A stretch of DNA of 64,000 nucleotides from Gammaproteobacteria bacterium. GTDB lineage: Bacteria; Pseudomonadota; Gammaproteobacteria; SZUA-152. Position numbers and translations under genes: made by a program. The stretch is taken from contig JAOUJW010000004.1 in assembly GCA_029882975.1 (NCBI GenBank), forward strand, positions 1 to 64,000. The letters are read 5' to 3'. This document shows positions 1-64,000 of this stretch, piece after piece (the stretch's first letter is position 1; each line of letters opens with the position of its first letter). The notes beneath the pieces were generated by a model. That model did no database searches and had not been told where the DNA came from. It saw only the letters and a list, made by a program, of their open reading frames with translations.

Positions 1-108
1 GAAGAGCCATCAGCGGGTGAAGAGCCATCAGCGGGTGAAGAGCCATCAGCGGGTGAAGAGCCATCAGCGGGTGAAGAGCCATCAGCGGGTGAAGAGCCCT
101 CAGTTCCC
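1..108 (-). repeat. 18-bp tandem repeat inside a coding region
   Basis: Five perfect head-to-tail copies of gaagagccatcagcgggt occupy 1-90, and a sixth degenerate copy occupies 91-108. On the minus strand each copy encodes SSPADG in the frame of the partial gene. The period is a multiple of three, so copy number can change without a frameshift. The array may continue past the left edge. Confidence 0.95.
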
Positions 109-2051
109 TTAGTGGCTAATGGGCCTTGGCGTAGCTTCCTGGGTGTTTTTCGCAATTCAGTGTCGAAGGTGCTATTTTCCGTTTTCAACACTGACTCACT
201 GGATACATCTTTGCGACTTCTATTATCTACTTGTTGTTTGCTGATCGCCGCCTTGGTGGTATTGGTTTTGGTGTTGGGACTGAGAAACAGCCATAGCAAA
301 ACCCCTCCAATCATTAATGCGGCGACAATTAATCCCGGAACCCACAGTGAACGCTCCTCTGTGTCGGCGTAATAATCCAAAAGATCTTTTTCCGTTGCTC
401 GTTCTTCGTCTTCCCATTGATGTTTGAATTGATAGTCGAGAGAAGATGTTCCCATATTTCCGGGAGTATCGTAGGAATCAGCATTGGAGTTAAATACTTG
501 GGTGGCACTGTGGCTACTGCGTGCCGGAGTACCCGGCTTTTCGCTTGCGAGAATGTCCATCAGTAACGCTTGCTCATCTTCTGAAATCACTGATCCGGTA
601 TCGGGCTGAGTGAAATTCTGGTCCGGTATATCAGAAGTATCCGGTATTTCTGTCAGTATTTCCTGTGAACTGTTGGAGGAATAACCCGCAAAGGTGTCAT
701 TTGGGTTGCTATCCCGTGACAAGATATCCCCTGAGGGATCGGTTAAGAATTCTGTGTCAGCATCTGCATTTGCGCCATATTGCGGCTTCTTCTCAAATTC
801 ATACGCAGTCGTTTCATCTATCAAGCTTTGCGCCGTTTCGACAATTTCCAGGTTGGCAGCGTCATCAAAAGATTCCGGCAAGTTGGTTGTGCCAATCGAG
901 TAGCCAAGTGACTCCGGTCCCGAGGTCGTTGCTGTGGTATCGGTAGCGTTAGAGGTGGAATCCGGCGTGGCATACCGGCGCAGGATTTCTGCTACTTCAT
1001 TTGCGGTGCTGTCTGTATCTTCAGATTGTTCCAAACCGCTTGCCGGATTAATTTCCTCAGGACCTAAAGCAACTGGCTGACTATTCTCACCGTGTTGGTG
1101 TTTTGCAATGAAATACTGGGAAATGCTGTCACTGTAAACGAGTTCTTCGGAATTGACATCGTACATATTACTGGCAATGGTTTCCGGTAAGCCATCGGTT
1201 TTCTGCGTGGTCGCTGCGGGTAGTTCTTCCAGTGATTTTAGAATGGCAGCCAGAGAATCCTCCATAGACTCTGTTGGCATTGCGCTGTTGGTATGGTTCG
1301 CCGTCACAGAAGATGCAGGCTCATCGTTATTCCAGTTGCTATCAGTAACGCTTAAAGAATCCAGTGGCTCTGTTGACAGCTGTTGATCTGTAGTTGAGGC
1401 ACCGGATTCGGAATACCCGGAAACTCCTAGCGATTGCTTTAATAAGCTGGTGTCAATGCCTGAAGCCTCGGCATCCTTTAACGTAGACCACAGTTCTTCA
1501 ATTTTTGCGACGATATGGGGGCGCTCTTCACAGCGTTGCCAGGTAGACTTTAGTTCCGACCAAAGGGCTTCTATGTTGCCAATCAATGAATCCAACTGCG
1601 ATTGATCCAGGTGGTGATTGCTTTGACTCAGAATGGCAATAACTTCGTCTATAGTATTTTCATAAGCAGGGCGGGAGGGTTCAGGATCTAAACCCACACT
1701 TTCTGTGTTTGGTTGTGTGGGTTGGTCTTTGGAAAGATTTTTGGCGTCAATTTCTTGCAACACTCGTTGTACGATATCAACATCTTCATCAGTGGTATAG
1801 GATTCAGCGGCCTCCGGTTCCCCGGTTTCAGTTTCTTGGAATTCGGTTTTAGGATCGGGCTCATCGCTTGGCTCGTCATCAAAGTTTAAAGACGCAGGCT
1901 CAAAGGGCTCGGTTTGTAACCCTTCAACATCTTGTTTTATTTCCTCTAATACATGCGATCGCTCCAGCTCATCAAGCAGAATTTGCTTGTGCTCGTCCAT
2001 ACCGGTTTCGTTGGGCTCGGTGTTCTCGCTTGATGGAGTTGGTTCGCTCAT
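1..2051 (-). CDS. Large acidic single-pass membrane protein with C-terminal SSPADG repeats (partial, C-terminus beyond the left edge)
   Basis: The frame is open from the ATG at 2051 to the left edge (683 codons); I checked it codon by codon without meeting a stop. Residues 1 to about 568 are strongly acidic and rich in Ser, Thr, Glu and Asp, with no signal peptide. One hydrophobic segment lies at about residues 572-594 (begins VPGLIVAALMIGG), followed by a basic stretch and then six-residue SSPADG repeats that run off the window. The layout suggests a long cytoplasmic acidic region, one membrane pass and a repetitive tail. The overall style recalls FimV-like scaffolds, but I see no LysM or TPR domain and do not assign a family. 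It is divergent from the chemosensory operon across 397 bases, so a role near that system is possible but is inference. Confidence 0.75.
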   Translation of the reverse strand, partial: MSEPTPSSENTEPNETGMDEHKQILLDELERSHVLEEIKQDVEGLQTEPFEPASLNFDDEPSDEPDPKTEFQETETGEPEAAESYTTDEDVDIVQRVLQEIDAKNLSKDQPTQPNTESVGLDPEPSRPAYENTIDEVIAILSQSNHHLDQSQLDSLIGNIEALWSELKSTWQRCEERPHIVAKIEELWSTLKDAEASGIDTSLLKQSLGVSGYSESGASTTDQQLSTEPLDSLSVTDSNWNNDEPASSVTANHTNSAMPTESMEDSLAAILKSLEELPAATTQKTDGLPETIASNMYDVNSEELVYSDSISQYFIAKHQHGENSQPVALGPEEINPASGLEQSEDTDSTANEVAEILRRYATPDSTSNATDTTATTSGPESLGYSIGTTNLPESFDDAANLEIVETAQSLIDETTAYEFEKKPQYGANADADTEFLTDPSGDILSRDSNPNDTFAGYSSNSSQEILTEIPDTSDIPDQNFTQPDTGSVISEDEQALLMDILASEKPGTPARSSHSATQVFNSNADSYDTPGNMGTSSLDYQFKHQWEDEERATEKDLLDYYADTEERSLWVPGLIVAALMIGGVLLWLFLSPNTKTNTTKAAISKQQVDNRSRKDVSSESVLKTENSTFDTELRKTPRKLRQGPLATKGTEGSSPADGSSPADGSSPADGSSPADGSSPADGS

Positions 2052-2448
2052 GAATGGCTTGCGTCCGGTTATAGGGTTGATCCATTGTCTTTCTATCGGC
2101 AGGGCTTAATGAAAATTGAGCAATAGATGTATCACAAATACTTGCTTTGTTATGCATTTAGCGCCCTAACTGTGACAAAAAAATTAACATTGAATCAATG
2201 TGCTGTGTGACTCCCCGGTATATTTGTTAGAAAGGGGTACACTTTGTGCATTTTGTGATCCATGTCACGTGTGAGGCAATTTGCAAGGTAATCGAAATGT
2301 TTAAGAAAAGTTACCGACCGTTAGGGTGACTCAGTTTTAATTTTAAATCGTTAAAGTCGTCACAGTGTTTGCCGATACTCACATTGATGAATTCCATTCG
2401 GGGTCATGCTGGTAAAGATGACAGGGTTATTAGCAGGAGATGCGGACC
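2052..2448. other. Divergent intergenic region
   Basis: This 397-base gap separates the minus-strand acidic membrane protein from the plus-strand chemosensory operon and must hold both promoters. It is AT-rich with short A runs. The only site I would name is a CRP-like palindrome at 2254-2269. I see no convincing small gene, tRNA or terminator. Confidence 0.6.
2254..2269. promoter_or_regulatory. CRP/Vfr-like palindrome
   Basis: TGTGATCCATGTCACG matches the TGTGA-N6-TCACA consensus at nine of ten half-site bases. It sits about 180 bases before the PATAN-receiver gene and about 200 before the divergent gene. In other gammaproteobacteria, pilus chemosensory genes are known targets of CRP or Vfr. 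The match is seen; the function is inferred. Confidence 0.4.
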
Positions 2449-3150
2449 GTGTCCAAAGATAAATTTGTTGCTTTTCGCGAAGCGGTACTGGCTTTGCTGA
2501 GGCTGTGCAAGGAACATAAAAGTGGCGCCATGTATGTGTATGCAGACAAAGGTCATGGCGCAGTTTTCTCCATTAACAAGGGTGAGATCATGGACCTGTA
2601 TTACCGTAATGTCCGTGGTGTTGAAGCTCTGCAGGATCTGCGCAATGTGGAGTCAGCCCGTTTCTTTTTCAAAGGCGATCGCGACCCAGGAAACAATCCC
2701 TCGACCCAGAGCAATAATACCGGTTTGTCCACTGAAGAGATCTTCAAACAGCTGGGTGTGGATTTTAATGAAGAGTTGGGCGGTGGCCTGGCCAAAATCC
2801 TGGTTATCGACGATAGCGGTTTGGCCCGTAAATCCATCATACATGCCTTAAATGGCCGAGAATATCGCATCGTGGAAGCAAAAGACGGTGTTGAGGCGCT
2901 GACTATGCTGCGACTGGAGAACCCCGACCTGGTGTTGCTGGATTTGATTTTACCCAAAATGGACGGTTACGAAGTCTTGGCACGTATGAAAAAAGACGAA
3001 CGCCAAAAAGATATCCCGGTGATAGTGCTGACGTCAAGGGATACTTTGTTTGACAAATTGAAAGGCAAGATGTCCGGTACAGACGAGTATCTGACCAAGC
3101 CGTTTCAACCCGCAGAGTTGTTGCAAAAGATTGATAAGTACTTGGGATAG
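2449..3150 (+). CDS. PATAN (DUF4388)-like domain plus receiver response regulator, PilG/PixG-like
   Basis: Residues 1 to about 100 look like a PATAN/DUF4388 domain (short beta-rich segments such as GAMYVYADKGHGAVF and FSINKGEIMDLYY). Residues about 113-233 form a CheY-type receiver with an acidic pair in VIDDSG, phosphoacceptor D165 in VLLDLILPKMDG, a conserved TS and K in LTKPF. The PATAN-receiver architecture is typical of cyanobacterial pilus phototaxis regulators. I chose the GTG at 2449 because AGGAG at 2435-2439 is correctly spaced for it, whereas the in-frame ATG at 2440 directly abuts that ribosome site. As the first gene of the chemosensory operon it is the likely output regulator, controlling type IV pili or another surface function. 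No effector pilus genes are in the window. Confidence 0.8.
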   Translation: MSKDKFVAFREAVLALLRLCKEHKSGAMYVYADKGHGAVFSINKGEIMDLYYRNVRGVEALQDLRNVESARFFFKGDRDPGNNPSTQSNNTGLSTEEIFKQLGVDFNEELGGGLAKILVIDDSGLARKSIIHALNGREYRIVEAKDGVEALTMLRLENPDLVLLDLILPKMDGYEVLARMKKDERQKDIPVIVLTSRDTLFDKLKGKMSGTDEYLTKPFQPAELLQKIDKYLG

Positions 3151-3215
3151 CAAACTGAGTGGAAAACATTGGAAAAACGCTTGTGTGGACAGAACCTTCA
3201 AAGAGTAGCGCGTGG

Positions 3216-4265
3216 ATGGATAATAACACTGTATTGAAACTGTTGGTAGTGGATGATTCCAAAATGATGCGTGATGCTATACGTACCATGTTTGAAGATG
3301 ATCCGCACATCGACGTGGTGGGCGAAGCTGCCGATGGGATCTCTGCGCTCGAGGCTGTGAAAAAATACAATCCTGATGTGATCACGATGGATGTGGCGAT
3401 GCCGGTTATGGACGGTATAACCACTTTAAAGCATTTGATGATCAAGAATCCCAAACCGGTGGTCATGTTAAGCAGTTTAACCGTGGTGGGTGCTACGGTT
3501 ACTTTCGATGCTTTACGCTATGGCGCGGTGGATTTTATCTCCAAACCTTCCGCTTTGGAAGGCAGCACTATAGAGCATCAGGTAGAAGATATCCGTAGCA
3601 AGGTTCGATTTGCTGCCGGTGTTGAAGTGAATGCCATCAAGTATATACGTCGCAATCATCCAAATGGTCAGGCCCTGAATGCGCCTTTGACCGGCTCGTG
3701 TAAAAAGGTGGTGACTTTCGGCGCGGCCGAAGGTGGTTATGGTTCCATGCTAAAAATCATTCCCCATCTGCAAGCCAATGATAATACGGCTTATATGGCC
3801 AGCATATATGCTACACCGGAGCATGTGGACGCTTTTACCGAATACCTCAATAGTTGTAGTTCTGTGTTCGTGAAACGAGCTAAACACGGTGAAGAAATCA
3901 AACCCGGAGTGTGTTACCTCAATGTGGGGTCGGACTACATGACTGTTCATAAAACAGACATGGCCTACTCGTTGCATATCAATCCAGCACCGTTCGCTTC
4001 GCGCAAAGGCGCAGTGGATATGTTGATGTTTTCAGCGGCGGACATCACGGAAGAAAACTGTATCGGTGTGATTTTATCGGGTTCCGGTGCAGATGGTTCC
4101 GAAGGGCTGGAGGAAGTGATCCGCATGGGTGGTCAAGCCATCGTACAGGACCCCCACAGTTGCCTCTCCAAAGACATGGCGCTGGCGGCTCTGGAACGCA
4201 GTGATGTGGAATGGGTGATTTCGGACAGTGAAATCGCAGATAAGGTGAACAGTCTTGTTAGCTAA
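3216..4265 (+). CDS. CheB-like protein: receiver plus degenerate methylesterase domain (copy 1)
   Basis: Residues about 8-125 form a receiver (VVDDSKMMRD, TMDVAMPVMDG, SKPS). About 165-345 align with the CheB methylesterase domain. The nucleophile motif GASTGG is GAAEGG, with Ala171 in place of the catalytic Ser. The catalytic His of the QHMP motif aligns with Tyr in IYATP. The Asp motif survives as GSGADG. The protein is therefore probably not an active esterase or deamidase and may be a phosphorylation-controlled binding partner. A GTG at 3159 would add 19 residues. I prefer ATG 3216 because it puts the receiver near the N-terminus as in the paralogue at 11853, but either is possible. Confidence 0.8.
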   Translation: MDNNTVLKLLVVDDSKMMRDAIRTMFEDDPHIDVVGEAADGISALEAVKKYNPDVITMDVAMPVMDGITTLKHLMIKNPKPVVMLSSLTVVGATVTFDALRYGAVDFISKPSALEGSTIEHQVEDIRSKVRFAAGVEVNAIKYIRRNHPNGQALNAPLTGSCKKVVTFGAAEGGYGSMLKIIPHLQANDNTAYMASIYATPEHVDAFTEYLNSCSSVFVKRAKHGEEIKPGVCYLNVGSDYMTVHKTDMAYSLHINPAPFASRKGAVDMLMFSAADITEENCIGVILSGSGADGSEGLEEVIRMGGQAIVQDPHSCLSKDMALAALERSDVEWVISDSEIADKVNSLVS

Positions 4266-4393
4266 TGTTAGTTAAAGTCAAGGCAAACACATGGGTTATG
4301 TTTTACGACCTAACACGTCGTTTAAATCGGGAGTTATATCAATGTCTAGCTTAGTATCCAGGATACCACTTATCAAGAACGGAGGAGTTTACG

Positions 4394-6856
4394 GTGGCTA
4401 AAAAACGAAATTATAGTCTCTTTCAAGGCCTGAGACTGTCAATGAAACTAGGCACCGGCTTTGGTGTCATGGTGTTGCTGTTGGTGGTCGCCCTCGGTAT
4501 TGCGGTTTACGAGGTTACCATAATTAACACGACGTCTGAGCGCGTGGTAAATACACGTGTACCTACAGCATTGGTCAGTATCGACATGTTAAACGGGATC
4601 AACCAGTCGCTCGCCGGTTTGCGCGGTTGGATGCTCTTGGGTAAGGAACAATTCAAGAAAGACCGTGCGGAAACCTGGTCAGAGTATCTTGATAAACCGC
4701 TGGGGGAAATGAAGCGTTTGGCCAAAGACTGGGACGACAAGGACGATATAAATAACCTGGCTATTATCGATAAGAAATTGAAATTGTTCCGCGATTACCA
4801 ACAGGAAGTAGAGGATATTGCGAATACCATCGATGAGAAGCCCGCGTCAAAAATTCTGTTCCAGGATGCGGCCCCACGAGCCGCCCAGTTGTCGTCGTTG
4901 ATCACGCGTATGATCGACTTGGAAGGTCAGCAACCGGGTACGGAATTACGCAAAAATATCCTGTATATGATGGCGGACGTTCGAGGTACCACCGGTCTGG
5001 GTCTGGCGGCAATTCGAGCTTACTTATTATCCGGTGACGAGTCTTTCAAAAAACAATTCGATAGTTTGTGGGAGAAGAACACGACACGTTTTCGTGATCT
5101 GGAAAATGCTTATACCCATTTGACACCGGCACAACGCAGCGCGTTTGATCAATTTAAGCAAGTTCGATCCGAATTTGAGGGTTTACCGCCTAAGATGTTT
5201 GAGATACGCGGTAGTGCGGAGTGGAACTTGGCGAACTTTTGGTTGGCTACTCGAGCGGCTCCCATTGCCGCGGAACTCACCGGTATACTTAAAGAAATGT
5301 CCAGCCACGAGAAAAAATTACTACTTGACGATGCACAAAATCTTGAAGATGTCGTAACGGAAACCATTAACTTGTCCTGGACGCTGATGGGTGTTTCCGT
5401 GGTTGCGGGTGTCCTTTTGATTATATTGCTGACCCGAGCCATTGCCGGTCCGATTTTACGTGCGGTAAACACTATTCGTGGTATTTCAGAGAATCGCGAC
5501 CTCACGATACGCCTACCAGTAGAAAGTTCGGATGAGATCGGTGTAATGGCGACTACCTTGAATGAGATGTTGGGTTTGATAAACAACACGTTTGCGGAAG
5601 TGTACCAAGCGTCTCGCGAAGTGGTGACCTATTCGGACGATGCCTTCCAACGAGCATCGGGTAACAGGAATCGTGCAGAAGATCAGCTTAAGCGTGCACA
5701 AACATCCGAGAAAGTAATCACGGAAATGGGTCTGACCGCGGGCCAGGTAACCAAAGCGGCTCAAGCGCAGCAGGATTCTGCGGTGCAATCACAGAATGCT
5801 GTACAGGAACTTCTCGATAAAATGGGTGACGTGGCTGAGTCAGCACAGGCACAGGACCGAGAGGCTGCGGAAACCCTGGCTCGTGTATCCGAAATGGGTG
5901 AAACATCCGGACGCGTTGTAAAAACCGCGTTGGAGCAGGAAGAGATGGTAGGCACCGTTAATAAAGCCATCCAACAAATGGTGTCGGCGGTGGACGATAT
6001 GCAGAAGGCGGTAGGACAAGCCACCGATTACGGTCGTTCGGCCTTGAATGCTGCGGAAGAGGGCCGTCAATCGGTAGCCGCGACGGTAGATGGTATGCGC
6101 GCAATTGCTGAATCCTCCGAGCAGATTTCTGAAATCATCGGGGTAATCACGGAAATCGCGGAACAAACCAACTTGCTCGCTTTGAACGCTGCGGTAGAGG
6201 CGGCTCGAGCGGGGGCACACGGTAAGGGTTTCGCGGTGGTTGCGGACGAGGTAGGTAAGCTGGCGCAGCGTTCATCCGAAGCTGCGAAAGAAATTACCCA
6301 GTTAATTAAAGACTCAACCAACAGCGTAAGTGAAGGGGTAAAACTGACAGATAAATCCCAGCAAGCGCTGCTGAAAATCGACGAAGGTGGTCGAATCAAC
6401 ATGACGGCTATCGAGGAAATCGCCACTTCGGCGGAGGCCTTGAACTCCACCACCGGTCAGGTAACGGGATATATGAAAGACTTGAACGTTTTGGCACAAA
6501 AGATCGCCTTAATGGCAGGTGAGTCCGGTACCCGACGTGAGGTAGCGGAAGACGCGCTCCGCGTTATGTTGGAGTACTCATCCAAGATTACCCGGTTGGT
6601 AGAAGAGACCAACCAAAGTGCTAAAGCCATCGGTCAGGAAATGGAAAGCGTGGTACGTCGAGGGGGTGAAATGGGCCAGATGACTGCGGCTCAGGCGCAA
6701 CGTTCCCAGGCAATTACCAAACTGGCGCAGGAAACGGCGGCTACCGCGGCGCAAACGGTAGAAGGCGCGGGTATCGTAACGTCGATTATGGATGGCTTGA
6801 AACATCAGTCAGAAGTATTGAACGAACAGGTACGTCAGTTTAAGACAGACATCTAA
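4394..6856 (+). CDS. Methyl-accepting chemotaxis protein with large helical periplasmic sensor (PilJ-like position)
   Basis: The 820-residue transducer has TM1 at about 22-41, a roughly 290-residue periplasmic region and TM2 at about 333-353. These are followed by HAMP (from [13 protein letters not shown]) and a long cytoplasmic coiled coil with the signalling tip [20 protein letters not shown] near residue 585. The periplasmic region holds two CHASE3-like helical units that resemble each other ([18 protein letters not shown] and [15 protein letters not shown]), suggesting a duplicated four-helix bundle as in HBM or CHASE3 sensors. There is no C-terminal NWETF-type CheR-docking peptide. The GTG start is supported by GGAGGAG at 4381-4387. 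It should form arrays with the CheW and CheA downstream. The ligand is unknown; the binding protein at 15549 is one candidate partner. Confidence 0.93.
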
Positions 6857-6869
6857 ACCAACTACGATT

Positions 6870-6894
6870 GCAGCCGCAGATTTTGCGGCTGTGT
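6870..6894 (+). other. Intercistronic GC hairpin
   Basis: CAGCCGCA and TGCGGCTG form an 8-bp stem with a short loop between the MCP and CheW genes. No T tract follows, so it is more likely an mRNA-stability or processing hairpin than a full terminator. Confidence 0.45.
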
Positions 6895-6933
6895 GACGTA
6901 TCAAGAGCTTAAGGTGTAACAGGAGATGCAATC

Positions 6934-7482
6934 ATGGCTATAGCTGGCATGACCGGGAGAAGTGATCGATTCGACGACACTGACCAAGAAGGCCAAATGC
7001 AACTGGTTGGTTTCGGAATCAATCAGGAGCAATTTGGTGTCAATATATTAATGGTTCAGGAGATCATTCGTTCAGCTCCAGTCACCGCCGTACCCAATTC
7101 ACCGGAGTTTGTCGAAGGGGTAATTAACCTGCGCGGTGATATTATACCTGTGATCGATTTACGTAAGCGATTGTTTTTGTTTCGCGAAGACAATCATGAG
7201 CGCAACTGGATATTGATTCTAAATATCAGTGATCGAGTCATCGGTTTCATCGTCGATCGGGTAACGGAAGTATTGAAAGTCGCTCACAATCACGTGGAGC
7301 CGGCGCCGGATGTAGTTATTGCAGGTTTGGAAAATCAGTACATACAAGGTGTATGTGATGTGAATGATAACCTGTTAATTATTCTGAATTTTGAACGAAT
7401 TCTGTTTAATGAAGAATACTATCTGCTGAAAGATGCCAACTATAACGAATTGATTCTTGGGGACGATGCGGTAACGCAATAA
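6934..7482 (+). CDS. cheW: CheW-like coupling protein
   Basis: The 182-residue protein is a single CheW domain (about residues 20-165) with typical segments LVGFGINQEQFGVNI, VINLRGDIIPVIDLR and FIVDRVTEVLKV. It should couple the MCP to CheA. It has a short polar N-terminal extension and an acidic C-terminal tail beyond the usual domain. AGGAG lies about ten bases before the ATG. It sits 77 bases after the MCP gene and 39 before CheY in the same operon. Confidence 0.93.
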   Translation: MAIAGMTGRSDRFDDTDQEGQMQLVGFGINQEQFGVNILMVQEIIRSAPVTAVPNSPEFVEGVINLRGDIIPVIDLRKRLFLFREDNHERNWILILNISDRVIGFIVDRVTEVLKVAHNHVEPAPDVVIAGLENQYIQGVCDVNDNLLIILNFERILFNEEYYLLKDANYNELILGDDAVTQ

Positions 7483-7521
7483 TGCGCCGACTGTCTGAAT
7501 CGTGGTTAACAGGATACGCTA

Positions 7522-7872
7522 ATGGGTAAACGCATTTTAATCGTAGAAGACTCCACAATGATGCGGAGAGTAATAACCAAAACCTTGGAAGAGGCCGGTC
7601 ACCAAGTCGTGGGTGAGGCCAGTAGTGGTGATGAGGCGATTCAGAAATACGGTGATCTGCTTCCGGATCTGGTTACTATGGATATTACCATGCGAGGTAT
7701 GGATGGGATTACTGCTGCGAAGGAAATACTGAGCCGTGATAAAAACGCCAAAATTTTGATTTTGTCCAATATGGATGAAGATAAATACCGGGGTGAAGTG
7801 GAACGAATCGGTGCTATCGGTCTGGTTAATAAGCACAAATCCGAAAAGATTTTGAAGCTTATTGAAGGTTAA
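7522..7872 (+). CDS. Single-domain CheY/PilH-like response regulator
   Basis: The 116-residue receiver has the acidic pair in VEDSTMM, phosphoacceptor D54 in VTMDITMRGMDG, the Ser in ILSNMD and the Lys in VNKHKSEK. There is no output domain. In Pil/Chp- and Pix-type systems a stand-alone receiver of this kind is paired with a PilG-like regulator, so with the gene at 2449 this forms a two-regulator system. It may act as a phosphate sink or as the second output; which cannot be told from sequence. Confidence 0.92.
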   Translation: MGKRILIVEDSTMMRRVITKTLEEAGHQVVGEASSGDEAIQKYGDLLPDLVTMDITMRGMDGITAAKEILSRDKNAKILILSNMDEDKYRGEVERIGAIGLVNKHKSEKILKLIEG

Positions 7873-7915
7873 GGTTAAGGGCAAATACGCATAGGCCTGC
7901 CGCAAGGAAATAGAC

Positions 7916-10900
7916 ATGACTGAAATCAATACAACATTGCTCCCGGATTTTATAATCGAGGCCGGCGAACACCTGGATGAAATCGAAGCCCTATTGTTAC
8001 ATCTGGGGGAAGATCCGGAAGATCTGGAAGTCCTTAACGACATTTTCCGGCCGGTACATAATATCAAAGGTGGTGCCCAGATTACCGGTTTGGTAAAAGT
8101 GTCTGCATTGGCGCACCGATTGGAAGACCTGTTGGATCTATTGCGCCAGGGACAAAAAACGTCCAACGCAGAAATCGTTGATCTACTGATTGATGCACGG
8201 GACCGTATAGTTCTGTTAGTGAATGAATTGGAACGAACTCAAGAGGAGCTGACTCCTGTTGATGATTTGGTAGACCGTTTAACTTTCGAGATCGAGAGAG
8301 AAGATGTTGCGCTGGTAGCTGCGCCGGAGATAGAAGTTGAGCCGGAGATAATTGAGTTTCAGGAAGCAGAATCTCAGGAAGACCAACTTCAGAGCATAGA
8401 CGAACCGGATTTAATAGAAATTACTGCTTTTGAACAGGAGGATACACTATCCTCGTCGGATGATACAGTTGAGACCGTTGAAATATCCTTAGACAGTGAA
8501 GAATCCGGCAGTACGGATGAATTTCCTTTAGATTCGCAGGAACAACACTTTGACCCGGATGCAGGATCGAAAGCGCCCTTGCTTGCGTCCGATTTGGATG
8601 TGGATTATGTGACAGTTCGCTACGATGAAGAGCAGGACTCGGAACTGTTCTGTATTTTTCTGGATCATCTGCATGAACAAGTGGTGTTGTTGCGCCAGTT
8701 CATTCCACAACTGCAAAATTATCCTTCAGAAGACTTACTGCAACAGTGTTCTGAATCAGTATCCAGTTTATGGATGGCTGCCAATTACATGGGATATGAC
8801 GAACTATCCCGACTGTTTTCTCATTGGCGTGAATCATTGGTGGATGTCGGCTCCCAGATCAGAAAAGGTGAGCCGGTTAATTTGGAGTTTATTTCTGACG
8901 AGCTGTCTCAAATTGACAGTTTGTTTCCGCAGCTTGCAAGTGTGATGGCGGAAAAATCCACACACGCAGCTTCAGATGAGTTATCAATGGATGACGATAT
9001 TGACCGCGAAGCGGATTATTTGAGTGAAGCGTTGTCCCAGGACGATGAATCGGAGGCAGATGTTACGGCTTCTGTACTGGATGCATTTGCACAGTTTGAC
9101 GACCCTAAGTCTAAACACGATGAAAATAGTGTGACATCAGAAGAGCTTCCTGATGAGTCCATCGTCGAGGAGGAAACGGATTATTTCGAGCCGGTGCCGG
9201 AAGTTGAAGTGGAAGAACTGGAAGCGGAGCTGAATGAACCATTGGTGCCTGAACGTATAGTTACAGCGGATGTGGTAGTTGACAGCGCTGAAATGTATGA
9301 AGAAGACGAAGACGAATATACAGATGAAGATTTCGCTAACATCAACATGGCATTGGTTCCTGATTTCATTGTGGAAGCCATGGAGCACCTTGATGAGATA
9401 GAAACTCTGTTGCTGCAGTTGGGCGAAGATCCCAATAATCTGGAAGTGCTTAACGACATCTTTCGGCCGGTGCATAACATCAAAGGTGGATCACAGATAA
9501 CCGGACTGAAAAAAATTTCCCGTTTGGCGCATCGCTGGGAAGATTTGCTGGATATGCTACGCCAGGGCGAAAAAGAATCCAGTGCCGATGTGGTGGATTT
9601 ACTCATAGATACCCGTGACCGCATTGTGCAATTGGTTAATGAGTTGGAGCAATCCAATCGGGAAGTCTCTTCAGTCAGCGAATTGGTGCGGCGGTTAACT
9701 CGTGCAATTGATTCCGACCAAAGTGTGCCGGAAACGCCAAGTGCCAATGCTGCTGTACCCACTACGGCTGGTATTGAGTCGTCCGCAAAAATGGAGTCTA
9801 CTAGTGAATCCAAGGATACAAACGATTCTTTTGAATATGACGAAGAAAATGACCAAGAATTGTTCAGTATTTTCCTGGACCATGTGGAAGGTCAGCTAAG
9901 GGTAATCCAACACGCATTGAAACGTATTCCGACGTCGGAAACAGCGGAAAATGAATTTGCAGCAATTTATGAAAGTTTGGATGGTTTGTGGAATGCCGCG
10001 AATTATATGGGATATGAGCAGCTTAAGGACCACTATCGTCAATGGGGTGACGAAGTGGATCGTGCTCGTCAGTCTTGTGTCGCGGGAGGTTACGCGGATC
10101 CGGATTTCATTCAGCCCTACATAGATTCTCTTATCGATTTGTTTCCGCAATTGGAAGGGTATGGAGTAGAGCAAGATCAGGAACCATCTGAGCCGGCCTA
10201 CCGAGATATGGATTCACCGGTCACAGCACCCAAAGGAGCCGCTCCTGCAGAAAATTCAAAAGCATCGGAACTGGAAGAACGACTTCTTGCTGCATTGGAT
10301 AGCAGTACTCAACCCAAGGCAAACACAGAGTCACTAAACCAGATCTACGATGAACTGGTCAGTAACGGTCCTGAACAGAAACCGGTATCTCAAGAATCAG
10401 CGGCCAAGAAGCCTCCCGGGCGACAAAGTATGCGTCTGGAGCAGAAAGCGGGGGATGACAAACGCAGAAACCCCGGAGAAGCAGATCGGAAAATCAAGAA
10501 AAGCATGCGCGTGGATGCAGAAAAAATCGATACCCTCATGAATCAGGTGGGTGAGCTGGTTGTAGACCGGTCTTATTTCTTCCAGTTGTTCAATGAAATG
10601 CGTGGACTGCAAAGTTATTTAAAGGACGTACCCGGTATCGATCAGAAGGATATCAAAATGGTACGCACTTTAACGTATCGACTGGGTGAGGCCATTGCTG
10701 CTTTAGGACGAACTTCCAATGAGTTGCAGGAAGGTGTGATGAAGATGCGCATGTTGCCGGTTTCTCACATCTTTAATCGCTACCCGCGTTTGGTGCGAGA
10801 TTTGACCCACGGTACCGACAAAAAAGTTAACCTGGTGATCCGCGGTGAAGATACGGAATTGGATAAAATGATTGTGGAGGAATTGTCCGATCCGTTGATT

Positions 10901-11797
10901 CATATCATTAGAAACGCGGTGGATCATGGATTGGAGTCCATGGATGAACGTAAGTCCAAGGGTAAAACTGAAGCTGGAATTTTGAGTTTGGAAGCATACC
11001 AGGAAAGTAATCACATTGTAATAGAGGTGGTTGACGACGGTCGTGGTATAGATCCTGATAAAATAAAACGTAAAGCGTTGGAAAAAGGCTTGGTGACAAT
11101 AGAAGAGTTGGAGCGTATGGCTCCCAGAGATATCACTCAAATGATTCTGGCGCCCGGGTTTTCTACCGCAGAGAAAATCACCGGTACCTCCGGCCGAGGT
11201 GTGGGTATGGATGTGGTTAAGCGGAACATTGAAAAACTCAATGGTACGTTGGATATAGATTCCAAACCCGGTATACGTACCATGATGCGTTTGAAGATTC
11301 CTTTGACACTGGCGATTATCCACGCTTTGATGGTGCGGGTGGGTAAAGACTTGTTTACGATCCCTCTGGCCAATGTGGATGAGACAGTGCGTATATTCGG
11401 TAACGAGACCTCCATGGTGGAAGGTGTTGAGGTTATACATTTACGCGGTCGTGCCTTGCCTATGTTTCGCTTGTCTAAGTTGTTTAACATAAGTGGTGAT
11501 GTGGACTCTGAAAAGTCATTTGTGGTTATTGTATCCACTGAAGGGCAACGGACCGGTTTTGTTGTGGATGAGTTAATTGGTCAGGAAGAAGTGGTCATCA
11601 AACCGTTGGCCGATTATGTGCAAGAAAAGAGTGGATTCTCCGGAGCCACCATCGTGGGGGACGGGCGTATCTCCTTGATTTTAGATGCGTATGAATTAGT
11701 GAAAATGACAGCGAATCGTCAAGCCAGGAAACACAAAGCACAGGCGATTGAGCTTAAATCCAGGATTCGCAATAAACCACGTCAAAATGCCGTTTGA
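7916..11797 (+). CDS. cheA: CheA histidine kinase with duplicated Hpt half (ChpA-like, 1293 residues)
   Basis: Two near-identical Hpt domains occur at about residues 8-115 and 480-590, with phosphorylatable His48 and His520 in the shared motif FRPVHNIKGG. Each is followed by an acidic linker and a second conserved module (about 236-350 and 641-760) sharing YDEExDxELFxIFLDH and ANYMGY. These resemble Hpt folds without the histidine. From about residue 860 come the dimerisation helices (NQVGELVVDRS), the HATPase domain (RNAVDHGLES, DDGRGID, GRGVGMDVV) and a C-terminal CheW-like domain. There is no C-terminal receiver, unlike Pseudomonas ChpA. The acidic linkers are extremely Glu/Asp-rich. Confidence 0.95.
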   Translation: MTEINTTLLPDFIIEAGEHLDEIEALLLHLGEDPEDLEVLNDIFRPVHNIKGGAQITGLVKVSALAHRLEDLLDLLRQGQKTSNAEIVDLLIDARDRIVLLVNELERTQEELTPVDDLVDRLTFEIEREDVALVAAPEIEVEPEIIEFQEAESQEDQLQSIDEPDLIEITAFEQEDTLSSSDDTVETVEISLDSEESGSTDEFPLDSQEQHFDPDAGSKAPLLASDLDVDYVTVRYDEEQDSELFCIFLDHLHEQVVLLRQFIPQLQNYPSEDLLQQCSESVSSLWMAANYMGYDELSRLFSHWRESLVDVGSQIRKGEPVNLEFISDELSQIDSLFPQLASVMAEKSTHAASDELSMDDDIDREADYLSEALSQDDESEADVTASVLDAFAQFDDPKSKHDENSVTSEELPDESIVEEETDYFEPVPEVEVEELEAELNEPLVPERIVTADVVVDSAEMYEEDEDEYTDEDFANINMALVPDFIVEAMEHLDEIETLLLQLGEDPNNLEVLNDIFRPVHNIKGGSQITGLKKISRLAHRWEDLLDMLRQGEKESSADVVDLLIDTRDRIVQLVNELEQSNREVSSVSELVRRLTRAIDSDQSVPETPSANAAVPTTAGIESSAKMESTSESKDTNDSFEYDEENDQELFSIFLDHVEGQLRVIQHALKRIPTSETAENEFAAIYESLDGLWNAANYMGYEQLKDHYRQWGDEVDRARQSCVAGGYADPDFIQPYIDSLIDLFPQLEGYGVEQDQEPSEPAYRDMDSPVTAPKGAAPAENSKASELEERLLAALDSSTQPKANTESLNQIYDELVSNGPEQKPVSQESAAKKPPGRQSMRLEQKAGDDKRRNPGEADRKIKKSMRVDAEKIDTLMNQVGELVVDRSYFFQLFNEMRGLQSYLKDVPGIDQKDIKMVRTLTYRLGEAIAALGRTSNELQEGVMKMRMLPVSHIFNRYPRLVRDLTHGTDKKVNLVIRGEDTELDKMIVEELSDPLIHIIRNAVDHGLESMDERKSKGKTEAGILSLEAYQESNHIVIEVVDDGRGIDPDKIKRKALEKGLVTIEELERMAPRDITQMILAPGFSTAEKITGTSGRGVGMDVVKRNIEKLNGTLDIDSKPGIRTMMRLKIPLTLAIIHALMVRVGKDLFTIPLANVDETVRIFGNETSMVEGVEVIHLRGRALPMFRLSKLFNISGDVDSEKSFVVIVSTEGQRTGFVVDELIGQEEVVIKPLADYVQEKSGFSGATIVGDGRISLILDAYELVKMTANRQARKHKAQAIELKSRIRNKPRQNAV

Positions 11798-11852
11798 TAA
11801 CATGAACACAACAAGCCGGTTTACCGCTTAAAAGGAACCACTGGGAACCAAT

Positions 11853-12920
11853 ATGGCAAAGAAAATCAAAGTACTGATCGTTGATGACGCCTCATTTATG
11901 GTGAAAGCCCTGAGGGATATTCTGGAATCGGACGATGAAATCGAAGTGGTGGGCAGTGCCAGGAATGGTCAGGACGCATTGGACAAAATACCTGAGTTGC
12001 AACCGGATGTGGTAACGCTGGATGTGGACATGCCGGTTATGGACGGTGTCCGCGCGATTCGTCACATTATGATCAAGTGCCCGATACCTATTGTGATGTT
12101 GAGTTCGCTGTTTTCTCATGGTGATATCACATTTGAGGCTTTACGTTTGGGCGTGGTGGATTTTCTACCTAAACCTTCCGGAGCAATTTCAACAGACATA
12201 CATAGTCAGGGTCACCAAATAATTGATCGAGTCAAAATTGCAGCCGCAGAGAATATCAGAAACGTTCATCGGGTGAAGCTCAACAAAGTGGATGTGCGAG
12301 ACCAGTTGGTGGAGCGATACGGTTTTCAGATGTTGGATCACCTGGTTACCATAGGTACTACCTTGGGTGGACCTAATACGGTTATTCGCATCATGTCCGA
12401 GTTGTCGCCGGACTTGCCTATGGCTGTGGTGGCGATACAGGAGATTGAACCGCGAATTCTACCTGCGTTTGTTAAAGAATTTAATGAATATACCGCCTGG
12501 AAGGTTGAAGAAGGAAAGGAAGGCACGATATTGGAACAGGGTGTTTGCTATGTGTGTTCCTACAGTGAGCCCATGATCGTACAACTTAATTCCAATCAAG
12601 AACCCTGCCTGATGCGCGGAACCAATGGTAAAAAACCCCTGAATGCGCTATTCCAGTCAGCGGCAGATGTTTTTGAACAGAATACTGTCGGTGTGTTGCT
12701 TACCGGAGTGGGTAATGATGGAGAAGAAGGGTTTTCCCACATTAAGAAAAAATCAGGGGTAACCATTGCACAGAATACCGAAACTTGTGTTTATCCCAAT
12801 TTGACTCAGTGTGCCATTGAATATGGCGTAGTGGATTTTGTCGCCAACGATGGCGACTTACACAGTAAGATCGCTACCGTAGTCAATACGGATTCCGACG
12901 AAAGGGTAATGAACGCATAG
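11853..12920 (+). CDS. CheB-like protein: receiver plus degenerate methylesterase domain (copy 2)
   Basis: The receiver spans about residues 6-125 (IVDDASFM, TLDVDMPVMDG, LPKPSG). The C-terminal region aligns with CheB, but the nucleophile motif is GTTLGG (Thr170 at the Ser position) and the QHMP His is replaced in IQEIEP. The aspartate motif GVGNDG is intact. It is a divergent paralogue of the protein at 3216; the operon is bracketed by two CheB-like proteins with different active-site losses. A Thr nucleophile is not formally excluded, but losing the His as well argues against catalysis. It lies 55 bases after cheA. Confidence 0.85.
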   Translation: MAKKIKVLIVDDASFMVKALRDILESDDEIEVVGSARNGQDALDKIPELQPDVVTLDVDMPVMDGVRAIRHIMIKCPIPIVMLSSLFSHGDITFEALRLGVVDFLPKPSGAISTDIHSQGHQIIDRVKIAAAENIRNVHRVKLNKVDVRDQLVERYGFQMLDHLVTIGTTLGGPNTVIRIMSELSPDLPMAVVAIQEIEPRILPAFVKEFNEYTAWKVEEGKEGTILEQGVCYVCSYSEPMIVQLNSNQEPCLMRGTNGKKPLNALFQSAADVFEQNTVGVLLTGVGNDGEEGFSHIKKKSGVTIAQNTETCVYPNLTQCAIEYGVVDFVANDGDLHSKIATVVNTDSDERVMNA

Positions 12921-12972
12921 GGTATTAGTCCTATGGCAAGAATCAACAGTACAAAAGCCGGCGTTTAAATAT

Positions 12973-13953
12973 ATGATCATTGTCTGTGATAAGTGTAAAA
13001 CAAAATATGATGTAAATGACTCATTGATTCAGAAGCCTGAAATCAGAGCCAGGTGCAGCTATTGTAATCACGGATTTACCGTGCTAAACCCAAAATTTTA
13101 TGGTAATACGCAAGCCGCTTCGGTACAGCTTGCTTCGACTCGTGTTCCGTCAGCGCCGGTACATATTGAAGGTACCCGCAAACGCGCTGCAGAGTCATCC
13201 AGCAAAGTCATTACCGTGTGCAACCAAAAAGGCGGTGTTGCCAAGACAACCACTTGTCTTAATTTGGGGACGTCGCTGGCTATGATGGGTAAACAGGTTT
13301 TGCTCATCGATTTTGATGTGCAGGCCAATTTGTCCAGTCTGTTGAAAAGTGACCACTGTGATTCCTTTTATGACTTTATTCAATCCGGTGAATCTGATTT
13401 ATCGTCTTACATCGTCAAAACGGGACACGATTTTTGGTTGCTTCCTGCCAATAGCCGATTGTCTTTGTTGGCAAAGAACCACATGCGGGAGAAGCATTTT
13501 GAGTACATGCTCAAAGACCAGTTGGCGGCGATAAAGAATTTTTTTGACTACATTATCATCGATACACCGCCATCGGGCGATTTTTATACCCTGAATGCGT
13601 TGTTGGCATCCGATATTGCTGCCGTACCGTCACAATGCGAGTACTTATCTATGAACGGGATTAGTCATATTCGCAATATGGTGGATGTGATAAAGGCAAA
13701 AGCCAATCATAAAATAGATTTTCATGTTTTGGTGACCATGTTCGATAGAAGTAATACGGCATCCCGGGTAATTTTTAATAAGTTGAACCATGACTACTAC
13801 GGTAGTGTATTTTCGACCATTATTGAAAGGGATGAAATCGTTCAGCAATCGCAAATACTGTTGACGCCTACCATGGCTTACGATAAGAACAGTAGAGCCG
13901 GGTTGCAATACTTCGATTTAGCCAAAGAAATCGAGTCACTCCGGTGCGCCTGA
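12973..13953 (+). CDS. ParA/MinD-type ATPase with N-terminal zinc ribbon
   Basis: Residues 1-38 form an MJ0042-type zinc ribbon (C5, C8, C28, C31 in CDKCKTKY and CSYCNHGF). From about residue 74 a ParA ATPase follows, with the deviant Walker A in QKGGVAKTTTCLNLG, a second motif in IDFDVQANLS and Walker B in IIIDTPPSG. ParA-like ATPases encoded with chemosensory genes (ParC, PpfA) position chemoreceptor arrays, and that is the likely role. No ParB is adjacent, so plasmid partitioning is unlikely. The zinc ribbon may act as the docking part. I see no strong ribosome site before the ATG. The next gene starts 23 bases downstream. Confidence 0.88.
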   Translation: MIIVCDKCKTKYDVNDSLIQKPEIRARCSYCNHGFTVLNPKFYGNTQAASVQLASTRVPSAPVHIEGTRKRAAESSSKVITVCNQKGGVAKTTTCLNLGTSLAMMGKQVLLIDFDVQANLSSLLKSDHCDSFYDFIQSGESDLSSYIVKTGHDFWLLPANSRLSLLAKNHMREKHFEYMLKDQLAAIKNFFDYIIIDTPPSGDFYTLNALLASDIAAVPSQCEYLSMNGISHIRNMVDVIKAKANHKIDFHVLVTMFDRSNTASRVIFNKLNHDYYGSVFSTIIERDEIVQQSQILLTPTMAYDKNSRAGLQYFDLAKEIESLRCA

Positions 13954-13975
13954 TTGCTTTCGGTGAGGAAATATC

Positions 13976-14731
13976 TTGAATAAACAAACCATTTATGCGC
14001 TCATATCTTTTGCCTGTGTTGTCCTGCTTTGGGATCTGGTGACACGGTTTAGTGGCTGGAGTGCGCAAGTATTTCCTCCACCACTTACGGTCCTAGGGGC
14101 TTTTTATGAATTGACGGCAAATGGGACTTTGCTGAAGCATTCAGTAGCCAGTCTGTATCGGGTGACCGTGGGTTTCTATTTGGCGGCCCTGTTGGGGATT
14201 CCACTGGGTATCATTCTAGGTCGATTGACCATGGTGAAAATCCTGGTGAATCCATTGGTGCAGTTTCTCCGACCAATATCACCACTGGCCTGGATACCGT
14301 TGGCAATGTTGTGGTTTGGAATTGGTGATCAACCTGCAATTTTTCTGATTTTTTTAGCAAGCTTTTTCCCATTGGTGGTGTCTACGACAGTGGCTGTGGA
14401 TCATATTAATCCCATGTATTTTCAAGTGGCCGCCAACTTTGATTTTACCCGCAGAGAAATAATCAGCAAAGTGGTGCTGCCTGCCATACTGCCTTCTGTG
14501 GTGACAGCGTTGCGATTGACCGTTGCCATTGCGTGGTTGGTGGTAGTGGCTGCGGAAATGATTGCGGTTCAGTCCGGGTTGGGATACTTGATTCTGGATT
14601 CACGCAATGCTCTGCGTATGGACTATGTAATGGTGGGAATGGTGGCGATCGGCATGATCGGATTGTTGTTGGATTACATTATGATTCGTGTTTCAACGGC
14701 AGAGTCCATCATGTGGGGACGGTTTAAATGA
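13976..14731 (+). CDS. ABC transporter permease, SsuC/TauC/NrtB-like
   Basis: The 251-residue inner-membrane protein has about six hydrophobic segments and the binding-protein-dependent permease core, with an EAA-like loop around YFQVAANFDFTRREII. The family carries nitrate, sulfonate, taurine or pyrimidine precursors; the substrate cannot be assigned here. The TTG start is supported by GTGAGG about ten bases upstream. It follows the ParA gene by 22 bases, which suggests transcriptional linkage to the chemosensory operon. Confidence 0.88.
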   Translation: MNKQTIYALISFACVVLLWDLVTRFSGWSAQVFPPPLTVLGAFYELTANGTLLKHSVASLYRVTVGFYLAALLGIPLGIILGRLTMVKILVNPLVQFLRPISPLAWIPLAMLWFGIGDQPAIFLIFLASFFPLVVSTTVAVDHINPMYFQVAANFDFTRREIISKVVLPAILPSVVTALRLTVAIAWLVVVAAEMIAVQSGLGYLILDSRNALRMDYVMVGMVAIGMIGLLLDYIMIRVSTAESIMWGRFK

Positions 14732-14747
14732 TTTCGGTGGCATACTA

Positions 14748-15536
14748 ATGGGACAAATCAAAATAGAATCACTTTCCAAAAAGTATCTGAACCGGCGCAA
14801 ACGCAAACGTACTTTGGAAGACCCCGGCCCCGGTGATTGGATAACGGTTTTGGATGATATCAATTTGCAGTTTGAAGACGGTGAAATGATTTGTATCCTT
14901 GGACCCTCGGGTTGCGGCAAATCCACTATGTTGCGAATCATGGCGGGATTTGATACCGCCAGTTCAGGTCGGGTACTCATAGACGATAAACCGGTAACCG
15001 GGCCCAGTTCGGACAATATATTTGTGTTCCAAAGTAACGGATTGCTTCCTTGGATGACCGTAGAGCAAAATCTGGAACTGGGTTTACGGCAATTGGAACC
15101 GGATGAGAAAAGGGAACGGGTAGCAGAATATCTGGAATTGGTCGAGCTATTGGGTTTTGAGCACCACTTTCCACATCAACTATCCGGAGGAATGCAACGG
15201 CGCGCAGAGTTGGCACGAGCGCTGGCGGTAAAACCCGAAATGCTGTTTATGGATGAACCTTTTACAGGTCTGGATTATCTGACTCAGCTGAAAATTCGCG
15301 AAGAAGTGGTCAATATTCACGAGTACATCGGTAAAACAATGGTAATGGTGACACACTTTATTGAGGATGCCCTGATTATGGCGGACCGCATTGTTGTTTT
15401 GGGTGAAAGGCCCACGCAAGTACGGTTACAGCAAAAATTGGATTACGGTCGACCCCGAAACCTGGTGAAAGAAAAAGGCTTGCAGGATTTGCGTGATGAA
15501 ATCTTTCTTACCCTGGGTGTCAGTTATGCTGTGTGA
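14748..15536 (+). CDS. ABC transporter ATP-binding protein, SsuB/TauB/NrtD-like
   Basis: The 262-residue ATPase has Walker A GPSGCGKST, a Q-loop in VFQSNGLLPW, the signature LSGGMQRRAELARAL, Walker B MLFMDEP and the switch His in VTHFIEDAL. The N-terminal segment NRRKRKRTLEDPGPGDW is longer and more basic than usual. I chose ATG 14748 over an upstream in-frame ATG because that extension overlaps the permease gene and looks non-coding, while GGTGG precedes 14748. It pairs with the permease and the binding protein that flank it. Confidence 0.92.
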   Translation: MGQIKIESLSKKYLNRRKRKRTLEDPGPGDWITVLDDINLQFEDGEMICILGPSGCGKSTMLRIMAGFDTASSGRVLIDDKPVTGPSSDNIFVFQSNGLLPWMTVEQNLELGLRQLEPDEKRERVAEYLELVELLGFEHHFPHQLSGGMQRRAELARALAVKPEMLFMDEPFTGLDYLTQLKIREEVVNIHEYIGKTMVMVTHFIEDALIMADRIVVLGERPTQVRLQQKLDYGRPRNLVKEKGLQDLRDEIFLTLGVSYAV

Positions 15537-15548
15537 AGGAGCAACTGC

Positions 15549-16586
15549 ATGAATGTGGGGCTTAACAATATCATTGCCGCGATTCCAGCTCCGTGGAAAT
15601 TTACCTTTGGTACGATTGCCTGGTTTGTGCTGATCAGTGTGCTTCACTTTAAAATCAATGTGGATGAAGGTGAGCGTCAGGTTATTAGCATGGGCTACAT
15701 GCCCGTTATCAGCAATATGGCGGCTCCAATTTTAGATCAAGCCAGTAAAGAGAACGGCAAATACCGGTTTAAGGCTCTTAAGTTTTCTTCATTCGCCGAA
15801 ATGGCGGAAGCGTTGCGCAATGGGGAAATTCATGCAGCATTTATGATCGCCCCCTTGTCCATCGTGTTGCATCAGCAGGGTGAGAGTATCAAAGTAGTGT
15901 TGTTCGGAAACGGTAATGAGAGTACCTTGGTGACACGCAAAGGCCTAAATATAAAGTCATTGCATGATTTGCGCGGCAAGCAGGTTGCGGTACCTATGCG
16001 CTATTCAGGGCACAACCTCAGCATCCTGGAATTGATCAACAAAAACGGCCTTGAGGGTGAAATCAAAGTGGTGGAAATGAATCCGCCCGATATGGCGTCT
16101 GCATTGGCAAGCGGAGTATTGGATGCTTATTATGTGGGTGAACCTTTCGCCATCAAGACCTTAAAGTCCGGTGATTCGGAACTCCTGTTTTATGCTGAAG
16201 ACGTTTGGCCGCACTTTTTCAGTAATCTTACTTTGGTCAAGCAGGATTTTATTAATAAAGACCCCGCCGCGGTGAAGGCCCTGGTTCACGGTGCTGTACG
16301 TGCCGTACAGTGGGCGAAACGGAATCAGACCCAAGCAGCAAAAATCTCGTCCAAATACTGGAACCAACCCTTGGAATTGGTAACTTATGCCTTGGAAAAT
16401 CCCCCCAATCGTACCAATTTTGACCGCTATGTTCCGCAAATGGATGAAATGCGAAAAATTGTAAGGCTAATGAAACAGTTTGGGTTGACCGATAGTATTG
16501 ATGTGGAAGGCGTTGTTGATGATAGTTTCGCGCGACAGGCACCGCTGGATAATATCACTACAATCGAAAGCGTTTTAAAACAGTAG
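15549..16586 (+). CDS. Membrane-anchored ABC substrate-binding protein, SsuA/NrtA-like
   Basis: The 345-residue protein starts with a hydrophobic segment (about 18-36, GTIAWFVLISVLHF) with no obvious signal-peptidase or lipobox site, so it is probably tethered to the membrane. The rest is a type 2 periplasmic binding fold: VISMGYMPVISNMAAP, SSFAEMAEALRNGEIHAA, SLHDLRGKQVAVP and SALASGVLDAYYVGEP are typical of the SsuA/NrtA/CmpA group. It completes the ABC unit, 12 bases after the ATPase gene. Because the transporter follows the chemosensory genes directly, it may also present ligand to the MCP; that is inference. Confidence 0.86.
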   Translation: MNVGLNNIIAAIPAPWKFTFGTIAWFVLISVLHFKINVDEGERQVISMGYMPVISNMAAPILDQASKENGKYRFKALKFSSFAEMAEALRNGEIHAAFMIAPLSIVLHQQGESIKVVLFGNGNESTLVTRKGLNIKSLHDLRGKQVAVPMRYSGHNLSILELINKNGLEGEIKVVEMNPPDMASALASGVLDAYYVGEPFAIKTLKSGDSELLFYAEDVWPHFFSNLTLVKQDFINKDPAAVKALVHGAVRAVQWAKRNQTQAAKISSKYWNQPLELVTYALENPPNRTNFDRYVPQMDEMRKIVRLMKQFGLTDSIDVEGVVDDSFARQAPLDNITTIESVLKQ

Positions 16587-16796
16587 CTTGTTCTCGCCGC
16601 GTAGCGGTTTTCTCTGCCGAATTATTGGAATCGGACATTCCAGACAGGCATCTGATCGTTTTATTCAAAAGTCAGGATGCTTTCCATTGTTAAGGAGCAA
16701 GACAGGAGTGGTGCGCTAGGGTGGGCGTGTACCAGTTTTTGCGACTGGGATATTGGTATCCCGGTGTATTTCTTTCCCTGTTTGCGAGTTCGAGCT

Positions 16797-17792
16797 ATGA
16801 AACAAAATGTTGACGACATACGAAGAATCAAGACAGACAAGCTGAGCGATCAGGGATTTGAATTTTTAGCTGATGGTGAGTTTTCCAAAGCACTGGAGAT
16901 TGCCGCAAAACTGGAAGCACTGTGTTACACCGGTGCATTCGAGTTGGGTGCCTTAGCCCATTATGAGTTGGGGGAACTGGACGAGGCAATCAGCTACCTG
17001 AAAAAAGGGGTAAGTTTGGCGCCAAAGTGTTGGCTGATCTGGCAATTACTGGGTAATTATTTGTCCGACGCCGAACTTTATGAAGAAGCTTTTACCGCCT
17101 ATGACGAATCCTTATTATGTCCTGATGTGTGGCGCTCGTCTGTTTGCTTGAATCAAGCGATACTGTCCAATCGATGCGGTCACTATGCAGAAGCGCTGGA
17201 GTTTTTGTCCGGCTGTATTGATCCGGAGTTACTATTGCACCGCTCCGAAGTGGAAGTTTTTGCTTTGGTGGCCTTAGAACGTTTTGCGGAAGCGGATGAG
17301 TTGGCCCGTAGTGTACTGAATAGCTGGGTTTCACCGGACGGCCACAAACCGGATGCCGATCAATGCGAGTTGTTGGGTCGTATAGCCGCATCTTTGGGAC
17401 GAGTGTGTCTGGCTCAGAATGAGGAGGTTGGTGAAATCAGGGAGCTGGCTCTGCAGTACTTATATTTGGATCCCACCAGCCAATCATTGTTGGCCTTGCT
17501 TCGTGAAATAGATTCCCAAGTGTCCCGGCAATCCCATTGCTATGCTATCACCGTAAGTTGTAAGCTACCGGAAATCAACAATAAATACCATGGGGTTGTA
17601 GGATACATTGTTAATTATCAAGTGGTGGCCGACAATGAAGGCGAGGCGCTGAGATACATTCGCCGTATTGAAGAGCCGGGCTTGCAAGCCAATATACTCG
17701 CGGAACATGTCGACATTTTGCAAGCTGAGCCCGATGAGCTTAAAGGTGTTTATTGTCGCAGCAGTCGTATTTATTACGAAAGGGAAGACTAG
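16797..17792 (+). CDS. TPR-repeat protein of unknown role
   Basis: The 331-residue soluble protein begins MKQNVDDIRR. Residues about 15-200 contain tetratricopeptide-like helical pairs (FLADGEFSKALEIAAKLEAL, YELGELDEAISYLKKGVSLAP, YEEAFTAYDESLLCPD). The C-terminal 90 residues (from SHCYAITVSCKLPEI) look like a separate alpha/beta domain. The frame is open upstream to 16677, but that extension has unlikely composition, so I prefer ATG 16797 although its ribosome site is weak. It lies 210 bases after the ABC unit. Function unknown; protein-protein interaction is likely. Confidence 0.7.
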   Translation: MKQNVDDIRRIKTDKLSDQGFEFLADGEFSKALEIAAKLEALCYTGAFELGALAHYELGELDEAISYLKKGVSLAPKCWLIWQLLGNYLSDAELYEEAFTAYDESLLCPDVWRSSVCLNQAILSNRCGHYAEALEFLSGCIDPELLLHRSEVEVFALVALERFAEADELARSVLNSWVSPDGHKPDADQCELLGRIAASLGRVCLAQNEEVGEIRELALQYLYLDPTSQSLLALLREIDSQVSRQSHCYAITVSCKLPEINNKYHGVVGYIVNYQVVADNEGEALRYIRRIEEPGLQANILAEHVDILQAEPDELKGVYCRSSRIYYERED

Positions 17793-17874
17793 GCTTTTCG
17801 CCTTGCACTTGACGATTTAGTCCTCATCTCTGCTGATCCGGGAATTAATCAGAGGTTCCCTGGATTTATTTTTT

Positions 17875-17904
17875 GATACATTCCTGCTCGATCCGATACA
17901 TTCC
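17875..17904. promoter_or_regulatory. Two direct repeats GATACATTCC, 20-bp period
   Basis: Perfect 10-base copies lie at 17875-17884 and 17895-17904, about 125-155 bases before the ArgE-like start. A 20-base period places them on one face of the helix, as expected for an operator. The sequence does not match the ArgR box. The regulator is unknown. Confidence 0.35.
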
Positions 17905-18029
17905 CAAAATCGTCATCAGGTCGATGAGTTTTTGGCGTGTCCGTTGGATCTGTGCAGGGTGGGGCGGTCTTGCCAAAACCATCCGTTCAGTCCAAACTAT
18001 GTTCTATTATTTTTTATCCGAGCAACCCT

Positions 18030-19202
18030 ATGAAACACCCTCCCTTAATTTCTATGCTGCAACAGCTCATTGCGACTCCGTCCGTCAGCAGTGTCAGTAA
18101 ACAATTTGATCAAAGCAACCGAGCTGTTGTGGATCTTTTGGCCACATGGTTGGTGGATGCAGGGTTTGAGGTGAAAATCTTACCGCTGGCTTCACAACCA
18201 CAGAAAGCCAATCTCGTTGCCTGTTTGCAAGGTGACAGTGATAGTGCCGGTAACAGCGAGCGCAACGGTGGGTTGGTGCTATCTGGGCACACGGATACCG
18301 TACCCTTTGATGCGGACCGGTGGAGCAGCGACCCGTTTGCTTTGACTCGGCGTAATGGACGGCTGTATGGACTGGGTACTGCGGACATGAAAAGCTTTTT
18401 TGCTTTGGCAATCCAAGCGGCGAGTCAGTTTGATAAAAAAAGTCTCAAACAGCCTTTGTTTATTGTTGCCACGGCGGATGAGGAAAGTTCTATGGACGGC
18501 GCGAAAGCTATTATGGAAATGGGTTTGCCTTTGGCCCGCTACGCGCTCATCGGAGAGCCGACCGGGCTCAAGCCTATTCGTCAACACAAGGGTGTTATGA
18601 TGGAAGGGATACGGCTACGGGGTTTATCCGGCCACTCCAGCGATCCTTCTCTGGGGGTCAGCGCCCTGGAAGCCATGCATGCCGTAATTGGTGATCTGCT
18701 GGAATGGCGCCGGCAACTGCAATCTTTTAATAGTAACCCGGATTTTGCCGTCCCTGTACCCACCATGAACCTGGGGCACATTCATGGTGGTGATAACCCA
18801 AACCGTATTTGCGGTCAATGTGAATTGCATATCGATATGCGCCCACTGCCGGGGATGGAACTTGAGGAGCTGCGGCACGTATTGAATCATCGTTTGAGTC
18901 GATTGTTTGATAAAAGTCGTATCAGTTGGGAAATGTTTTCATTGTGTGACGGTACACCACCCATGCAAACTCCAGCTCAATCGCAGATTGTTACAGCAGC
19001 TCAGGAGCTCACCGGGGTCGATGCCGGTGCCGTGGCTTTTTGTACCGAAGGTCCCTATTTTAATGCCATGGGATTGGAGACGGTGATCATGGGGCCGGGG
19101 CATATTGATCAGGCGCATCAGCCGGATGAGTTTATCAGTGAGGACACGTTGGAACCTACAGTGGATTTGTTAAAGGGATTGATAGGAAAACTTTGCAATT
19201 AA
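18030..19202 (+). CDS. argE: Acetylornithine deacetylase (ArgE), M20 family
   Basis: The 390-residue M20 metallopeptidase-like enzyme hydrolyses N-acetylornithine to ornithine in arginine synthesis. Metal and catalytic motifs are present: LSGHTDTVPFD, YGLGTADMKSF, TADEESSMDGAK, LIGEPTGLKP, FCTEGPYF and the late His in GPGHIDQAHQPDEFI. I use ATG 18030 (MKHPPLISMLQQL); the in-frame extension to 17937 is not family-like. The ribosome site is weak. It converges on the DUF4403-like gene with only ten bases between stop codons. Other M20 amidohydrolases are possible, but the motif set is typical of ArgE. Confidence 0.88.
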   Translation: MKHPPLISMLQQLIATPSVSSVSKQFDQSNRAVVDLLATWLVDAGFEVKILPLASQPQKANLVACLQGDSDSAGNSERNGGLVLSGHTDTVPFDADRWSSDPFALTRRNGRLYGLGTADMKSFFALAIQAASQFDKKSLKQPLFIVATADEESSMDGAKAIMEMGLPLARYALIGEPTGLKPIRQHKGVMMEGIRLRGLSGHSSDPSLGVSALEAMHAVIGDLLEWRRQLQSFNSNPDFAVPVPTMNLGHIHGGDNPNRICGQCELHIDMRPLPGMELEELRHVLNHRLSRLFDKSRISWEMFSLCDGTPPMQTPAQSQIVTAAQELTGVDAGAVAFCTEGPYFNAMGLETVIMGPGHIDQAHQPDEFISEDTLEPTVDLLKGLIGKLCN

Positions 19203-19212
19203 TTCTTGCGTC

Positions 19213-20661
19213 TTAAACATCCAATTCCACCCCAAACTTCCCGGATACCACGGTGTTAATCATCAGCCACTTTTCATAGATCAAGATATTCTCCAATGTG
19301 GCTTTGTTCAACTGACCTTTGATTTGACCCTTATCCATGCGTTGATTCAGTTGTGCTTCAGCCTTGCGGCGGACGTTTAGAAATTTATCGGTCACATCGA
19401 TGATAAAGGACTTTGCCAGGTACTCACGTACGGTGTCTTGTAGTACCCAGGTGCCTACATCAAGAACAGTGCTGTCCACTTGACGGCCAAACTGCACATT
19501 GACCAGTCCAATGGTCACTTTGGGCTTGCCTTTGACGGTGGTTTCTTCGAAAACGGGTTTTCCGGTGATATGAAAACTGCCGCTTGTTGACAGCAGTTGG
19601 TTTTGCGCAGCCGCTTTAAAGAAGACGGCCATGGCGATGTTATCGCCGGATGGGTAGATGTCCACGTCTTTGATATACAGCGTCAGTTCCCCGTCTTTAC
19701 CAGTCAGCGGTACGGTTTTACCGGCGACTTTTTCTTTTAGAAAATCCCGCAGTGCATCGAATTTTAAGACCAAGGGCACTCGTAAGGCAAAGCCGTCGGC
19801 ATAGCGGCTTAAATTCAGCTTGGGCAACGCTGCGGTGCTGATCGGCGGGGGTTCTCCAAAAACGGTTAGGATTTTCGCTTTCATACCGATGCTGCCGGAG
19901 AGTGTGGTGCTGTTAATTTTAAAAGGTTCAAAATACACTTTTTCTAACTGAGTCGTCAGCCAGACTTCAGGGTCTTTGCGTATGTTTTTTGCGGTAGAAA
20001 GTTTGTCCCAGGTCTTTTGTGCTTTGTCACGCAGTGCCAGTTTTTCTTTCAAACGCTGATTGAATCGCTCTACGGCTTTGTTGAGATTTTCCCGTAGTTT
20101 AGGTTCTAACAGACCGGCGAAGGTAATACTCATACCGAATACTTTTATCTGTGGTTTTTTGTCCCAATGGAAGTTGGCTGACAATGTGGTGTTGGGTTCC
20201 CAGTTTTCCAACATACCGGGGGTAATAGTAGCGTTAACGGTCATCGCGCCTGTAGCGGTTTCTTGCATTTTGATACGGCCGCGCGTCCTGGCGGTAAGAC
20301 GAAAGGCGATAGGTAAACTGGCAGTTATTCCATTTTCATGTCCTACTACGGTGATGGGGCCGCGCTTGGTAATCTCGCCAATGCATTGAGCATTCGCCTT
20401 AACGTACTTGCTTTTTATGAGTTTGCATTCTTTATTGATAGTATCTATGGGGTTGGCGATCGATTCGTCCAGTTTTTGTTGCAATTCCAAAAGATCAATG
20501 CTGTATGGAATGCTGACGAAGGATGTTACTGGTTTTAAATCATGTCGGTCGGCTTGTCTTGGCGGAGCTTGTGTTAATGCCTGGTCCAGTTGCAAGCCGT
20601 AAAATAGTCCCAAAAACACAGGTATGCACAGTAACAATAAAAGAATGAATATTTTTTTCAA
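19213..20661 (-). CDS. DUF4403-like secreted or anchored protein
   Basis: The 482-residue protein has an N-terminal hydrophobic segment (residues 4-22, ending LFYGLQ) that could be a signal peptide or anchor. The remainder has the layout of DUF4403 proteins: repeated beta-rich segments (ITASLPIAFRLTARTRGRI, FALRVPLVLKF, GSFHITGKPVF) separated by a charged helical stretch (ERFNQRLKEKLALRDKAQK). These features suggest a periplasmic lipid-binding-like fold, but no function is established. It is last in a minus-strand series after the GGDEF gene, with an 87-base gap. Confidence 0.6.
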   Translation of the reverse strand: MKKIFILLLLLCIPVFLGLFYGLQLDQALTQAPPRQADRHDLKPVTSFVSIPYSIDLLELQQKLDESIANPIDTINKECKLIKSKYVKANAQCIGEITKRGPITVVGHENGITASLPIAFRLTARTRGRIKMQETATGAMTVNATITPGMLENWEPNTTLSANFHWDKKPQIKVFGMSITFAGLLEPKLRENLNKAVERFNQRLKEKLALRDKAQKTWDKLSTAKNIRKDPEVWLTTQLEKVYFEPFKINSTTLSGSIGMKAKILTVFGEPPPISTAALPKLNLSRYADGFALRVPLVLKFDALRDFLKEKVAGKTVPLTGKDGELTLYIKDVDIYPSGDNIAMAVFFKAAAQNQLLSTSGSFHITGKPVFEETTVKGKPKVTIGLVNVQFGRQVDSTVLDVGTWVLQDTVREYLAKSFIIDVTDKFLNVRRKAEAQLNQRMDKGQIKGQLNKATLENILIYEKWLMINTVVSGKFGVELDV

Positions 20662-20748
20662 ATCCGTCCCCTCAGCAACCGGAAAACCTATAGTATAGAT
20701 TTAACGGTGGTCGGGCAACCTGAGGGCTGACTATTTACGGCCTTGCTT

Positions 20749-22446
20749 TTATGCGGCGTAACGGTTGTGACCGTCTGATTTGGCTTTGGTAAGTGCTTGC
20801 TCAGCCTTTTGTCTTAGGATATCAGCGCTGCCGGCTGGGTTGGAGCCATCATGGGTGGCTGTGCCGATGCTGATGGTGACGCTGGTACTGATTTCGGAAT
20901 CCAGGTAGGGGATATCCAATTCTCTGATGACTTCCAATGTGGTTTCGGCTAGTTGTTTTGTGGCACCTTGGTCTGTGTCCGGTAGTATGGCCGCAAAGGT
21001 TTTCCCTCCAAATCGAGCTACCGTATCATTTGATCTTCTGTAGCATAGATTCAGTGTTTCGGCGATTTGTTGTAAACAGCGGTCCCCGGATTCATGTCCA
21101 TATAAAGCATTGTATCGGTCAAAGAAGTCGATTTCCACAATAACCAAGGATAGGGGGGTTTTTGAACGCAACGCTTGTTGCAATTCTCTTTCCAGGGTTT
21201 TATCAAATACACGACGGTTGTTCAGCGTGGTCAGCGCGTCTTTTGTTGCGGATGACTTCAATTGTTGGTCGATTAACTTGATCTGGCGGCTCATGTTGGT
21301 GCCGGCAACCACATTTGAGGTTTTGCGCCGGTTCGTTGGCGAGGATTCGTCTACAGCAAAAATATAGATGTCTTGTTGATAAATGGGCTGGAGAGAGATC
21401 TTTGCTGAAAATTGTGATCCGTCTTCTCGGGTTGCCATAGTGTTAAATTGCCTATCGTTTTCTGATTGAAGCGCATCCCATAACTGTGCAATATTTTCAT
21501 ATTTCAGAATAATGAATTTGCCAATGGGTTTTCCAATCAGTTGTAATTGAGCGGTGTTAAAGAGTTGTTCCGCCGCCTGGTTGGCGTTACGTATGATGCC
21601 GTGTTTGTCGGTCTCCAGGATTGGGTATGTGACAGAGTTAGACATGGATTCCAGATGTTTTTCTCGCTCCAGAATTTCTTTTTCGTTGTCGCAAATATTG
21701 TCAAAAAGAGCGTTGATTTGGTCACCCAGAGTTCTGATCTCATCCTGCCCCCAACAGTGGATGCGTTGATGGCGGTTGCCTTGAGAAAAATTGTGAATCA
21801 GCTTAACCAGTCGGCCTATACGAAAAGTGACCAGTATATGTATGAGCAGCATCAGTAAGCCGCAGCCTGAAAAAAGGATAATGTAGACTTTATTAATGCT
21901 ATTGCGAAGACTGTGAATTGCGAGTTTGTTGTGGTAATCAAGGTTTTTGCTGTAAAAGATAAAACCACAGTTTGTGGGGCGTAAGCCGATTGTGCTTACG
22001 CACAAACCGGCATAACCGTTTAGAAATTCTCGTTGAGAGCTGTTCTCCAGTTCGATGGATTGATAGTCCCGAGCAGCTTTCAGAAGGTCATGGTTGATTT
22101 GTAAATCCGTGGTATTCCAACTTTCCCCGACGATGCGGTAATCACTTGAGGCAATGATGTTGTCTGCAGCGTCTACAACCACAATTACATTCAAGTCTCT
22201 GGCACCGGCCATATTGCTGATGATTTGTTTAATGTTGTTGGTTTCCTTTGTATTTAAAATGGTTAGAATGCTTCCTTGCAAGAAACTCAAAGTGTTATGG
22301 ATCTCCTTAGCCTGGATTTTTCGGGTTTGCGAGATAGTTGAGCGCTCTATTGTCCCTTGGTACAGATACACAAGCGTGGCAATGAATGCCAACAAAACTC
22401 CGGGTAGAACAAGTCGGAGGCTGAATATTTTTCTGTAAATGTTCAT
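20749..22446 (-). CDS. Membrane PAS-GGDEF protein with degenerate active site and intact I-site
   Basis: The 565-residue protein has TM1 at about 10-29, a periplasmic domain to about 180 and TM2 at about 187-208. A HAMP-like region, a PAS domain (about 270-375) and a C-terminal GGDEF domain (about 400-565) follow. The active-site motif reads GGKTF, confirmed from the bases, and FKxxND is FDRYNA. RxxD is kept as RSND exactly five residues before GGKTF, the position of the inhibitory c-di-GMP site. This suggests a c-di-GMP receptor rather than a cyclase. It follows the binding lipoprotein gene by 87 bases, which suggests that the periplasmic domain reads that protein. Confidence 0.88.
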   Translation of the reverse strand: MNIYRKIFSLRLVLPGVLLAFIATLVYLYQGTIERSTISQTRKIQAKEIHNTLSFLQGSILTILNTKETNNIKQIISNMAGARDLNVIVVVDAADNIIASSDYRIVGESWNTTDLQINHDLLKAARDYQSIELENSSQREFLNGYAGLCVSTIGLRPTNCGFIFYSKNLDYHNKLAIHSLRNSINKVYIILFSGCGLLMLLIHILVTFRIGRLVKLIHNFSQGNRHQRIHCWGQDEIRTLGDQINALFDNICDNEKEILEREKHLESMSNSVTYPILETDKHGIIRNANQAAEQLFNTAQLQLIGKPIGKFIILKYENIAQLWDALQSENDRQFNTMATREDGSQFSAKISLQPIYQQDIYIFAVDESSPTNRRKTSNVVAGTNMSRQIKLIDQQLKSSATKDALTTLNNRRVFDKTLERELQQALRSKTPLSLVIVEIDFFDRYNALYGHESGDRCLQQIAETLNLCYRRSNDTVARFGGKTFAAILPDTDQGATKQLAETTLEVIRELDIPYLDSEISTSVTISIGTATHDGSNPAGSADILRQKAEQALTKAKSDGHNRYAA

Positions 22447-22533
22447 GCAATGCGTTGTTTTTGCTCTGGCGTATACCGCTATTGTTTAGGAGGTCCAAGT
22501 AGTCTTGAATACAAGTTTAGTGATTACGGAAAA

Positions 22534-23481
22534 TCAGGGTATAAACCTGTCGGTATACAAAGATTCCAGTGGTATTTCCCATCTCAGAAGTTTGTGGTCC
22601 AGCATCACATCGTGCAGATGTTTGGCTGTGGTGCTGAGATTACCGCTATTCTTGTTTAAGAACTGACGATTGACTACCGCATCCGGTAGAGTGAGTCCTT
22701 CATAACTGGCGCTGACTTCCCCCGGTTTAATTGCCAATCGCTTCGACAGGCGGCGGTGTGCATCTTGTTGGTCCAGTTTCATGTACCCTAGGGCAGCAAA
22801 CCAATCGTTGACAATAGTATGTAGTTTTTCCGGTTGATCGCTAATAATATTTTGATGCACCACCAGCACATCGACTATTTCGCCGGGAATCATTTTGCTG
22901 GTGAAAATTTCTTTGGCGTCTTGTTTCAGTAGTTGGGTTCGAACCGGTTCAAAGGTAACCACAGCGTCGATCTTACCGGACATGAAAGCATCAGCGTGTT
23001 GATTAACCGGGATATTCACAACCTGTATATCACCCAGCCACATCTTGTGGGTTTCCAATGCTCGGGTAATCATTACGGCACCCAATGCTCCGGCTTCGAC
23101 CCCTACACGTTTATTCTTCAAGTCTGTGACGCTCTTTATTTCCGGCTTGGCCAAGATGACGTCGGCACCCTCGGAGATGTCGTGGATTAAAATGACTTTG
23201 GCGGGGATGTTCACTTCCCGCAATAACAGAACCTCGTCCATGGTGAGAGAGGCGGCTTCCAGGGTTTTGTTGCGAAACGCGCGTAGTACTTCGCTGGCAG
23301 ACGGGTATTCGATTAACTGTATGTTTTTTTCCGGCCAGCCATTCAACTCCGAGGCAAGGTACAGGGGAGCGTAACCGGGCCAGACATTGGTGCCCAAACG
23401 TATTGGGGCATCAGGGGCTTTTTCCGCGCAGGACGAGAACACAATTAACAAACACAGGGTAAATACTAACCGCTTCGGCAT
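22534..23481 (-). CDS. Orphan substrate-binding lipoprotein, SsuA/ThiY/NrtA-like
   Basis: The 315-residue protein has a lipoprotein signal ending FSSCAEK (predicted lipidated Cys near residue 18). A type 2 binding fold follows, with LGTNVWPGYAPLYLASEL, SASEVLRAFRNKTLEAASL, DLKNKRVGVEAGALG and FMSGKIDAVVTFEP. No permease or ATPase is nearby; the next gene in the unit encodes a membrane GGDEF protein, so this may be a signalling receptor. AAGGAG at 23490-23495 is eight bases from ATG 23481, which I prefer to the GTG three bases upstream. It is divergent from hypC. Confidence 0.85.
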   Translation of the reverse strand: MPKRLVFTLCLLIVFSSCAEKAPDAPIRLGTNVWPGYAPLYLASELNGWPEKNIQLIEYPSASEVLRAFRNKTLEAASLTMDEVLLLREVNIPAKVILIHDISEGADVILAKPEIKSVTDLKNKRVGVEAGALGAVMITRALETHKMWLGDIQVVNIPVNQHADAFMSGKIDAVVTFEPVRTQLLKQDAKEIFTSKMIPGEIVDVLVVHQNIISDQPEKLHTIVNDWFAALGYMKLDQQDAHRRLSKRLAIKPGEVSASYEGLTLPDAVVNRQFLNKNSGNLSTTAKHLHDVMLDHKLLRWEIPLESLYTDRFIP

Positions 23482-23553
23482 CACAATAACTCCTTTTGTT
23501 GTTAGTTACTTATCGGATTATTTGCTGTGAAAATCAGTTTGAATTGTTACGAA

Positions 23554-23567
23554 TTGTTGAAAATCAA
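23554..23567. promoter_or_regulatory. FNR-like box (one mismatch)
   Basis: TTGTTGAAAATCAA matches TTGAT-N4-ATCAA with one half-site mismatch. It lies in the divergent gap, about 73 bases before the lipoprotein gene and about 160 before hypC, so it could serve either. Confidence 0.4.
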
Positions 23568-23637
23568 AGGGATAATTTGTTTGGGATTGATTTTATTGCA
23601 GTAGAAGGTAAATGTTAAAACAATGCAAATTCGAATC

Positions 23638-23651
23638 TTGACGAGGATCAA
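23638..23651 (+). promoter_or_regulatory. FNR/Anr-type box upstream of hypC
   Basis: TTGACGAGGATCAA fits the FNR consensus TTGAT-N4-ATCAA except for T to C in the first half-site. A possible -10, TATACT, lies at 23693-23698. With a start site near 23705 the box is centred close to -61, the usual class I activation position. This suggests induction of the hyp genes under low oxygen. The transcription start is my estimate. Confidence 0.6.
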
Positions 23652-23726
23652 TGCCTGTTTCGATCATCATGGGAAAAATCACCGATCAGGCATATACTTA
23701 TATGAAAACATGGGGCTTCCAGTCTG

Positions 23727-23969
23727 ATGTGTTTAGGTATTCCGATGCGGATTGTCAATATGGAAGGATACGACGCCTATTGCGAAGCGAAAGGCGTGGG
23801 TCGTCATGTCAATCTGTTTTTAATGCAGGATATTGCATTAGGGGTGGGGGATTATGTGCTGGTACATGTCGGCTACGCCATTCAAAAGGTCAGCCCGGAT
23901 CATGCCCGTTCTGCCTGGGAGTTATATGATGAGATCCTGGCAGTGACCTCGGAGTCAGGGCATGCATGA
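23727..23969 (+). CDS. hypC: Hydrogenase maturation factor HypC
   Basis: This 80-residue protein begins with the invariant MCLGIPM, whose Cys2 is needed to chaperone the Fe(CN)2CO unit together with HypD. GDYVLVHVGYAIQKV is also typical. The start is fixed by the MCLG motif, although the ribosome site is weak. It is the first gene of hypCABDFE and overlaps hypA by eight bases. The unusual order places hypC before hypA. Confidence 0.96.
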   Translation: MCLGIPMRIVNMEGYDAYCEAKGVGRHVNLFLMQDIALGVGDYVLVHVGYAIQKVSPDHARSAWELYDEILAVTSESGHA

Positions 23970-24312
23970 GTTGTCTATCTGCCAAAGCTTGTTATCTCAG
24001 GTAAATAATATCGCCCGACAACATCATGCGATACAAGTTGACACCATTCATCTGCGAGTGGGTCCTTTGAGCGGGGTGGTACCGGAACTTTTGCAGACAG
24101 CTTTCACAGTTGCAAAAACGGATTCGCTCGTTAAGAACGCGGTTTTATTGATCCAATCCAGTCCCATACAAGTTCGATGCCGCCGTTGTCATGTTGCCAC
24201 AGAAGCAAGTATCAATCGTCTCGTTTGCGGCGTATGCGGAGACTGGCACACCACCTTATTGAGTGGTGATGAACTGCAATTGGAACGAATTGAAATGGAA
24301 ATACCATCCTAA
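23962..24312 (+). CDS. hypA: Hydrogenase nickel insertion protein HypA
   Basis: The 116-residue protein starts MHELSICQS with the nickel-binding His2 and Glu3. It has the zinc site in two CxxC pairs (CRRC and CGVC). It delivers nickel to the hydrogenase large subunit together with HypB. It overlaps hypC and precedes hypB by 12 bases. Confidence 0.96.
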   Translation: MHELSICQSLLSQVNNIARQHHAIQVDTIHLRVGPLSGVVPELLQTAFTVAKTDSLVKNAVLLIQSSPIQVRCRRCHVATEASINRLVCGVCGDWHTTLLSGDELQLERIEMEIPS

Positions 24313-24324
24313 ACGGAGAAAGCG

Positions 24325-25182
24325 ATGTGTGATACCTGCGGATGTAATGTAAGTGAAGCCAATCGTCATTTACTTGAGCCTGACGGTAAACTGTCCGGGT
24401 TTGGAAGTGAAAAAAAGGCGGTGGACATCCTGGAGGCTTTGCTGTCAGAGAATAACCATCAAGCACAACATAATCGGCAGCATTTACAGGCACATGGCAT
24501 TTTGGCGCTAAATCTGATGTCTTCGCCCGGCTCGGGGAAGACCGCATTACTTGAGGCTACCATTGATGCTTTGAAACCGCATTACCGCATGGCTGTGATA
24601 GAAGGTGACCTGGAAACCGAAAATGATGCCCGCCGCATTCGAGCCAAAGGCATCCCGGCGGTACAGATTGTAACGGGCAGCACCTGTCATTTAGATGCCC
24701 ATATGGTACATCATGCATTGCACCAATTACCGTTAGAAGATTTGGATATCATTTTTATTGAAAATGTCGGAAATCTGGTATGTCCTGCCGGGTTTGATCT
24801 GGGGCATCATCGAAACGTGAGCCTTCTCAGTGTTACAGAGGGCGATGATAAGCCGGAAAAATATCCGCTGATGTTCCGCGGTAGTGATGCAGTGATCTTC
24901 AGTAAGACAGATTTATTGCAGTGGTTGGACGATTTCGATCCTGATCGGGCCGAACAAGGCTTACGCGGTTTGGCCAATCCTGCACCGGTTTTCCACGTTT
25001 CCGCAAAAATCGGAACCGGCATGGAGCAATGGTTGCGTTGGTTGGACAGAACTTTATTGGACTATCGTCAGTCTGTGAACCAAAAAAGCGGTTTTTTACC
25101 GAGAGTATATCAACACTCTCATGTTGCTGCTCACGCTTCGGAGCATGAGAAACGCCGTGTTGAGGTGGTAGATACCGGGTGA
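24325..25182 (+). CDS. hypB: Hydrogenase nickel incorporation GTPase HypB
   Basis: The 285-residue GTPase has an N-terminal CDTCGC metal motif, a modest His-containing linker (NNHQAQHNRQHLQAHG) and Walker A SSPGSGKTALLEA. It also has GDLETENDARR, the Cys/His metal site region NVGNLVCPAGFDLGHH and FSKTDLL. A C-terminal tail of about 25 residues after the G domain (QHSHVAAHASEHEKRR) carries several His and is longer than usual. It drives nickel insertion with HypA. A four-base gap separates it from hypD. Confidence 0.96.
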   Translation: MCDTCGCNVSEANRHLLEPDGKLSGFGSEKKAVDILEALLSENNHQAQHNRQHLQAHGILALNLMSSPGSGKTALLEATIDALKPHYRMAVIEGDLETENDARRIRAKGIPAVQIVTGSTCHLDAHMVHHALHQLPLEDLDIIFIENVGNLVCPAGFDLGHHRNVSLLSVTEGDDKPEKYPLMFRGSDAVIFSKTDLLQWLDDFDPDRAEQGLRGLANPAPVFHVSAKIGTGMEQWLRWLDRTLLDYRQSVNQKSGFLPRVYQHSHVAAHASEHEKRRVEVVDTG

Positions 25183-25185
25183 TGT

Positions 25186-26328
25186 ATGACTAATGCGTCG
25201 CTTTGGTTGGAACGAATAAGGCAACTTCAATTGCCTCAGACCCTACGTATCATGAATGTGTGTGGGGGGCATGAGCGGGCCATTACCATGGCGGGCTTGC
25301 GGTCTGTACTGCCGAAAACAATACAGCTGATACCGGGGCCGGGGTGTCCTGTCTGTATTTGTCCGGAAGAAGATATTTATGATGCGATTCAACTGGCTTT
25401 GCATCAGGAAATAATTTTATTGGCGTTTGGTGACATGTTACGTGTACCAGTCAACGTACCCAAAGGTCAGTGTCGATCCTTGGAACAAGCCAAAGCCGCC
25501 GGGGCCAGGATCCAACCCATTGCTTCTCCCATGGAAGCCTTGAGCGTTGCAAGTCACAATCCGGGTATGGAAGTGGTGTTTTTCGCAGCCGGTTTTGAAA
25601 CCACCATGGCTCCGGTGGCCGCTATGTTGTGTGCCGGTGCGCCGGATAATTTAACGGTACTATTATCCGGCCGTCTCACCTGGCCCGCCGTGTCAATGTT
25701 GTTACAATCGGGAAGGTCGGGATTCGACGCATTAATTGCCCCCGGACATGTCGCAACAGTGATGGGAGCCCAGGAATGGGATTTTGTTTCGCGCCAGTAC
25801 GGTATTGCCAGTGCGGTTGCCGGTTTTTCTCCGGAAAGTTTATTGGCCGGTTTTTACAGCTGCTTGCGTCAGATCCAAGCAGGGCGACCCATGCTGGACA
25901 ACTGTTATGCAGAGGTGGTGAGTGCGCATGGCAATGTCAAAGCGCAACATATTTTGTATCAGGTGATGGCGGTTAAGGATGCCAATTGGCGCGGTGTAGG
26001 AACTATTTCCCGTTCCGGGTTTTGTCTGCAAAAAGCCTATGAGCACTTCGACGCCAGAATTCGTTTCCGCAACTATTTGCAGCGTCTATACGCCGACGAC
26101 GACTGTGGTATGCGCCGCCGCGCCGGGCAAATGCCTCCGGGTTGCGATTGTGCTCGAGTGGTGCTGGGTCAAATTGCCCCCAACCAATGCCGCTTGTACG
26201 CAAAGGCCTGCCGTCCCGGTAGCCCGGTAGGCCCGTGTATGGTATCCGACGAAGGCGCCTGTCGTATCTGGTGGAGCGGTGGTGTGAGAGAAACAGCTCC
26301 GACGGATTTGCCGGAGGTATCTGCATGA
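25186..26328 (+). CDS. hypD: Hydrogenase maturation protein HypD
   Basis: This 380-residue Fe-S protein assembles the Fe(CN)2CO cofactor with HypC. Conserved motifs are present: NVCGGHERAITMAG, GPGCPVCICP, FFAAGFETTMAP, and the C-terminal cysteine cluster in CGMRRRAGQMPPGCDC plus CRLYAKACRPGSPVGPCMVS. Length is normal. Its stop overlaps the hypF start (ATGA). Confidence 0.96.
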   Translation: MTNASLWLERIRQLQLPQTLRIMNVCGGHERAITMAGLRSVLPKTIQLIPGPGCPVCICPEEDIYDAIQLALHQEIILLAFGDMLRVPVNVPKGQCRSLEQAKAAGARIQPIASPMEALSVASHNPGMEVVFFAAGFETTMAPVAAMLCAGAPDNLTVLLSGRLTWPAVSMLLQSGRSGFDALIAPGHVATVMGAQEWDFVSRQYGIASAVAGFSPESLLAGFYSCLRQIQAGRPMLDNCYAEVVSAHGNVKAQHILYQVMAVKDANWRGVGTISRSGFCLQKAYEHFDARIRFRNYLQRLYADDDCGMRRRAGQMPPGCDCARVVLGQIAPNQCRLYAKACRPGSPVGPCMVSDEGACRIWWSGGVRETAPTDLPEVSA

Positions 26329-28616
26329 CTGTCTCCGAACCGTTGTGTGCCAGATTCACGCTGCTGAACGGGCATGTGCAGGGGGTGGGTTTTCGGCCTT
26401 TTGTCTACCGTTTGGCACGGCGTTACGGTGTTAACGGTTGGGTAGAAAATCGCATGGGGCAGGTTGCCATTCATGCGGAGGCCAGTGCACGTATCTTGAA
26501 AAGTTTTCATCGCCATTTACTCAGCGATGCACCATACCATGCACGAGCAAACATTTGCAGCAGCCGGCAGGTACGACTTGAGCGATTTGATTCGTTCAGC
26601 ATTCGAGCCAGCCGGGTTACCCAGTCCCCGGATATTGGTATTGTACCGGATTTGCCTTTATGTGAAGACTGCTTGGGTGAGCTGTACAATCCTCACGACC
26701 GCCGCTATCTCTATCCGTTTATTAACTGTACCAATTGCGGTCCTCGCTATACTCTGATTCGGGATTTGCCCTACGATCGCTGCAATACCACCATGGACGC
26801 GTTTGCTTTGTGCGAATTCTGTCAACGGGAATACCTTGATCCCATGCAGCGACGGTATCATGCCGAACCTATTGCCTGTCCTCAATGTGGGCCGCATATC
26901 GAGTTCGCGGTTAAGGATTCGGTTTTTCCTCTTGTAGGCCGCCGGGATCATGCATTGGGTCAGTGCATAGAGGCCTTTAACCAAGGGAAAACGGTTGCGG
27001 TTAAGGGAGTAGGTGGTTACCACCTCATGTGTGATGCCCGTAATGATCGTGCGGTGCAATCATTGCGAGAGCGCAAACCCAGACCGGACAAACCCTTGGC
27101 TGTGATGCTGCTACCGCAGCAGCTTTCGGCTCACGTTACGGTAACTGCGGTAGAGAGTCAGTGTTTACTGGGAATCTCCCGACCTATTGTGCTGGTACAA
27201 AAAGCGTCATGCAGTGGGCTTTCCAAATATATTGCTCCCGGCTTGGAAACGGTGGGGCTTATGTTGCCCTACAGTCCCCTGCATTACTTGCTGTTGCAGC
27301 AGTTTGGCGGCCCTTTGGTGGCTACATCGGCCAATCTTAGTGGTGAGCCTGTTATTACTGAAAATCTCCAGGTGGAAAAGTTGTTGGGCAGTGTCTGCGA
27401 TGCCTGTTTGCATCACAATCGCCCTATTCAAAGACCGGCGGATGATCCGGTGTATTGCGTGATTGATAAAAAACCCAGACCGATTCGTCTGGGGCGAGGT
27501 AACACACCACTGGAATTGGATCTTCCTTTTCATCTGGATCAGGTGGTGTTAGCTGTGGGAGGACACAGTAAAAACACTATTGCTTTGGCATGGGGACGGC
27601 GGGCACTCATTTCTCCGCACATCGGTGATTTGAGTTCAGTTCGAAGTATGGAGGTGTTTCAACAAACCATAACCGAGCTGCAACGTCTATATCACGTTGA
27701 TGCGGAGATAGTCGTGTGTGACGCACACCCGGGCTATGCCAGTCACCGATGGGCGAAAAACAGCGGATTGCCGGTTCAATCCGTGTATCACCACCACTCC
27801 CATGCAGCTCAATTGGCCGGCGAGTTTGCAGCGGAATCGCGTTGGTTGATTTTTACCTGGGATGGTGTCGGCTTGGGAGAAGACACCGCCTTATGGGGTG
27901 GGGAAGCTTTGTTAGGCGAGCCGGGTGCGTGGCAGCGCGTAGGTTCAATTAAACCTTTTTATCTGCCCGGAGGTGACAAAGCGGCACGGCAACCCTGGCG
28001 TAGTGCCGCATCGCTGTGTTGGGAAGCCGGGTTAACGTGGCGTAATCACACGGACGTGGGGTTAGCTTATGAAGCCTGGCAACGAAAGCTTAACTGTCCT
28101 CAGAGCAGCGCGGTGGGACGATTGTTTGATGCGGCTGCCGCCTTGCTGGGATTGGTGCAAGATGCGAGCTATGAAGCACAAGCACCTATGCTGCTGGAAA
28201 ACCTGGCGCGACAAGGCCGGGGGCAGGCGCTACACCTGCCGTTGCATCATTGCGGCGGTCTATTCCAGACGGATTGGCGCCCCTTATTACCTCTATTGAT
28301 GGATGAGTCCATCGCTCCGGCGGACCGGGCGCGCAGTTTTCATGAATCCCTGGGGATGTCGATCGTGGCGCAAGCCTTAGCGGTGCGTCGCCAGGGAGGT
28401 GAGTTTGCAGTGGGTTTAAGCGGTGGTGTGTTTCAGAATCGTTTGTTAACTGAACTGACTTTGCGCTTGTTACGGGAGCAGGGTTTCCGTTGTTATCTGC
28501 CGGAGCAGGTGCCGTTGAATGATGCCGGATTGAGCTTTGGTCAAATTGTGGAACTCAATGGATTATGGCTACAGGCAAGGCGTAAGCAGTACGATGCTGC
28601 AGAGGGGGGAGAATGA
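26325..28616 (+). CDS. hypF: Carbamoyltransferase HypF
   Basis: The 763-residue enzyme makes the thiocarbamate used for cyanide ligands. Domain order is acylphosphatase (GHVQGVGFRPFVYRLARR), two C4-type zinc-finger repeats (CEDCLGELYNPHDRR with NCTNCGPRY, and CEFCQREY with CPQCGP), a YrdC-like domain (VAVKGVGGYHLMCDA) and a Kae1-like C-terminal domain (YHHHSHAAQLAGE, GLSGGVFQNRLL). The start at 26325 overlaps the hypD stop and has GGAGG upstream; a longer in-frame extension inside hypD is rejected. The stop overlaps hypE by four bases. Confidence 0.96.
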   Translation: MTVSEPLCARFTLLNGHVQGVGFRPFVYRLARRYGVNGWVENRMGQVAIHAEASARILKSFHRHLLSDAPYHARANICSSRQVRLERFDSFSIRASRVTQSPDIGIVPDLPLCEDCLGELYNPHDRRYLYPFINCTNCGPRYTLIRDLPYDRCNTTMDAFALCEFCQREYLDPMQRRYHAEPIACPQCGPHIEFAVKDSVFPLVGRRDHALGQCIEAFNQGKTVAVKGVGGYHLMCDARNDRAVQSLRERKPRPDKPLAVMLLPQQLSAHVTVTAVESQCLLGISRPIVLVQKASCSGLSKYIAPGLETVGLMLPYSPLHYLLLQQFGGPLVATSANLSGEPVITENLQVEKLLGSVCDACLHHNRPIQRPADDPVYCVIDKKPRPIRLGRGNTPLELDLPFHLDQVVLAVGGHSKNTIALAWGRRALISPHIGDLSSVRSMEVFQQTITELQRLYHVDAEIVVCDAHPGYASHRWAKNSGLPVQSVYHHHSHAAQLAGEFAAESRWLIFTWDGVGLGEDTALWGGEALLGEPGAWQRVGSIKPFYLPGGDKAARQPWRSAASLCWEAGLTWRNHTDVGLAYEAWQRKLNCPQSSAVGRLFDAAAALLGLVQDASYEAQAPMLLENLARQGRGQALHLPLHHCGGLFQTDWRPLLPLLMDESIAPADRARSFHESLGMSIVAQALAVRRQGGEFAVGLSGGVFQNRLLTELTLRLLREQGFRCYLPEQVPLNDAGLSFGQIVELNGLWLQARRKQYDAAEGGE

Positions 28617-29611
28617 CCCGTATCAGTCTGGCGCACGGAAATGGTGGTCGGCATATGCGGCAACTTATTGAGGAGGTGTTTGCTGCGGTGTTGCATAACC
28701 CGGTGTTAGCCACGGACGCAGATGCGGTTGGCCTGCCGGATATTCAGGGTAGCGTGATGATGACTGTTGATGGGTTTACAGTACAGCCCTTGGAATTCCC
28801 CGGGGGTGATATTGGAACCCTGGCGGTATACGGAACGGTAAATGATTTGGCAGTGGCCGGTGCCAGACCAAAGTATTTGAGTTTGTCCGTTATTATTGAA
28901 GAGGGACTGGAACTGGTGTTGTTACAGCGTGTGTTGCAATCCATGGCTCAAGCGGCGGTGCAAAGCGGTGTGATGATTGCGTGTGGCGATACCAAGGTGG
29001 TGCCTCGTGGGCAGGCAGGAGGTTTGTATTTAAGCACGGCGGGTATAGGTACGCGCATTCCGGGTTCGTGCCTGGGAATGAACAATATACGTGACGGGGA
29101 CAGCATATTGGTCAGTGGTCCGGTAGGCGATCATGGTACCGCCATAATGTTGGCGCGAGAACAGTTTGGTTTGAGCGGTGATGTACGCTCCGATTGTGCC
29201 AATGTACTGCCGCTGTGCGAAACACTGATTTCGTTACCCGGATTACGTTTCATGCGAGATCCTACACGAGGTGGTTTGGCTACGGTGCTGCATGAAATCC
29301 AGAAAGGCACCGGCTTGGGGATGCAGCTTCAGCAATCAGCCATACCCGTCCATGAGTCGGTTAGCGCGGTTTGCGAAATTTTAGGATACGACCCCTTGTA
29401 CCTTGCCTGCGAAGGTCGTGTCGTGGCGGTTGTTGCAGCGACAAGCGCGGCTACGGCGCTAAACTTGTGGCGTGAGTTACCTCAGGGCGAATCCGCGCAA
29501 ATTATTGGGACCATAGACTCGAATTCTCATCATGTCAGATTAATCACCACTTTAGGGGGTGAGCGGTTTCTCGAAGAACTGGAGGATGATCCTTTGCCGA
29601 GGATATGTTGA
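28613..29611 (+). CDS. hypE: Hydrogenase maturation protein HypE
   Basis: The 332-residue PurM/AIR-synthetase-like protein dehydrates the HypF-derived thiocarboxamide to thiocyanate on its C-terminal Cys. The C-terminus is PRIC, the required ending. Motifs HGNGGRHMRQLI, TVDGFTVQPLEFPGGDIG, GDTKVVPRG and MRDPTRGGLA are present. The next gene, an ATPase subunit, starts 22 bases later, so hyp and ATPase genes are probably one transcript. Confidence 0.96.
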   Translation: MTRISLAHGNGGRHMRQLIEEVFAAVLHNPVLATDADAVGLPDIQGSVMMTVDGFTVQPLEFPGGDIGTLAVYGTVNDLAVAGARPKYLSLSVIIEEGLELVLLQRVLQSMAQAAVQSGVMIACGDTKVVPRGQAGGLYLSTAGIGTRIPGSCLGMNNIRDGDSILVSGPVGDHGTAIMLAREQFGLSGDVRSDCANVLPLCETLISLPGLRFMRDPTRGGLATVLHEIQKGTGLGMQLQQSAIPVHESVSAVCEILGYDPLYLACEGRVVAVVAATSAATALNLWRELPQGESAQIIGTIDSNSHHVRLITTLGGERFLEELEDDPLPRIC

Positions 29612-29633
29612 ACGTGAATTGGGAGCAGCGGTT

Positions 29634-30137
29634 ATGGCGGATCAATCAAATACGACTAAGCAGATGCATGAGAACGCATCGCCCGGGGAATCGGATCCAA
29701 CGAAGCCATCCGTAACCAATCCATTGTCTACCACTATCCAAATAAGTTCCACCCTGACAAATCCGACCTCTACAAATAGTCAAGGAACTGCGCTGACGGA
29801 CAATACTGACTTGAGTGTGGAGCAGGCCATCAATCGCGTCTTGTTGGCTGAACGTGAAGCTGAGCAAATTGTCCGCGATTGCTATCTGAAATCGCAGCAG
29901 AATCTGGAACAGTCGCGTCGACAGGCCAATGTTATTGCCGCCAGGGCCGGTGCCCGGATTAGTTGGGTGCACCAACGTTGCCGTCGCGCTGTCACTGATG
30001 CGAAAACGCAGATCAAACATCAAAGGGGGGAGCTTCAGGATCCCGCTTTATCCGTGGACGAACAAGTACTAACTCGGGTGACTCAGGTCATTGCCGAGCT
30101 TCTGAGTACCCCAGGCAAAACCGGCTGGAAATCATGA
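29634..30137 (+). CDS. V/A-type ATPase coiled-coil stalk subunit (G/H-like)
   Basis: The 167-residue protein has a low-complexity Ser/Thr/Asn/Pro-rich N-terminal 60 residues. A helical region rich in Ala, Arg and Glu follows (NRVLLAEREAEQIVRDCYLK, EQSRRQANVIAARAGARIS). The position before the C, I and K subunit genes and the coiled-coil character fit the peripheral stalk subunit called G, F or H in bacterial V/A-ATPases. The N-terminal tail is unusual for this subunit. Start at ATG 29634 with GGGAGC upstream. Its stop overlaps the next start. Confidence 0.7.
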   Translation: MADQSNTTKQMHENASPGESDPTKPSVTNPLSTTIQISSTLTNPTSTNSQGTALTDNTDLSVEQAINRVLLAEREAEQIVRDCYLKSQQNLEQSRRQANVIAARAGARISWVHQRCRRAVTDAKTQIKHQRGELQDPALSVDEQVLTRVTQVIAELLSTPGKTGWKS

Positions 30138-30901
30138 ACCCGCCTGCAAAATACGCGTATGTTCAAAGCCGTTTGTATGCAAGGCAGGGTATGCGACCCG
30201 ATGAAACGGTATGGCGACAATTGCAGGCGCAAACGGATTTGTCGGTGTATTTATTGAGTGCGAGAAAAACGGTACTCAGGCCCTGGGTATTGGCACTGCA
30301 TGCCGGTGATCCTGCTCACGTTATGGAATCGGCCTTGCTTAATCAATACAAGTACTATGTTGAACAACTTGCCCGTTGGATACCTGTCTGGAGAGATGCT
30401 GTACTCTGGGTGTGCGTACTCACCGAAATACCCTCTGTGCAGTTCTTGCTGGATGGACGGACCGCTCCACAATGGATGCTGAACCAGTCGGATTTGCAAG
30501 CGGCCGGGAGCGTCACCATGGACAAAAGAATCGAAGCATTGAGTCACTTGCCATTTCGCCCTTTGTTAGAAGGGTGGCAGGGCGGAATGACACTAACTCA
30601 GGCCTGGCTATACCACTGGTACGACCTTATGCCGCAGCTCGATAGCCGAAGTAATGAGGGGGTTCAAGCATTCGTTAATGTGTTGCAGGAACACAAGGAG
30701 CATTTTGCGCAATCCGACCCTGCACAAGCAGGGTCCGTACGAGAGGCGTTGTTCAAACAACTGACGCATATGTTTCATCGATACACTTTTCAGCCGGTTG
30801 CGCTATTTATACATTTAGCGCTGGTTGCGGCTGATTTGGAACGGCTGCGCGGTGATATTGTGTCCCGAAGTTTGTTCGCACATATCAAGGAACACTTATG
30901 A
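30134..30901 (+). CDS. V/A-type ATPase subunit C (d-like)
   Basis: The 255-residue, mostly helical soluble protein begins YAYVQSRLYARQGMRPDETVWRQ in the fashion of the C/d subunit, which joins the central stalk to the membrane ring. Overall similarity is weak and the protein is shorter than typical (about 320-350 residues). The assignment rests largely on gene context, between a stalk subunit and subunit I. Start and stop overlap the neighbours (ATGA). Confidence 0.65.
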   Translation: MNPPAKYAYVQSRLYARQGMRPDETVWRQLQAQTDLSVYLLSARKTVLRPWVLALHAGDPAHVMESALLNQYKYYVEQLARWIPVWRDAVLWVCVLTEIPSVQFLLDGRTAPQWMLNQSDLQAAGSVTMDKRIEALSHLPFRPLLEGWQGGMTLTQAWLYHWYDLMPQLDSRSNEGVQAFVNVLQEHKEHFAQSDPAQAGSVREALFKQLTHMFHRYTFQPVALFIHLALVAADLERLRGDIVSRSLFAHIKEHL

Positions 30902-32787
30902 GTTTGCGTTCCACTTCAACGCGTTGGTTTGAGATTTTGGTGGCAAAAGAGGACTTGCTCAAGGTGGTTGACGCGTTGGCTAGAAGCGGCAAGGTACAAT
31001 TGGAAATCACCAGTGAAATAACCCGCCATGCAGCGATTCCGGACTTGCGCGACCGTATGGAGGAATACAATCGTCTGGCCAGACGTTATCAGCTTTACTG
31101 GCCGGCTCAGGACCTGTACCCAACGGAGGTCCCTGGGGAGATTGGTGAACGTATGGATCAAGCCTTGAAAACACTGCGTATCTGGACGCAAGATGCCGAG
31201 GCATTGATTGCGCAACTGGAACAGCTGGAGAACGAGCAAACGGAGTTGAACCTGTTAAATCAGATGCTTCAGGTTTGGCAACAATCTCAAGGCTTGAGCC
31301 ATTCCAAAGAGGGTAGTGGAAACAGGCTGGATTTTGGTTTACTGGCTAAAGCCGGCCCAAGCCTTAGAGCAAGATTGTATGTCTTGCCTGCGCAAACACA
31401 TCTCAGTCATTTACCGCCGGCGGTGCTGTCAGTCAGGGCAAAGTCGCCAACTCGCTTATTTCTTCTTGCGGTTGGGAGTGAAGAGAATATGGAGTCGCTG
31501 CAAAGAGATATGCTGCTTAACAAAGGAAGAGCCGTAGTGCTGCCGAATTGGCTACACGGGGGCGGGGAGCAGGTAATGGAGCAGATTCAACAACGGTTTT
31601 TGGATATTACAGCCAAGATAGAAAGTCTGAATAGCCGCTTGGTTTCTGTGGCGCAAGAACATCAATTGCGGGAAACTTTGGGTAACATTCGACAAATTGA
31701 ATGGTTTATAACTCATATTACCAGTTTACCGGTATCTGAAAACTTCGCTTGGATTACGGGGTGGACCAGCGATGTCAGTGAGAATGAAATCCACAGAATT
31801 CTGGAACAATTGTCGGTTCGAGCGGTAGTTCATTACCCGCAGCCGCCACAAGATCTGCAGGCTCCGATGGTAATGCGTAATCCTCGTTGGTCCAAACCTT
31901 TTGAAATATTTGCGGCTTTGATTGGTACTCCCGGTGAAAATGAATTGGATCCTTCAATGCTGGTCGCCCTGATGGTTCCCGTTCTGTTTGGATATATGTT
32001 CGGGGATGTCGGGCATGGTGTAGTGCTATTTTTGATTGGTGTATTTTTTCAAAAGCAGTATCCGGTCATTAAAATGTTGATTCCCTGTGGTTTGGTTTCA
32101 ATGCTGTTTGGTTTTGCGTTTGGCAGTGTGTTCGCCTTTGAAGGATGGATCGAGCCCCTGTGGGTCAGTCCGGTGCATGAACCGTTGTTGGTCTTATTCG
32201 TACCCCTGGGGGGCGGTATAGCAATTCTTTTAATCGGTTTGATGTTGAACGGAATTCAATCCTATTGGCGTGGTGAAATGCGTCGCTGGCTATTGGTGGA
32301 AGCTGCAGTGGTGTTTATGTATTTAAGTGCACTGGCGTCATTTGTTAATGATTCAGCGGCCTGGTTCTTTGTCGTCAGTGCGGTATGGTATTTTTCGGGT
32401 AGTGTGATTGTAGCGACAACTGCTGTATTAAAAACTCTGGCAACTGCAGTGGGCCAATTGCTGGAAAGTATGTTCCAACTCATTATCAATACCGTGTCCT
32501 TTATTCGTGTAGGTGCTTTTGCATTGGCTCATGCCGGATTGTCAGTGGCGGTTATCGTGTTGATGCAGATCGTCGATAACAGTTTATTTGCCGCAATGAT
32601 CGCTGTGATAGGGAATATTTTTATCATTGTTCTGGAAGGGTTGGTGGTTTCAATACAAACTACCCGTTTGGTTCTGTTTGAATTCTTTATTCGGTTTTTA
32701 CGTGGCAGCGGCCGCTTGTTTCAGCCTTTGAGAGCGCCGTTACATCACGTTGATAAATCAGCAGGAGAAAAGCATGAAATCAAATAG
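30898..32787 (+). CDS. V/A-type ATPase subunit I (a-like)
   Basis: The 629-residue protein has a cytoplasmic N-terminal half (about 1-350, coiled coil from QDAEALIAQLEQLENEQTEL). The membrane half has about seven to eight helices, including MFGDVGHGVVLFLIG, typical of subunit I. The C-terminal region SFIRVGAFALAHAGLS carries the conserved Arg of the ion half-channel. It forms the stator channel beside the K ring. It overlaps the K gene by 14 bases. Confidence 0.92.
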   Translation: MSLRSTSTRWFEILVAKEDLLKVVDALARSGKVQLEITSEITRHAAIPDLRDRMEEYNRLARRYQLYWPAQDLYPTEVPGEIGERMDQALKTLRIWTQDAEALIAQLEQLENEQTELNLLNQMLQVWQQSQGLSHSKEGSGNRLDFGLLAKAGPSLRARLYVLPAQTHLSHLPPAVLSVRAKSPTRLFLLAVGSEENMESLQRDMLLNKGRAVVLPNWLHGGGEQVMEQIQQRFLDITAKIESLNSRLVSVAQEHQLRETLGNIRQIEWFITHITSLPVSENFAWITGWTSDVSENEIHRILEQLSVRAVVHYPQPPQDLQAPMVMRNPRWSKPFEIFAALIGTPGENELDPSMLVALMVPVLFGYMFGDVGHGVVLFLIGVFFQKQYPVIKMLIPCGLVSMLFGFAFGSVFAFEGWIEPLWVSPVHEPLLVLFVPLGGGIAILLIGLMLNGIQSYWRGEMRRWLLVEAAVVFMYLSALASFVNDSAAWFFVVSAVWYFSGSVIVATTAVLKTLATAVGQLLESMFQLIINTVSFIRVGAFALAHAGLSVAVIVLMQIVDNSLFAAMIAVIGNIFIIVLEGLVVSIQTTRLVLFEFFIRFLRGSGRLFQPLRAPLHHVDKSAGEKHEIK

Positions 32788-33127
32788 AGTGATCATCGTG
32801 TTAAGCGTCATTGTCGGATTGTTGGCGACGCTGCTGATGGTGTTTCTGTGGGTGGGGCCGGTGTTTTCTCAGGAAACAACTGCACATGGGACGGCGCCCA
32901 TGGATCCCGACATTGTCAAGTGGGGTTTCCTGGCTGCGGCGCTGTCCACTGCATTGGCGGCACTGGGGGCCGGTTACGCGGTGGCAGCAGTAGGTAGTGC
33001 TGCCATAGGTGCATTAGCGGAAAAACCGGAATTGTTTGGCAGAGTAATGATCTTTGTGGGATTGGCGGAAGGGATTGCCATCTATGGGCTCATTATTTCT
33101 ATTCTGATTTTGAATCGGGTGCTGTAA
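32774..33127 (+). CDS. V/A-type ATPase proteolipid subunit K (c ring)
   Basis: The 117-residue protein has an N-terminal hydrophobic segment (about 6-32, possibly a cleaved signal as in some prokaryotic V-type proteolipids) and then a two-helix hairpin. The hairpin contains ALAALGAGYAVAAVGSAAIGA and VGLAEGIAIYGLIISI; the Glu in GLAEG is the expected ion-binding carboxylate. AGGAG precedes ATG 32774. Whether it carries protons or sodium cannot be decided safely by eye. Confidence 0.92.
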   Translation: MKSNRVIIVLSVIVGLLATLLMVFLWVGPVFSQETTAHGTAPMDPDIVKWGFLAAALSTALAALGAGYAVAAVGSAAIGALAEKPELFGRVMIFVGLAEGIAIYGLIISILILNRVL

Positions 33128-33423
33128 TGCCGGCTCCGGTATATATAGGCGATGAAATCAGTGCAGCGGGTTTCCGTTTAGCAGGGGTACGGATTCGCAC
33201 GCCAAAAAGTGAGGACGTGGCTCAAACCCTGGCATGGGCCTGCGACAACGCATCCCTGGTGATGTTAAGTGAAACCATGGCGATGCAGCTGACGGAGGCA
33301 GAACTACAGGGCTATCTTAGCAGACTTTATCCGCCGGTTGTAATGTTGCCCGAAATTCGTTCTTTGCAAAGTGGGTTCGACTTGTTATCTCAGCTCAGAA
33401 GTCGTTTAGGAGTATTGGAATGA
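33127..33423 (+). CDS. V/A-type ATPase subunit F
   Basis: The 98-residue protein has the fold pattern of the central-stalk F subunit: IGDEISAAGFRLAGVR, then a helix, then LVMLSETMAMQL and VVMLPEIRS. It occupies the expected part of the operon. The start ATG overlaps the K stop and its end overlaps the E gene. Confidence 0.85.
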   Translation: MPAPVYIGDEISAAGFRLAGVRIRTPKSEDVAQTLAWACDNASLVMLSETMAMQLTEAELQGYLSRLYPPVVMLPEIRSLQSGFDLLSQLRSRLGVLE

Positions 33424-34073
33424 ACCGGAAGAAAGAGCCGCACCGATCTGTTCCCTCCAGTATTGTGGAGGCACAGATGATGCGCCTTATGGAAGTTGTG
33501 GAGACTTATCAGAACAAGCTTTGCCAGGAACGCATTGAGCAGGATACGGTAGAAGCGAGAGCGGTTATTTCCAAAGCGTATGAAACTGCAAGAGCACGCC
33601 TTAAAGAAGAAATTCGCAACAGTCGAGATTTCTTGAAATCCGAGTCGGCCCGAATTATGACCAAGCAGCTTAGAATTCGAAAACACCAGGAATACGCCAC
33701 GGTTGCCCGGGTACTGGAAAGAGTGTGGGCCCTACTTCCCGGCGCGCTAATACAACGTTGGCAACAGGAACAAAGTCGACAACAATGGATTGATGCTGTA
33801 GTGCATACTGCGGCCAACAGCTTATTGTCTACTCAGTGGCTCATGCAGTTTGCTCCGGGTTTTCACTCTCAGGAACGTACGCATGTCAGTAAAACCGTTC
33901 TAAGTTTAACAGGTACAGAACCGCAGATTGAAGAAGTGGCAACTTTGCAGGCAGGTCTCATAATTCATGGGCATGGAGCCGGCGTGGATGGCAGCCTACA
34001 AGGTTTGTTGGCATCACGGCTGCAGATCGAAGCGCAGATTCTCGCTGTGTATCGGCAGAATATAGGTTTATAG
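33420..34073 (+). CDS. V/A-type ATPase subunit E-like
   Basis: The 217-residue protein has a long N-terminal amphipathic helix (about 15-105, charged and Ala-rich, ARLKEEIRNSRDFLKSES) and a C-terminal alpha/beta domain ending in LQGLLASRLQIEAQILAVY, as in peripheral-stalk subunit E. Sequence similarity is modest; position before A, B and D supports the call. It is followed by a 16-base gap. Confidence 0.75.
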   Translation: MNRKKEPHRSVPSSIVEAQMMRLMEVVETYQNKLCQERIEQDTVEARAVISKAYETARARLKEEIRNSRDFLKSESARIMTKQLRIRKHQEYATVARVLERVWALLPGALIQRWQQEQSRQQWIDAVVHTAANSLLSTQWLMQFAPGFHSQERTHVSKTVLSLTGTEPQIEEVATLQAGLIIHGHGAGVDGSLQGLLASRLQIEAQILAVYRQNIGL

Positions 34074-34089
34074 CTGGAAATGAGATTTT

Positions 34090-35943
34090 ATGATGGAACA
34101 CTTTGACTCTGGCAAAAGACATTCCACCGTAGAAAACAAAGCGACCCTTCGCTGGATCAGCGGTCCTGTGTTGCGGGCGAACACAGATCTACCCTTTCAT
34201 ATCAATGAGGCGGTTTATGTAGGGGAGCACCAAATACTGGGTGAAGTGATTCGACTCCACAATGATGAAATTGTCGTGCAGTTGTATGAGGATACCACCG
34301 GCTTACGTCCTGGTGATGCGCTTGTGGGAAGCGGCTCGCCGCTGGCTGTAAAACTAGGGCCGGGTTTGTTGGGGAATATCTATGATGGATTGTTGCGACC
34401 CCTTGGGAATACAAAGAGATTTGTACGCAGAGGCATGTACCGGCAAACCAGTTTACATTTTGAGTTTGAAGCCAGAGTCGGTTTGGGTGAGAAACTGCAA
34501 AATGGAGCCATATTTGGTATGACCAGGGAGACGGGACGATTTCCACAGCGCTGTTTGCTTCCACCTGATGTGTGCGGTGAAGTTGTCAGTATAGCAAAAG
34601 CCGGTTCCTATGCGGATGATGCCGAAGTTTGCCGAATAAAAAATGTGGATGGATTGGAGCATAGTGTTAGCATGAGTCACCTTTGGCCGATTCGTAAGCC
34701 CCGTCCAGTGACTAAGCGAATAGCCACTTGGGGTCCACTGTTTACCGGGCAAAGAATTTTGGATTCCATATTTCCACTGGCTTGTGGTGGGCGTGCCGCC
34801 ATGCCGGGAGGTTTCGGTACCGGCAAAACCGTATTACAGGAAACCCTCGCCAAATGGTGTGACGCCGACATTATCGTCTACGTCGGGTGCGGTGAGCGGG
34901 GTAATGAAATGGCCGGTGTGCTGGAGGATCTACCGAACTTGACAGACCCACGTACCGGTCGTTCATTGATGGAGCGTACGGTGATTATTGCCAATACATC
35001 CAATATGCCTGTCGCAGCTCGTGAAGCCAGTGTTTATACCGCGGTAACAGTCGCGGAATATTTTCGAGATCAGGGATTGCGGGTGGCGCTGATGGCAGAT
35101 TCCACCAGCCGTTGGGCGGAGGCACTAAGAGAGGTTTCCGGGCGCCTGGGTGAAATACCCAGTGAGTCGGGGTATCCGGCTTATCTCAGTAGCCGGCTGG
35201 CGGATTTTTATGAACGAGCGGCGCATGTGAGAGCATTGTGCGGAAAAGTGGGTTCGGTGACATTGATTGGAGCCGTCAGTCCCCCCTCCGGTGATTTTTC
35301 AGAGCCGGTAACCACCCACACTAAGCGCTACGTTAGAGTGTTTTGGGTGTTGGATTCGGTTCGTGCCCAATCGCGGTTTTACCCAGCCATTCATCCACTA
35401 CAGTCCTACTCCGGAGATGTGGAGGACCTGGAATCCTTTTGGACACAACACAATCATTCCCAGTGGTTGGTTCAAAGAAAGCAGTTTTTGACTTTGTTGG
35501 AGGAACAAACCCATTTGGAACGAATGGCGCGTATTGTGGGAGTCGACGCTCTGCCACCGCGCCAACAACATGTTCTCTTATGTGCCGATCTGGTCAATGA
35601 AGCTTTTTTACGTCAGTCCGCTTTTTCAGAAAAAGATCGTTATTGTTCGCCGGAACGACAAGTACTAATGATGCAGTTATTGAGTCGCTTCATTGAGCTT
35701 TCATCCAACGCGGTGCAACAGCAGGTGAGCATGGAGAGCATTCATTCTCTTCCTATATTGAGGCGCATTCGTCGAATGGGCGAGGAAATCGGAGAGGATG
35801 ATTTGCCGGGCTTTGGTCTCTTGAACAACGAAATGGAAAGGGTGTTTTCACAACTAATGAGTCGCAGGGAATACGACCGGGAGGTTGCCGGCGACAATAC
35901 TGTAAATACCCTGCCGCAACAGGAATCGTCCCATGAAGAGTGA
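34090..35943 (+). CDS. atpA: V/A-type ATPase catalytic subunit A
   Basis: The 617-residue catalytic subunit has P-loop GGFGTGKTVLQETL, the V/A-specific non-homologous insertion (about residues 115-200), catalytic-site elements VYVGCGERGNEMAGVL and MADSTSRWAEALREVSGRL, and SPPSGDFSEPVT. The insertion separates it from F-type beta. The P-loop Thr in GFGTGKT replaces the Cys seen in many homologues. Two adjacent ATG codons (34090, 34093) are possible starts. It overlaps the B gene by 11 bases. Confidence 0.96.
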   Translation: MMEHFDSGKRHSTVENKATLRWISGPVLRANTDLPFHINEAVYVGEHQILGEVIRLHNDEIVVQLYEDTTGLRPGDALVGSGSPLAVKLGPGLLGNIYDGLLRPLGNTKRFVRRGMYRQTSLHFEFEARVGLGEKLQNGAIFGMTRETGRFPQRCLLPPDVCGEVVSIAKAGSYADDAEVCRIKNVDGLEHSVSMSHLWPIRKPRPVTKRIATWGPLFTGQRILDSIFPLACGGRAAMPGGFGTGKTVLQETLAKWCDADIIVYVGCGERGNEMAGVLEDLPNLTDPRTGRSLMERTVIIANTSNMPVAAREASVYTAVTVAEYFRDQGLRVALMADSTSRWAEALREVSGRLGEIPSESGYPAYLSSRLADFYERAAHVRALCGKVGSVTLIGAVSPPSGDFSEPVTTHTKRYVRVFWVLDSVRAQSRFYPAIHPLQSYSGDVEDLESFWTQHNHSQWLVQRKQFLTLLEEQTHLERMARIVGVDALPPRQQHVLLCADLVNEAFLRQSAFSEKDRYCSPERQVLMMQLLSRFIELSSNAVQQQVSMESIHSLPILRRIRRMGEEIGEDDLPGFGLLNNEMERVFSQLMSRREYDREVAGDNTVNTLPQQESSHEE

Positions 35944-37336
35944 AGTGTACAGCAGCAATACAGTGGAAAAAATTGATGGGCCATTGTTGTTTCTGAAACG
36001 CACTGTGGATGCCGGATTGAATGATGCGGTAGAAGTGATCGGAGATGATGGTCACCGTCGTTTGGGAAGGGTGGCGTCCCTGGATCATGAGCACTTGATC
36101 ATAGAGGTTCTGGAGTCGACAACGGGTTTGTCCTTGCACAATATTCGGGTGCGGTTTGAAGGAGAGCCATTGCATTTTAATATTGGACCGGACATATTGG
36201 GGCGAGTTTTGGACGGGGTGGGTCGTCCCTTGGATCAGGGGCCTCCCATTTCCGCACAACAGAGATTGCGTATTGACGGCTTGCCAATCAATCCGGTGGC
36301 ACGCAGAAAACCGACGGATTTTATCGAAACCGGTATATCTTCCATCGATTTACTCAACAGTTTGGTTCGAGGACAAAAGTTACCGATTTTCTCCGCCAGC
36401 GGACTACCCCATGATCGTATGGCGACTCAGATAGCCCAATATGCCCGATTGCGAGGTGAGGCTGCCGGTAGGTTTGCTGTTATTTTTACCGCCATCGGTG
36501 TTTCTCATGATGTTTCGGATCAGTTTCGAAAATCTATGGAAAACAGCGGCGCATTGGAACGCACGGTGTTATTTCTAAATTTGGCGTCTGATTCCAGTAC
36601 CCAGAGGCTATTGGCGCCTCGTTATGCATTAACTGCCGCGGAGTATCTGGCATATTCCCTTGATATGCATGTTTTGGTCATTATGACCGACATGACTAAT
36701 TATTGTGAAGCACTGCGGGAAGTTTCCAGCAGTCATGGCGAAGTACCGGGCCGTAAGGGTTATCCGGGGTATATGTATTCGGATTTGGCGGCAATCTTCG
36801 AGCGGGCCGGTTGCATTAAGGGGATATCCGGTACGCTGACTCAATTACCGATTTTGACCATGCCGGCAGATGATATTACCCACCCTATACCGGATCTCAG
36901 CGGTTACATTACCGAAGGCCAAATTGTTTTGGATAGAGAACTGGATCGACGCAATGTATTTCCGCCGGTCAAGGTATTGCCCAGTTTGTCGCGTTTGATG
37001 AAAGATGGCACCGGTAAAGGTTTTACCCACGCCGATCATGGAGCTTTGGCCAATCAATTGTACGCTTCTTTTGCACGTTCGGTGCATGTGCGTTTGCTTG
37101 CCAGTGTGATGGGTGAAGAAGGTCTGTCCGATACCGATCGACTGTATTTGGCGTTTGGAGAACAGTTTGAGATGGAGTTTATCAAACAGGAACAAGCCCG
37201 GTCCCTGGAACAAAGTATGGATTTGGGTTGGCGTTTATTGCAGACCATCCCCATCACTGAATTAACCCGCTTGAGTGACTCGCAGATTGACCGGTATATC
37301 CGCGGCAGGGAGGCGCAACATGCCACAACGGGATAG
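35933..37336 (+). CDS. atpB: V/A-type ATPase regulatory subunit B
   Basis: The 467-residue non-catalytic nucleotide-binding subunit lacks a Walker A and instead has GQKLPIFSASGLPHDRMATQI, a B-subunit hallmark. Other typical segments are VIMTDMTNYCEALREVSS, GRKGYPGYMYSDLA and DITHPIPDLSGYITEGQI. Translation is probably coupled to subunit A (11-base overlap) and to D (17-base overlap). Confidence 0.96.
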   Translation: MKSEVYSSNTVEKIDGPLLFLKRTVDAGLNDAVEVIGDDGHRRLGRVASLDHEHLIIEVLESTTGLSLHNIRVRFEGEPLHFNIGPDILGRVLDGVGRPLDQGPPISAQQRLRIDGLPINPVARRKPTDFIETGISSIDLLNSLVRGQKLPIFSASGLPHDRMATQIAQYARLRGEAAGRFAVIFTAIGVSHDVSDQFRKSMENSGALERTVLFLNLASDSSTQRLLAPRYALTAAEYLAYSLDMHVLVIMTDMTNYCEALREVSSSHGEVPGRKGYPGYMYSDLAAIFERAGCIKGISGTLTQLPILTMPADDITHPIPDLSGYITEGQIVLDRELDRRNVFPPVKVLPSLSRLMKDGTGKGFTHADHGALANQLYASFARSVHVRLLASVMGEEGLSDTDRLYLAFGEQFEMEFIKQEQARSLEQSMDLGWRLLQTIPITELTRLSDSQIDRYIRGREAQHATTG

Positions 37337-37928
37337 AGCGGCGACCCTGTCGGAAGTCATGGAACTACGTCGTGAGCAGCAGGTTGTACTGGAGGCATAC
37401 GATTTTTTAGATGAAAAACGCTTACTATTGGCCGCTGAATTGCTGCGGCAAATGAAGCACTATGAACAATTACGTCAGCACTACGATATCAGCCGGGAGC
37501 AGGCGGAACTGGCATTGCTGCAATGTGTGAAGCGCCATGGCTTGCAGGGAACGGAGGTTTATCCCGCTGACTATTTGGAAGATGCCCGGGTTGAATTGGA
37601 CAGGTTGCCATTCATTGGTATAACTCTGACACAAACTCGTTTGCTATTATCCCAAAGGGATTACCAAAAGGCCCAAAATCATCTCTCACCTGAGGCGGAG
37701 CATTGTACCGAAGTCTTTACCCGGTTAGTGCATCAAGCTTGTGTTCTTGCGGGCGTTTCAGGGAACCTCTATCGTTTAATGCAGGAGTACAGTCGCACCG
37801 AACGTCGCGCCAGGGCGTTGGAAAATGTAATTATTCCGGAAATGAAACAAGGGTTGCGTGAACTGCTGGGTGCGCTGGAGGAACAGGAGCAGGAAGAAAT
37901 TGTCCGGGCGCATTTTTATCGGAACTAA
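37320..37928 (+). CDS. atpD: V/A-type ATPase rotor subunit D
   Basis: The 202-residue, mostly helical protein has long N- and C-terminal helices. The C-terminal RRARALENVIIPEMKQGLREL is typical of the D subunit (NALENVxIP). It forms the central rotor shaft with F. GGAGG precedes ATG 37320; the in-frame extension inside the B gene is rejected. It is the last gene of the ATPase set. Confidence 0.92.
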   Translation: MPQRDRAATLSEVMELRREQQVVLEAYDFLDEKRLLLAAELLRQMKHYEQLRQHYDISREQAELALLQCVKRHGLQGTEVYPADYLEDARVELDRLPFIGITLTQTRLLLSQRDYQKAQNHLSPEAEHCTEVFTRLVHQACVLAGVSGNLYRLMQEYSRTERRARALENVIIPEMKQGLRELLGALEEQEQEEIVRAHFYRN

Positions 37929-37958
37929 GCGGCGGTGGTCAAACGGCTGACGACTCCC

Positions 37959-37972
37959 TTGACTAAAATCAA
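37959..37972 (+). promoter_or_regulatory. FNR/Anr-type box before the hydrogenase structural genes
   Basis: TTGACTAAAATCAA fits the FNR consensus apart from one pyrimidine swap. A possible -10, TACACT at 37994-37999, would put the box near -41, the class II position; TATAAT at 38000-38005 is an alternative. It precedes the protease gene by about 115 bases. A second promoter here would let the structural operon be induced with, but separately from, the hyp-ATPase operon. Confidence 0.6.
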
Positions 37973-38084
37973 TTACAAATTGTAGGTTTGGTTTACACTT
38001 ATAATAGTGTGCATATGAGCAATCAATGTGCACAGTAGGGTTGTTATACTTGGCAAACCGATTTATTGAAGGGTGTGGTGTGTT

Positions 38085-38552
38085 ATGAGTACCCTGGTAC
38101 TCGGGATCGGCAACACATTACTGGCGGACGAAGGCGTCGGTGTTCATGCTGTGCGCTACCTGGAAAGTCTTCCCACTTGTCCGAAACATATTCATTGTGT
38201 GGATGGTGGAACCCTCAGTTTTACTTTGGCGGAAGCCGTAGCCACACACGAGCAACTCATTGTGCTCGATGCTGCGCAACTGCAGCAACAACCCGGTAAC
38301 CATAAAACATTCATAGGTGAAGAGATCGATCGATTTCTTAACCAATGCAGCCATCGTAGTGTTCATGATCTCAGCCTGCTGGATATGTTTGACGTGTTGC
38401 GGCTGACCAACCGAATGCCTGAAAAAAGAGCGTTAGTGGGAATTCAGCCTGCTGTCATTGACTGGAGCGAAAAATTGAGTGGGGTGCTGCAGGAGGCATT
38501 ACCCGCTGCGGTGAATTCGGTTATTAAACTGGTAAAGTATTGGCAGCAATAG
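38085..38552 (+). CDS. [NiFe] hydrogenase maturation protease (HyaD/HupD/HynD family)
   Basis: The 155-residue endopeptidase begins MSTLVLGIGNTLLADEGVGVH with the nickel-ligand Glu in ADEGVG. It has the Asp in CVDGGTLSF and the late His in SVHDLSLLDM. It trims the C-terminal peptide of the large subunit after nickel insertion; the expected substrate tail is present at the end of the gene at 42108. Start ATG 38085 is set by the MSTLVLGIGN motif. Confidence 0.93.
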   Translation: MSTLVLGIGNTLLADEGVGVHAVRYLESLPTCPKHIHCVDGGTLSFTLAEAVATHEQLIVLDAAQLQQQPGNHKTFIGEEIDRFLNQCSHRSVHDLSLLDMFDVLRLTNRMPEKRALVGIQPAVIDWSEKLSGVLQEALPAAVNSVIKLVKYWQQ

Positions 38553-38559
38553 CAGGGAA

Positions 38560-38581
38560 AAAATAAGGACAAAATAAGGAC
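38560..38581 (+). repeat. 11-bp tandem repeat AAAATAAGGAC x2
   Basis: Two perfect copies lie in the 72-base gap between the protease and HupH-like genes. Each contains AAGGA, so the pair mimics duplicated Shine-Dalgarno cores, but they sit about 45 bases before the next start. Significance unknown. Confidence 0.7.
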
Positions 38582-38624
38582 AAAAGGGTCAACAAAGAGT
38601 GCAAGGATATCGTGGAGCGATTAA

Positions 38625-39035
38625 ATGGCAACAACATACCCCCCCGGATTGACCATTCACGAGACCACCGTTCCCGTATATTCACCTTGGATTCAATCGT
38701 TGTTACAGGAGATTACTCGGGCATTGCAGTCGTTGCTGGATCTGCGAGTAACCCACTGTATTGACCTCACGCATTTACCACTAACACCAAATGATAGGCA
38801 GGTGCTGCAGCAAATTCTGGGCGAGGGTGAGGTGCGCGTGGATATTGGTGTGTTGGGTAAAACGGCCATTCTGGAAACGGCCGTATCCGGGGTATGGTGG
38901 GTGCGCCACTATGAGCCTGGCGGAGGTTTGGTATCAGAATTACTGGAAATGGCACTGGTACCGGAAATTGTCGAAACCCAACTTATGGATGTGCAGGAGT
39001 CATTAACGAAACTGCATTCTGGTGTTTGCAGTTAG
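38625..39035 (+). CDS. HupH/HyaF-like hydrogenase expression protein
   Basis: The 136-residue protein matches the C-terminal domain of HupH/HyaF: LPLTPNDRQVLQQILGEGEV, TAILETAVSGVWWVRHYEP, then LLEMALVPEI. Full HupH proteins are about 280 residues, so this is a short single-domain version. The family supports small-subunit or Fe-S assembly under oxygen. It precedes the small subunit gene by 45 bases. Confidence 0.85.
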   Translation: MATTYPPGLTIHETTVPVYSPWIQSLLQEITRALQSLLDLRVTHCIDLTHLPLTPNDRQVLQQILGEGEVRVDIGVLGKTAILETAVSGVWWVRHYEPGGGLVSELLEMALVPEIVETQLMDVQESLTKLHSGVCS

Positions 39036-39080
39036 TCGGCCGTACACATATTCCTGAGCTGAACGAGCGGAGGATAACAT

Positions 39081-40172
39081 ATGTCCAATCTCACCATAGC
39101 GGAAATTCTCCGGAATCAGGGTGTATCGCGTCGGGCTTTCTTGAAATTTTGTGTCACCATGGCCGGACTTATGTCTTTGCCTCCGAGTATGGCGCCGGCC
39201 ATTGCCAAAGCGTTAGGACAGACCAGAAGACCATCGGTTATTTGGTTGTCGTTTCAAGAATGCACTGGCTGTACCGAATCCCTAACCCGCTCTAACAAAC
39301 CTTCCGTGGAGAACCTGATTTTAAATGCAGTATCCCTGGATTACCACCATACTCTTCAAGCCGCTGCCGGTACGGCAGCAGAGCAAGCCAGAACCAAGGC
39401 CATGGCAGAGGCTTATGGAAAATATTTACTCATTGTTGATGGCGCCATACCCACCAAAGACGGCGGTGTGTATTCTACCATCGCCGGTATAACGAATATG
39501 CAAATGCTAAGTGAGGTGGCCGCCGGAGCCGCTGCCATCGTTGCAGTGGGAACCTGCGCCGCATTTGGCGGTTTGCCTCACGCAAGCCCGAATCCTACCG
39601 GGGCGGTACCGGTCACACATTTAGTAAAAAATAAGCCAATTATTAACGTGCCAGGTTGTCCTCCCATACCGGTAGTGATTACCGGGGTGTTGGCGCACTA
39701 TCTGACATTTGGAACCATACCGCCCTTGGATAAGTTGCATCGACCCATTTCTTTCTATGGTGATACCATCCACGACCGATGTTACCGGCGCCCCTTTTAC
39801 GATCAAGGGAAGTTTGCCAAGACCTTTGATGATGAGGGCGCCCGAAAAGGATGGTGTTTGTACGAGTTAGGCTGCCGTGGCCCGGTGACACACAATGCTT
39901 GCGCCACCAGCAAGTGGAACAATGGCGTTAGTTTTCCTATCCAATCCGGGCATCCCTGTTTAGGTTGCTCGGAACCGGATTTTTGGGACATGGGCAGATT
40001 TTACCAACCCTTGGCTCAGCCGGGTACACCGTTAAGCAAAATAGCGTTAGCTGCGGTGGCAGGTGGAGCGGCGATCGGCGGGGCCTATGGTGTTTATGAC
40101 CGCCACAAGCGCAACAAACATTTGCAGACACATGAAAAAGTGACGGTCGCAGCTTTGGAGGAAAAACCATGA
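39081..40172 (+). CDS. hynS: [NiFe] hydrogenase small subunit, Isp-type (HynS)
   Basis: The 363-residue precursor has a twin-arginine signal (SRRAFLKFCVTMAGLMSLPP). Fe-S ligands follow in SFQECTGCTESL, AVGTCAAFGGLP, NVPGCPPIP and a C-terminal cluster region (DRCYRRPFYDQGKF, CLYELGCRGP, HPCLGCSEPDFWD). After it comes a C-terminal membrane anchor (about 319-337, IALAAVAGGAAIGGAYGVY). It is exported with the large subunit and passes electrons from the active site to Isp1/Isp2. Its stop overlaps isp1. Confidence 0.96.
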   Translation: MSNLTIAEILRNQGVSRRAFLKFCVTMAGLMSLPPSMAPAIAKALGQTRRPSVIWLSFQECTGCTESLTRSNKPSVENLILNAVSLDYHHTLQAAAGTAAEQARTKAMAEAYGKYLLIVDGAIPTKDGGVYSTIAGITNMQMLSEVAAGAAAIVAVGTCAAFGGLPHASPNPTGAVPVTHLVKNKPIINVPGCPPIPVVITGVLAHYLTFGTIPPLDKLHRPISFYGDTIHDRCYRRPFYDQGKFAKTFDDEGARKGWCLYELGCRGPVTHNACATSKWNNGVSFPIQSGHPCLGCSEPDFWDMGRFYQPLAQPGTPLSKIALAAVAGGAAIGGAYGVYDRHKRNKHLQTHEKVTVAALEEKP

Positions 40173-40828
40173 GCGGACTTGAGTGGCTCATGTGGTTACG
40201 TGGACCAGGCCTAAAGTGGGCTTTAGTAATTTTTTTAGCTGGGCTGGTATACCGGGTCATTCGCATTATCAGCAGTGGTAAAAGTCGCGATTTGTCTGTG
40301 CCGCGCCAACCGTATCTTATGCAAGGCCTGTTATGCATTGTGAGACGTTCTATTTTTCATCCCGGCATGACCCACCGTGGATATTTTACTTTAATCAGTG
40401 GTTACACCTTTCATATAGGATTGTTGTTGGCCGTATTTTTTCTGCAGCAACACATCCTGGTTTTCAAAAGTATTTTGCACGTATCCTGGCCGGCATTGCC
40501 ACCGTTTGCTGTTGATGTGGCTACCTTGGTGAGTATAACCGCCCTGTTTGCCATTCTAATTCATCGAATATTGGATCCGGTGGTTCGCGCATTGACAAAT
40601 TATCAGGATATCCTGGCCTGGATTTTAACCGTGCTGCCACTGCTTACCGGGTTTGCCTTAATGCATCCTATGGGAATTTCCTATACCGCGGCCATGGTGT
40701 TGCATTTAGCCAGCGTTGAGATGCTTCTCGTTGTAATTCCTTTTACCAAATTGACCCATATGGTTACCTTGTTTGTATCGCGTTGGTATAACGGTGCCCT
40801 GGGTGGGTATAGGGGAGTAAAAACATGA
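40169..40828 (+). CDS. isp1: Isp1, NarI-like cytochrome b of the hydrogenase
   Basis: The 219-residue membrane protein has about five transmembrane helices. Candidate haem b His ligands lie in SGYTFHIGLL, ILIHRILDP, MVLHLASVEM and KLTHMVTLF, the NarI/DsrM pattern. It should connect the periplasmic hydrogenase to the quinone pool and to Isp2. It overlaps both neighbours by four bases. Confidence 0.92.
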   Translation: MSGLEWLMWLRGPGLKWALVIFLAGLVYRVIRIISSGKSRDLSVPRQPYLMQGLLCIVRRSIFHPGMTHRGYFTLISGYTFHIGLLLAVFFLQQHILVFKSILHVSWPALPPFAVDVATLVSITALFAILIHRILDPVVRALTNYQDILAWILTVLPLLTGFALMHPMGISYTAAMVLHLASVEMLLVVIPFTKLTHMVTLFVSRWYNGALGGYRGVKT

Positions 40829-42105
40829 ACACCAACCCGGCAGTTCATACTCTGATTGAACAAATAGACAGTCCCGTGGCCAGCTTCTTTAGCAGTTGCA
40901 CACACTGTGGTATGTGTGCCGATGCTTGTATGTTTTATACCGAAACTCAAAACCCACTGTATACCCCGATACGAAAACTGGAGTTGATGCGCAAGGTGTG
41001 GTGGCAGGAGTATACCTTTTGGGGGAAAGTGTTTAAGGCCTTGGGATTGAGTCGGGCGGTCAACGATGAGGATCTGCGGCGTTGGGAACCACTGGTTTAT
41101 GATAGTTGCACTTTGTGTGGTCGTTGCTCTCTGGTATGTCCCATGGGAAATGATATTGTCTATATGTTGCGAAAAATGCGAGAAGCAATGGCCGCATCAG
41201 GTTACGTCCCTTCAGATTTAAAACATAGTGTAAAAAATACCTTGGACAAGGGCAGCCCCATGGGCGTAACGCCACAAACTTTAAAAGCACAAGTGGTTCA
41301 CATAGAGCGGGAAACGGGTCGGTCCATTCCTCAGGATCAAAAGGGTGCGCAATACCTTTTATTGCTGTCTTCGGCTGAGGTAGCTCAGTTCCCGGAATTT
41401 CTGTCATCCGTAGCCTTGATATTCCAACGAGCAGGGGTGAGCTGGACCTTGAGCTCTACTTGTTTTGAAGCCACCAATGCTGCATTGCATATGGGTTCCA
41501 GTGATCTGGCGGCACAGATATTACAACGCATTGTGGCAGAGGCCGAGAGGCTGCAGGTGCAAACGGTGATAAGTCCGGAATGCGGTCATGCCTATATGGC
41601 TTTGCGTTGGGAGGGTCCCAATTTGTTGGGAAGATCCTTTCCTTTTGAGGTGAAACATATCCTGGAGGTTTTATCTCAGTTGCAAGACGAAGGTAAGTTG
41701 CTCACTCATACCAGGGAATCGGGGCGTTTGACTTTTCATGATCCTTGTCAGCTGGCACGCAGGGGAGGTATTAATCAGGAACCGCGTAAATTGTTGCAGC
41801 AGGTGGCGGAAAACTTTGTTGAAATGGAAGACCACGGTACTTTTAACTGGTGTTGCGGTGGCGGTGGTGGTGTGGGTGTCAATGAACGGGCGAAGACCTT
41901 GCGTTTGGTGGCTTTTAACCGTAAGCGAAAACAGTTGGAGCCGATGAATGTTGATAGAGTAGTAACTGCTTGTTCCAACTGCCGCAATATGTTGGAAGAT
42001 GGATTGGAGTACTATCACATGGACAACATACAAGTGACTGGCTTGACCGAAATTATCGCCGCTCAGATAAAACGCGACGACGTGACAGTAACACGTGGAG
42101 AGTAA
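40825..42105 (+). CDS. isp2: Isp2, HdrD-like Fe-S protein of the hydrogenase
   Basis: The 426-residue cytoplasmic protein has two [4Fe-4S] ferredoxin motifs (CTHCGMCADAC near residue 30 and CTLCGRCSLVCPMG near 95). Two CCG-type cysteine-rich regions follow (SPECGHAY, and NWCCGGGGGVGVN with TACSNCRNML), as in heterodisulfide reductase D and DsrK. Its partner is Isp1. The CCG site suggests disulfide or thiol-linked chemistry on the cytoplasmic side, consistent with proposals that Isp-type hydrogenases connect to sulfur metabolism. Confidence 0.93.
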   Translation: MNTNPAVHTLIEQIDSPVASFFSSCTHCGMCADACMFYTETQNPLYTPIRKLELMRKVWWQEYTFWGKVFKALGLSRAVNDEDLRRWEPLVYDSCTLCGRCSLVCPMGNDIVYMLRKMREAMAASGYVPSDLKHSVKNTLDKGSPMGVTPQTLKAQVVHIERETGRSIPQDQKGAQYLLLLSSAEVAQFPEFLSSVALIFQRAGVSWTLSSTCFEATNAALHMGSSDLAAQILQRIVAEAERLQVQTVISPECGHAYMALRWEGPNLLGRSFPFEVKHILEVLSQLQDEGKLLTHTRESGRLTFHDPCQLARRGGINQEPRKLLQQVAENFVEMEDHGTFNWCCGGGGGVGVNERAKTLRLVAFNRKRKQLEPMNVDRVVTACSNCRNMLEDGLEYYHMDNIQVTGLTEIIAAQIKRDDVTVTRGE

Positions 42106-42107
42106 CC

Positions 42108-43865
42108 ATGAGCGAACGTATAGTGGTGGACCCCATAACCCGAATTGAAGGTCACTTACGTATTGAAGCCCGCAGCGATGCGGGAACCATTACCGAGGCG
42201 TGGTCTTCCGGTACGATGGTTCGGGGTATTGAGATTATTCTGAAAGGAAGGGATCCGCGCGATGCCTGGGCTTTTACGCAACGGTTTTGCGGTGTGTGCA
42301 CTTTGGTACACGGTATGGCTTCTATTAGGGCAGTAGAAAATGCCTTAAACTATAGCATACCTGGAAATGCACAGCTGATACGTAACTTAATGATAGCTGC
42401 CCAGTTTGTGCACGATCATGTCATGCATTTCTATCATTTGCATGCCTTAGATTGGGTTGACGTGGTATCTGCCTTAAAAGCCGATCCCGCAGCCACTTCC
42501 AGTTTGGCGCAAACGGTCAGTCCGGCATACCCCAAATCCTCACCGGGATACTTTGCAGATACTCAGAAAACACTCAAAACTTTCGTGGAAAGTGGGCAAC
42601 TCGGCATATTTGCCAATGGTTATTGGGGCCATCCGGCGTACAAGTTACCGCCGGAAGCAAACCTGATGGCAGTGGCGCACTATCTGGAGGCCTTGCAGTG
42701 GCAGCGCAATGTGGTGCAATTGCATACGATCTTGGGTGGAAAAAATCCTCATCCCAATTTTGTTGTCGGCGGTTCACCCACCGCGATTAGTATTAATGCT
42801 CCTGTTGCAGACAGTGGCGAACTCGCCGGTGCGGATGCAACAGCGTTAAATCAAAACGGCCTACAGGAAATGCAAAATGTCATAGACAATATGCGCAGTT
42901 TTGTGGATCAGGTATATGTGCCCGATACTTTGGCAATTGCAGGTTTTTACAAAGACTGGGGTGCAATAGGGGAAGGGACGGGTAACTTTCTGTGTTATGG
43001 CGACTTTCCTTTGGGTGGCACGGATGAGCTGGACAAGTTGCTGATACCTCGCGGCGCCATTCTGAATCGAGATTTAACTACAGTGTATCCCGTGGACCTC
43101 AATGATACGGAACAGGTTCATGAATATGTCGCCAGGTCATGGTATGACTACAGTGCAGGTAAGGAAAAGCCCTTGCATCCTTATGTGGGAGAAACCCAGC
43201 TGAAATACGACGGGCCTATTCCCCCGTATGAATTTCTGGATACAGACAAATCCTATTCTTGGTTAAAGGCGCCTCGCTGGCGCGGTAAACCGATGGAGGT
43301 GGGGCCCCTGGCGCGGGTGTTGACGCTATATGCCACGGGACACGATGCCACACGGGAGTTGGTGAACCGGACCTTAAAAACATTAGACATTCCCGTGAGT
43401 GCCTTGTTTTCCACCCTGGGTCGAACGGCTGCACGTACCTTGGAAACCAAAATTATTGGAGATGCTATGCAATCCTGGTTGGATCAGCTGATATCAAATA
43501 TCAAAGGGGGAGATTTAAGAACCTTTAACGAACAATATTGGGACCCATCCACATGGCCGAGTGAAGCAAAGGGCGCGGGTTACACGGAAGCGCCCAGGGG
43601 TGCGTTGGCCCATTGGGTCGTAATCAAGGATGGTAAAATTGACAACTATCAAGCCGTGGTTCCCAGCACCTGGAACGCCGGTCCCAGAGATGCTTTGGGG
43701 CAGCCGGGTCCGTATGAAGCGGCTTTGGTTGGGCATAAGCTATACGATGTAAAGCAGCCATTGGAAATTCTACGCACAATACATAGTTTTGATCCGTGCA
43801 TTGCCTGTGCCGTACATATTAGTGATCCGCAAGGGCAGGAACTTATGCGGCTAAAGGTGATGTGA
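42108..43865 (+). CDS. hynL: [NiFe] hydrogenase large subunit, Isp-type (HynL)
   Basis: The 585-residue catalytic subunit begins MSERIVVDPITRIEGHLRIE. Nickel-iron ligands are C61 and C64 in RFCGVCTLVHG, and C564 and C567 in DPCIACAVH. A 15-residue tail (starting ISDPQG) after His570 is the expected protease substrate. Separation of small and large subunits by isp1 and isp2 is the defining Isp layout (group 1e). L1 has Phe where many enzymes have Ile (RxCGVC). Start 42108 is chosen by homology; upstream in-frame sequence lies inside isp2. Confidence 0.97.
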   Translation: MSERIVVDPITRIEGHLRIEARSDAGTITEAWSSGTMVRGIEIILKGRDPRDAWAFTQRFCGVCTLVHGMASIRAVENALNYSIPGNAQLIRNLMIAAQFVHDHVMHFYHLHALDWVDVVSALKADPAATSSLAQTVSPAYPKSSPGYFADTQKTLKTFVESGQLGIFANGYWGHPAYKLPPEANLMAVAHYLEALQWQRNVVQLHTILGGKNPHPNFVVGGSPTAISINAPVADSGELAGADATALNQNGLQEMQNVIDNMRSFVDQVYVPDTLAIAGFYKDWGAIGEGTGNFLCYGDFPLGGTDELDKLLIPRGAILNRDLTTVYPVDLNDTEQVHEYVARSWYDYSAGKEKPLHPYVGETQLKYDGPIPPYEFLDTDKSYSWLKAPRWRGKPMEVGPLARVLTLYATGHDATRELVNRTLKTLDIPVSALFSTLGRTAARTLETKIIGDAMQSWLDQLISNIKGGDLRTFNEQYWDPSTWPSEAKGAGYTEAPRGALAHWVVIKDGKIDNYQAVVPSTWNAGPRDALGQPGPYEAALVGHKLYDVKQPLEILRTIHSFDPCIACAVHISDPQGQELMRLKVM

Positions 43866-43882
43866 CGGATAAAGGAGCCGTT

Positions 43883-44158
43883 ATGGAAAATTGGAGAGTT
43901 ACCGGGTGGATTCGTAAACTCGTGGTGTTCATAAGCGTTGGAGTTTACAGTCCGGCGATTTGGGCACATGCGGGTGTACATGATATGAGTGTAGGGTTGA
44001 GTTCCTTGCGTGAAATTATACTGCAACGTTTAACTCACCCGGATTATCTATTGGGTTTGCTTGCTTCGCTATGTTTGTTGGCAACTGTTGCACAGGTATT
44101 TATGTTGCTGAGAAACGCAGGATTGCATGTAAACGAAACCGAGAAACGTGAGTCATAA
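43883..44158 (+). CDS. Small two-helix membrane protein in the hydrogenase operon
   Basis: The 91-residue protein has a hydrophobic N-terminal segment (about 11-29, ending PAIWAHAG, possibly a cleaved signal) and a second hydrophobic segment (about 55-77, LLGLLASLCLLATVAQVFMLL). AGGAG at 43873 fits ATG 43883 rather than the GTG upstream. It sits 17 bases after hynL. I do not recognise the family; its place suggests an accessory or membrane-partner role for the hydrogenase. Confidence 0.7.
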   Translation: MENWRVTGWIRKLVVFISVGVYSPAIWAHAGVHDMSVGLSSLREIILQRLTHPDYLLGLLASLCLLATVAQVFMLLRNAGLHVNETEKRES

Positions 44159-44176
44159 AACGATTGCGAGGTTGTT

Positions 44177-45121
44177 ATGCATACGAGTATTCCGCATCAT
44201 AGTCATCATCATTCAACCATTCACGATTACTTACTGGCTACCCGACCGCACTTTTTCATAGCGCCGCTTATGCCTTTGTTGTTAGGAACCGCTTTGGCGT
44301 ATCAACAATTGGGAACGATTAATGTTTCCGTGTTTTTGCTGGCCATACTGGCAGTTGTTTGTGTGAACGCTGCCGTCAATGTGTACAATGATGTTTGCGA
44401 TGAGATCAATGGTTCGGATCAGGCCAATAGAGAGTTTATTGCGCCTTTTACCGGTGGTTCCCGTGTGATTCAAGAACACATCCTCAGTCTGTCTCAAATG
44501 CAGTATTGGGCCGCGGCATTGCTTCTCACGGCCTGCGTGGTTGGGGGTATTTTGGTTTTTTACAAAGGAATCATTGTTTTGTTTTTTGGCCTGGCGGGTC
44601 TTTTGATTGGTTTGGGGCATTCCGACCCCAGGATCAATCTGGCAGGTCTGGGGCTAGGGGAGGTGGCCGTGGCAGTAGCCGTCGGCATACTTCCCGTGGT
44701 GGGAGCTGCATGGCTGCAAACAGGGCAATTTTCCGGGGAAATATTGCTACTGGCTGTCCCGGCAGGATTGTGGGTGGCGAATGTGCTATTGATCAATAGT
44801 ATACCGGATATGCAGGCGGATGCCGAACACGGTAAACGAACTTTAGCAGTGAGGTACGGGGTGAAGTTCAGTGCCAAATTGTATACGGCGTCAAATTTGC
44901 TGGCATTGACCTTTGTTCTTTTTGCTGTGGGGAACGGTTCCTTGCCCATAGTTGCGCTACTTTTCCCGGTGTTGTTGCTGCCATTAAGCTTTTATGTGTC
45001 CGCCTGTATTCGTTCCTGGTATGTCAAAGCCAAGTGCATGCCGGTCGCAATAAAGTCATCCATTGGAATAATGATTGTAAACCTGCTTTGGCTCACGTTC
45101 TGTGCCGCGAGTATGGTTTGA
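44177..45121 (+). CDS. UbiA-family prenyltransferase (MenA-like)
   Basis: The 314-residue membrane protein has about eight or nine helices and the two Asp-rich motifs of the family: NVYNDVCDEINGSD and SIPDMQADAEHGKRTLAVRYG. MenA-type enzymes prenylate dihydroxynaphthoate for menaquinone; haem O and other quinone enzymes share the fold. The His-rich N-terminus (HHSHHHSTIH) is unusual. Being inside a hydrogenase-cytochrome operon suggests supply of a particular quinone. Substrate not assignable. Confidence 0.85.
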   Translation: MHTSIPHHSHHHSTIHDYLLATRPHFFIAPLMPLLLGTALAYQQLGTINVSVFLLAILAVVCVNAAVNVYNDVCDEINGSDQANREFIAPFTGGSRVIQEHILSLSQMQYWAAALLLTACVVGGILVFYKGIIVLFFGLAGLLIGLGHSDPRINLAGLGLGEVAVAVAVGILPVVGAAWLQTGQFSGEILLLAVPAGLWVANVLLINSIPDMQADAEHGKRTLAVRYGVKFSAKLYTASNLLALTFVLFAVGNGSLPIVALLFPVLLLPLSFYVSACIRSWYVKAKCMPVAIKSSIGIMIVNLLWLTFCAASMV

Positions 45122-45140
45122 TGCTGAGTCCATCGGGAAA

Positions 45141-45902
45141 ATGTTGACTCTTTCGAAAATCAAAGGCCGAATTGTCTGCCTGCTCTTTGGCGCGGCAGCG
45201 ATGTTGATTATTGTAGTCGGAACACATCAGGTTATGGAATATACCAGTGCCAACGATTTTTGTTTGAATTGTCACGAGATGCAAACGGCTTATAAGGAGT
45301 ATGTGCAATCACCACATTATTCCAATCGCAGTGGTGTTGTGGCGGCGTGTCATCAGTGCCACTTGCCTCAGACTTATCCTGCCAAATTGTTGGCGAAGTT
45401 CTCCAAGATTACCGAGGTTTATTACCATATGTTAGGCCGTATCGATACAACGGAAAAATATGAAGGCAAACGTGCAGCCATGGCTGAAAAAGTCTGGTCG
45501 CAGTTGCGTCGCAACGGTTCGAAACCGTGTACTTTGTGCCATAATTATGAAAGCATGCTTGCCGCAAAACAGGGGTTACATGCTCGTAAAGCTCATGCAC
45601 GCGCCATGGACAGTGGCGGGGAAAAATCCTGCGTTGATTGTCATCGTGGAGTGGCTCACGGTCTGCCCAAAACCACGGATTCGGCCAGGAAAAATGGGAT
45701 AGCTGGCTTGTGTTTGAGCTGTCATCAACAGCGCCACTTGTTTTCGCCGTCTCACCCAACTGTGGAGACTATGGATTTGGTTAGCTGTCTTGCCTGCCAT
45801 AGGCAGATGAATCATGCGCGAGAAAATTTTAAACAGTTTATGCATACCAGCCACAGAGATTTGTTGGATTGTAAAGTTTGTCATGAGTCCGGTGTTAATT
45901 GA
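45141..45902 (+). CDS. NapC/NirT-like multihaem cytochrome c, seven CXXCH motifs
   Basis: The 253-residue protein has an N-terminal membrane anchor (about 10-29) and then seven haem c motifs: CLNCH, CHQCH, CTLCH, CVDCH, CLSCH, CLACH and CKVCH. The first four fit the NapC/NirT quinol dehydrogenase pattern; the last three form an added C-terminal triplet. It should pass electrons between the quinol pool and periplasmic partners. A GTG at 45102 would overlap ubiA; I prefer ATG 45141. It is followed by the c7-like gene after 15 bases. Confidence 0.88.
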   Translation: MLTLSKIKGRIVCLLFGAAAMLIIVVGTHQVMEYTSANDFCLNCHEMQTAYKEYVQSPHYSNRSGVVAACHQCHLPQTYPAKLLAKFSKITEVYYHMLGRIDTTEKYEGKRAAMAEKVWSQLRRNGSKPCTLCHNYESMLAAKQGLHARKAHARAMDSGGEKSCVDCHRGVAHGLPKTTDSARKNGIAGLCLSCHQQRHLFSPSHPTVETMDLVSCLACHRQMNHARENFKQFMHTSHRDLLDCKVCHESGVN

Positions 45903-45917
45903 GAAAAGGAGATTGCT

Positions 45918-46238
45918 ATGAAACAGCTTATCACCCTGCTGATGGTATCCGTTTTCTTCGCGTTCGGTTCTTCGGTAATTGCGGTACCTCAAGGTATGAA
46001 TGTGGAGTTTGTCAAAAGTCCAATGGGAAAAGTAACCTTTAAGGGTGACAGTCATGCGGGTAAAGGTATTACTTGCGAGAAATGCCATCCTGTCCTGTTC
46101 CAGATGAAAAAGGGTACTACACAAATTAAACTGACAGATCATGAAGCAGGTACGAAATTTTGTTTTTCTTGTCATAATGGCAAACCCGCTTTTGCCCCTA
46201 AAGACAATTGTAACAAGTGCCATCAGGCGGCAAAATAG
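45918..46238 (+). CDS. c7-type triheme cytochrome
   Basis: The 106-residue periplasmic protein has a cleavable signal (about residues 1-22, ending SSVIA) and three haem motifs CEKCH, CFSCH and CNKCH. The segment MGKVTFKGDSHAGKGITCEKCH is typical of c(7)-type triheme domains. It is a soluble electron shuttle, probably partner of the seven-haem cytochrome just upstream. AAAAGGAG precedes the ATG. Its stop is only two bases from the stop of the convergent kinase gene. Confidence 0.9.
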   Translation: MKQLITLLMVSVFFAFGSSVIAVPQGMNVEFVKSPMGKVTFKGDSHAGKGITCEKCHPVLFQMKKGTTQIKLTDHEAGTKFCFSCHNGKPAFAPKDNCNKCHQAAK

Positions 46239-46240
46239 AG

Positions 46241-48682
46241 CTACTGTAGTGTGACCGTTTGATTGGTTTTTGGGGTGGTGACTTTTTGGGGTTTTGCGAT
46301 GGGTAGGCGAACGCTGAAACAGCTGCCGGCTCCGAGTTGGCTGCTTACGGATATAGTGCCTTGCATCAGAGCAACGTAACTTTTACTGATTGTTAATCCC
46401 AAGCCGGTGCCATCATAGCGCCGGGAATCGCTGCCATCAATTTGCTGAAACGCTTCGAAAATGCGTTGTTGGTTTTCTTCGTCCATGCCAATACCGGTGT
46501 CGATGACTTCAATAAGTAATTCCCTGGGGCTTGCTTGGGCCAACAGGCAACGAATGGTTATGGTACCTTTTTCAGTGAATTTGATGGCATTGCTCACCAA
46601 GTTGAGCAATATTTGATGCAGCTTTACTCGGTCGCTGTACAAGGATTTTGGTGCATCTTGGATTTCGATGATGAGTTTAAGGTTCTTGACTCCGGCCATG
46701 GGTTCTACAGATTTTAATAACTCTTCCAGTAATGTTTGCAACTCAAAGGTTTCATTGTACAAACTGAGTTTGCCGGCTTCGACTTTGGACAAATTGAGAA
46801 TGTCGTTAATTAGTCCCAATAGGTGTTTGGCGCTGGAATACACCATAGCCAGTTGTCGGGATTGTTCCTCAGTCACCGGTCCGGTCATGCCATCTTGAAT
46901 AATTGCGGTAAAGCCGATAATGGAGTTTAGCGGCGTACGCAATTCATGGCTCACATTGGCAAGGAATTCGGATTTGGTTCGCGACGCCTCGGTCGCTTGG
47001 TCGCGGGCAACGATCAATTCCTGCGTGCGTTGATTTACCAGTTCTTCCAGGTTTTCCCGGTAGTTGCTCAGTTCTTTTTCGTTTCGCTTGCGTTCCGTAA
47101 TGTCAATAAAAGTTACAACCGCGCCGCTGATGTTTTTATCTTCATAAATTGGGAATGACCAATACTCCGCAGGAAAACACGTTCCGTCGCGATGCCACAG
47201 AACTTCTTTGTCGGAATGGGTACCTGTTCCCCGGCTCAGTGTTAAATAGATATGAGATTCTTTAAATGCAACAGCCCGACCGTTGGTGTCGCTATGGTGT
47301 GCCAATTGATGCATATATTGGCCAAGCAGTTGTTGCGTGGATTGAAACCCCAGTAGTTTAGCACATGCGGGGTTGGCAAAGGTACATAGCCCGTTGGTGT
47401 CTATCCCGTAGATGGCTTCTGCGGTTGAGTTCAATAATATTCGAACTCTCGCCTCGCTGTATTGTAAAGCGTCCTCCCGCTCCTTGATCGCCTGGCTCAT
47501 GGATTGTACGGAAGCGGCTAGGAAAGACAGCTCATCCTGTTCAGCATCTTTTAGGTTCAGGTCTACAGTATCCTTGCTTAGCGATTTAATGCTGTTGACC
47601 AGACTATCTACAGGGGAGGAGACAAAGCGGCGCAGAAAGAGATAACCGATCGGTGCCAATATAAACACAATAAAGAACACGGCCAGCCACATGGCTTTGG
47701 AAAACAGCTCGATAGTCGATGTCAGGGATTCGTTTTTGACTCCTATGGATAGCAATACAGTCTCACCGGAGTCCAATGGCAGCCGGGTGGAGCCGGTGAA
47801 GAAATTGTTAATATTTTCTGTATACCATTGCGGCGTTGTTTTTGTGGAAATGGTTAGCAACGGTATGTTGTGCTGTTCTGCGGTCTGCAGTCTTGGGTTG
47901 CCGCTGGATTCTCCACCAGGTAATTTAATGAAATACTCCAGTTTATATCTTTGCATGACACTGTTGAAAAATTCCTCATCCAGGGTGTCTACCAAGTGAA
48001 TCCAGCCGACGATTCCTCCCTGGTTAGATTGAGTAATGGGTGTCAAACTTTCAATATGCAGGGTATTGTTTGCAACAAACAAACGCGCACGGGGTTTAGA
48101 GGGTATACGAATGAGTTCAGATATAGTGATGGCGGAATTTGGGTACGAGGCGAGGGTAAATGTGCCGCTTTCTTTTTGTGTATGAAGAAATTTCAATTCA
48201 CCTCTGTCATAGCTTGAATGGTATAGATGGATGCCGGCGCCCTTGGTATGGTTGTCACCGCTGGAGGTTTTCGTTGCCAGGGTCACCAAGCCGGCATGCT
48301 CGTTTTGTATGAAAACATGTTCAATGTTATTTGATTGGATGAGTCGACCGCTTTCACGGGCGATGCGACTTTTTTCTACATCGAAAAGTATGGCCTGGTA
48401 GTTGTTGCGGTCTTCGTATTTGTTGATCATATTCATCGAAGCGATCAGCTCAGAACGAGAGGCAAAAATTGCGGCCACGTCTTTGGTTTGCTCCATGCGA
48501 TTGGCTATTTGTTCCTGCAGGGAAATATAGGCTTGAGTGATATATCGAGATGCGTTACTGCTATACAACTCCGTGAGCATGTATCGAAACAAAAGGCCAA
48601 TAAGCAAAAGGGATAGGAGCAAAGAGCCGGACCAAAACAATAGCAGTTTATTGTTAAGTTTGTTGAGGTTTAGTAGAGGCAT
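46241..48682 (-). CDS. Membrane PAS histidine kinase
   Basis: The 813-residue kinase has TM1 at about 12-32, a large periplasmic sensor (about 35-325, Cache-like), TM2 at about 328-350, a HAMP-like segment, a PAS domain (about 408-540) and a coiled coil. HisKA (phosphorylatable His in FLANVSHELRTPLN, near residue 572) and HATPase (NLVSNAIKFTEKG, DTGIGM, GTGLGL) follow. There is no receiver and no neighbouring response regulator, so the partner is elsewhere. It lies 29 bases after a binding-protein gene, as in LuxPQ- or TorTS-type sensing where a periplasmic protein is read by the kinase. Confidence 0.92.
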   Translation of the reverse strand: MPLLNLNKLNNKLLLFWSGSLLLSLLLIGLLFRYMLTELYSSNASRYITQAYISLQEQIANRMEQTKDVAAIFASRSELIASMNMINKYEDRNNYQAILFDVEKSRIARESGRLIQSNNIEHVFIQNEHAGLVTLATKTSSGDNHTKGAGIHLYHSSYDRGELKFLHTQKESGTFTLASYPNSAITISELIRIPSKPRARLFVANNTLHIESLTPITQSNQGGIVGWIHLVDTLDEEFFNSVMQRYKLEYFIKLPGGESSGNPRLQTAEQHNIPLLTISTKTTPQWYTENINNFFTGSTRLPLDSGETVLLSIGVKNESLTSTIELFSKAMWLAVFFIVFILAPIGYLFLRRFVSSPVDSLVNSIKSLSKDTVDLNLKDAEQDELSFLAASVQSMSQAIKEREDALQYSEARVRILLNSTAEAIYGIDTNGLCTFANPACAKLLGFQSTQQLLGQYMHQLAHHSDTNGRAVAFKESHIYLTLSRGTGTHSDKEVLWHRDGTCFPAEYWSFPIYEDKNISGAVVTFIDITERKRNEKELSNYRENLEELVNQRTQELIVARDQATEASRTKSEFLANVSHELRTPLNSIIGFTAIIQDGMTGPVTEEQSRQLAMVYSSAKHLLGLINDILNLSKVEAGKLSLYNETFELQTLLEELLKSVEPMAGVKNLKLIIEIQDAPKSLYSDRVKLHQILLNLVSNAIKFTEKGTITIRCLLAQASPRELLIEVIDTGIGMDEENQQRIFEAFQQIDGSDSRRYDGTGLGLTISKSYVALMQGTISVSSQLGAGSCFSVRLPIAKPQKVTTPKTNQTVTLQ

Positions 48683-48711
48683 TAATGGGCTCTTGTGTGG
48701 ATATTTTCAGA

Positions 48712-49656
48712 TTAGAATATGGGTTTTACTTTATCCACATTGGATTTTTCCACCATGATCGAAGCGATGGGGATATGCTTGGGAACCGGCATCCCGTTTA
48801 ATATTCGCAGGGCAAATACGGCGCCCTCTTTGCCTCCCGTAGGGTAGGTAAAGGACGAGTCCTGTTCTCCTGCACGGATGGCTTGGCGGGCTTCTTCGAT
48901 ATAGTCGATACCTATGATGCAAATATTTTTTGTAGCGATACCCGCCTGTGACAATGCCATACGGGCACCGGTGGCCATGCTGTCACTGTGTGAGTAAATG
49001 GCATCAAACTGAATGTTTGAATGGATTATTTCTTCCATGGCTTGAATGGCGTCGGCACGCAAATAGTTTGCGGTTTTCTCTGCGACAATGTTTAATCCCG
49101 GGTAGGCCAACAGTCCGTTTTTAAATCCCAAACTGCGTTCTATCGTCGGAGTTGCCGTGGGGATTCCTCCCAGCATTATGATACGGCCCTTGCCTTTGAG
49201 CCGGGTGGCTATTCGTTTTGCCGCGAGCTCGCCAATGGCCATATTGTCCGGGCCAATAAACGTGGTGTAAAGGTCGCCGTTGATGCGCCGATCCAATAGA
49301 ATGACAGGAATCCCTTTTTTGTAGGTTTCTGCAACGATCGGTGTCAGGGCGTAGGCGTCTTTCGGGCTGGTAATCAAGAGGTCAATACCCTTCTTGACCA
49401 GGGTTTCAATATCCAATATTTGTTTTGCTGTTTGGCCCTGTGCGTCCGTCGCGATGAAGCGGATTTTGGAATGCTTTGCCAATTCTTGTTCCACATCTTT
49501 GACTTGTTGGATACGCCAGTCATTACTCATGGTGTCTTGGGCAAAACCAATGATGAATTGTTTTTCTGATGCTTGCAGTGGCCCGGTTATCAATCCGAGC
49601 GTTAGAATTTTCCATAAAATAATAATACGGATCAATACGTTAGCTGGCACGTCCAT
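48712..49656 (-). CDS. Type 1 periplasmic sugar-binding-like protein (copy 2)
   Basis: The 314-residue RbsB/LacI-fold binding protein has an N-terminal signal (through ITGPLQASE). It also has FIIGFAQDTMSNDWRIQQVK, DLLITSPKDA, GIPVILLDRR and YSHSDSMATGARMALSQAG. AGGA eight bases upstream supports ATG 49656 over a TTG 30 bases earlier. It is paralogous along its whole length to the protein at 49779 and has the same length. No transporter components accompany it. Confidence 0.9.
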   Translation of the reverse strand: MDVPANVLIRIIILWKILTLGLITGPLQASEKQFIIGFAQDTMSNDWRIQQVKDVEQELAKHSKIRFIATDAQGQTAKQILDIETLVKKGIDLLITSPKDAYALTPIVAETYKKGIPVILLDRRINGDLYTTFIGPDNMAIGELAAKRIATRLKGKGRIIMLGGIPTATPTIERSLGFKNGLLAYPGLNIVAEKTANYLRADAIQAMEEIIHSNIQFDAIYSHSDSMATGARMALSQAGIATKNICIIGIDYIEEARQAIRAGEQDSSFTYPTGGKEGAVFALRILNGMPVPKHIPIASIMVEKSNVDKVKPIF

Positions 49657-49778
49657 AGTTTCATCCTGAAGTCGGTTTTTGGCCAATTCTGCCGGGGGAC
49701 AGCGAACTTTGCAAAAAGCCGTCCATCATTAACTTTTGATTTCAGGCCGATACCGGCTTAAGTATAGAACAAGCTAAA

Positions 49779-50723
49779 TCAGAAAATGGGTTCAATAGAA
49801 TCCACGTTGGATTTGTCCACTATTACGGAGGGCAAGGCGACGTGCTTGGGTACTTTTTTACCGTTCAATATCTTTAAAGCAAATAGTGCCCCTTCTTTAC
49901 CCCCCGTGGGATAGGTGAATGTAGCGTCCTGTTCGCCGATGCGTATGGCTTGTCTGGCTTCCTTTATATAATCACCGCCGATAATCTGTTTACTGCTTGG
50001 TTTAATCCCGGCTTGAAGCAGCGCCATTCGAGCGCCGGTTGCCATGCTGTCGCTTTGGGCATAGATGGCGTCAAAGCGTACACCCGATTCAATGATGCCT
50101 TCCATAGCCTGTATTGCATCGGAGCGTTGATAGTTGGCGTATTTTTCAGCAACGATTTGTAAGCCTGGGAAAGCAATTAATCCGTTACGAAATCCTATGG
50201 CACGTTCCATTGCGGTGGTGGTCGTCGGAATCCCGCTCAACATTATGATTTTTCCCTTTCCGTTGAGTTTGTTGGCAAGCCGTCGTGCTGCTTTGACACC
50301 GATGGCGACATCGTCCGGGCCAATGAAAGTGGTGTAGTCTTCCGTGTTCACTTTGCGAGACAGCAAAATAACTGGAATTCCCTTGAGATAAGTTTTAGAG
50401 ATAATAGGCGCCAGCGACTGTGCGTCCCTTGGGCTGGTTATGAGCAGATCGATGCCTTCATTGACCAGGCTCTCTACATCCCGTATTTGTTGTTCGGTAT
50501 GCCCACCGGCATCTTTAACAATAAATTGTACATTGGGATGGGTTGCCAAAGCTTGCTTTACTTCATTTACCTGTCGTGCGCGCCAGTCAATACTCAAGGT
50601 ATCTTGAGCGAAGCCAACCACGAACTGCTTAGTCGTTGTCTTTCCTTCGGGTGCACTGTGGGCTATGTTGACATTTAATATTAGTAACAAAACAAAAGCG
50701 ATGCGGCAAAACCTACTGAACAC
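49779..50723 (-). CDS. Type 1 periplasmic sugar-binding-like protein (copy 1)
   Basis: The 314-residue paralogue of the protein at 48712 has a signal peptide ending near IAHSAPEG. Shared features include FVVGFAQDTLSIDWRARQV, LLITSPRDAQSLAPII, TTFIGPDDVAIG, FTYPTGGKEGALFALKILNG and the C-terminal DKSNVD. The GTG start has GGGAGAG about five bases upstream. It is the first gene of the binding protein, binding protein, kinase unit. RbsB-type proteins bind pentoses or autoinducer-2; the ligand is not assignable here. Confidence 0.9.
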   Translation of the reverse strand: MFSRFCRIAFVLLLILNVNIAHSAPEGKTTTKQFVVGFAQDTLSIDWRARQVNEVKQALATHPNVQFIVKDAGGHTEQQIRDVESLVNEGIDLLITSPRDAQSLAPIISKTYLKGIPVILLSRKVNTEDYTTFIGPDDVAIGVKAARRLANKLNGKGKIIMLSGIPTTTTAMERAIGFRNGLIAFPGLQIVAEKYANYQRSDAIQAMEGIIESGVRFDAIYAQSDSMATGARMALLQAGIKPSSKQIIGGDYIKEARQAIRIGEQDATFTYPTGGKEGALFALKILNGKKVPKHVALPSVIVDKSNVDSIEPIF

Positions 50724-51096
50724 GATATCTCTCCCACAAAAATGTTACAGATGTGTCAATATTCTAACCTCTATTGGGCCCGGATTGAAACAGCCTTTGA
50801 AACAAGGCACCTTGGGTAGGTGCCAGGGAATTATATACTATAGTGATATTCGATATCCGTGTTTATCGTAATTGTAATAACGTTAAAGTCATTGCCAACC
50901 AGCCGGTGATGTTAATAACACTGTAACAGTCTTCCCCAGGCTCCCGAGTACGCGGAACGAAGTGCTTTAGAAAGATTCTAATCGAGTGTATGGGTTTCTG
51001 TGGTTATTCTACCGTGTAAGCGGAGATTTTAGTTGAGCCGTTTAACGTTGGCACAGGGTCCGGGACAGACAGCTTATGGAGCTGGTGATAGCGGCA
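50724..51096. other. Intergenic region with one stable hairpin
   Basis: This 373-base gap lies upstream of the binding-protein unit and downstream of the gene at 51097 (both minus strand). It contains a 7-bp hairpin at 50806-50824 and a TATAAT-like -10 on the minus strand at 50830-50835 without a clear -35. I see no gene. Confidence 0.55.
50806..50824. other. Hairpin GGCACCT / AGGTGCC
   Basis: A perfect 7-bp inverted repeat with a 5-base loop lies about 85 bases before the binding-protein start. No T tract follows on either strand, so it is not a canonical terminator. It falls just downstream of the possible -10, so it could be a leader hairpin or an operator. Confidence 0.4.
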
Positions 51097-51585
51097 TTAA
51101 ACACCGTTTTGCGGTTCTATACCATGCATAAAATCGTGTAGATTAAAACTGGTTTCACGCGCAATAAACTGTTGCAGGGAATTCCAGTCGAGAAACTTTC
51201 TGGAAAACAATACATCATTGTCCGTATTTCCGGTGGTCTGTTTTATAGTGAACAGGAATCCGGAATCCTGGAATATGATGTTTGCTCTCAATCGCACATT
51301 GCCATAGCCGGAATTTTCCATTTTCTCCGCAGTAGCTCCATGGGTTTTGATGCGTTCAAGCAATTGACGTGTGACGCGATTTAGTTTCAGTGTGTCGAAA
51401 TAAGTTATTTTAAATAAAAATCCGGCCCCCAAGCTTAGCATTATATACCAGCCCATGTACCCACTGCCTTGTGGTTGGTTGAGCCAGTCCAGTACCCTTT
51501 GTGTTGCATGATAAAAAACCCCGGTTTCAAATACCAAAGAAAGGTACAAAACCACTAGAAAAGCCAGTGCAAATGCGGTTCTCAT
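51097..51585 (-). CDS. Hypothetical membrane protein
   Basis: The 162-residue protein has two N-terminal hydrophobic segments (about 3-24 and 43-63) separated by a short loop. A soluble C-terminal domain of about 95 residues follows (KLNRVTRQLLERIKTHGAT, RANIIFQDSGFLFTIKQT). I do not recognise it. It follows the SLATT-like gene on the same strand by 95 bases with GGAG upstream, so the two may be co-transcribed. Confidence 0.65.
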   Translation of the reverse strand: MRTAFALAFLVVLYLSLVFETGVFYHATQRVLDWLNQPQGSGYMGWYIMLSLGAGFLFKITYFDTLKLNRVTRQLLERIKTHGATAEKMENSGYGNVRLRANIIFQDSGFLFTIKQTTGNTDNDVLFSRKFLDWNSLQQFIARETSFNLHDFMHGIEPQNGV

Positions 51586-51632
51586 GACTCAGGCTCCTGT
51601 ATCATTCAGCTTCACCGTTTGTTCCTTTCTAC

Positions 51633-51648
51633 CCGCATTTAAATGCGG
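51633..51648. other. Perfect 16-bp palindrome
   Basis: CCGCATTTAAATGCGG is self-complementary and is followed on the plus strand by ATTTTTCTT. It lies between two minus-strand genes, so it would be a weak terminator only for plus-strand transcripts; a protein-binding site or intercistronic hairpin is also possible. Confidence 0.4.
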
Positions 51649-51680
51649 ATTTTTCTTAATAGCCATTTTCCCGTTACCAT

Positions 51681-52388
51681 TCAATTGTGGTCGATGGTAT
51701 CGAGCAGCTTAGCCGGGCTCGATTTTTTTCTTTCGTTGGACTTGCCTTTGGATGGCGTCACGCTCAGCTTCGGTTCCATTTGTTCCAGGGTTTTCATTTT
51801 TTGTTCGCTGAGTTCGGTTTGCTTCTTCATGGTATCACCCAACATTTTCAGAGCTGTATCCAACTGCATGGACCATGCGTTGGTCTCATCGGTTACCACC
51901 TGATGCACCTTGAGCAAAAACGTTTTAAAACCGGCCAATATGGTTTCCGATAAGCTATCGGCGCGGTTGTCGTCTAATCCTGCCCGGGTGATAAGAAAGT
52001 CATAGCGAAATTCCAGGATCAGGGTTTTGATGGCCATTTCTGCTGACATATAGCGGACCCAGGTTTGCGAAACCAGAAAAATCTTGTCGAGACTAAAACT
52101 CAATCCGGCAATGACCAGGGCGATATAGCCGTTTTGAGCTTTGTCCGGTTGCAGCAACGGAATCACAGCGCCTACCAATAACATTAAAAAAACCACGCCT
52201 CGAATCAGACGTGACCCGGTGCGCCAGCGCCGTTGCCGTTTTTGGTACCAATGCATGTCGGTAAGGGCACGCTGTACCGTATTGTGATAGATGCTGTCTA
52301 ACTGTTCCAATGTAACCGGTTTTTTGATGTGCAGTTTGTCTATCTCATCCAAATAGCTTTCCGGTGTTGGTTTGGTCGTCCAGAACAT
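51681..52388 (-). CDS. SLATT/DUF4231-like two-helix membrane protein
   Basis: The 235-residue protein has an N-terminal helical region with WYQKRQRRWRTGSRLIRG. Two transmembrane segments follow (about 64-82 and 88-106), then a helical region and a Lys/Ser-rich tail. The Trp-Tyr and basic segment before paired membrane helices resembles SLATT proteins, predicted pore-forming effectors of nucleotide-signal immunity. No SMODS/CD-NTase or SLOG gene is adjacent, so an immune role is not supported by context. GGAG precedes the ATG. Confidence 0.5.
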   Translation of the reverse strand: MFWTTKPTPESYLDEIDKLHIKKPVTLEQLDSIYHNTVQRALTDMHWYQKRQRRWRTGSRLIRGVVFLMLLVGAVIPLLQPDKAQNGYIALVIAGLSFSLDKIFLVSQTWVRYMSAEMAIKTLILEFRYDFLITRAGLDDNRADSLSETILAGFKTFLLKVHQVVTDETNAWSMQLDTALKMLGDTMKKQTELSEQKMKTLEQMEPKLSVTPSKGKSNERKKSSPAKLLDTIDHN

Positions 52389-52608
52389 GTTTTTCTCCGA
52401 ATTGCCAGTAATGGCGTTGTTTCATGGATTATAGCCATTCGCATTAGCCACAGGAAGCGAGAGGCGATCAGCGGCCTTGCCTCAGGGAGGGTTTTTGCGC
52501 CTCCGGCGGGTTTGGTTTTTGGTTCCGGGAGCGTAAGTCGGTTGTGGAATATTTCTTGAATCACAATCAATACAGCCAGGATGGGCTGATAAACCGGACT
52601 CGGATGCC

Positions 52609-53046
52609 ATGTTGCACTCACTAAAACTGTTGTTCCCAGCCTTGATACCTTCTTGGCGGTTTTTTGATCAAATTGCGCCGTCACCACGGTTAGAATACGC
52701 CTTGCTCTGCAATGCAAGCGAGCCCCAACCGCACTGGCAACCTTATCGACCTCAACCCAAGCACGTGAGTCCAATTCCGATGTTATGGCGCGTGATTTGG
52801 AACCCAAAGTGGAATGAAACCTTATTCGTGGTTAGTTGTGCCGAGCGACTGTTAGCCGGGGTGAATCCAGCACACAGTGAAGCGGAAATTTTGTATCGAT
52901 TAAAAAGGGACCATACCTTGCTCTATCCAAAACAGCAGGGTGTAAGCCATATCCGCTTTCGTTTGTTGCTTTTGTCCCGGCAGGGACAAGAATTGCTACA
53001 GGAAGTGGCTTATATGTCTCTGCCTAAAGCGTTGGCGAATATTTGA
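52609..53046 (+). CDS. Conserved hypothetical protein paired with an HTTM-like gene
   Basis: The 145-residue soluble protein has LFPALIPSWRFFDQIAPSPRLEYALL near the N-terminus and a C-terminal stretch FRLLLLSRQGQELLQEVAYMS. I do not recognise a catalytic motif. It precedes the gene at 53068 by 21 bases, so the two form a likely two-gene unit. The ribosome site is weak. A competing minus-strand frame over 52340-52807 is rejected. Confidence 0.6.
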   Translation: MLHSLKLLFPALIPSWRFFDQIAPSPRLEYALLCNASEPQPHWQPYRPQPKHVSPIPMLWRVIWNPKWNETLFVVSCAERLLAGVNPAHSEAEILYRLKRDHTLLYPKQQGVSHIRFRLLLLSRQGQELLQEVAYMSLPKALANI

Positions 53047-53067
53047 GCAAGCTTTGGAGGCGGAGAT

Positions 53068-53757
53068 ATGAGCTTTGAGGACAGTCTGCGTGCCACCGAA
53101 CTGTTAATGGGTTTTGCGTTTAGCTTGCAGAGCTTGGAACACTTAAAGTCTTGCCGCAACGTACGCTACTTGTTTTTTCCCCGCTTGGTTTTGGCTCTGT
53201 TGCTACTGATAGGGGTTCATACCCCTTGGGTTAGTGTTCTGCTCTTAGTTCTGAGCTTGTTGGTTTTGCATCGCTTCCAAGGACCCTACAACGGCGGCTC
53301 CGATCGTATGAGCTTACTCCTTTTGAGTTGCTTGTGTGCAGCTTATTGGGCACCTGGGGTTTATTGGCAGCAGCTGGCACTGGCTTACTTGGCTGTGCAA
53401 CTGAGCCTGTCGTATTTTGTTTCCGGTTGGGTAAAAGTGCTCAACCCGGATTGGCGCAGTGGCCTGGCCTTAGTCGACGTGTTTCGATTTTCAACTTACC
53501 CGGTCAGTGAGTCCCTTAGAGATTGGAGCACCCAGCCGCGTTTGCTGTGGGGCATGTCTTGGTGTGTCATGGGTTTTGAATTGTTGTTTCCTTTGGCCTT
53601 ATTGTTTCGACCGGCAATGATTCTGGCTTTGGGCATTGCCGCTGTGTTTCACTTTGCTAATGCCTGTTTGTTTGGTTTGAATCGGTTTTTTTGGATCTGG
53701 ATCTCGGCGTATCCTTCCGTGTTATGGTTCCAATCCTATTTGCTGTCTAAATATTGA
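53068..53757 (+). CDS. HTTM-like membrane protein (gamma-carboxylase superfamily?)
   Basis: The 229-residue protein has about six hydrophobic segments and the segments HRFQGPYNGGSDRMSLL and VQLSLSYFVSGWVKVLNPDWRSG, which resemble HTTM-domain proteins related to vitamin-K-dependent gamma-carboxylase. HTTM proteins are usually longer, so this is a compact relative. Function unknown. GGAGG precedes the ATG. Confidence 0.55.
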   Translation: MSFEDSLRATELLMGFAFSLQSLEHLKSCRNVRYLFFPRLVLALLLLIGVHTPWVSVLLLVLSLLVLHRFQGPYNGGSDRMSLLLLSCLCAAYWAPGVYWQQLALAYLAVQLSLSYFVSGWVKVLNPDWRSGLALVDVFRFSTYPVSESLRDWSTQPRLLWGMSWCVMGFELLFPLALLFRPAMILALGIAAVFHFANACLFGLNRFFWIWISAYPSVLWFQSYLLSKY

Positions 53758-53838
53758 TCGGTTCCGATTCTGTAGGCGACTGGAATTTGAACTAAAGTTT
53801 ACAGAATTTCCACCCGCTAATGGCACAAACCCAAAAGA

Positions 53839-53873
53839 ACCCATCTTTTGGAATAAACAAATTTCAGATGGGT
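53839..53873. other. Inverted repeat ACCCATCT / AGATGGGT
   Basis: An 8-bp inverted repeat with a 19-base spacer lies in the 254-base gap before the YKTPDA gene. No T tract follows. It could be an operator or leader structure; nothing else in the gap is recognisable. Confidence 0.3.
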
Positions 53874-54011
53874 TTGGAGTACCAGTTCACGGCTAAAACG
53901 TGAATATAACCATTTAGAAACGGCTTGCTAGGTGATCTCCAGGGCCTGTGGTAACGTCCTGTTCCTGATGGCTATTTGCCCGTTATCACAAACTCGCCAG
54001 AGGAAAAACAA

Positions 54012-54398
54012 ATGAATGACGTGTACAAAACACCCGATGCAGAATTAATGACTGACACCGAGAACAACTCCGGTATGGGCGGTGCTATCGAATGTCCTCC
54101 TGGAGTTAAGGGCTGGAGTTGGGGAGCGTTTTTACTCAACTGGATTTGGGCCATCGGCAACAAAACCTGGGTCGGCTTATTGGCATTCCTTCCTTATATT
54201 GGCTTTGTGGTTGCAATTGTATTGGGAATCAAAGGCAGGGAGTGGGCCTGGAAAAATAAGCGCTGGGACAGTCTGGAACATTTTAACCGTGTGCAGAAAA
54301 AATGGTCTGTTTGGGCCCTGGTATTAACCGGAATCATGATCGTCGGGATGGTTTTGGCTATTGCTATTCCCGTCATGTCCCAATCAGGAACGCTATAA
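54012..54398 (+). CDS. Small two-helix membrane protein with N-terminal YKxPxA motif
   Basis: The 128-residue protein starts MNDVYKTPDAEL. It has GWSWGAFLLNWIWAIGNKTW with an adjacent hydrophobic segment (about 42-72) and a second helix near the C-terminus (about 100-122). The N-terminal peptide resembles that of the next gene (MSDIYKAPEAQL). AGAGGAA upstream supports ATG 54012. Function unknown; it leads the RDD-SpoIIM-MoxR series. Confidence 0.75.
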   Translation: MNDVYKTPDAELMTDTENNSGMGGAIECPPGVKGWSWGAFLLNWIWAIGNKTWVGLLAFLPYIGFVVAIVLGIKGREWAWKNKRWDSLEHFNRVQKKWSVWALVLTGIMIVGMVLAIAIPVMSQSGTL

Positions 54399-54429
54399 CC
54401 CGTGCCAATTAAGTTAGTGGAGGTTTGCA

Positions 54430-55197
54430 ATGAGTGATATTTACAAAGCGCCCGAGGCCCAGTTGACAGAAGCGCCTTCCACCGAGGGATACGGTTCATT
54501 GGAGCGAGGCGTTACAGGTCAGTTTCAGTTTTTTATCAATGACATTCTTAATGAAGCTTGGGCAAAGACCAAAGGAAACAAGCTGACCGTTTTTTTGGCT
54601 GCAATTCTTTACCTTGTGGTTGTTTTACCGGTTACATTCCTGGTGCCTGTTGTTCTGGGAGCCTTGGGGTTTGCAACCGAATTGGTACCGGGAGAGCCCA
54701 TTGCATCGGACGTGATTGTTGGGGCATTTTTGAACCAGGTCATTGTAACTGTGGTGTCATTACCCTTGGGTGCCGGATTGTTTATGATGGGGCTCAAAAT
54801 GGCTGCGGGTGTCGCCGTGTCGCCAACGGAAGTGGTATCTTATTTCCACAAAACCTTACCATTGGCAATCACTGCACTGATCATGTATATCATGATTGCG
54901 ATTGGCTTAATATTGCTCGTTCTGCCGGGTATTTATCTGATGGTGGCGTATTACCTGGCGGTGCCCTTGGTGGTGGAAAAAGGTTTGAGCCCTTGGCAGG
55001 CACTGGAAGCGTCGCGTAAAGCGGTATCAAAGTGTTGGTTCCGTTTTGTTGGATTGGGTCTGTTAGTCTGGATAATTGTCGTCATCAGCGTGATTCCACT
55101 GTTTATTGGGCTCATCTGGACCGTACCACTCATGTTGATCGCATTTGGAGTGGTGTACAGAAACATTTTCGGCATTGAGGCGGCCAACGCTGCATAA
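54430..55197 (+). CDS. Polytopic membrane protein (DUF975/YciC-like) with N-terminal YKxPxA motif
   Basis: The 255-residue protein starts MSDIYKAPEAQL and has about five or six helices, with LVLPGIYLMVAYYLAVPLVVEKGLSPWQALEASRKAV, a segment typical of glycerophosphoryl-permease-like/DUF975 proteins. GGAGG lies eight bases before the ATG. Gap to the previous gene is 31 bases and to the next 28. Function unknown. Confidence 0.75.
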   Translation: MSDIYKAPEAQLTEAPSTEGYGSLERGVTGQFQFFINDILNEAWAKTKGNKLTVFLAAILYLVVVLPVTFLVPVVLGALGFATELVPGEPIASDVIVGAFLNQVIVTVVSLPLGAGLFMMGLKMAAGVAVSPTEVVSYFHKTLPLAITALIMYIMIAIGLILLVLPGIYLMVAYYLAVPLVVEKGLSPWQALEASRKAVSKCWFRFVGLGLLVWIIVVISVIPLFIGLIWTVPLMLIAFGVVYRNIFGIEAANAA

Positions 55198-55225
55198 AAT
55201 GCCCGGTGCATTTTGGACATGACTT

Positions 55226-55918
55226 TTGGAACGTGAAACCGTAGATACGGCTTATTTTGTTGAAACACCCGAAGGCATTGACCTGGAAGCGCAGTTAGCC
55301 GGGCCGGTGCCCCGGGTGTTGGCTTATGCGATCGATGTGTTCTATCGCAGTTTGATTTTATTTGGTTTGTTCATTGTGTTGGCGTTCTTCGGCAAAATGG
55401 GCATGGGTGTTTTTTTAGTAGTGACTTTTTTGCTGGAATGGTTTTATCCTGTCTTTTTCGAGGTATTCTACCGCGGCCAGACACCGGGCAAACGCAGCCT
55501 GAAGCTGGCAGTGGTAAATGAAGACCTGACCCCGGTGACCTGGGGTGCTTCCGTGACGCGAAACCTGCTTAGGGCTGCGGATTTTATGCCGTTTGCTTAT
55601 CTTATTGGTTTGGTTGCCATGAGTATGGGGCGTAACTTTCAACGGTTGGGGGATTTGGCCGCGGGTACCATTGTGATTCACCGACGCCCACTGAAAAAAG
55701 CGGAAAAACTGCCGGACCATGAGCCCGTGATGGCACCTGTGGCTCTTGAACTGGATGATCAGATTGCTTTTATAAACTTTGCCCAGCGCCATAAGCAATT
55801 AACTCAAGCCCGGCAGGAAGAACTGGCACAGATTTTAAAAGATGTGATCAAGCAAGAGAACGAGGCTGCCGTCAAAACGGTTCACGGTATCGGAGCCTGG
55901 TTGCTGGGGGCGAAATGA
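55226..55918 (+). CDS. RDD-family membrane protein
   Basis: The 230-residue protein has the RDD domain (VPRVLAYAIDVFYRSLILFG, GQTPGKRSLKLAVVNEDL, FQRLGDLAAGTIVIHRRP) with three or four helices, followed by a charged C-terminal helix. The TTG start is the only reasonable one in frame. Its stop overlaps the SpoIIM-like start (ATGA). Confidence 0.85.
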   Translation: MERETVDTAYFVETPEGIDLEAQLAGPVPRVLAYAIDVFYRSLILFGLFIVLAFFGKMGMGVFLVVTFLLEWFYPVFFEVFYRGQTPGKRSLKLAVVNEDLTPVTWGASVTRNLLRAADFMPFAYLIGLVAMSMGRNFQRLGDLAAGTIVIHRRPLKKAEKLPDHEPVMAPVALELDDQIAFINFAQRHKQLTQARQEELAQILKDVIKQENEAAVKTVHGIGAWLLGAK

Positions 55919-56898
55919 GACAGCAGAATTTTGAAGACAGTTGCCGCCATCACTGGGAGGAACTGGACAGGCTGTTAAAAGAGTTATCTAAAACTAAGTT
56001 TGCACGGGAGTCTCATCAAGGTTCCGAACAGTTACCGCAACTGTATCGCCAAGCCTGTCACGATTTGGCCCTGGCTAAGCAAAGACGCTATACACCGGGT
56101 TTGGTGGAGTATTTAAATCAACTGGTGATGCGTGGTCACCATCACTTATATCGACGTCCCGGTCGGTTTCGTTATCGCTGGGTGCACTTTCTTGCCGCGG
56201 GATTTCCTCAAGTATTACGTCGAAATAAAGCGTTTGTCTACATCTCATTGGCACTGTTTCTCGGGCCTGCCTTGATCTTTGGGCTGCTGTGCTACCAGAA
56301 AGAAGAAATGATTTACAGTGCCATGGCTTATAGTGAAGTGCAATCCATGGAGCGCATGTATGATCCCACAGCGAAAATCGTGGGGCGCGAAAGAGAATCG
56401 GATACTGATCTGATGATGTTTGGTTTTTATATTAAGAATAATATCGGAATTGGTTTTCGCACTTTTGCCGGCGGCGTGTTTTTTGGTTTGGGGTCTATAT
56501 TTTTTCTGCTTTTTAATGGAGTTGTTTTAGGCGGTGTATCAGGGCATTTGACCCAATTGGGTTTTGTTTCCACATTTTATCCGTTTGTGATTGGACATGG
56601 TGCCTTTGAATTGACCGCCATTGTATTTTGCGGGGCCGCGGGGCTTAAGTTGGGTTATTCGCTGATCCAGCCGGGCCAGTATACGCGTATGACGTCTTTA
56701 AAACTCGCGTCCATGGACGCGGTAAAAATCATGTATGGCGCGGCCTTGTTTCTGGTGATTGCCGCTTTTCTCGAAGCGTTCTGGTCCTCCAGTTCGTTAC
56801 TGCCTGCACAAGTTAAATACGGCGTGGGTGCGCTGCTGTGGTTGCTGGTGATCATTTACTGTGTTTTCGCCGGCCGGGGTTCGCGCCATGGATCTTAG
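55915..56898 (+). CDS. Stage II sporulation protein M-like (DUF95) membrane protein
   Basis: The 327-residue protein has a soluble helical N-terminal 100 residues, then about five helices. Typical segments are FYIKNNIGIGFRTFAGGVFFG and FVIGHGAFELTAIVFCGAAGLKLG. In non-sporulating bacteria the family occurs next to RDD and MoxR genes, as here. Function unknown. It overlaps the next gene by 11 bases. Confidence 0.85.
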   Translation: MRQQNFEDSCRHHWEELDRLLKELSKTKFARESHQGSEQLPQLYRQACHDLALAKQRRYTPGLVEYLNQLVMRGHHHLYRRPGRFRYRWVHFLAAGFPQVLRRNKAFVYISLALFLGPALIFGLLCYQKEEMIYSAMAYSEVQSMERMYDPTAKIVGRERESDTDLMMFGFYIKNNIGIGFRTFAGGVFFGLGSIFFLLFNGVVLGGVSGHLTQLGFVSTFYPFVIGHGAFELTAIVFCGAAGLKLGYSLIQPGQYTRMTSLKLASMDAVKIMYGAALFLVIAAFLEAFWSSSSLLPAQVKYGVGALLWLLVIIYCVFAGRGSRHGS

Positions 56899-58516
56899 TC
56901 GCATCGGTATTATTGCTCGGGAGCGTAATGCCTGGGAAGCATTGGATCTGGGTGTGTTGCTGGCGCGCAAACAGTATCGTGCTTTGGTCTTAGCTTGGCT
57001 GTTACCCAGTTTACCGGTATTTGTATTGTTAACTGTGTTGTTTTATGACTCCTTATGGATCGGTATTACGATTACCTGGTGGCTTAAACCCATTTGGGAT
57101 CGGGTTCCATTGTATATGGCCAGTCGTTCTTTGTTTGGAGAAACCGTAACCGTTCCTGCCGCGCTTCGAGCCATGTGGTCTTTTGCCTGGAAAGACAGCC
57201 TGGCCTGGCTTACTTGGCGCCGCTTTAGTTTTAGTCGTTCCTTTGATATGCCGGTGACCTTATTAGAAGGTTTAAAAGGAACCCCCAGACGGCAGCGCTT
57301 ACGGGTATTGCATATTGAATCCAGCAATGCCGCAACCTGGTTGACAGCGGTTTGTATTCATTTGGAAGCGGCCCTATTGCTGGGAGCCGTGGGAATGATC
57401 TATATGTTTATTCCCGAAGAAGTGGATTTTAACTGGTTGGGTTTTATTGAGTCGGAAGAACAGTTTGTAGAATTGCTGGCTAACAGTTTATCTTACACTG
57501 CCATGGTATTGATTGCCCCGTTTTATACCTTATCGGGTTTCAGTTTGTACATCAGTCGGCGTATTTCCTTGGAAGGATGGGATATTGAAATTCGTTTCCG
57601 GCACTTAGCGGCGCGCCAGTTGCCGTTTGGACAAAGCGGTTCTGGCCAGTCAAGCCCTGTCGAAACAAGCAATAAATCTGCCGTAGGAAGCGTTGCGCAG
57701 CTTATACTGTTGTTGTTCCTGGGCTTAATGTGTTTTCCGGCAGCGGAAGGTTATGCCCAGGAGCAACAAGCAACTCCTGTTGAACCCGCTAAATTTGTTT
57801 TAACACCAGCCGCACAACGATCTCAGGAAGATATTGAGCAAGTTCTAAAAGGCAAGGACTTTAATCAGGAGATAACGGAAACCCACTGGCGTTTTAAAAA
57901 CAGCAAGGATTTACAAGAAAGCGATCAAATACCCGAATGGCTGATTAACTTTATTGAGTTTTTGGAAAAATATCAATCTGAATCAAAACCGGATGACGAA
58001 AAGAGCAATATCAGCGGGTTGGCAATACTTTTGGCGAAAATGTTGGAGATATTGTTATGGGTTGGCGTGGTTGTGTTGGTGGTGTTCTTGGTCTACCACT
58101 ATCGCGACTATATAAAATCACTGGCAAAGGGTATGCGCCCGTCGAGGAAACCCAAGGTGCAGCCTCCGGAAATTCTTTTTGGCCTGGATGTGCGTAAAGA
58201 AAGTCTTCCGGAAAACGTACCCGACAAAGTTTTGTCCATCTGGCAAAGCGGTGCGGCCCGTGAAGCCTTGGGACTGCTATATCGAGCCACATTATCTCGC
58301 TTGATTCACCAATATCACATTGAGTTCAACGAATCGCATACGGAAAAGGAATGCGCGGACATCGTTCACCAATCGGCTTTGCAGGAGTTGGATGTTTATA
58401 TGCAGAAGTTGACGCGCATTTGGCAACGACTGGCATACGGGCATCGCATGCCGGAAGAGTCGGATGTAGTGGCTTTATGTCGGGATTGGCCGGGGATATT
58501 TTCTCATGAAGCTTAA
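56888..58516 (+). CDS. Membrane protein with C-terminal DUF4129-like domain
   Basis: The 542-residue protein has four or five N-terminal helices to about residue 225 and a hydrophobic segment near 272-290. A periplasmic stretch and another helix (about 393-415) follow, then a soluble C-terminal DUF4129-like part (SIWQSGAAREALGLLYRATLSR, TEKECADIV). I chose ATG 56888 (MDLSRIGIIARERNAW) over an upstream in-frame start. It is part of the MoxR operon and overlaps the DUF4350-like gene by 11 bases. Confidence 0.75.
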   Translation: MDLSRIGIIARERNAWEALDLGVLLARKQYRALVLAWLLPSLPVFVLLTVLFYDSLWIGITITWWLKPIWDRVPLYMASRSLFGETVTVPAALRAMWSFAWKDSLAWLTWRRFSFSRSFDMPVTLLEGLKGTPRRQRLRVLHIESSNAATWLTAVCIHLEAALLLGAVGMIYMFIPEEVDFNWLGFIESEEQFVELLANSLSYTAMVLIAPFYTLSGFSLYISRRISLEGWDIEIRFRHLAARQLPFGQSGSGQSSPVETSNKSAVGSVAQLILLLFLGLMCFPAAEGYAQEQQATPVEPAKFVLTPAAQRSQEDIEQVLKGKDFNQEITETHWRFKNSKDLQESDQIPEWLINFIEFLEKYQSESKPDDEKSNISGLAILLAKMLEILLWVGVVVLVVFLVYHYRDYIKSLAKGMRPSRKPKVQPPEILFGLDVRKESLPENVPDKVLSIWQSGAAREALGLLYRATLSRLIHQYHIEFNESHTEKECADIVHQSALQELDVYMQKLTRIWQRLAYGHRMPEESDVVALCRDWPGIFSHEA

Positions 58517-59777
58517 AGTGGGTGTGGCGGTGTTGTGCTTGATCCTGGGGCTGATAGGTTATGTTCTTTATGTGTCTATAGAGACCTATGAAGAGACCGT
58601 TAATCAAGGTTGGAGTGCCAAGGCCAAGCGTAATCCATTTTTGGCCTTACAGCAGTATTTGCAGTTGCGCGGTAATACGGTACAAAGTAGTGCGCGCATG
58701 GCCCAATTGGATCAGTTGCCGGATAGCGGTGTGATTTTAATTACCGATACTCGTCAGTTGAAAAAAGCAGATCGGCTCAGCGCTTTGAGGCAATGGATGG
58801 AGCAGGGGGGGAATCTGGTGGTGGGCGCTCACATCAGCAGCGGAGATGAAAAAAACGCTTTGTTAGAGCAATTTAGTGTGAGCAAGGAACAGGTTGACTG
58901 TGATTGTGAGGAACAAACCGAAAACGAAGACTTGCTGGACAAAAAACTGAGTGAGCTGTTGCGTGACGCCAATAAAAAAGCCAAAACCGATCCGGACCAG
59001 ACTGCAAAGGATACTATACCTGAGAACAAAATAGACAATTCCATTCCCGATTCGGAACTGACAAAATTGTTTTTTAACAACATAGATCAACCACTGCGTA
59101 TTCATTTTGATCGGGGTTCCGCTTTAAAACATCCGACCTTGTCCGGTGAAAAACACAACGGCCCTACGCCTTTTTATTGGGATGGCAATAGTGCCGGTGC
59201 GCAGATTATGCAGTTTGAAGTGGGCACGGGATTGTTGACTGTGCTGGCAGATGCTGAGATCTGGAACATTGAACAAATCAAAAAAGTAGACCACGCTTAT
59301 TTGGCTACCATACTGTTGGGAGACAAGGGTAATGTGCTCTTGGTTTATGGTATGCAAATGCCTACTCTGTTCGAGTTGTTGCAACAGCATACACCCGAAT
59401 TGCTGCTGGCGTGCTTGGTATGGTTGTTTATCTGGTTACTTATCAAAACCAAGCGATTTGGTCCCGTGAGGGAACTGGATGTTACCACCCGGCGTAGTCT
59501 GGACGAGCACATCAGTGCCACCAGTGGTTATTTTTGGCGTTCGAAGCACCGGTTAAAATTGATTGAGGATATGCATGCCATTGTGTTTCGGAAAATCCAC
59601 CGGGCCAATCCCCGGTTTAGTGCTTTGGACGAAACCAGACAAAAGGATTGGCTTAGAGAGCAATGTGACATTTCCTCAGCGGATGTGGAAATGGCGTTAT
59701 ATCGTACCGATATTGATTCGGAAGACGAATTTTATTACGTAATCAGTTTAATACAAAAAATTGGAAATCGATTATGA
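58506..59777 (+). CDS. DUF4350-like membrane protein
   Basis: The 423-residue protein has an N-terminal helix (about 3-22), a DUF4350-like domain (DSGVILITDTRQLKKADRL, LRQWMEQGGNLVVGAH) and an acidic linker. A second helix lies at about 297-313 (LLLACLVWLFIWLLI), followed by a cytoplasmic C-terminal helical domain. Its role is unknown, but it regularly accompanies MoxR and DUF58. The stop overlaps moxR (ATGA). Confidence 0.8.
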   Translation: MKLKVGVAVLCLILGLIGYVLYVSIETYEETVNQGWSAKAKRNPFLALQQYLQLRGNTVQSSARMAQLDQLPDSGVILITDTRQLKKADRLSALRQWMEQGGNLVVGAHISSGDEKNALLEQFSVSKEQVDCDCEEQTENEDLLDKKLSELLRDANKKAKTDPDQTAKDTIPENKIDNSIPDSELTKLFFNNIDQPLRIHFDRGSALKHPTLSGEKHNGPTPFYWDGNSAGAQIMQFEVGTGLLTVLADAEIWNIEQIKKVDHAYLATILLGDKGNVLLVYGMQMPTLFELLQQHTPELLLACLVWLFIWLLIKTKRFGPVRELDVTTRRSLDEHISATSGYFWRSKHRLKLIEDMHAIVFRKIHRANPRFSALDETRQKDWLREQCDISSADVEMALYRTDIDSEDEFYYVISLIQKIGNRL

Positions 59778-60760
59778 ATGATGATTCAGACAGCATGGTT
59801 AACGGCACTGCCGTTGCCAGTGAAAAAGTGAACGCGATTCGCCAGTCCATCAGCCGCATCCTGATTGGTCAGAACGACGTGGTTGATCAGGTGTTGATCG
59901 CTTTACTATGCGGCGGTCACGTACTCATTGAAGGGGTGCCGGGATTGGGTAAAACCTTGCTGGTGCGGAGCCTGGCAGCTTGTTTCGATGGCAGTCATAA
60001 GCGTATACAATTTACGCCTGATCTTATGCCTGCGGATATTACCGGCCACACCATCTACGATATGCGCGAAGGTAAATTTCATGTACGCAAAGGGCCGGTG
60101 TTCACCAACCTGCTACTGGCTGATGAAATTAATCGTTCACCGGCAAAGACCCAGGCGGCTTTATTGGAAGTCATGCAGGAAAAGCAGGTCACCATCGAAG
60201 GAACACGTCTGTCGGTGGAGTTACCCTTTATGGTATTGGCTACTCAGAATCCCATTGAGCAAGAAGGCACCTACCCCTTACCGGAAGCGGAGCTGGATCG
60301 CTTTTTGTTGAAAATATTTATCGACTATCCCAGTCACGAGGACGAAGTGAAGCTGACTCAAGCAGTCACCCATGGTAGCGTCGACGACGCCTTATCGGTG
60401 GATGTGGGCGATGCCAAACATACCCCGCAAGATATACTGCAACTGCAAAAAATGGTGGCGAATATCGCTGTAGACCAACAAGTGATGGACTATGCTGTGC
60501 GCATTGTCCGGGCAACGCGAAACAGCCCCGCCATTGTGAAAGGCGCCGGTCCCAGGGCCTGTATCGGTTTGGTTCGGGCGGCGCGTGCCAATGCTTTTTT
60601 GCGCGGGGAAAATTTTGTATTACCTGATGATGTTAAGGCGATGGCACTGCCGGTGATGCGACACCGAATCATTTTATCTGCGGATATGGAAATTAACGGC
60701 CAAACGGCAGACAACGTTTTAGCGGGAATTTTGGATACCGTAGAAGCGCCACGCCTGTGA
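59774..60760 (+). CDS. moxR: MoxR-family AAA+ ATPase
   Basis: The 328-residue ATPase has Walker A EGVPGLGKTLLVRSL, Walker B LLLADEINRSPAKTQ, VLATQNPIEQEGTYPLPEAELDRF and the sensor 2 region. MoxR proteins act as chaperones with VWA or DUF58 partners, the next gene here. The gap to that gene is 34 bases. Confidence 0.95.
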   Translation: MNDDSDSMVNGTAVASEKVNAIRQSISRILIGQNDVVDQVLIALLCGGHVLIEGVPGLGKTLLVRSLAACFDGSHKRIQFTPDLMPADITGHTIYDMREGKFHVRKGPVFTNLLLADEINRSPAKTQAALLEVMQEKQVTIEGTRLSVELPFMVLATQNPIEQEGTYPLPEAELDRFLLKIFIDYPSHEDEVKLTQAVTHGSVDDALSVDVGDAKHTPQDILQLQKMVANIAVDQQVMDYAVRIVRATRNSPAIVKGAGPRACIGLVRAARANAFLRGENFVLPDDVKAMALPVMRHRIILSADMEINGQTADNVLAGILDTVEAPRL

Positions 60761-60794
60761 TGAATATTGGTATGAATTGTAGTGGCTGCGACGA

Positions 60795-62126
60795 ATGAGA
60801 CCCAGTAATATTCAACTGCGTGTTCTCGGGCTATGGGTATTGCTCGCGCTGGGACTGGCGTTGGCCAGGTCTTGGTTGACGTCGGAACAGGTGTCTTTCT
60901 ATGTCATGCTGTGGTGGGGGAGCGGCCTAGGCGTGCTCTTCGTCGCGGTTATGGATGCCTTTGCTCTGCGTGAAGTCCGCATGGTGAGTGTAAGCCGAGA
61001 AATGCCGGGCAGTTTTTCTCTGGGGGCCTCCAATGCCATCAAATTAACCATAAACAATCCCTTCGAACGTGCACTGGAGATGACAGTGTTCGATCAGTTC
61101 CCTAAGCAGCTTGTGGTCGATGCCTTTCCTTGTCACATTATTATTCCGGCCATGGAATACGCTGAGATCCATTATGAGGCCAAACCGGTGATTCGCGGTG
61201 ACGTGCAGTTCGGAAACGTTGAATTGCGCATACGGTCGCGATGGAAATTGTGGGATTACAGCATCAAAACGGGTGAGCCGGCCACCGTGAAGATCTACCC
61301 CAATTTTGCCAATATCAATACTTTCTTAAAATTGGAACACGGTCAACAAATCAACCAATTAGGTATACACGTACAACAACGTCGCGGTGAAGGCATGAAC
61401 TTTCACCAACTGCGTGAGTATCGTAAAGGCGATGCCATGTCGCAGATTGACTGGAAAGCCACCGCGCGACATGTGAAGCTCATTTCCAGGGAATACGAAG
61501 ACGAGCGCGACCAGGATATTATTTTTCTATTGGATTGCGGTCGACGTATGCGTACCCACGATGGTGAACTGAGTCATTTTGATCAAGCGTTAAATGCGGT
61601 ATTACTGACAGCATACATGGCGTTAAATCAAGGCGATGCTGCGGGGTTGCTGACTTTTGCCGGGGACACTCGCTGGATCCCGCCGGTTAAGGGAAAGACG
61701 TCTATTAATACCCTGTTGAATCGCATCTACGATTTACACAGTACCACCAATACCAGTGATTTTATTCAGGCTGCCGAAATCATGATGGCCTATCAGCGTA
61801 AGCGCGCACTGGTGATTATTGTCAGTAATATTCGTGAAGAGGACCGCCAGGATTTACAGGTGGCCACGAAAACTCTGGCAAAGCATCATTTGGTCATGGT
61901 AGCCAGTATTCGCGAGCAGTTTCTGGATGATGTCGAGTCCACTCAAGTAAATGATTTTGAAAGCGCACTGCAATACACCGGTGTGCTGCAATTTAAAGAA
62001 CAGCGTCAACGGGTCCTGGAACGATTGGCGGAGCAGGGAGTGGTGATTACCGATTCCCTGGCCAAACATTTTCATATCGATCTGGCCAATCAATACCTGA
62101 ACTTAAAACGCAGCGGTAGGATTTAA
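60795..62126 (+). CDS. DUF58 protein, MoxR partner
   Basis: The 443-residue protein has two N-terminal helices (about 9-27 and 33-53), then the DUF58 core RRGEGMNFHQLREYRKGDAM with SQIDWKATARH. A VWA-like domain follows (DIIFLLDCGRRM, with Cys-Gly where classical MIDAS motifs have Ser, and GLLTFAGDTRWI). It is the last gene of the MoxR operon. Confidence 0.9.
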   Translation: MRPSNIQLRVLGLWVLLALGLALARSWLTSEQVSFYVMLWWGSGLGVLFVAVMDAFALREVRMVSVSREMPGSFSLGASNAIKLTINNPFERALEMTVFDQFPKQLVVDAFPCHIIIPAMEYAEIHYEAKPVIRGDVQFGNVELRIRSRWKLWDYSIKTGEPATVKIYPNFANINTFLKLEHGQQINQLGIHVQQRRGEGMNFHQLREYRKGDAMSQIDWKATARHVKLISREYEDERDQDIIFLLDCGRRMRTHDGELSHFDQALNAVLLTAYMALNQGDAAGLLTFAGDTRWIPPVKGKTSINTLLNRIYDLHSTTNTSDFIQAAEIMMAYQRKRALVIIVSNIREEDRQDLQVATKTLAKHHLVMVASIREQFLDDVESTQVNDFESALQYTGVLQFKEQRQRVLERLAEQGVVITDSLAKHFHIDLANQYLNLKRSGRI

Positions 62127-62130
62127 AGTC

Positions 62131-62163
62131 AAAAAAAATGGTGACTCCGGGGGAGGAGTCACC
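62131..62163 (-). terminator. Rho-independent terminator of the peroxiredoxin-glutaredoxin gene
   Basis: On the minus strand GGTGACTCC and GGAGTCACC form a 9-bp stem (62140-62163) followed by eight T residues (complement of 62131-62138). It lies 70 bases after the stop codon. It also sits just after the convergent DUF58 stop, but has no T tract in that direction. Confidence 0.88.
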
Positions 62164-62233
62164 GGCCATGGTAACAAACGATGTCTGCAAACTATGGCAA
62201 AAAGCAACGGGTAAAAACCCGACGCGACTAGGT

Positions 62234-62962
62234 TTAGGCCAAGTAGCGCTCCAAATCCTCCGCACCACCAATGTGCTCTCCGTCAATAAACACTTGCGGT
62301 ACAGTGGAAGTTTTGGAAATCGCACGTAAAGTGGCCTCGGTATAGTCCCGGTTAAGGACCAACTCTTCATAGCTCAGTCCGGCATCATTGAGCAGGCCTT
62401 TTGCACGAACACAATATTCACATCCCGGACGGGTAAAAATACTGACGCTTTTAGGTTTGGTCGCGTCAGGGGCGATATAATTCAACATGGTATCAGCGTC
62501 AGAAACTTCAAACGGATCGCCCGGTTTGTTGGGTTCGATAAACATTTTTTCTACCACACCGTCTTTAACCAACATGGAGTAGCGCCAGGAGCGTTTGCCG
62601 AATCCCAGGTCTTCCTTGTCCACCAACATGCCCATGCCTTCACTAAAGTGACCGTTGCCATCGGGCAGGAAGGTGAGGTTATGCGCTTTTTGTTCTGCTT
62701 TCCATTCATTCATGACAAAGGCATCGTTCACGGAAATGCAAATCACTTCATCGACACCGTTTTGTTTGAATACAGGCGCCAATTGATTGTAGCGAGGAAC
62801 ATGGGTGGACGAGCAAGTGGGCGTAAAGGCACCCGGCAGGGAAAAAACCACAACCGTTTTACCCTTGAAGATTTCGTCCGAACTTACATTGAGCCATTCG
62901 TGGTTACGCCGAGTGCGAAAAGTAACCGCCGGAACTTTTTGACCTTCACGATTCTCCATCAT
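62234..62962 (-). CDS. Peroxiredoxin-glutaredoxin fusion (Prx5/Grx hybrid)
   Basis: The 242-residue protein fuses a Prx5-type peroxiredoxin (residues about 1-160; peroxidatic Cys in [16 protein letters not shown]) to a C-terminal glutaredoxin (about 168-242; CEYC active site in [15 protein letters not shown], then [21 protein letters not shown]). It reduces peroxides with glutathione without a separate glutaredoxin. GGAG lies just before two tandem ATG codons at 62962 and 62959; either may be used. A clear terminator follows. Confidence 0.96.
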
Positions 62963-63367
62963 TTTTCTCCAATATATCAAATAGTTATAAACTGTTTCAC
63001 TGAGACAAACACTGCAATTCTTGAGACAAATTATCGGACCTGGATGATGAAAGGTAAAATCGTTTAATCGAATGAAAACGAAAGGTAATACCGATTATCT
63101 CTCGATGTCGCTGGAGTTTACCGCGGTGGTAAGCCTCCTGTTGTTTCATCAGTAAAATCAGAGATTCTTGCGGGTGCTTTGCCTACGTATAAACTAAGTA
63201 ATTAGCTAATTGCTTCAAAAACCGAAGGAAAGGATACGACGAAGAACCGGGTCATCGAATTCATGGATAGTGAAAGTGGTTATTGCTTGAACAATTCCCA
63301 ATTTTCTTTGTTATGCTTTTTTGTAATGAGCCCGGAACAATCGGCTCACAGCATCTAGGAGGTCCAC
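62963..63367. other. Divergent intergenic region
   Basis: This 405-base gap lies between the peroxiredoxin-glutaredoxin gene and the small membrane protein gene. Apart from the direct repeats at 63001-63030 and a ribosome site (AGGAGG) before 63368, I see no gene or clear promoter. Confidence 0.55.
63001..63030. promoter_or_regulatory. Two direct repeats TGAGACAAA, 21-bp period
   Basis: Perfect 9-base copies lie at 63001-63009 and 63022-63030, 40-70 bases upstream of the peroxiredoxin-glutaredoxin start. Two helical turns apart, they look like an operator for a regulator such as an OxyR-type protein, though the sequence is not a recognised OxyR site. Confidence 0.4.
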
Positions 63368-63745
63368 ATGAAAGCGAGTGTTTGCCAAGTCAACAAAACT
63401 CAGGCGGTCATTCTGTGGGGCAGCTATTTATCGTATGTTTTATTTATCCCCGCTTTTTTTGGCTGCGCCGTCAGTCACTTTAAATCCAAACAATACGAAC
63501 ATTGTTTAGGGCGAGTCGAAGTCGCGAATAAAACGGACTTGAACCTGCTGGCCAGTCATCACCATTGGTTAATTCGAACGTTTATTTTTGTATCGGTATT
63601 GGTGATGGCAGGTATGGGTACCCTGTTCTATGGCGTTGGCTACCTTATTACAATTGTGGCACTAGTATGGTGGTTTGTGCGTGTATTTCAAGGCATTTGG
63701 TTTTTGGCTTTGGGAAAGGCAATGCCGGGATGGAAGCAAGGATAA
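63368..63745 (+). CDS. Small membrane protein (DUF4870-like)
   Basis: The 125-residue protein has about three hydrophobic segments (about 14-35, 69-90 and 92-112). The C-terminal motif VWWFVRVFQGIWFLALGKAMP resembles DUF4870/Tic20-like proteins. CTAGGAGG eight bases before the ATG is a strong ribosome site. It is a single gene with its own terminator downstream. Confidence 0.75.
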   Translation: MKASVCQVNKTQAVILWGSYLSYVLFIPAFFGCAVSHFKSKQYEHCLGRVEVANKTDLNLLASHHHWLIRTFIFVSVLVMAGMGTLFYGVGYLITIVALVWWFVRVFQGIWFLALGKAMPGWKQG

Positions 63746-63817
63746 GTGAGATCATCGGGGCGGCGTACCGTGCAGGTGATTACTACGAAAGCATATTCCT
63801 GGGGGCAGTAGCGGACT

Positions 63818-63848
63818 ACAGGGGGTAGAATAACCCCCTGTCTTTTTT
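63818..63848 (+). terminator. Rho-independent terminator
   Basis: ACAGGGGG and CCCCCTGT form an 8-bp stem (63818-63841) with an 8-base loop, followed by CTTTTTT. It ends the plus-strand transcript of the small membrane protein gene, 73 bases after its stop. Confidence 0.85.
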
Positions 63849-63858
63849 GCCCGCCGGC

Positions 63859-64000
63859 TTATTCCACTTCCAATAATGCACGCATACCCATGGAATAGTG
63901 GGCTTCCACGGAACCATCGGGCTCGGTTTCCTGGATATTGCAGACTACCGCATAACGACCGGGTGCCAGTTTAAAATGCTTGCTGGCTTTGTTGCCGGAG
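63859..64000 (-). CDS. Cupredoxin-like protein, C-terminal fragment
   Basis: The last 46 residues are visible, ending in TAA at 63859-63861. KLAPGRYAVVCNIQE followed by EAHYSMGMRALLEVE resembles the C-terminal copper site of cupredoxin-domain proteins, with Cys, His and Met ligands and a longer Cys-His loop than plastocyanin. The gene continues past the right edge. It would be a periplasmic blue-copper electron carrier. Confidence 0.65.
   Translation of the reverse strand, partial: SGNKASKHFKLAPGRYAVVCNIQETEPDGSVEAHYSMGMRALLEVE

Follow-up and report, generated by a model that had tools for sequence, protein, structure and literature searches.

The window, by which we mean the whole 64,000-nucleotide stretch of DNA analysed here, encodes an Isp-type [NiFe] hydrogenase operon whose large-subunit gene, hynL, is followed on the same (+) strand by four further genes, coding for a 91-residue membrane protein, a UbiA-family prenyltransferase, a heptahaem NapC-like cytochrome and a triheme cytochrome c7. 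The features of the locus are:

38073..38552, + strand: maturation protease of the HyaD/HybD/HynD type (PF01750, 62.7 bits; TIGR00072, 121.5 bits)
38625..39035, + strand: HupH C-terminal-domain maturation protein (PF04809, 95.9 bits)
39081..40172, + strand: HynS, [NiFe] small subunit (TIGR00391, 420.6 bits, over cut-off)
40169..40828, + strand: Isp1, membrane cytochrome-b-like protein, encoded between hynS and hynL (TmcC, 119.7 bits, and HmcE, 102.7 bits, both below cut-off)
40825..42105, + strand: Isp2, Fe-S/CCG heterodisulfide-reductase-like protein (CCG, 69.4 bits; Fer4_8, 44.6 bits; DsrK, 235.8 bits, below cut-off)
42108..43865, + strand: HynL, [NiFe] large subunit (PF00374, 773.9 bits; motifs RFCGVC and DPCIACAVH)
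43883..44158, + strand: small membrane protein of 91 aa, a probable shortened HupE (its N terminus is signal-like and is followed by AHAGVHDM and a helix with HPDYLLGLL)
44177..45121, + strand: MenA/UBIAD1-like UbiA-family prenyltransferase (PF01040, 101.5 bits, over cut-off)
45141..45902, + strand: heptahaem cytochrome with a membrane-anchored NapC/NrfH/CymA-type tetrahaem domain and a C-terminal three-haem domain (7 CXXCH)
45918..46238, + strand: periplasmic triheme c7 with a signal peptide, of the GSU1996 nanowire-domain type (3 CXXCH; TIGR04257, 63.1 bits, cut-off 40)
46241-48682, − strand: sensor kinase (813 aa, by sequence), convergent with the preceding genes

From the end of hynL onward the intergenic gaps measure 17, 18, 19 and 15 bases, a Shine-Dalgarno-like AAGGAG stands ahead of the genes for the small membrane protein and for c7, and a promoter and terminator scan found no site within these gaps, with counts near or below those of shuffled sequences. 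The run ends at 46238, where the convergent kinase gene begins on the opposite strand. Coordinates, strand, gene order, haem counts (7 and 3) and the 15-20-base spacing given in the initial annotation were all correct on re-reading and translation, and this spacing suggests that the four genes are co-expressed with those of the hydrogenase. Upstream of the sensor kinase gene lie two tandem, similar genes for periplasmic sugar-binding-like proteins (48712-49686 and 49779-50723, − strand), perhaps the sensory inputs of this 813-aa kinase.

The hydrogenase and the small membrane protein

The order hynS-isp1-isp2-hynL is that of Isp-type, or group 1e, hydrogenases and is shared, together with the maturation genes alongside, with the HydSL enzymes of Thiocapsa and Acidithiobacillus (PMC3102683, PMC7735108); in a tree of 41 HynL proteins, that of the window groups with others from Isp operons. 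By this resemblance, on which the group label rests, the enzyme appears to be group 1e-like. HynS carries a twin-arginine signal (RRAFLKF) and a hydrophobic C-terminal segment. Isp1 and Isp2 are said to confer, in Thiocapsa, an electron transfer required in vivo (PMC3102683), and in Acidithiobacillus a route through them to quinone is the accepted model (PMC7735108), group 1e hydrogenases being moreover tied to sulfur respiration (PMC7735108, PMC10892978). While the window HynL is about 70% identical to many gammaproteobacterial relatives, these Isp-type operons differ in what follows hynL, which is HupE or unrelated genes, and prenyltransferase and multihaem cytochromes in none of those inspected, the two further genomes described below aside.

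The small membrane protein noted in the initial annotation is present, but it does not look like a new component. It matches no family of its own. Full-length HupE occupies the same post-hynL slot at loci L111, L116, L117, L121, L124, L125, L135 and L093, and a HupE profile made from related operons matches the small proteins of this and the two other genomes, with an E-value of 1.4e-9 in one (G390) and weakly in the window (0.0012) and in the other (G101; 0.0015), at an hhalign probability of 92. The G390 homologue also scores 22.9 bits against HupE_UreJ, for which the cut-off is 23. The six helices and HxxxxxDH motif of the HupE/UreJ family are missing from the 91-residue protein, in which the motif reads HPDY and the similarity is N-terminal only; judged by profile and position, it is probably a shortened HupE.

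Between hypE and the gene for the hydrogenase maturation protease, the window also holds a V/A-type ATPase cluster (29559-37928), comprising subunits I, K, F, A, B and D (by Pfam) and three genes without assignment. In a genome of another family (G241, contig C2, L169/L170), a V-type ATPase cluster starts 8 bases after the hynL of an Isp hydrogenase, and the link between the two systems may thus recur.

Recurrence of the arrangement in two families

Among 369 gammaproteobacterial genomes, 41 encode a close HynL (E up to 1e-230) and 47 a member of the prenyltransferase family. Both occur in eleven, on different contigs in nine and as neighbours in two, the window genome and G101, which were also the only ones to show the prenyltransferase beside hynL among the 30 HynL loci fetched and viewed with flanks of 1.5 kb as far as the contig reached. 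A scan of named genomes with the prenyltransferase alone gave no match. With an Isp2 alignment it returned 46 loci, about 30 of them Isp-type, of which one (L109) had the prenyltransferase; this is the same contig as that of G101 (JAHECY010000016.1, Gammaproteobacteria isolate Ww183). The third case, G390, was found by a search within the order of G101. The module is accordingly known from three genomes in two families, G101 and G390 belonging to a different family than the window genome.

Relative to the window, the prenyltransferase is 48% identical in G101 and 46% in G390, and the heptahaem cytochrome 42% and 44%, respectively. No c7 lies beside the module in G101, and in G390 a c7 with 62% identity to that of the window occupies the same place, the order there being the end of HynL, the HupE-like small protein, a START/COQ10-RatA-type gene, prenyltransferase, heptahaem cytochrome and c7. 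The additional START-type gene (PF03364, 63.2 bits; L168, 647-1177) belongs to a family that includes the coenzyme-Q-binding COQ10.

The three module prenyltransferases fall into a single clade (97/91), recovered in 98% of bootstraps, and E. coli MenA stands elsewhere in the tree. The wider clade adds those of G167 and G617, the latter a close relative (344 bits) with no hydrogenase or NapC gene alongside on its short contig. Co-descent of the hydrogenase is only partly shown: the HynL proteins of the window and G101 pair in their tree (support 95), and the HynL of G390, a fragment of 122 aa, falls among five rows, two of them from genomes without the module, and so has no resolved place. No other Isp1 turned up in the genus and order to which the window genome belongs, and the hydrogenase operon accordingly seems to be patchy within this group.

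The module is real, conserved and rare. Its description as unusual in the initial annotation is borne out by its occurrence beside HynL in 2 of the 41 carriers, with G390 as a third case, and among the relatives inspected the genes do not all lie elsewhere, since the order recurs in G101 and G390. That four genes of unrelated function should merely have come to lie together is extremely improbable: the cases are only three, but the gaps in the window are all shorter than 20 bases and the order is kept over two families at 42-48% protein identity, so that its return in another family is beyond what chance would give. Short gaps, synteny in three genomes and a single prenyltransferase clade together support treating the four genes and the hydrogenase as one module. 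Our literature search found no published description of a hydrogenase, prenyltransferase and multihaem cytochromes so arranged; while the kinds of component were already known, what is new here is the combination of an Isp-type hydrogenase with a CymA-like exit and an orphan quinone prenyltransferase.

The multihaem cytochromes and the proposed electron outlet

In the heptahaem protein, the NapC/NirT N-terminal domain (PF03264, 185.9 bits, over cut-off) spans residues 10-177 and a Cytochrom_c3_2 domain residues 191-249. All 7 CXXCH motifs are conserved in G101 and G390, and the alignment of the three proteins shows the CXXCHxM of haem 1 in each, within a four-haem NapC domain. It shares with CymA, NapC and NrfH the N-terminal anchor, this tetrahaem domain and the haem-1 motif, and among solved structures the quinol dehydrogenase NrfH comes nearest to it; it differs from them in its extra C-terminal three-haem domain and in scoring below the cut-offs of the named subfamilies (NapC, 172.4 against 310.6 bits; TorC, 186.0 against 478.2; NrfH, 58.2 against 134.2). 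When the 369 gammaproteobacterial genomes were searched with a heptahaem profile, only the window genome (445 bits) and G101 (512 bits) gave full-length matches, all others scoring at most 203 bits and nearly all covering just the NapC half; including the separately found G390, the fused architecture thus looks specific to the module within this sample. The window genome has a separate, canonical four-haem NapC in an apparent nap operon on contig C17, and the heptahaem protein is therefore probably not a nitrate reductase partner.

The c7, with three CXXCH motifs and matches over cut-off to TIGR04257 and Pfam Cytochrome_C7 (PF14522; 49.3 bits), has its closest solved structures in 3ov0 (E 6.5e-30), 3oue and 1rwj and resembles the GSU1996-type proteins. 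In contrast to these it is a single-domain protein, and its only histidines outside the motifs are His46 and His75, which leaves one of the three haems without an evident distal His ligand; the c7 of G390 likewise has, by eye, only two such residues. The initial annotation was right in calling it a c7-like triheme cytochrome, but the protein appears to depart from a plain bis-histidine c7.

The reading we favour, tentatively and with a little less than even confidence, is that a quinol-oxidising exit has been added to an Isp-type hydrogenase operon; electrons would then run from H2 through quinone, heptahaem cytochrome and c7 to an acceptor. HynSL would oxidise H2 on the periplasmic side, as is usual for the family and as its Tat signal suggests, and Isp1 and Isp2 would pass the electrons into a membrane quinone, a step established for the Isp family. 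The UbiA-family enzyme would prenylate an aromatic head group and so top up or diversify that quinone, the heptahaem protein would oxidise the quinol at the haem closest to the membrane and conduct electrons along its seven haems, and c7 would ferry them over the periplasm. The direction of flow, the acceptor and a quinone dedicated to this path are what we infer. Against such an exit stand the missing c7 next to the module of G101 and the many Isp hydrogenases, the majority, that have no such module.

Electrons might also take a course like that in sulfate reducers, from HynSL directly to c7 and on through the heptahaem protein into quinone, or between c7 and Isp1/Isp2 as in Tmc and Hmc, which would reverse the usual flow through a NapC-like protein. 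The b-type membrane and Fe-S/CCG subunits, Isp1 and Isp2, do resemble TmcC/HmcE and DsrK/HmcF/TmcB of Desulfovibrio, whose complexes also work with c3-type cytochromes, and c7 is a member of the c3 superfamily, with which the periplasmic [NiFe] hydrogenases of that genus usually pair. The window differs in that the hydrogenase itself is part of the operon, alongside a prenyltransferase and a protein with a NapC domain, and in that the Tmc and Hmc models stay below cut-off. Given that Isp1/Isp2 already provide a membrane exit, that G101 has no neighbouring c7 and that NapC proteins normally oxidise quinol, we regard this wiring as decidedly unlikely.

As the destination of a quinol-oxidising path, an MtrA-MtrB conduit is the leading candidate. 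An MtrB/PioB-type porin is encoded in the window genome (394 bits), in G101 (two) and in G390 (partial, at the end of a contig), each time adjoined by a ten-haem MtrA-like gene and with more multihaem genes close by; these loci are likely outer-membrane electron conduits in all three module genomes. They comprise L208 (10425-14261, contig C3 of the window genome), L211, L212 and L213, with a dihaem cytochrome following the pair in three of them. The conduit genes lie elsewhere in the genome, none inside the operon, and a congener of the window organism (G375) has MtrB but no Isp1, so that MtrB is not tied to the module. The extracellular acceptor raised in the initial annotation gains from the porin and ten-haem pair in each module genome, but loses from its presence in this module-less congener.

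The same exit could instead end at a soluble, periplasmic acceptor, such as a sulfur compound, a nitrogen oxide or a peroxidase, with no outer-membrane conduit involved. This would agree with the lack of a conduit gene in the operon and with the link between group 1e and sulfur respiration (PMC7735108, PMC10892978), but none of the three modules includes a reductase gene and all three genomes have MtrB, which makes it improbable.

The prenyltransferase and its possible quinone

The prenyltransferase keeps both Asp-rich motifs of the UbiA superfamily, NDVCDEINGSD and DMQADAEHGKRTLAVR, which it shares in alignment with E. coli MenA, and should thus be catalytically able. Its best models and, in UBIAD1, its best solved relative also point to MenA/UBIAD1. 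It differs from MenA in scoring below every NCBIfam MenA cut-off (86.6 bits for TIGR00751, which requires 102.15, and likewise for each PRK06080 model), in standing outside the E. coli MenA clade and in coming from a genome that lacks menaquinone markers. Neither a MenB over cut-off nor any MqnA/D match was found in eleven genomes, namely that of the window, G101 and nine others, eight of which carry the prenyltransferase family; MenB and MqnA/D were the pathway markers covered. As the window genome is 99% complete, the usual DHNA route appears to be missing from it, barring a variant among the other Men genes, such as MenD, MenF, MenC and MenE.

Two assignments were rejected. A true MenA, or DHNA prenyltransferase, is contradicted by the cut-offs and by the absence of a menaquinone pathway from our searches; genuine menA genes adjoin menB in G205 and G254, where the neighbours were read, and the protein of G205 groups with E. 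coli MenA rather than with the module. A haem O synthase or 4-hydroxybenzoate UbiA is disfavoured by the genome's own UbiA on contig C9 (242.7 bits).

With no DHNA pathway found, the head group may be salvaged from outside or be non-canonical. Published work has animal UBIAD1 making menaquinone-4. Animals are not known to have a DHNA pathway of their own for this enzyme to draw on, and a UBIAD1-type enzyme can therefore work by salvage. Two readings remain for the window protein: a general role in the quinone chemistry of ubiquinone-only cells, or prenylation of a salvaged or unusual head group.

According to the first, the hydrogenase would draw on the ordinary ubiquinone pool and only the cytochromes would be tied to H2 oxidation, the prenyltransferase being a general orphan with a backup or side role, carried along with them. 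The breadth of the family (47 of 369 genomes), the missing menaquinone markers and the genome's own UbiA all speak for this, as do the neighbours of its relatives, one of which lies 19 bases before nqrA (G167) and another divergent from ubiD, hinting at a general quinone-chemistry role of the orphan family. Since MenA-like orphans are common in menaquinone-less gammaproteobacteria, away from hydrogenases, the enzyme may indeed serve the whole cell. Random carriage, however, does not explain why three genomes from two families have members of one clade in the slot between the HupE-like protein and the cytochromes, and the window genome has no MenA-like gene other than that of the module. We consider the ubiquinone pool a real possibility, if an unlikely one. 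The nqrA neighbour, belonging to a quinone-reducing complex, is also in keeping with the quinol-oxidising exit that we favour.

NapC-family proteins and metal reduction usually use low-potential quinones, for which reason a second quinone would be useful here and a dedicated low-potential one is plausible. The fullest form of the idea is that the operon makes its own, the orphan prenyltransferase acting on a salvaged or non-canonical head group in otherwise ubiquinone-only cells and thereby connecting H2, by way of heptahaem protein and c7, with an extracellular conduit; taken as a whole, this is unlikely.

If a quinol-oxidising exit is the right reading, the hydrogenase operon comes with a quinone-modifying enzyme as well as a periplasmic quinol exit, with the wiring from H2 to acceptor encoded at one site. 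The arrangement suggests that H2 electrons are given their own quinone-to-periplasm route in bacteria seemingly unable to make ordinary menaquinone, and a MenA-like enzyme in a genome without a menaquinone route is stranger than the initial annotation, which remarked on a quinone-synthesis-type gene in a hydrogenase operon, had supposed. It also offers a handle on the role of MenA-like orphan prenyltransferases in the many gammaproteobacteria without a menaquinone pathway, which becomes testable here because the enzyme is linked with a single donor and a single cytochrome pair. Such orphans are scattered over gammaproteobacteria in which neither MenB nor MqnA/D was detected, with examples at L035 (G167), L036 (G074), L038 and other loci.
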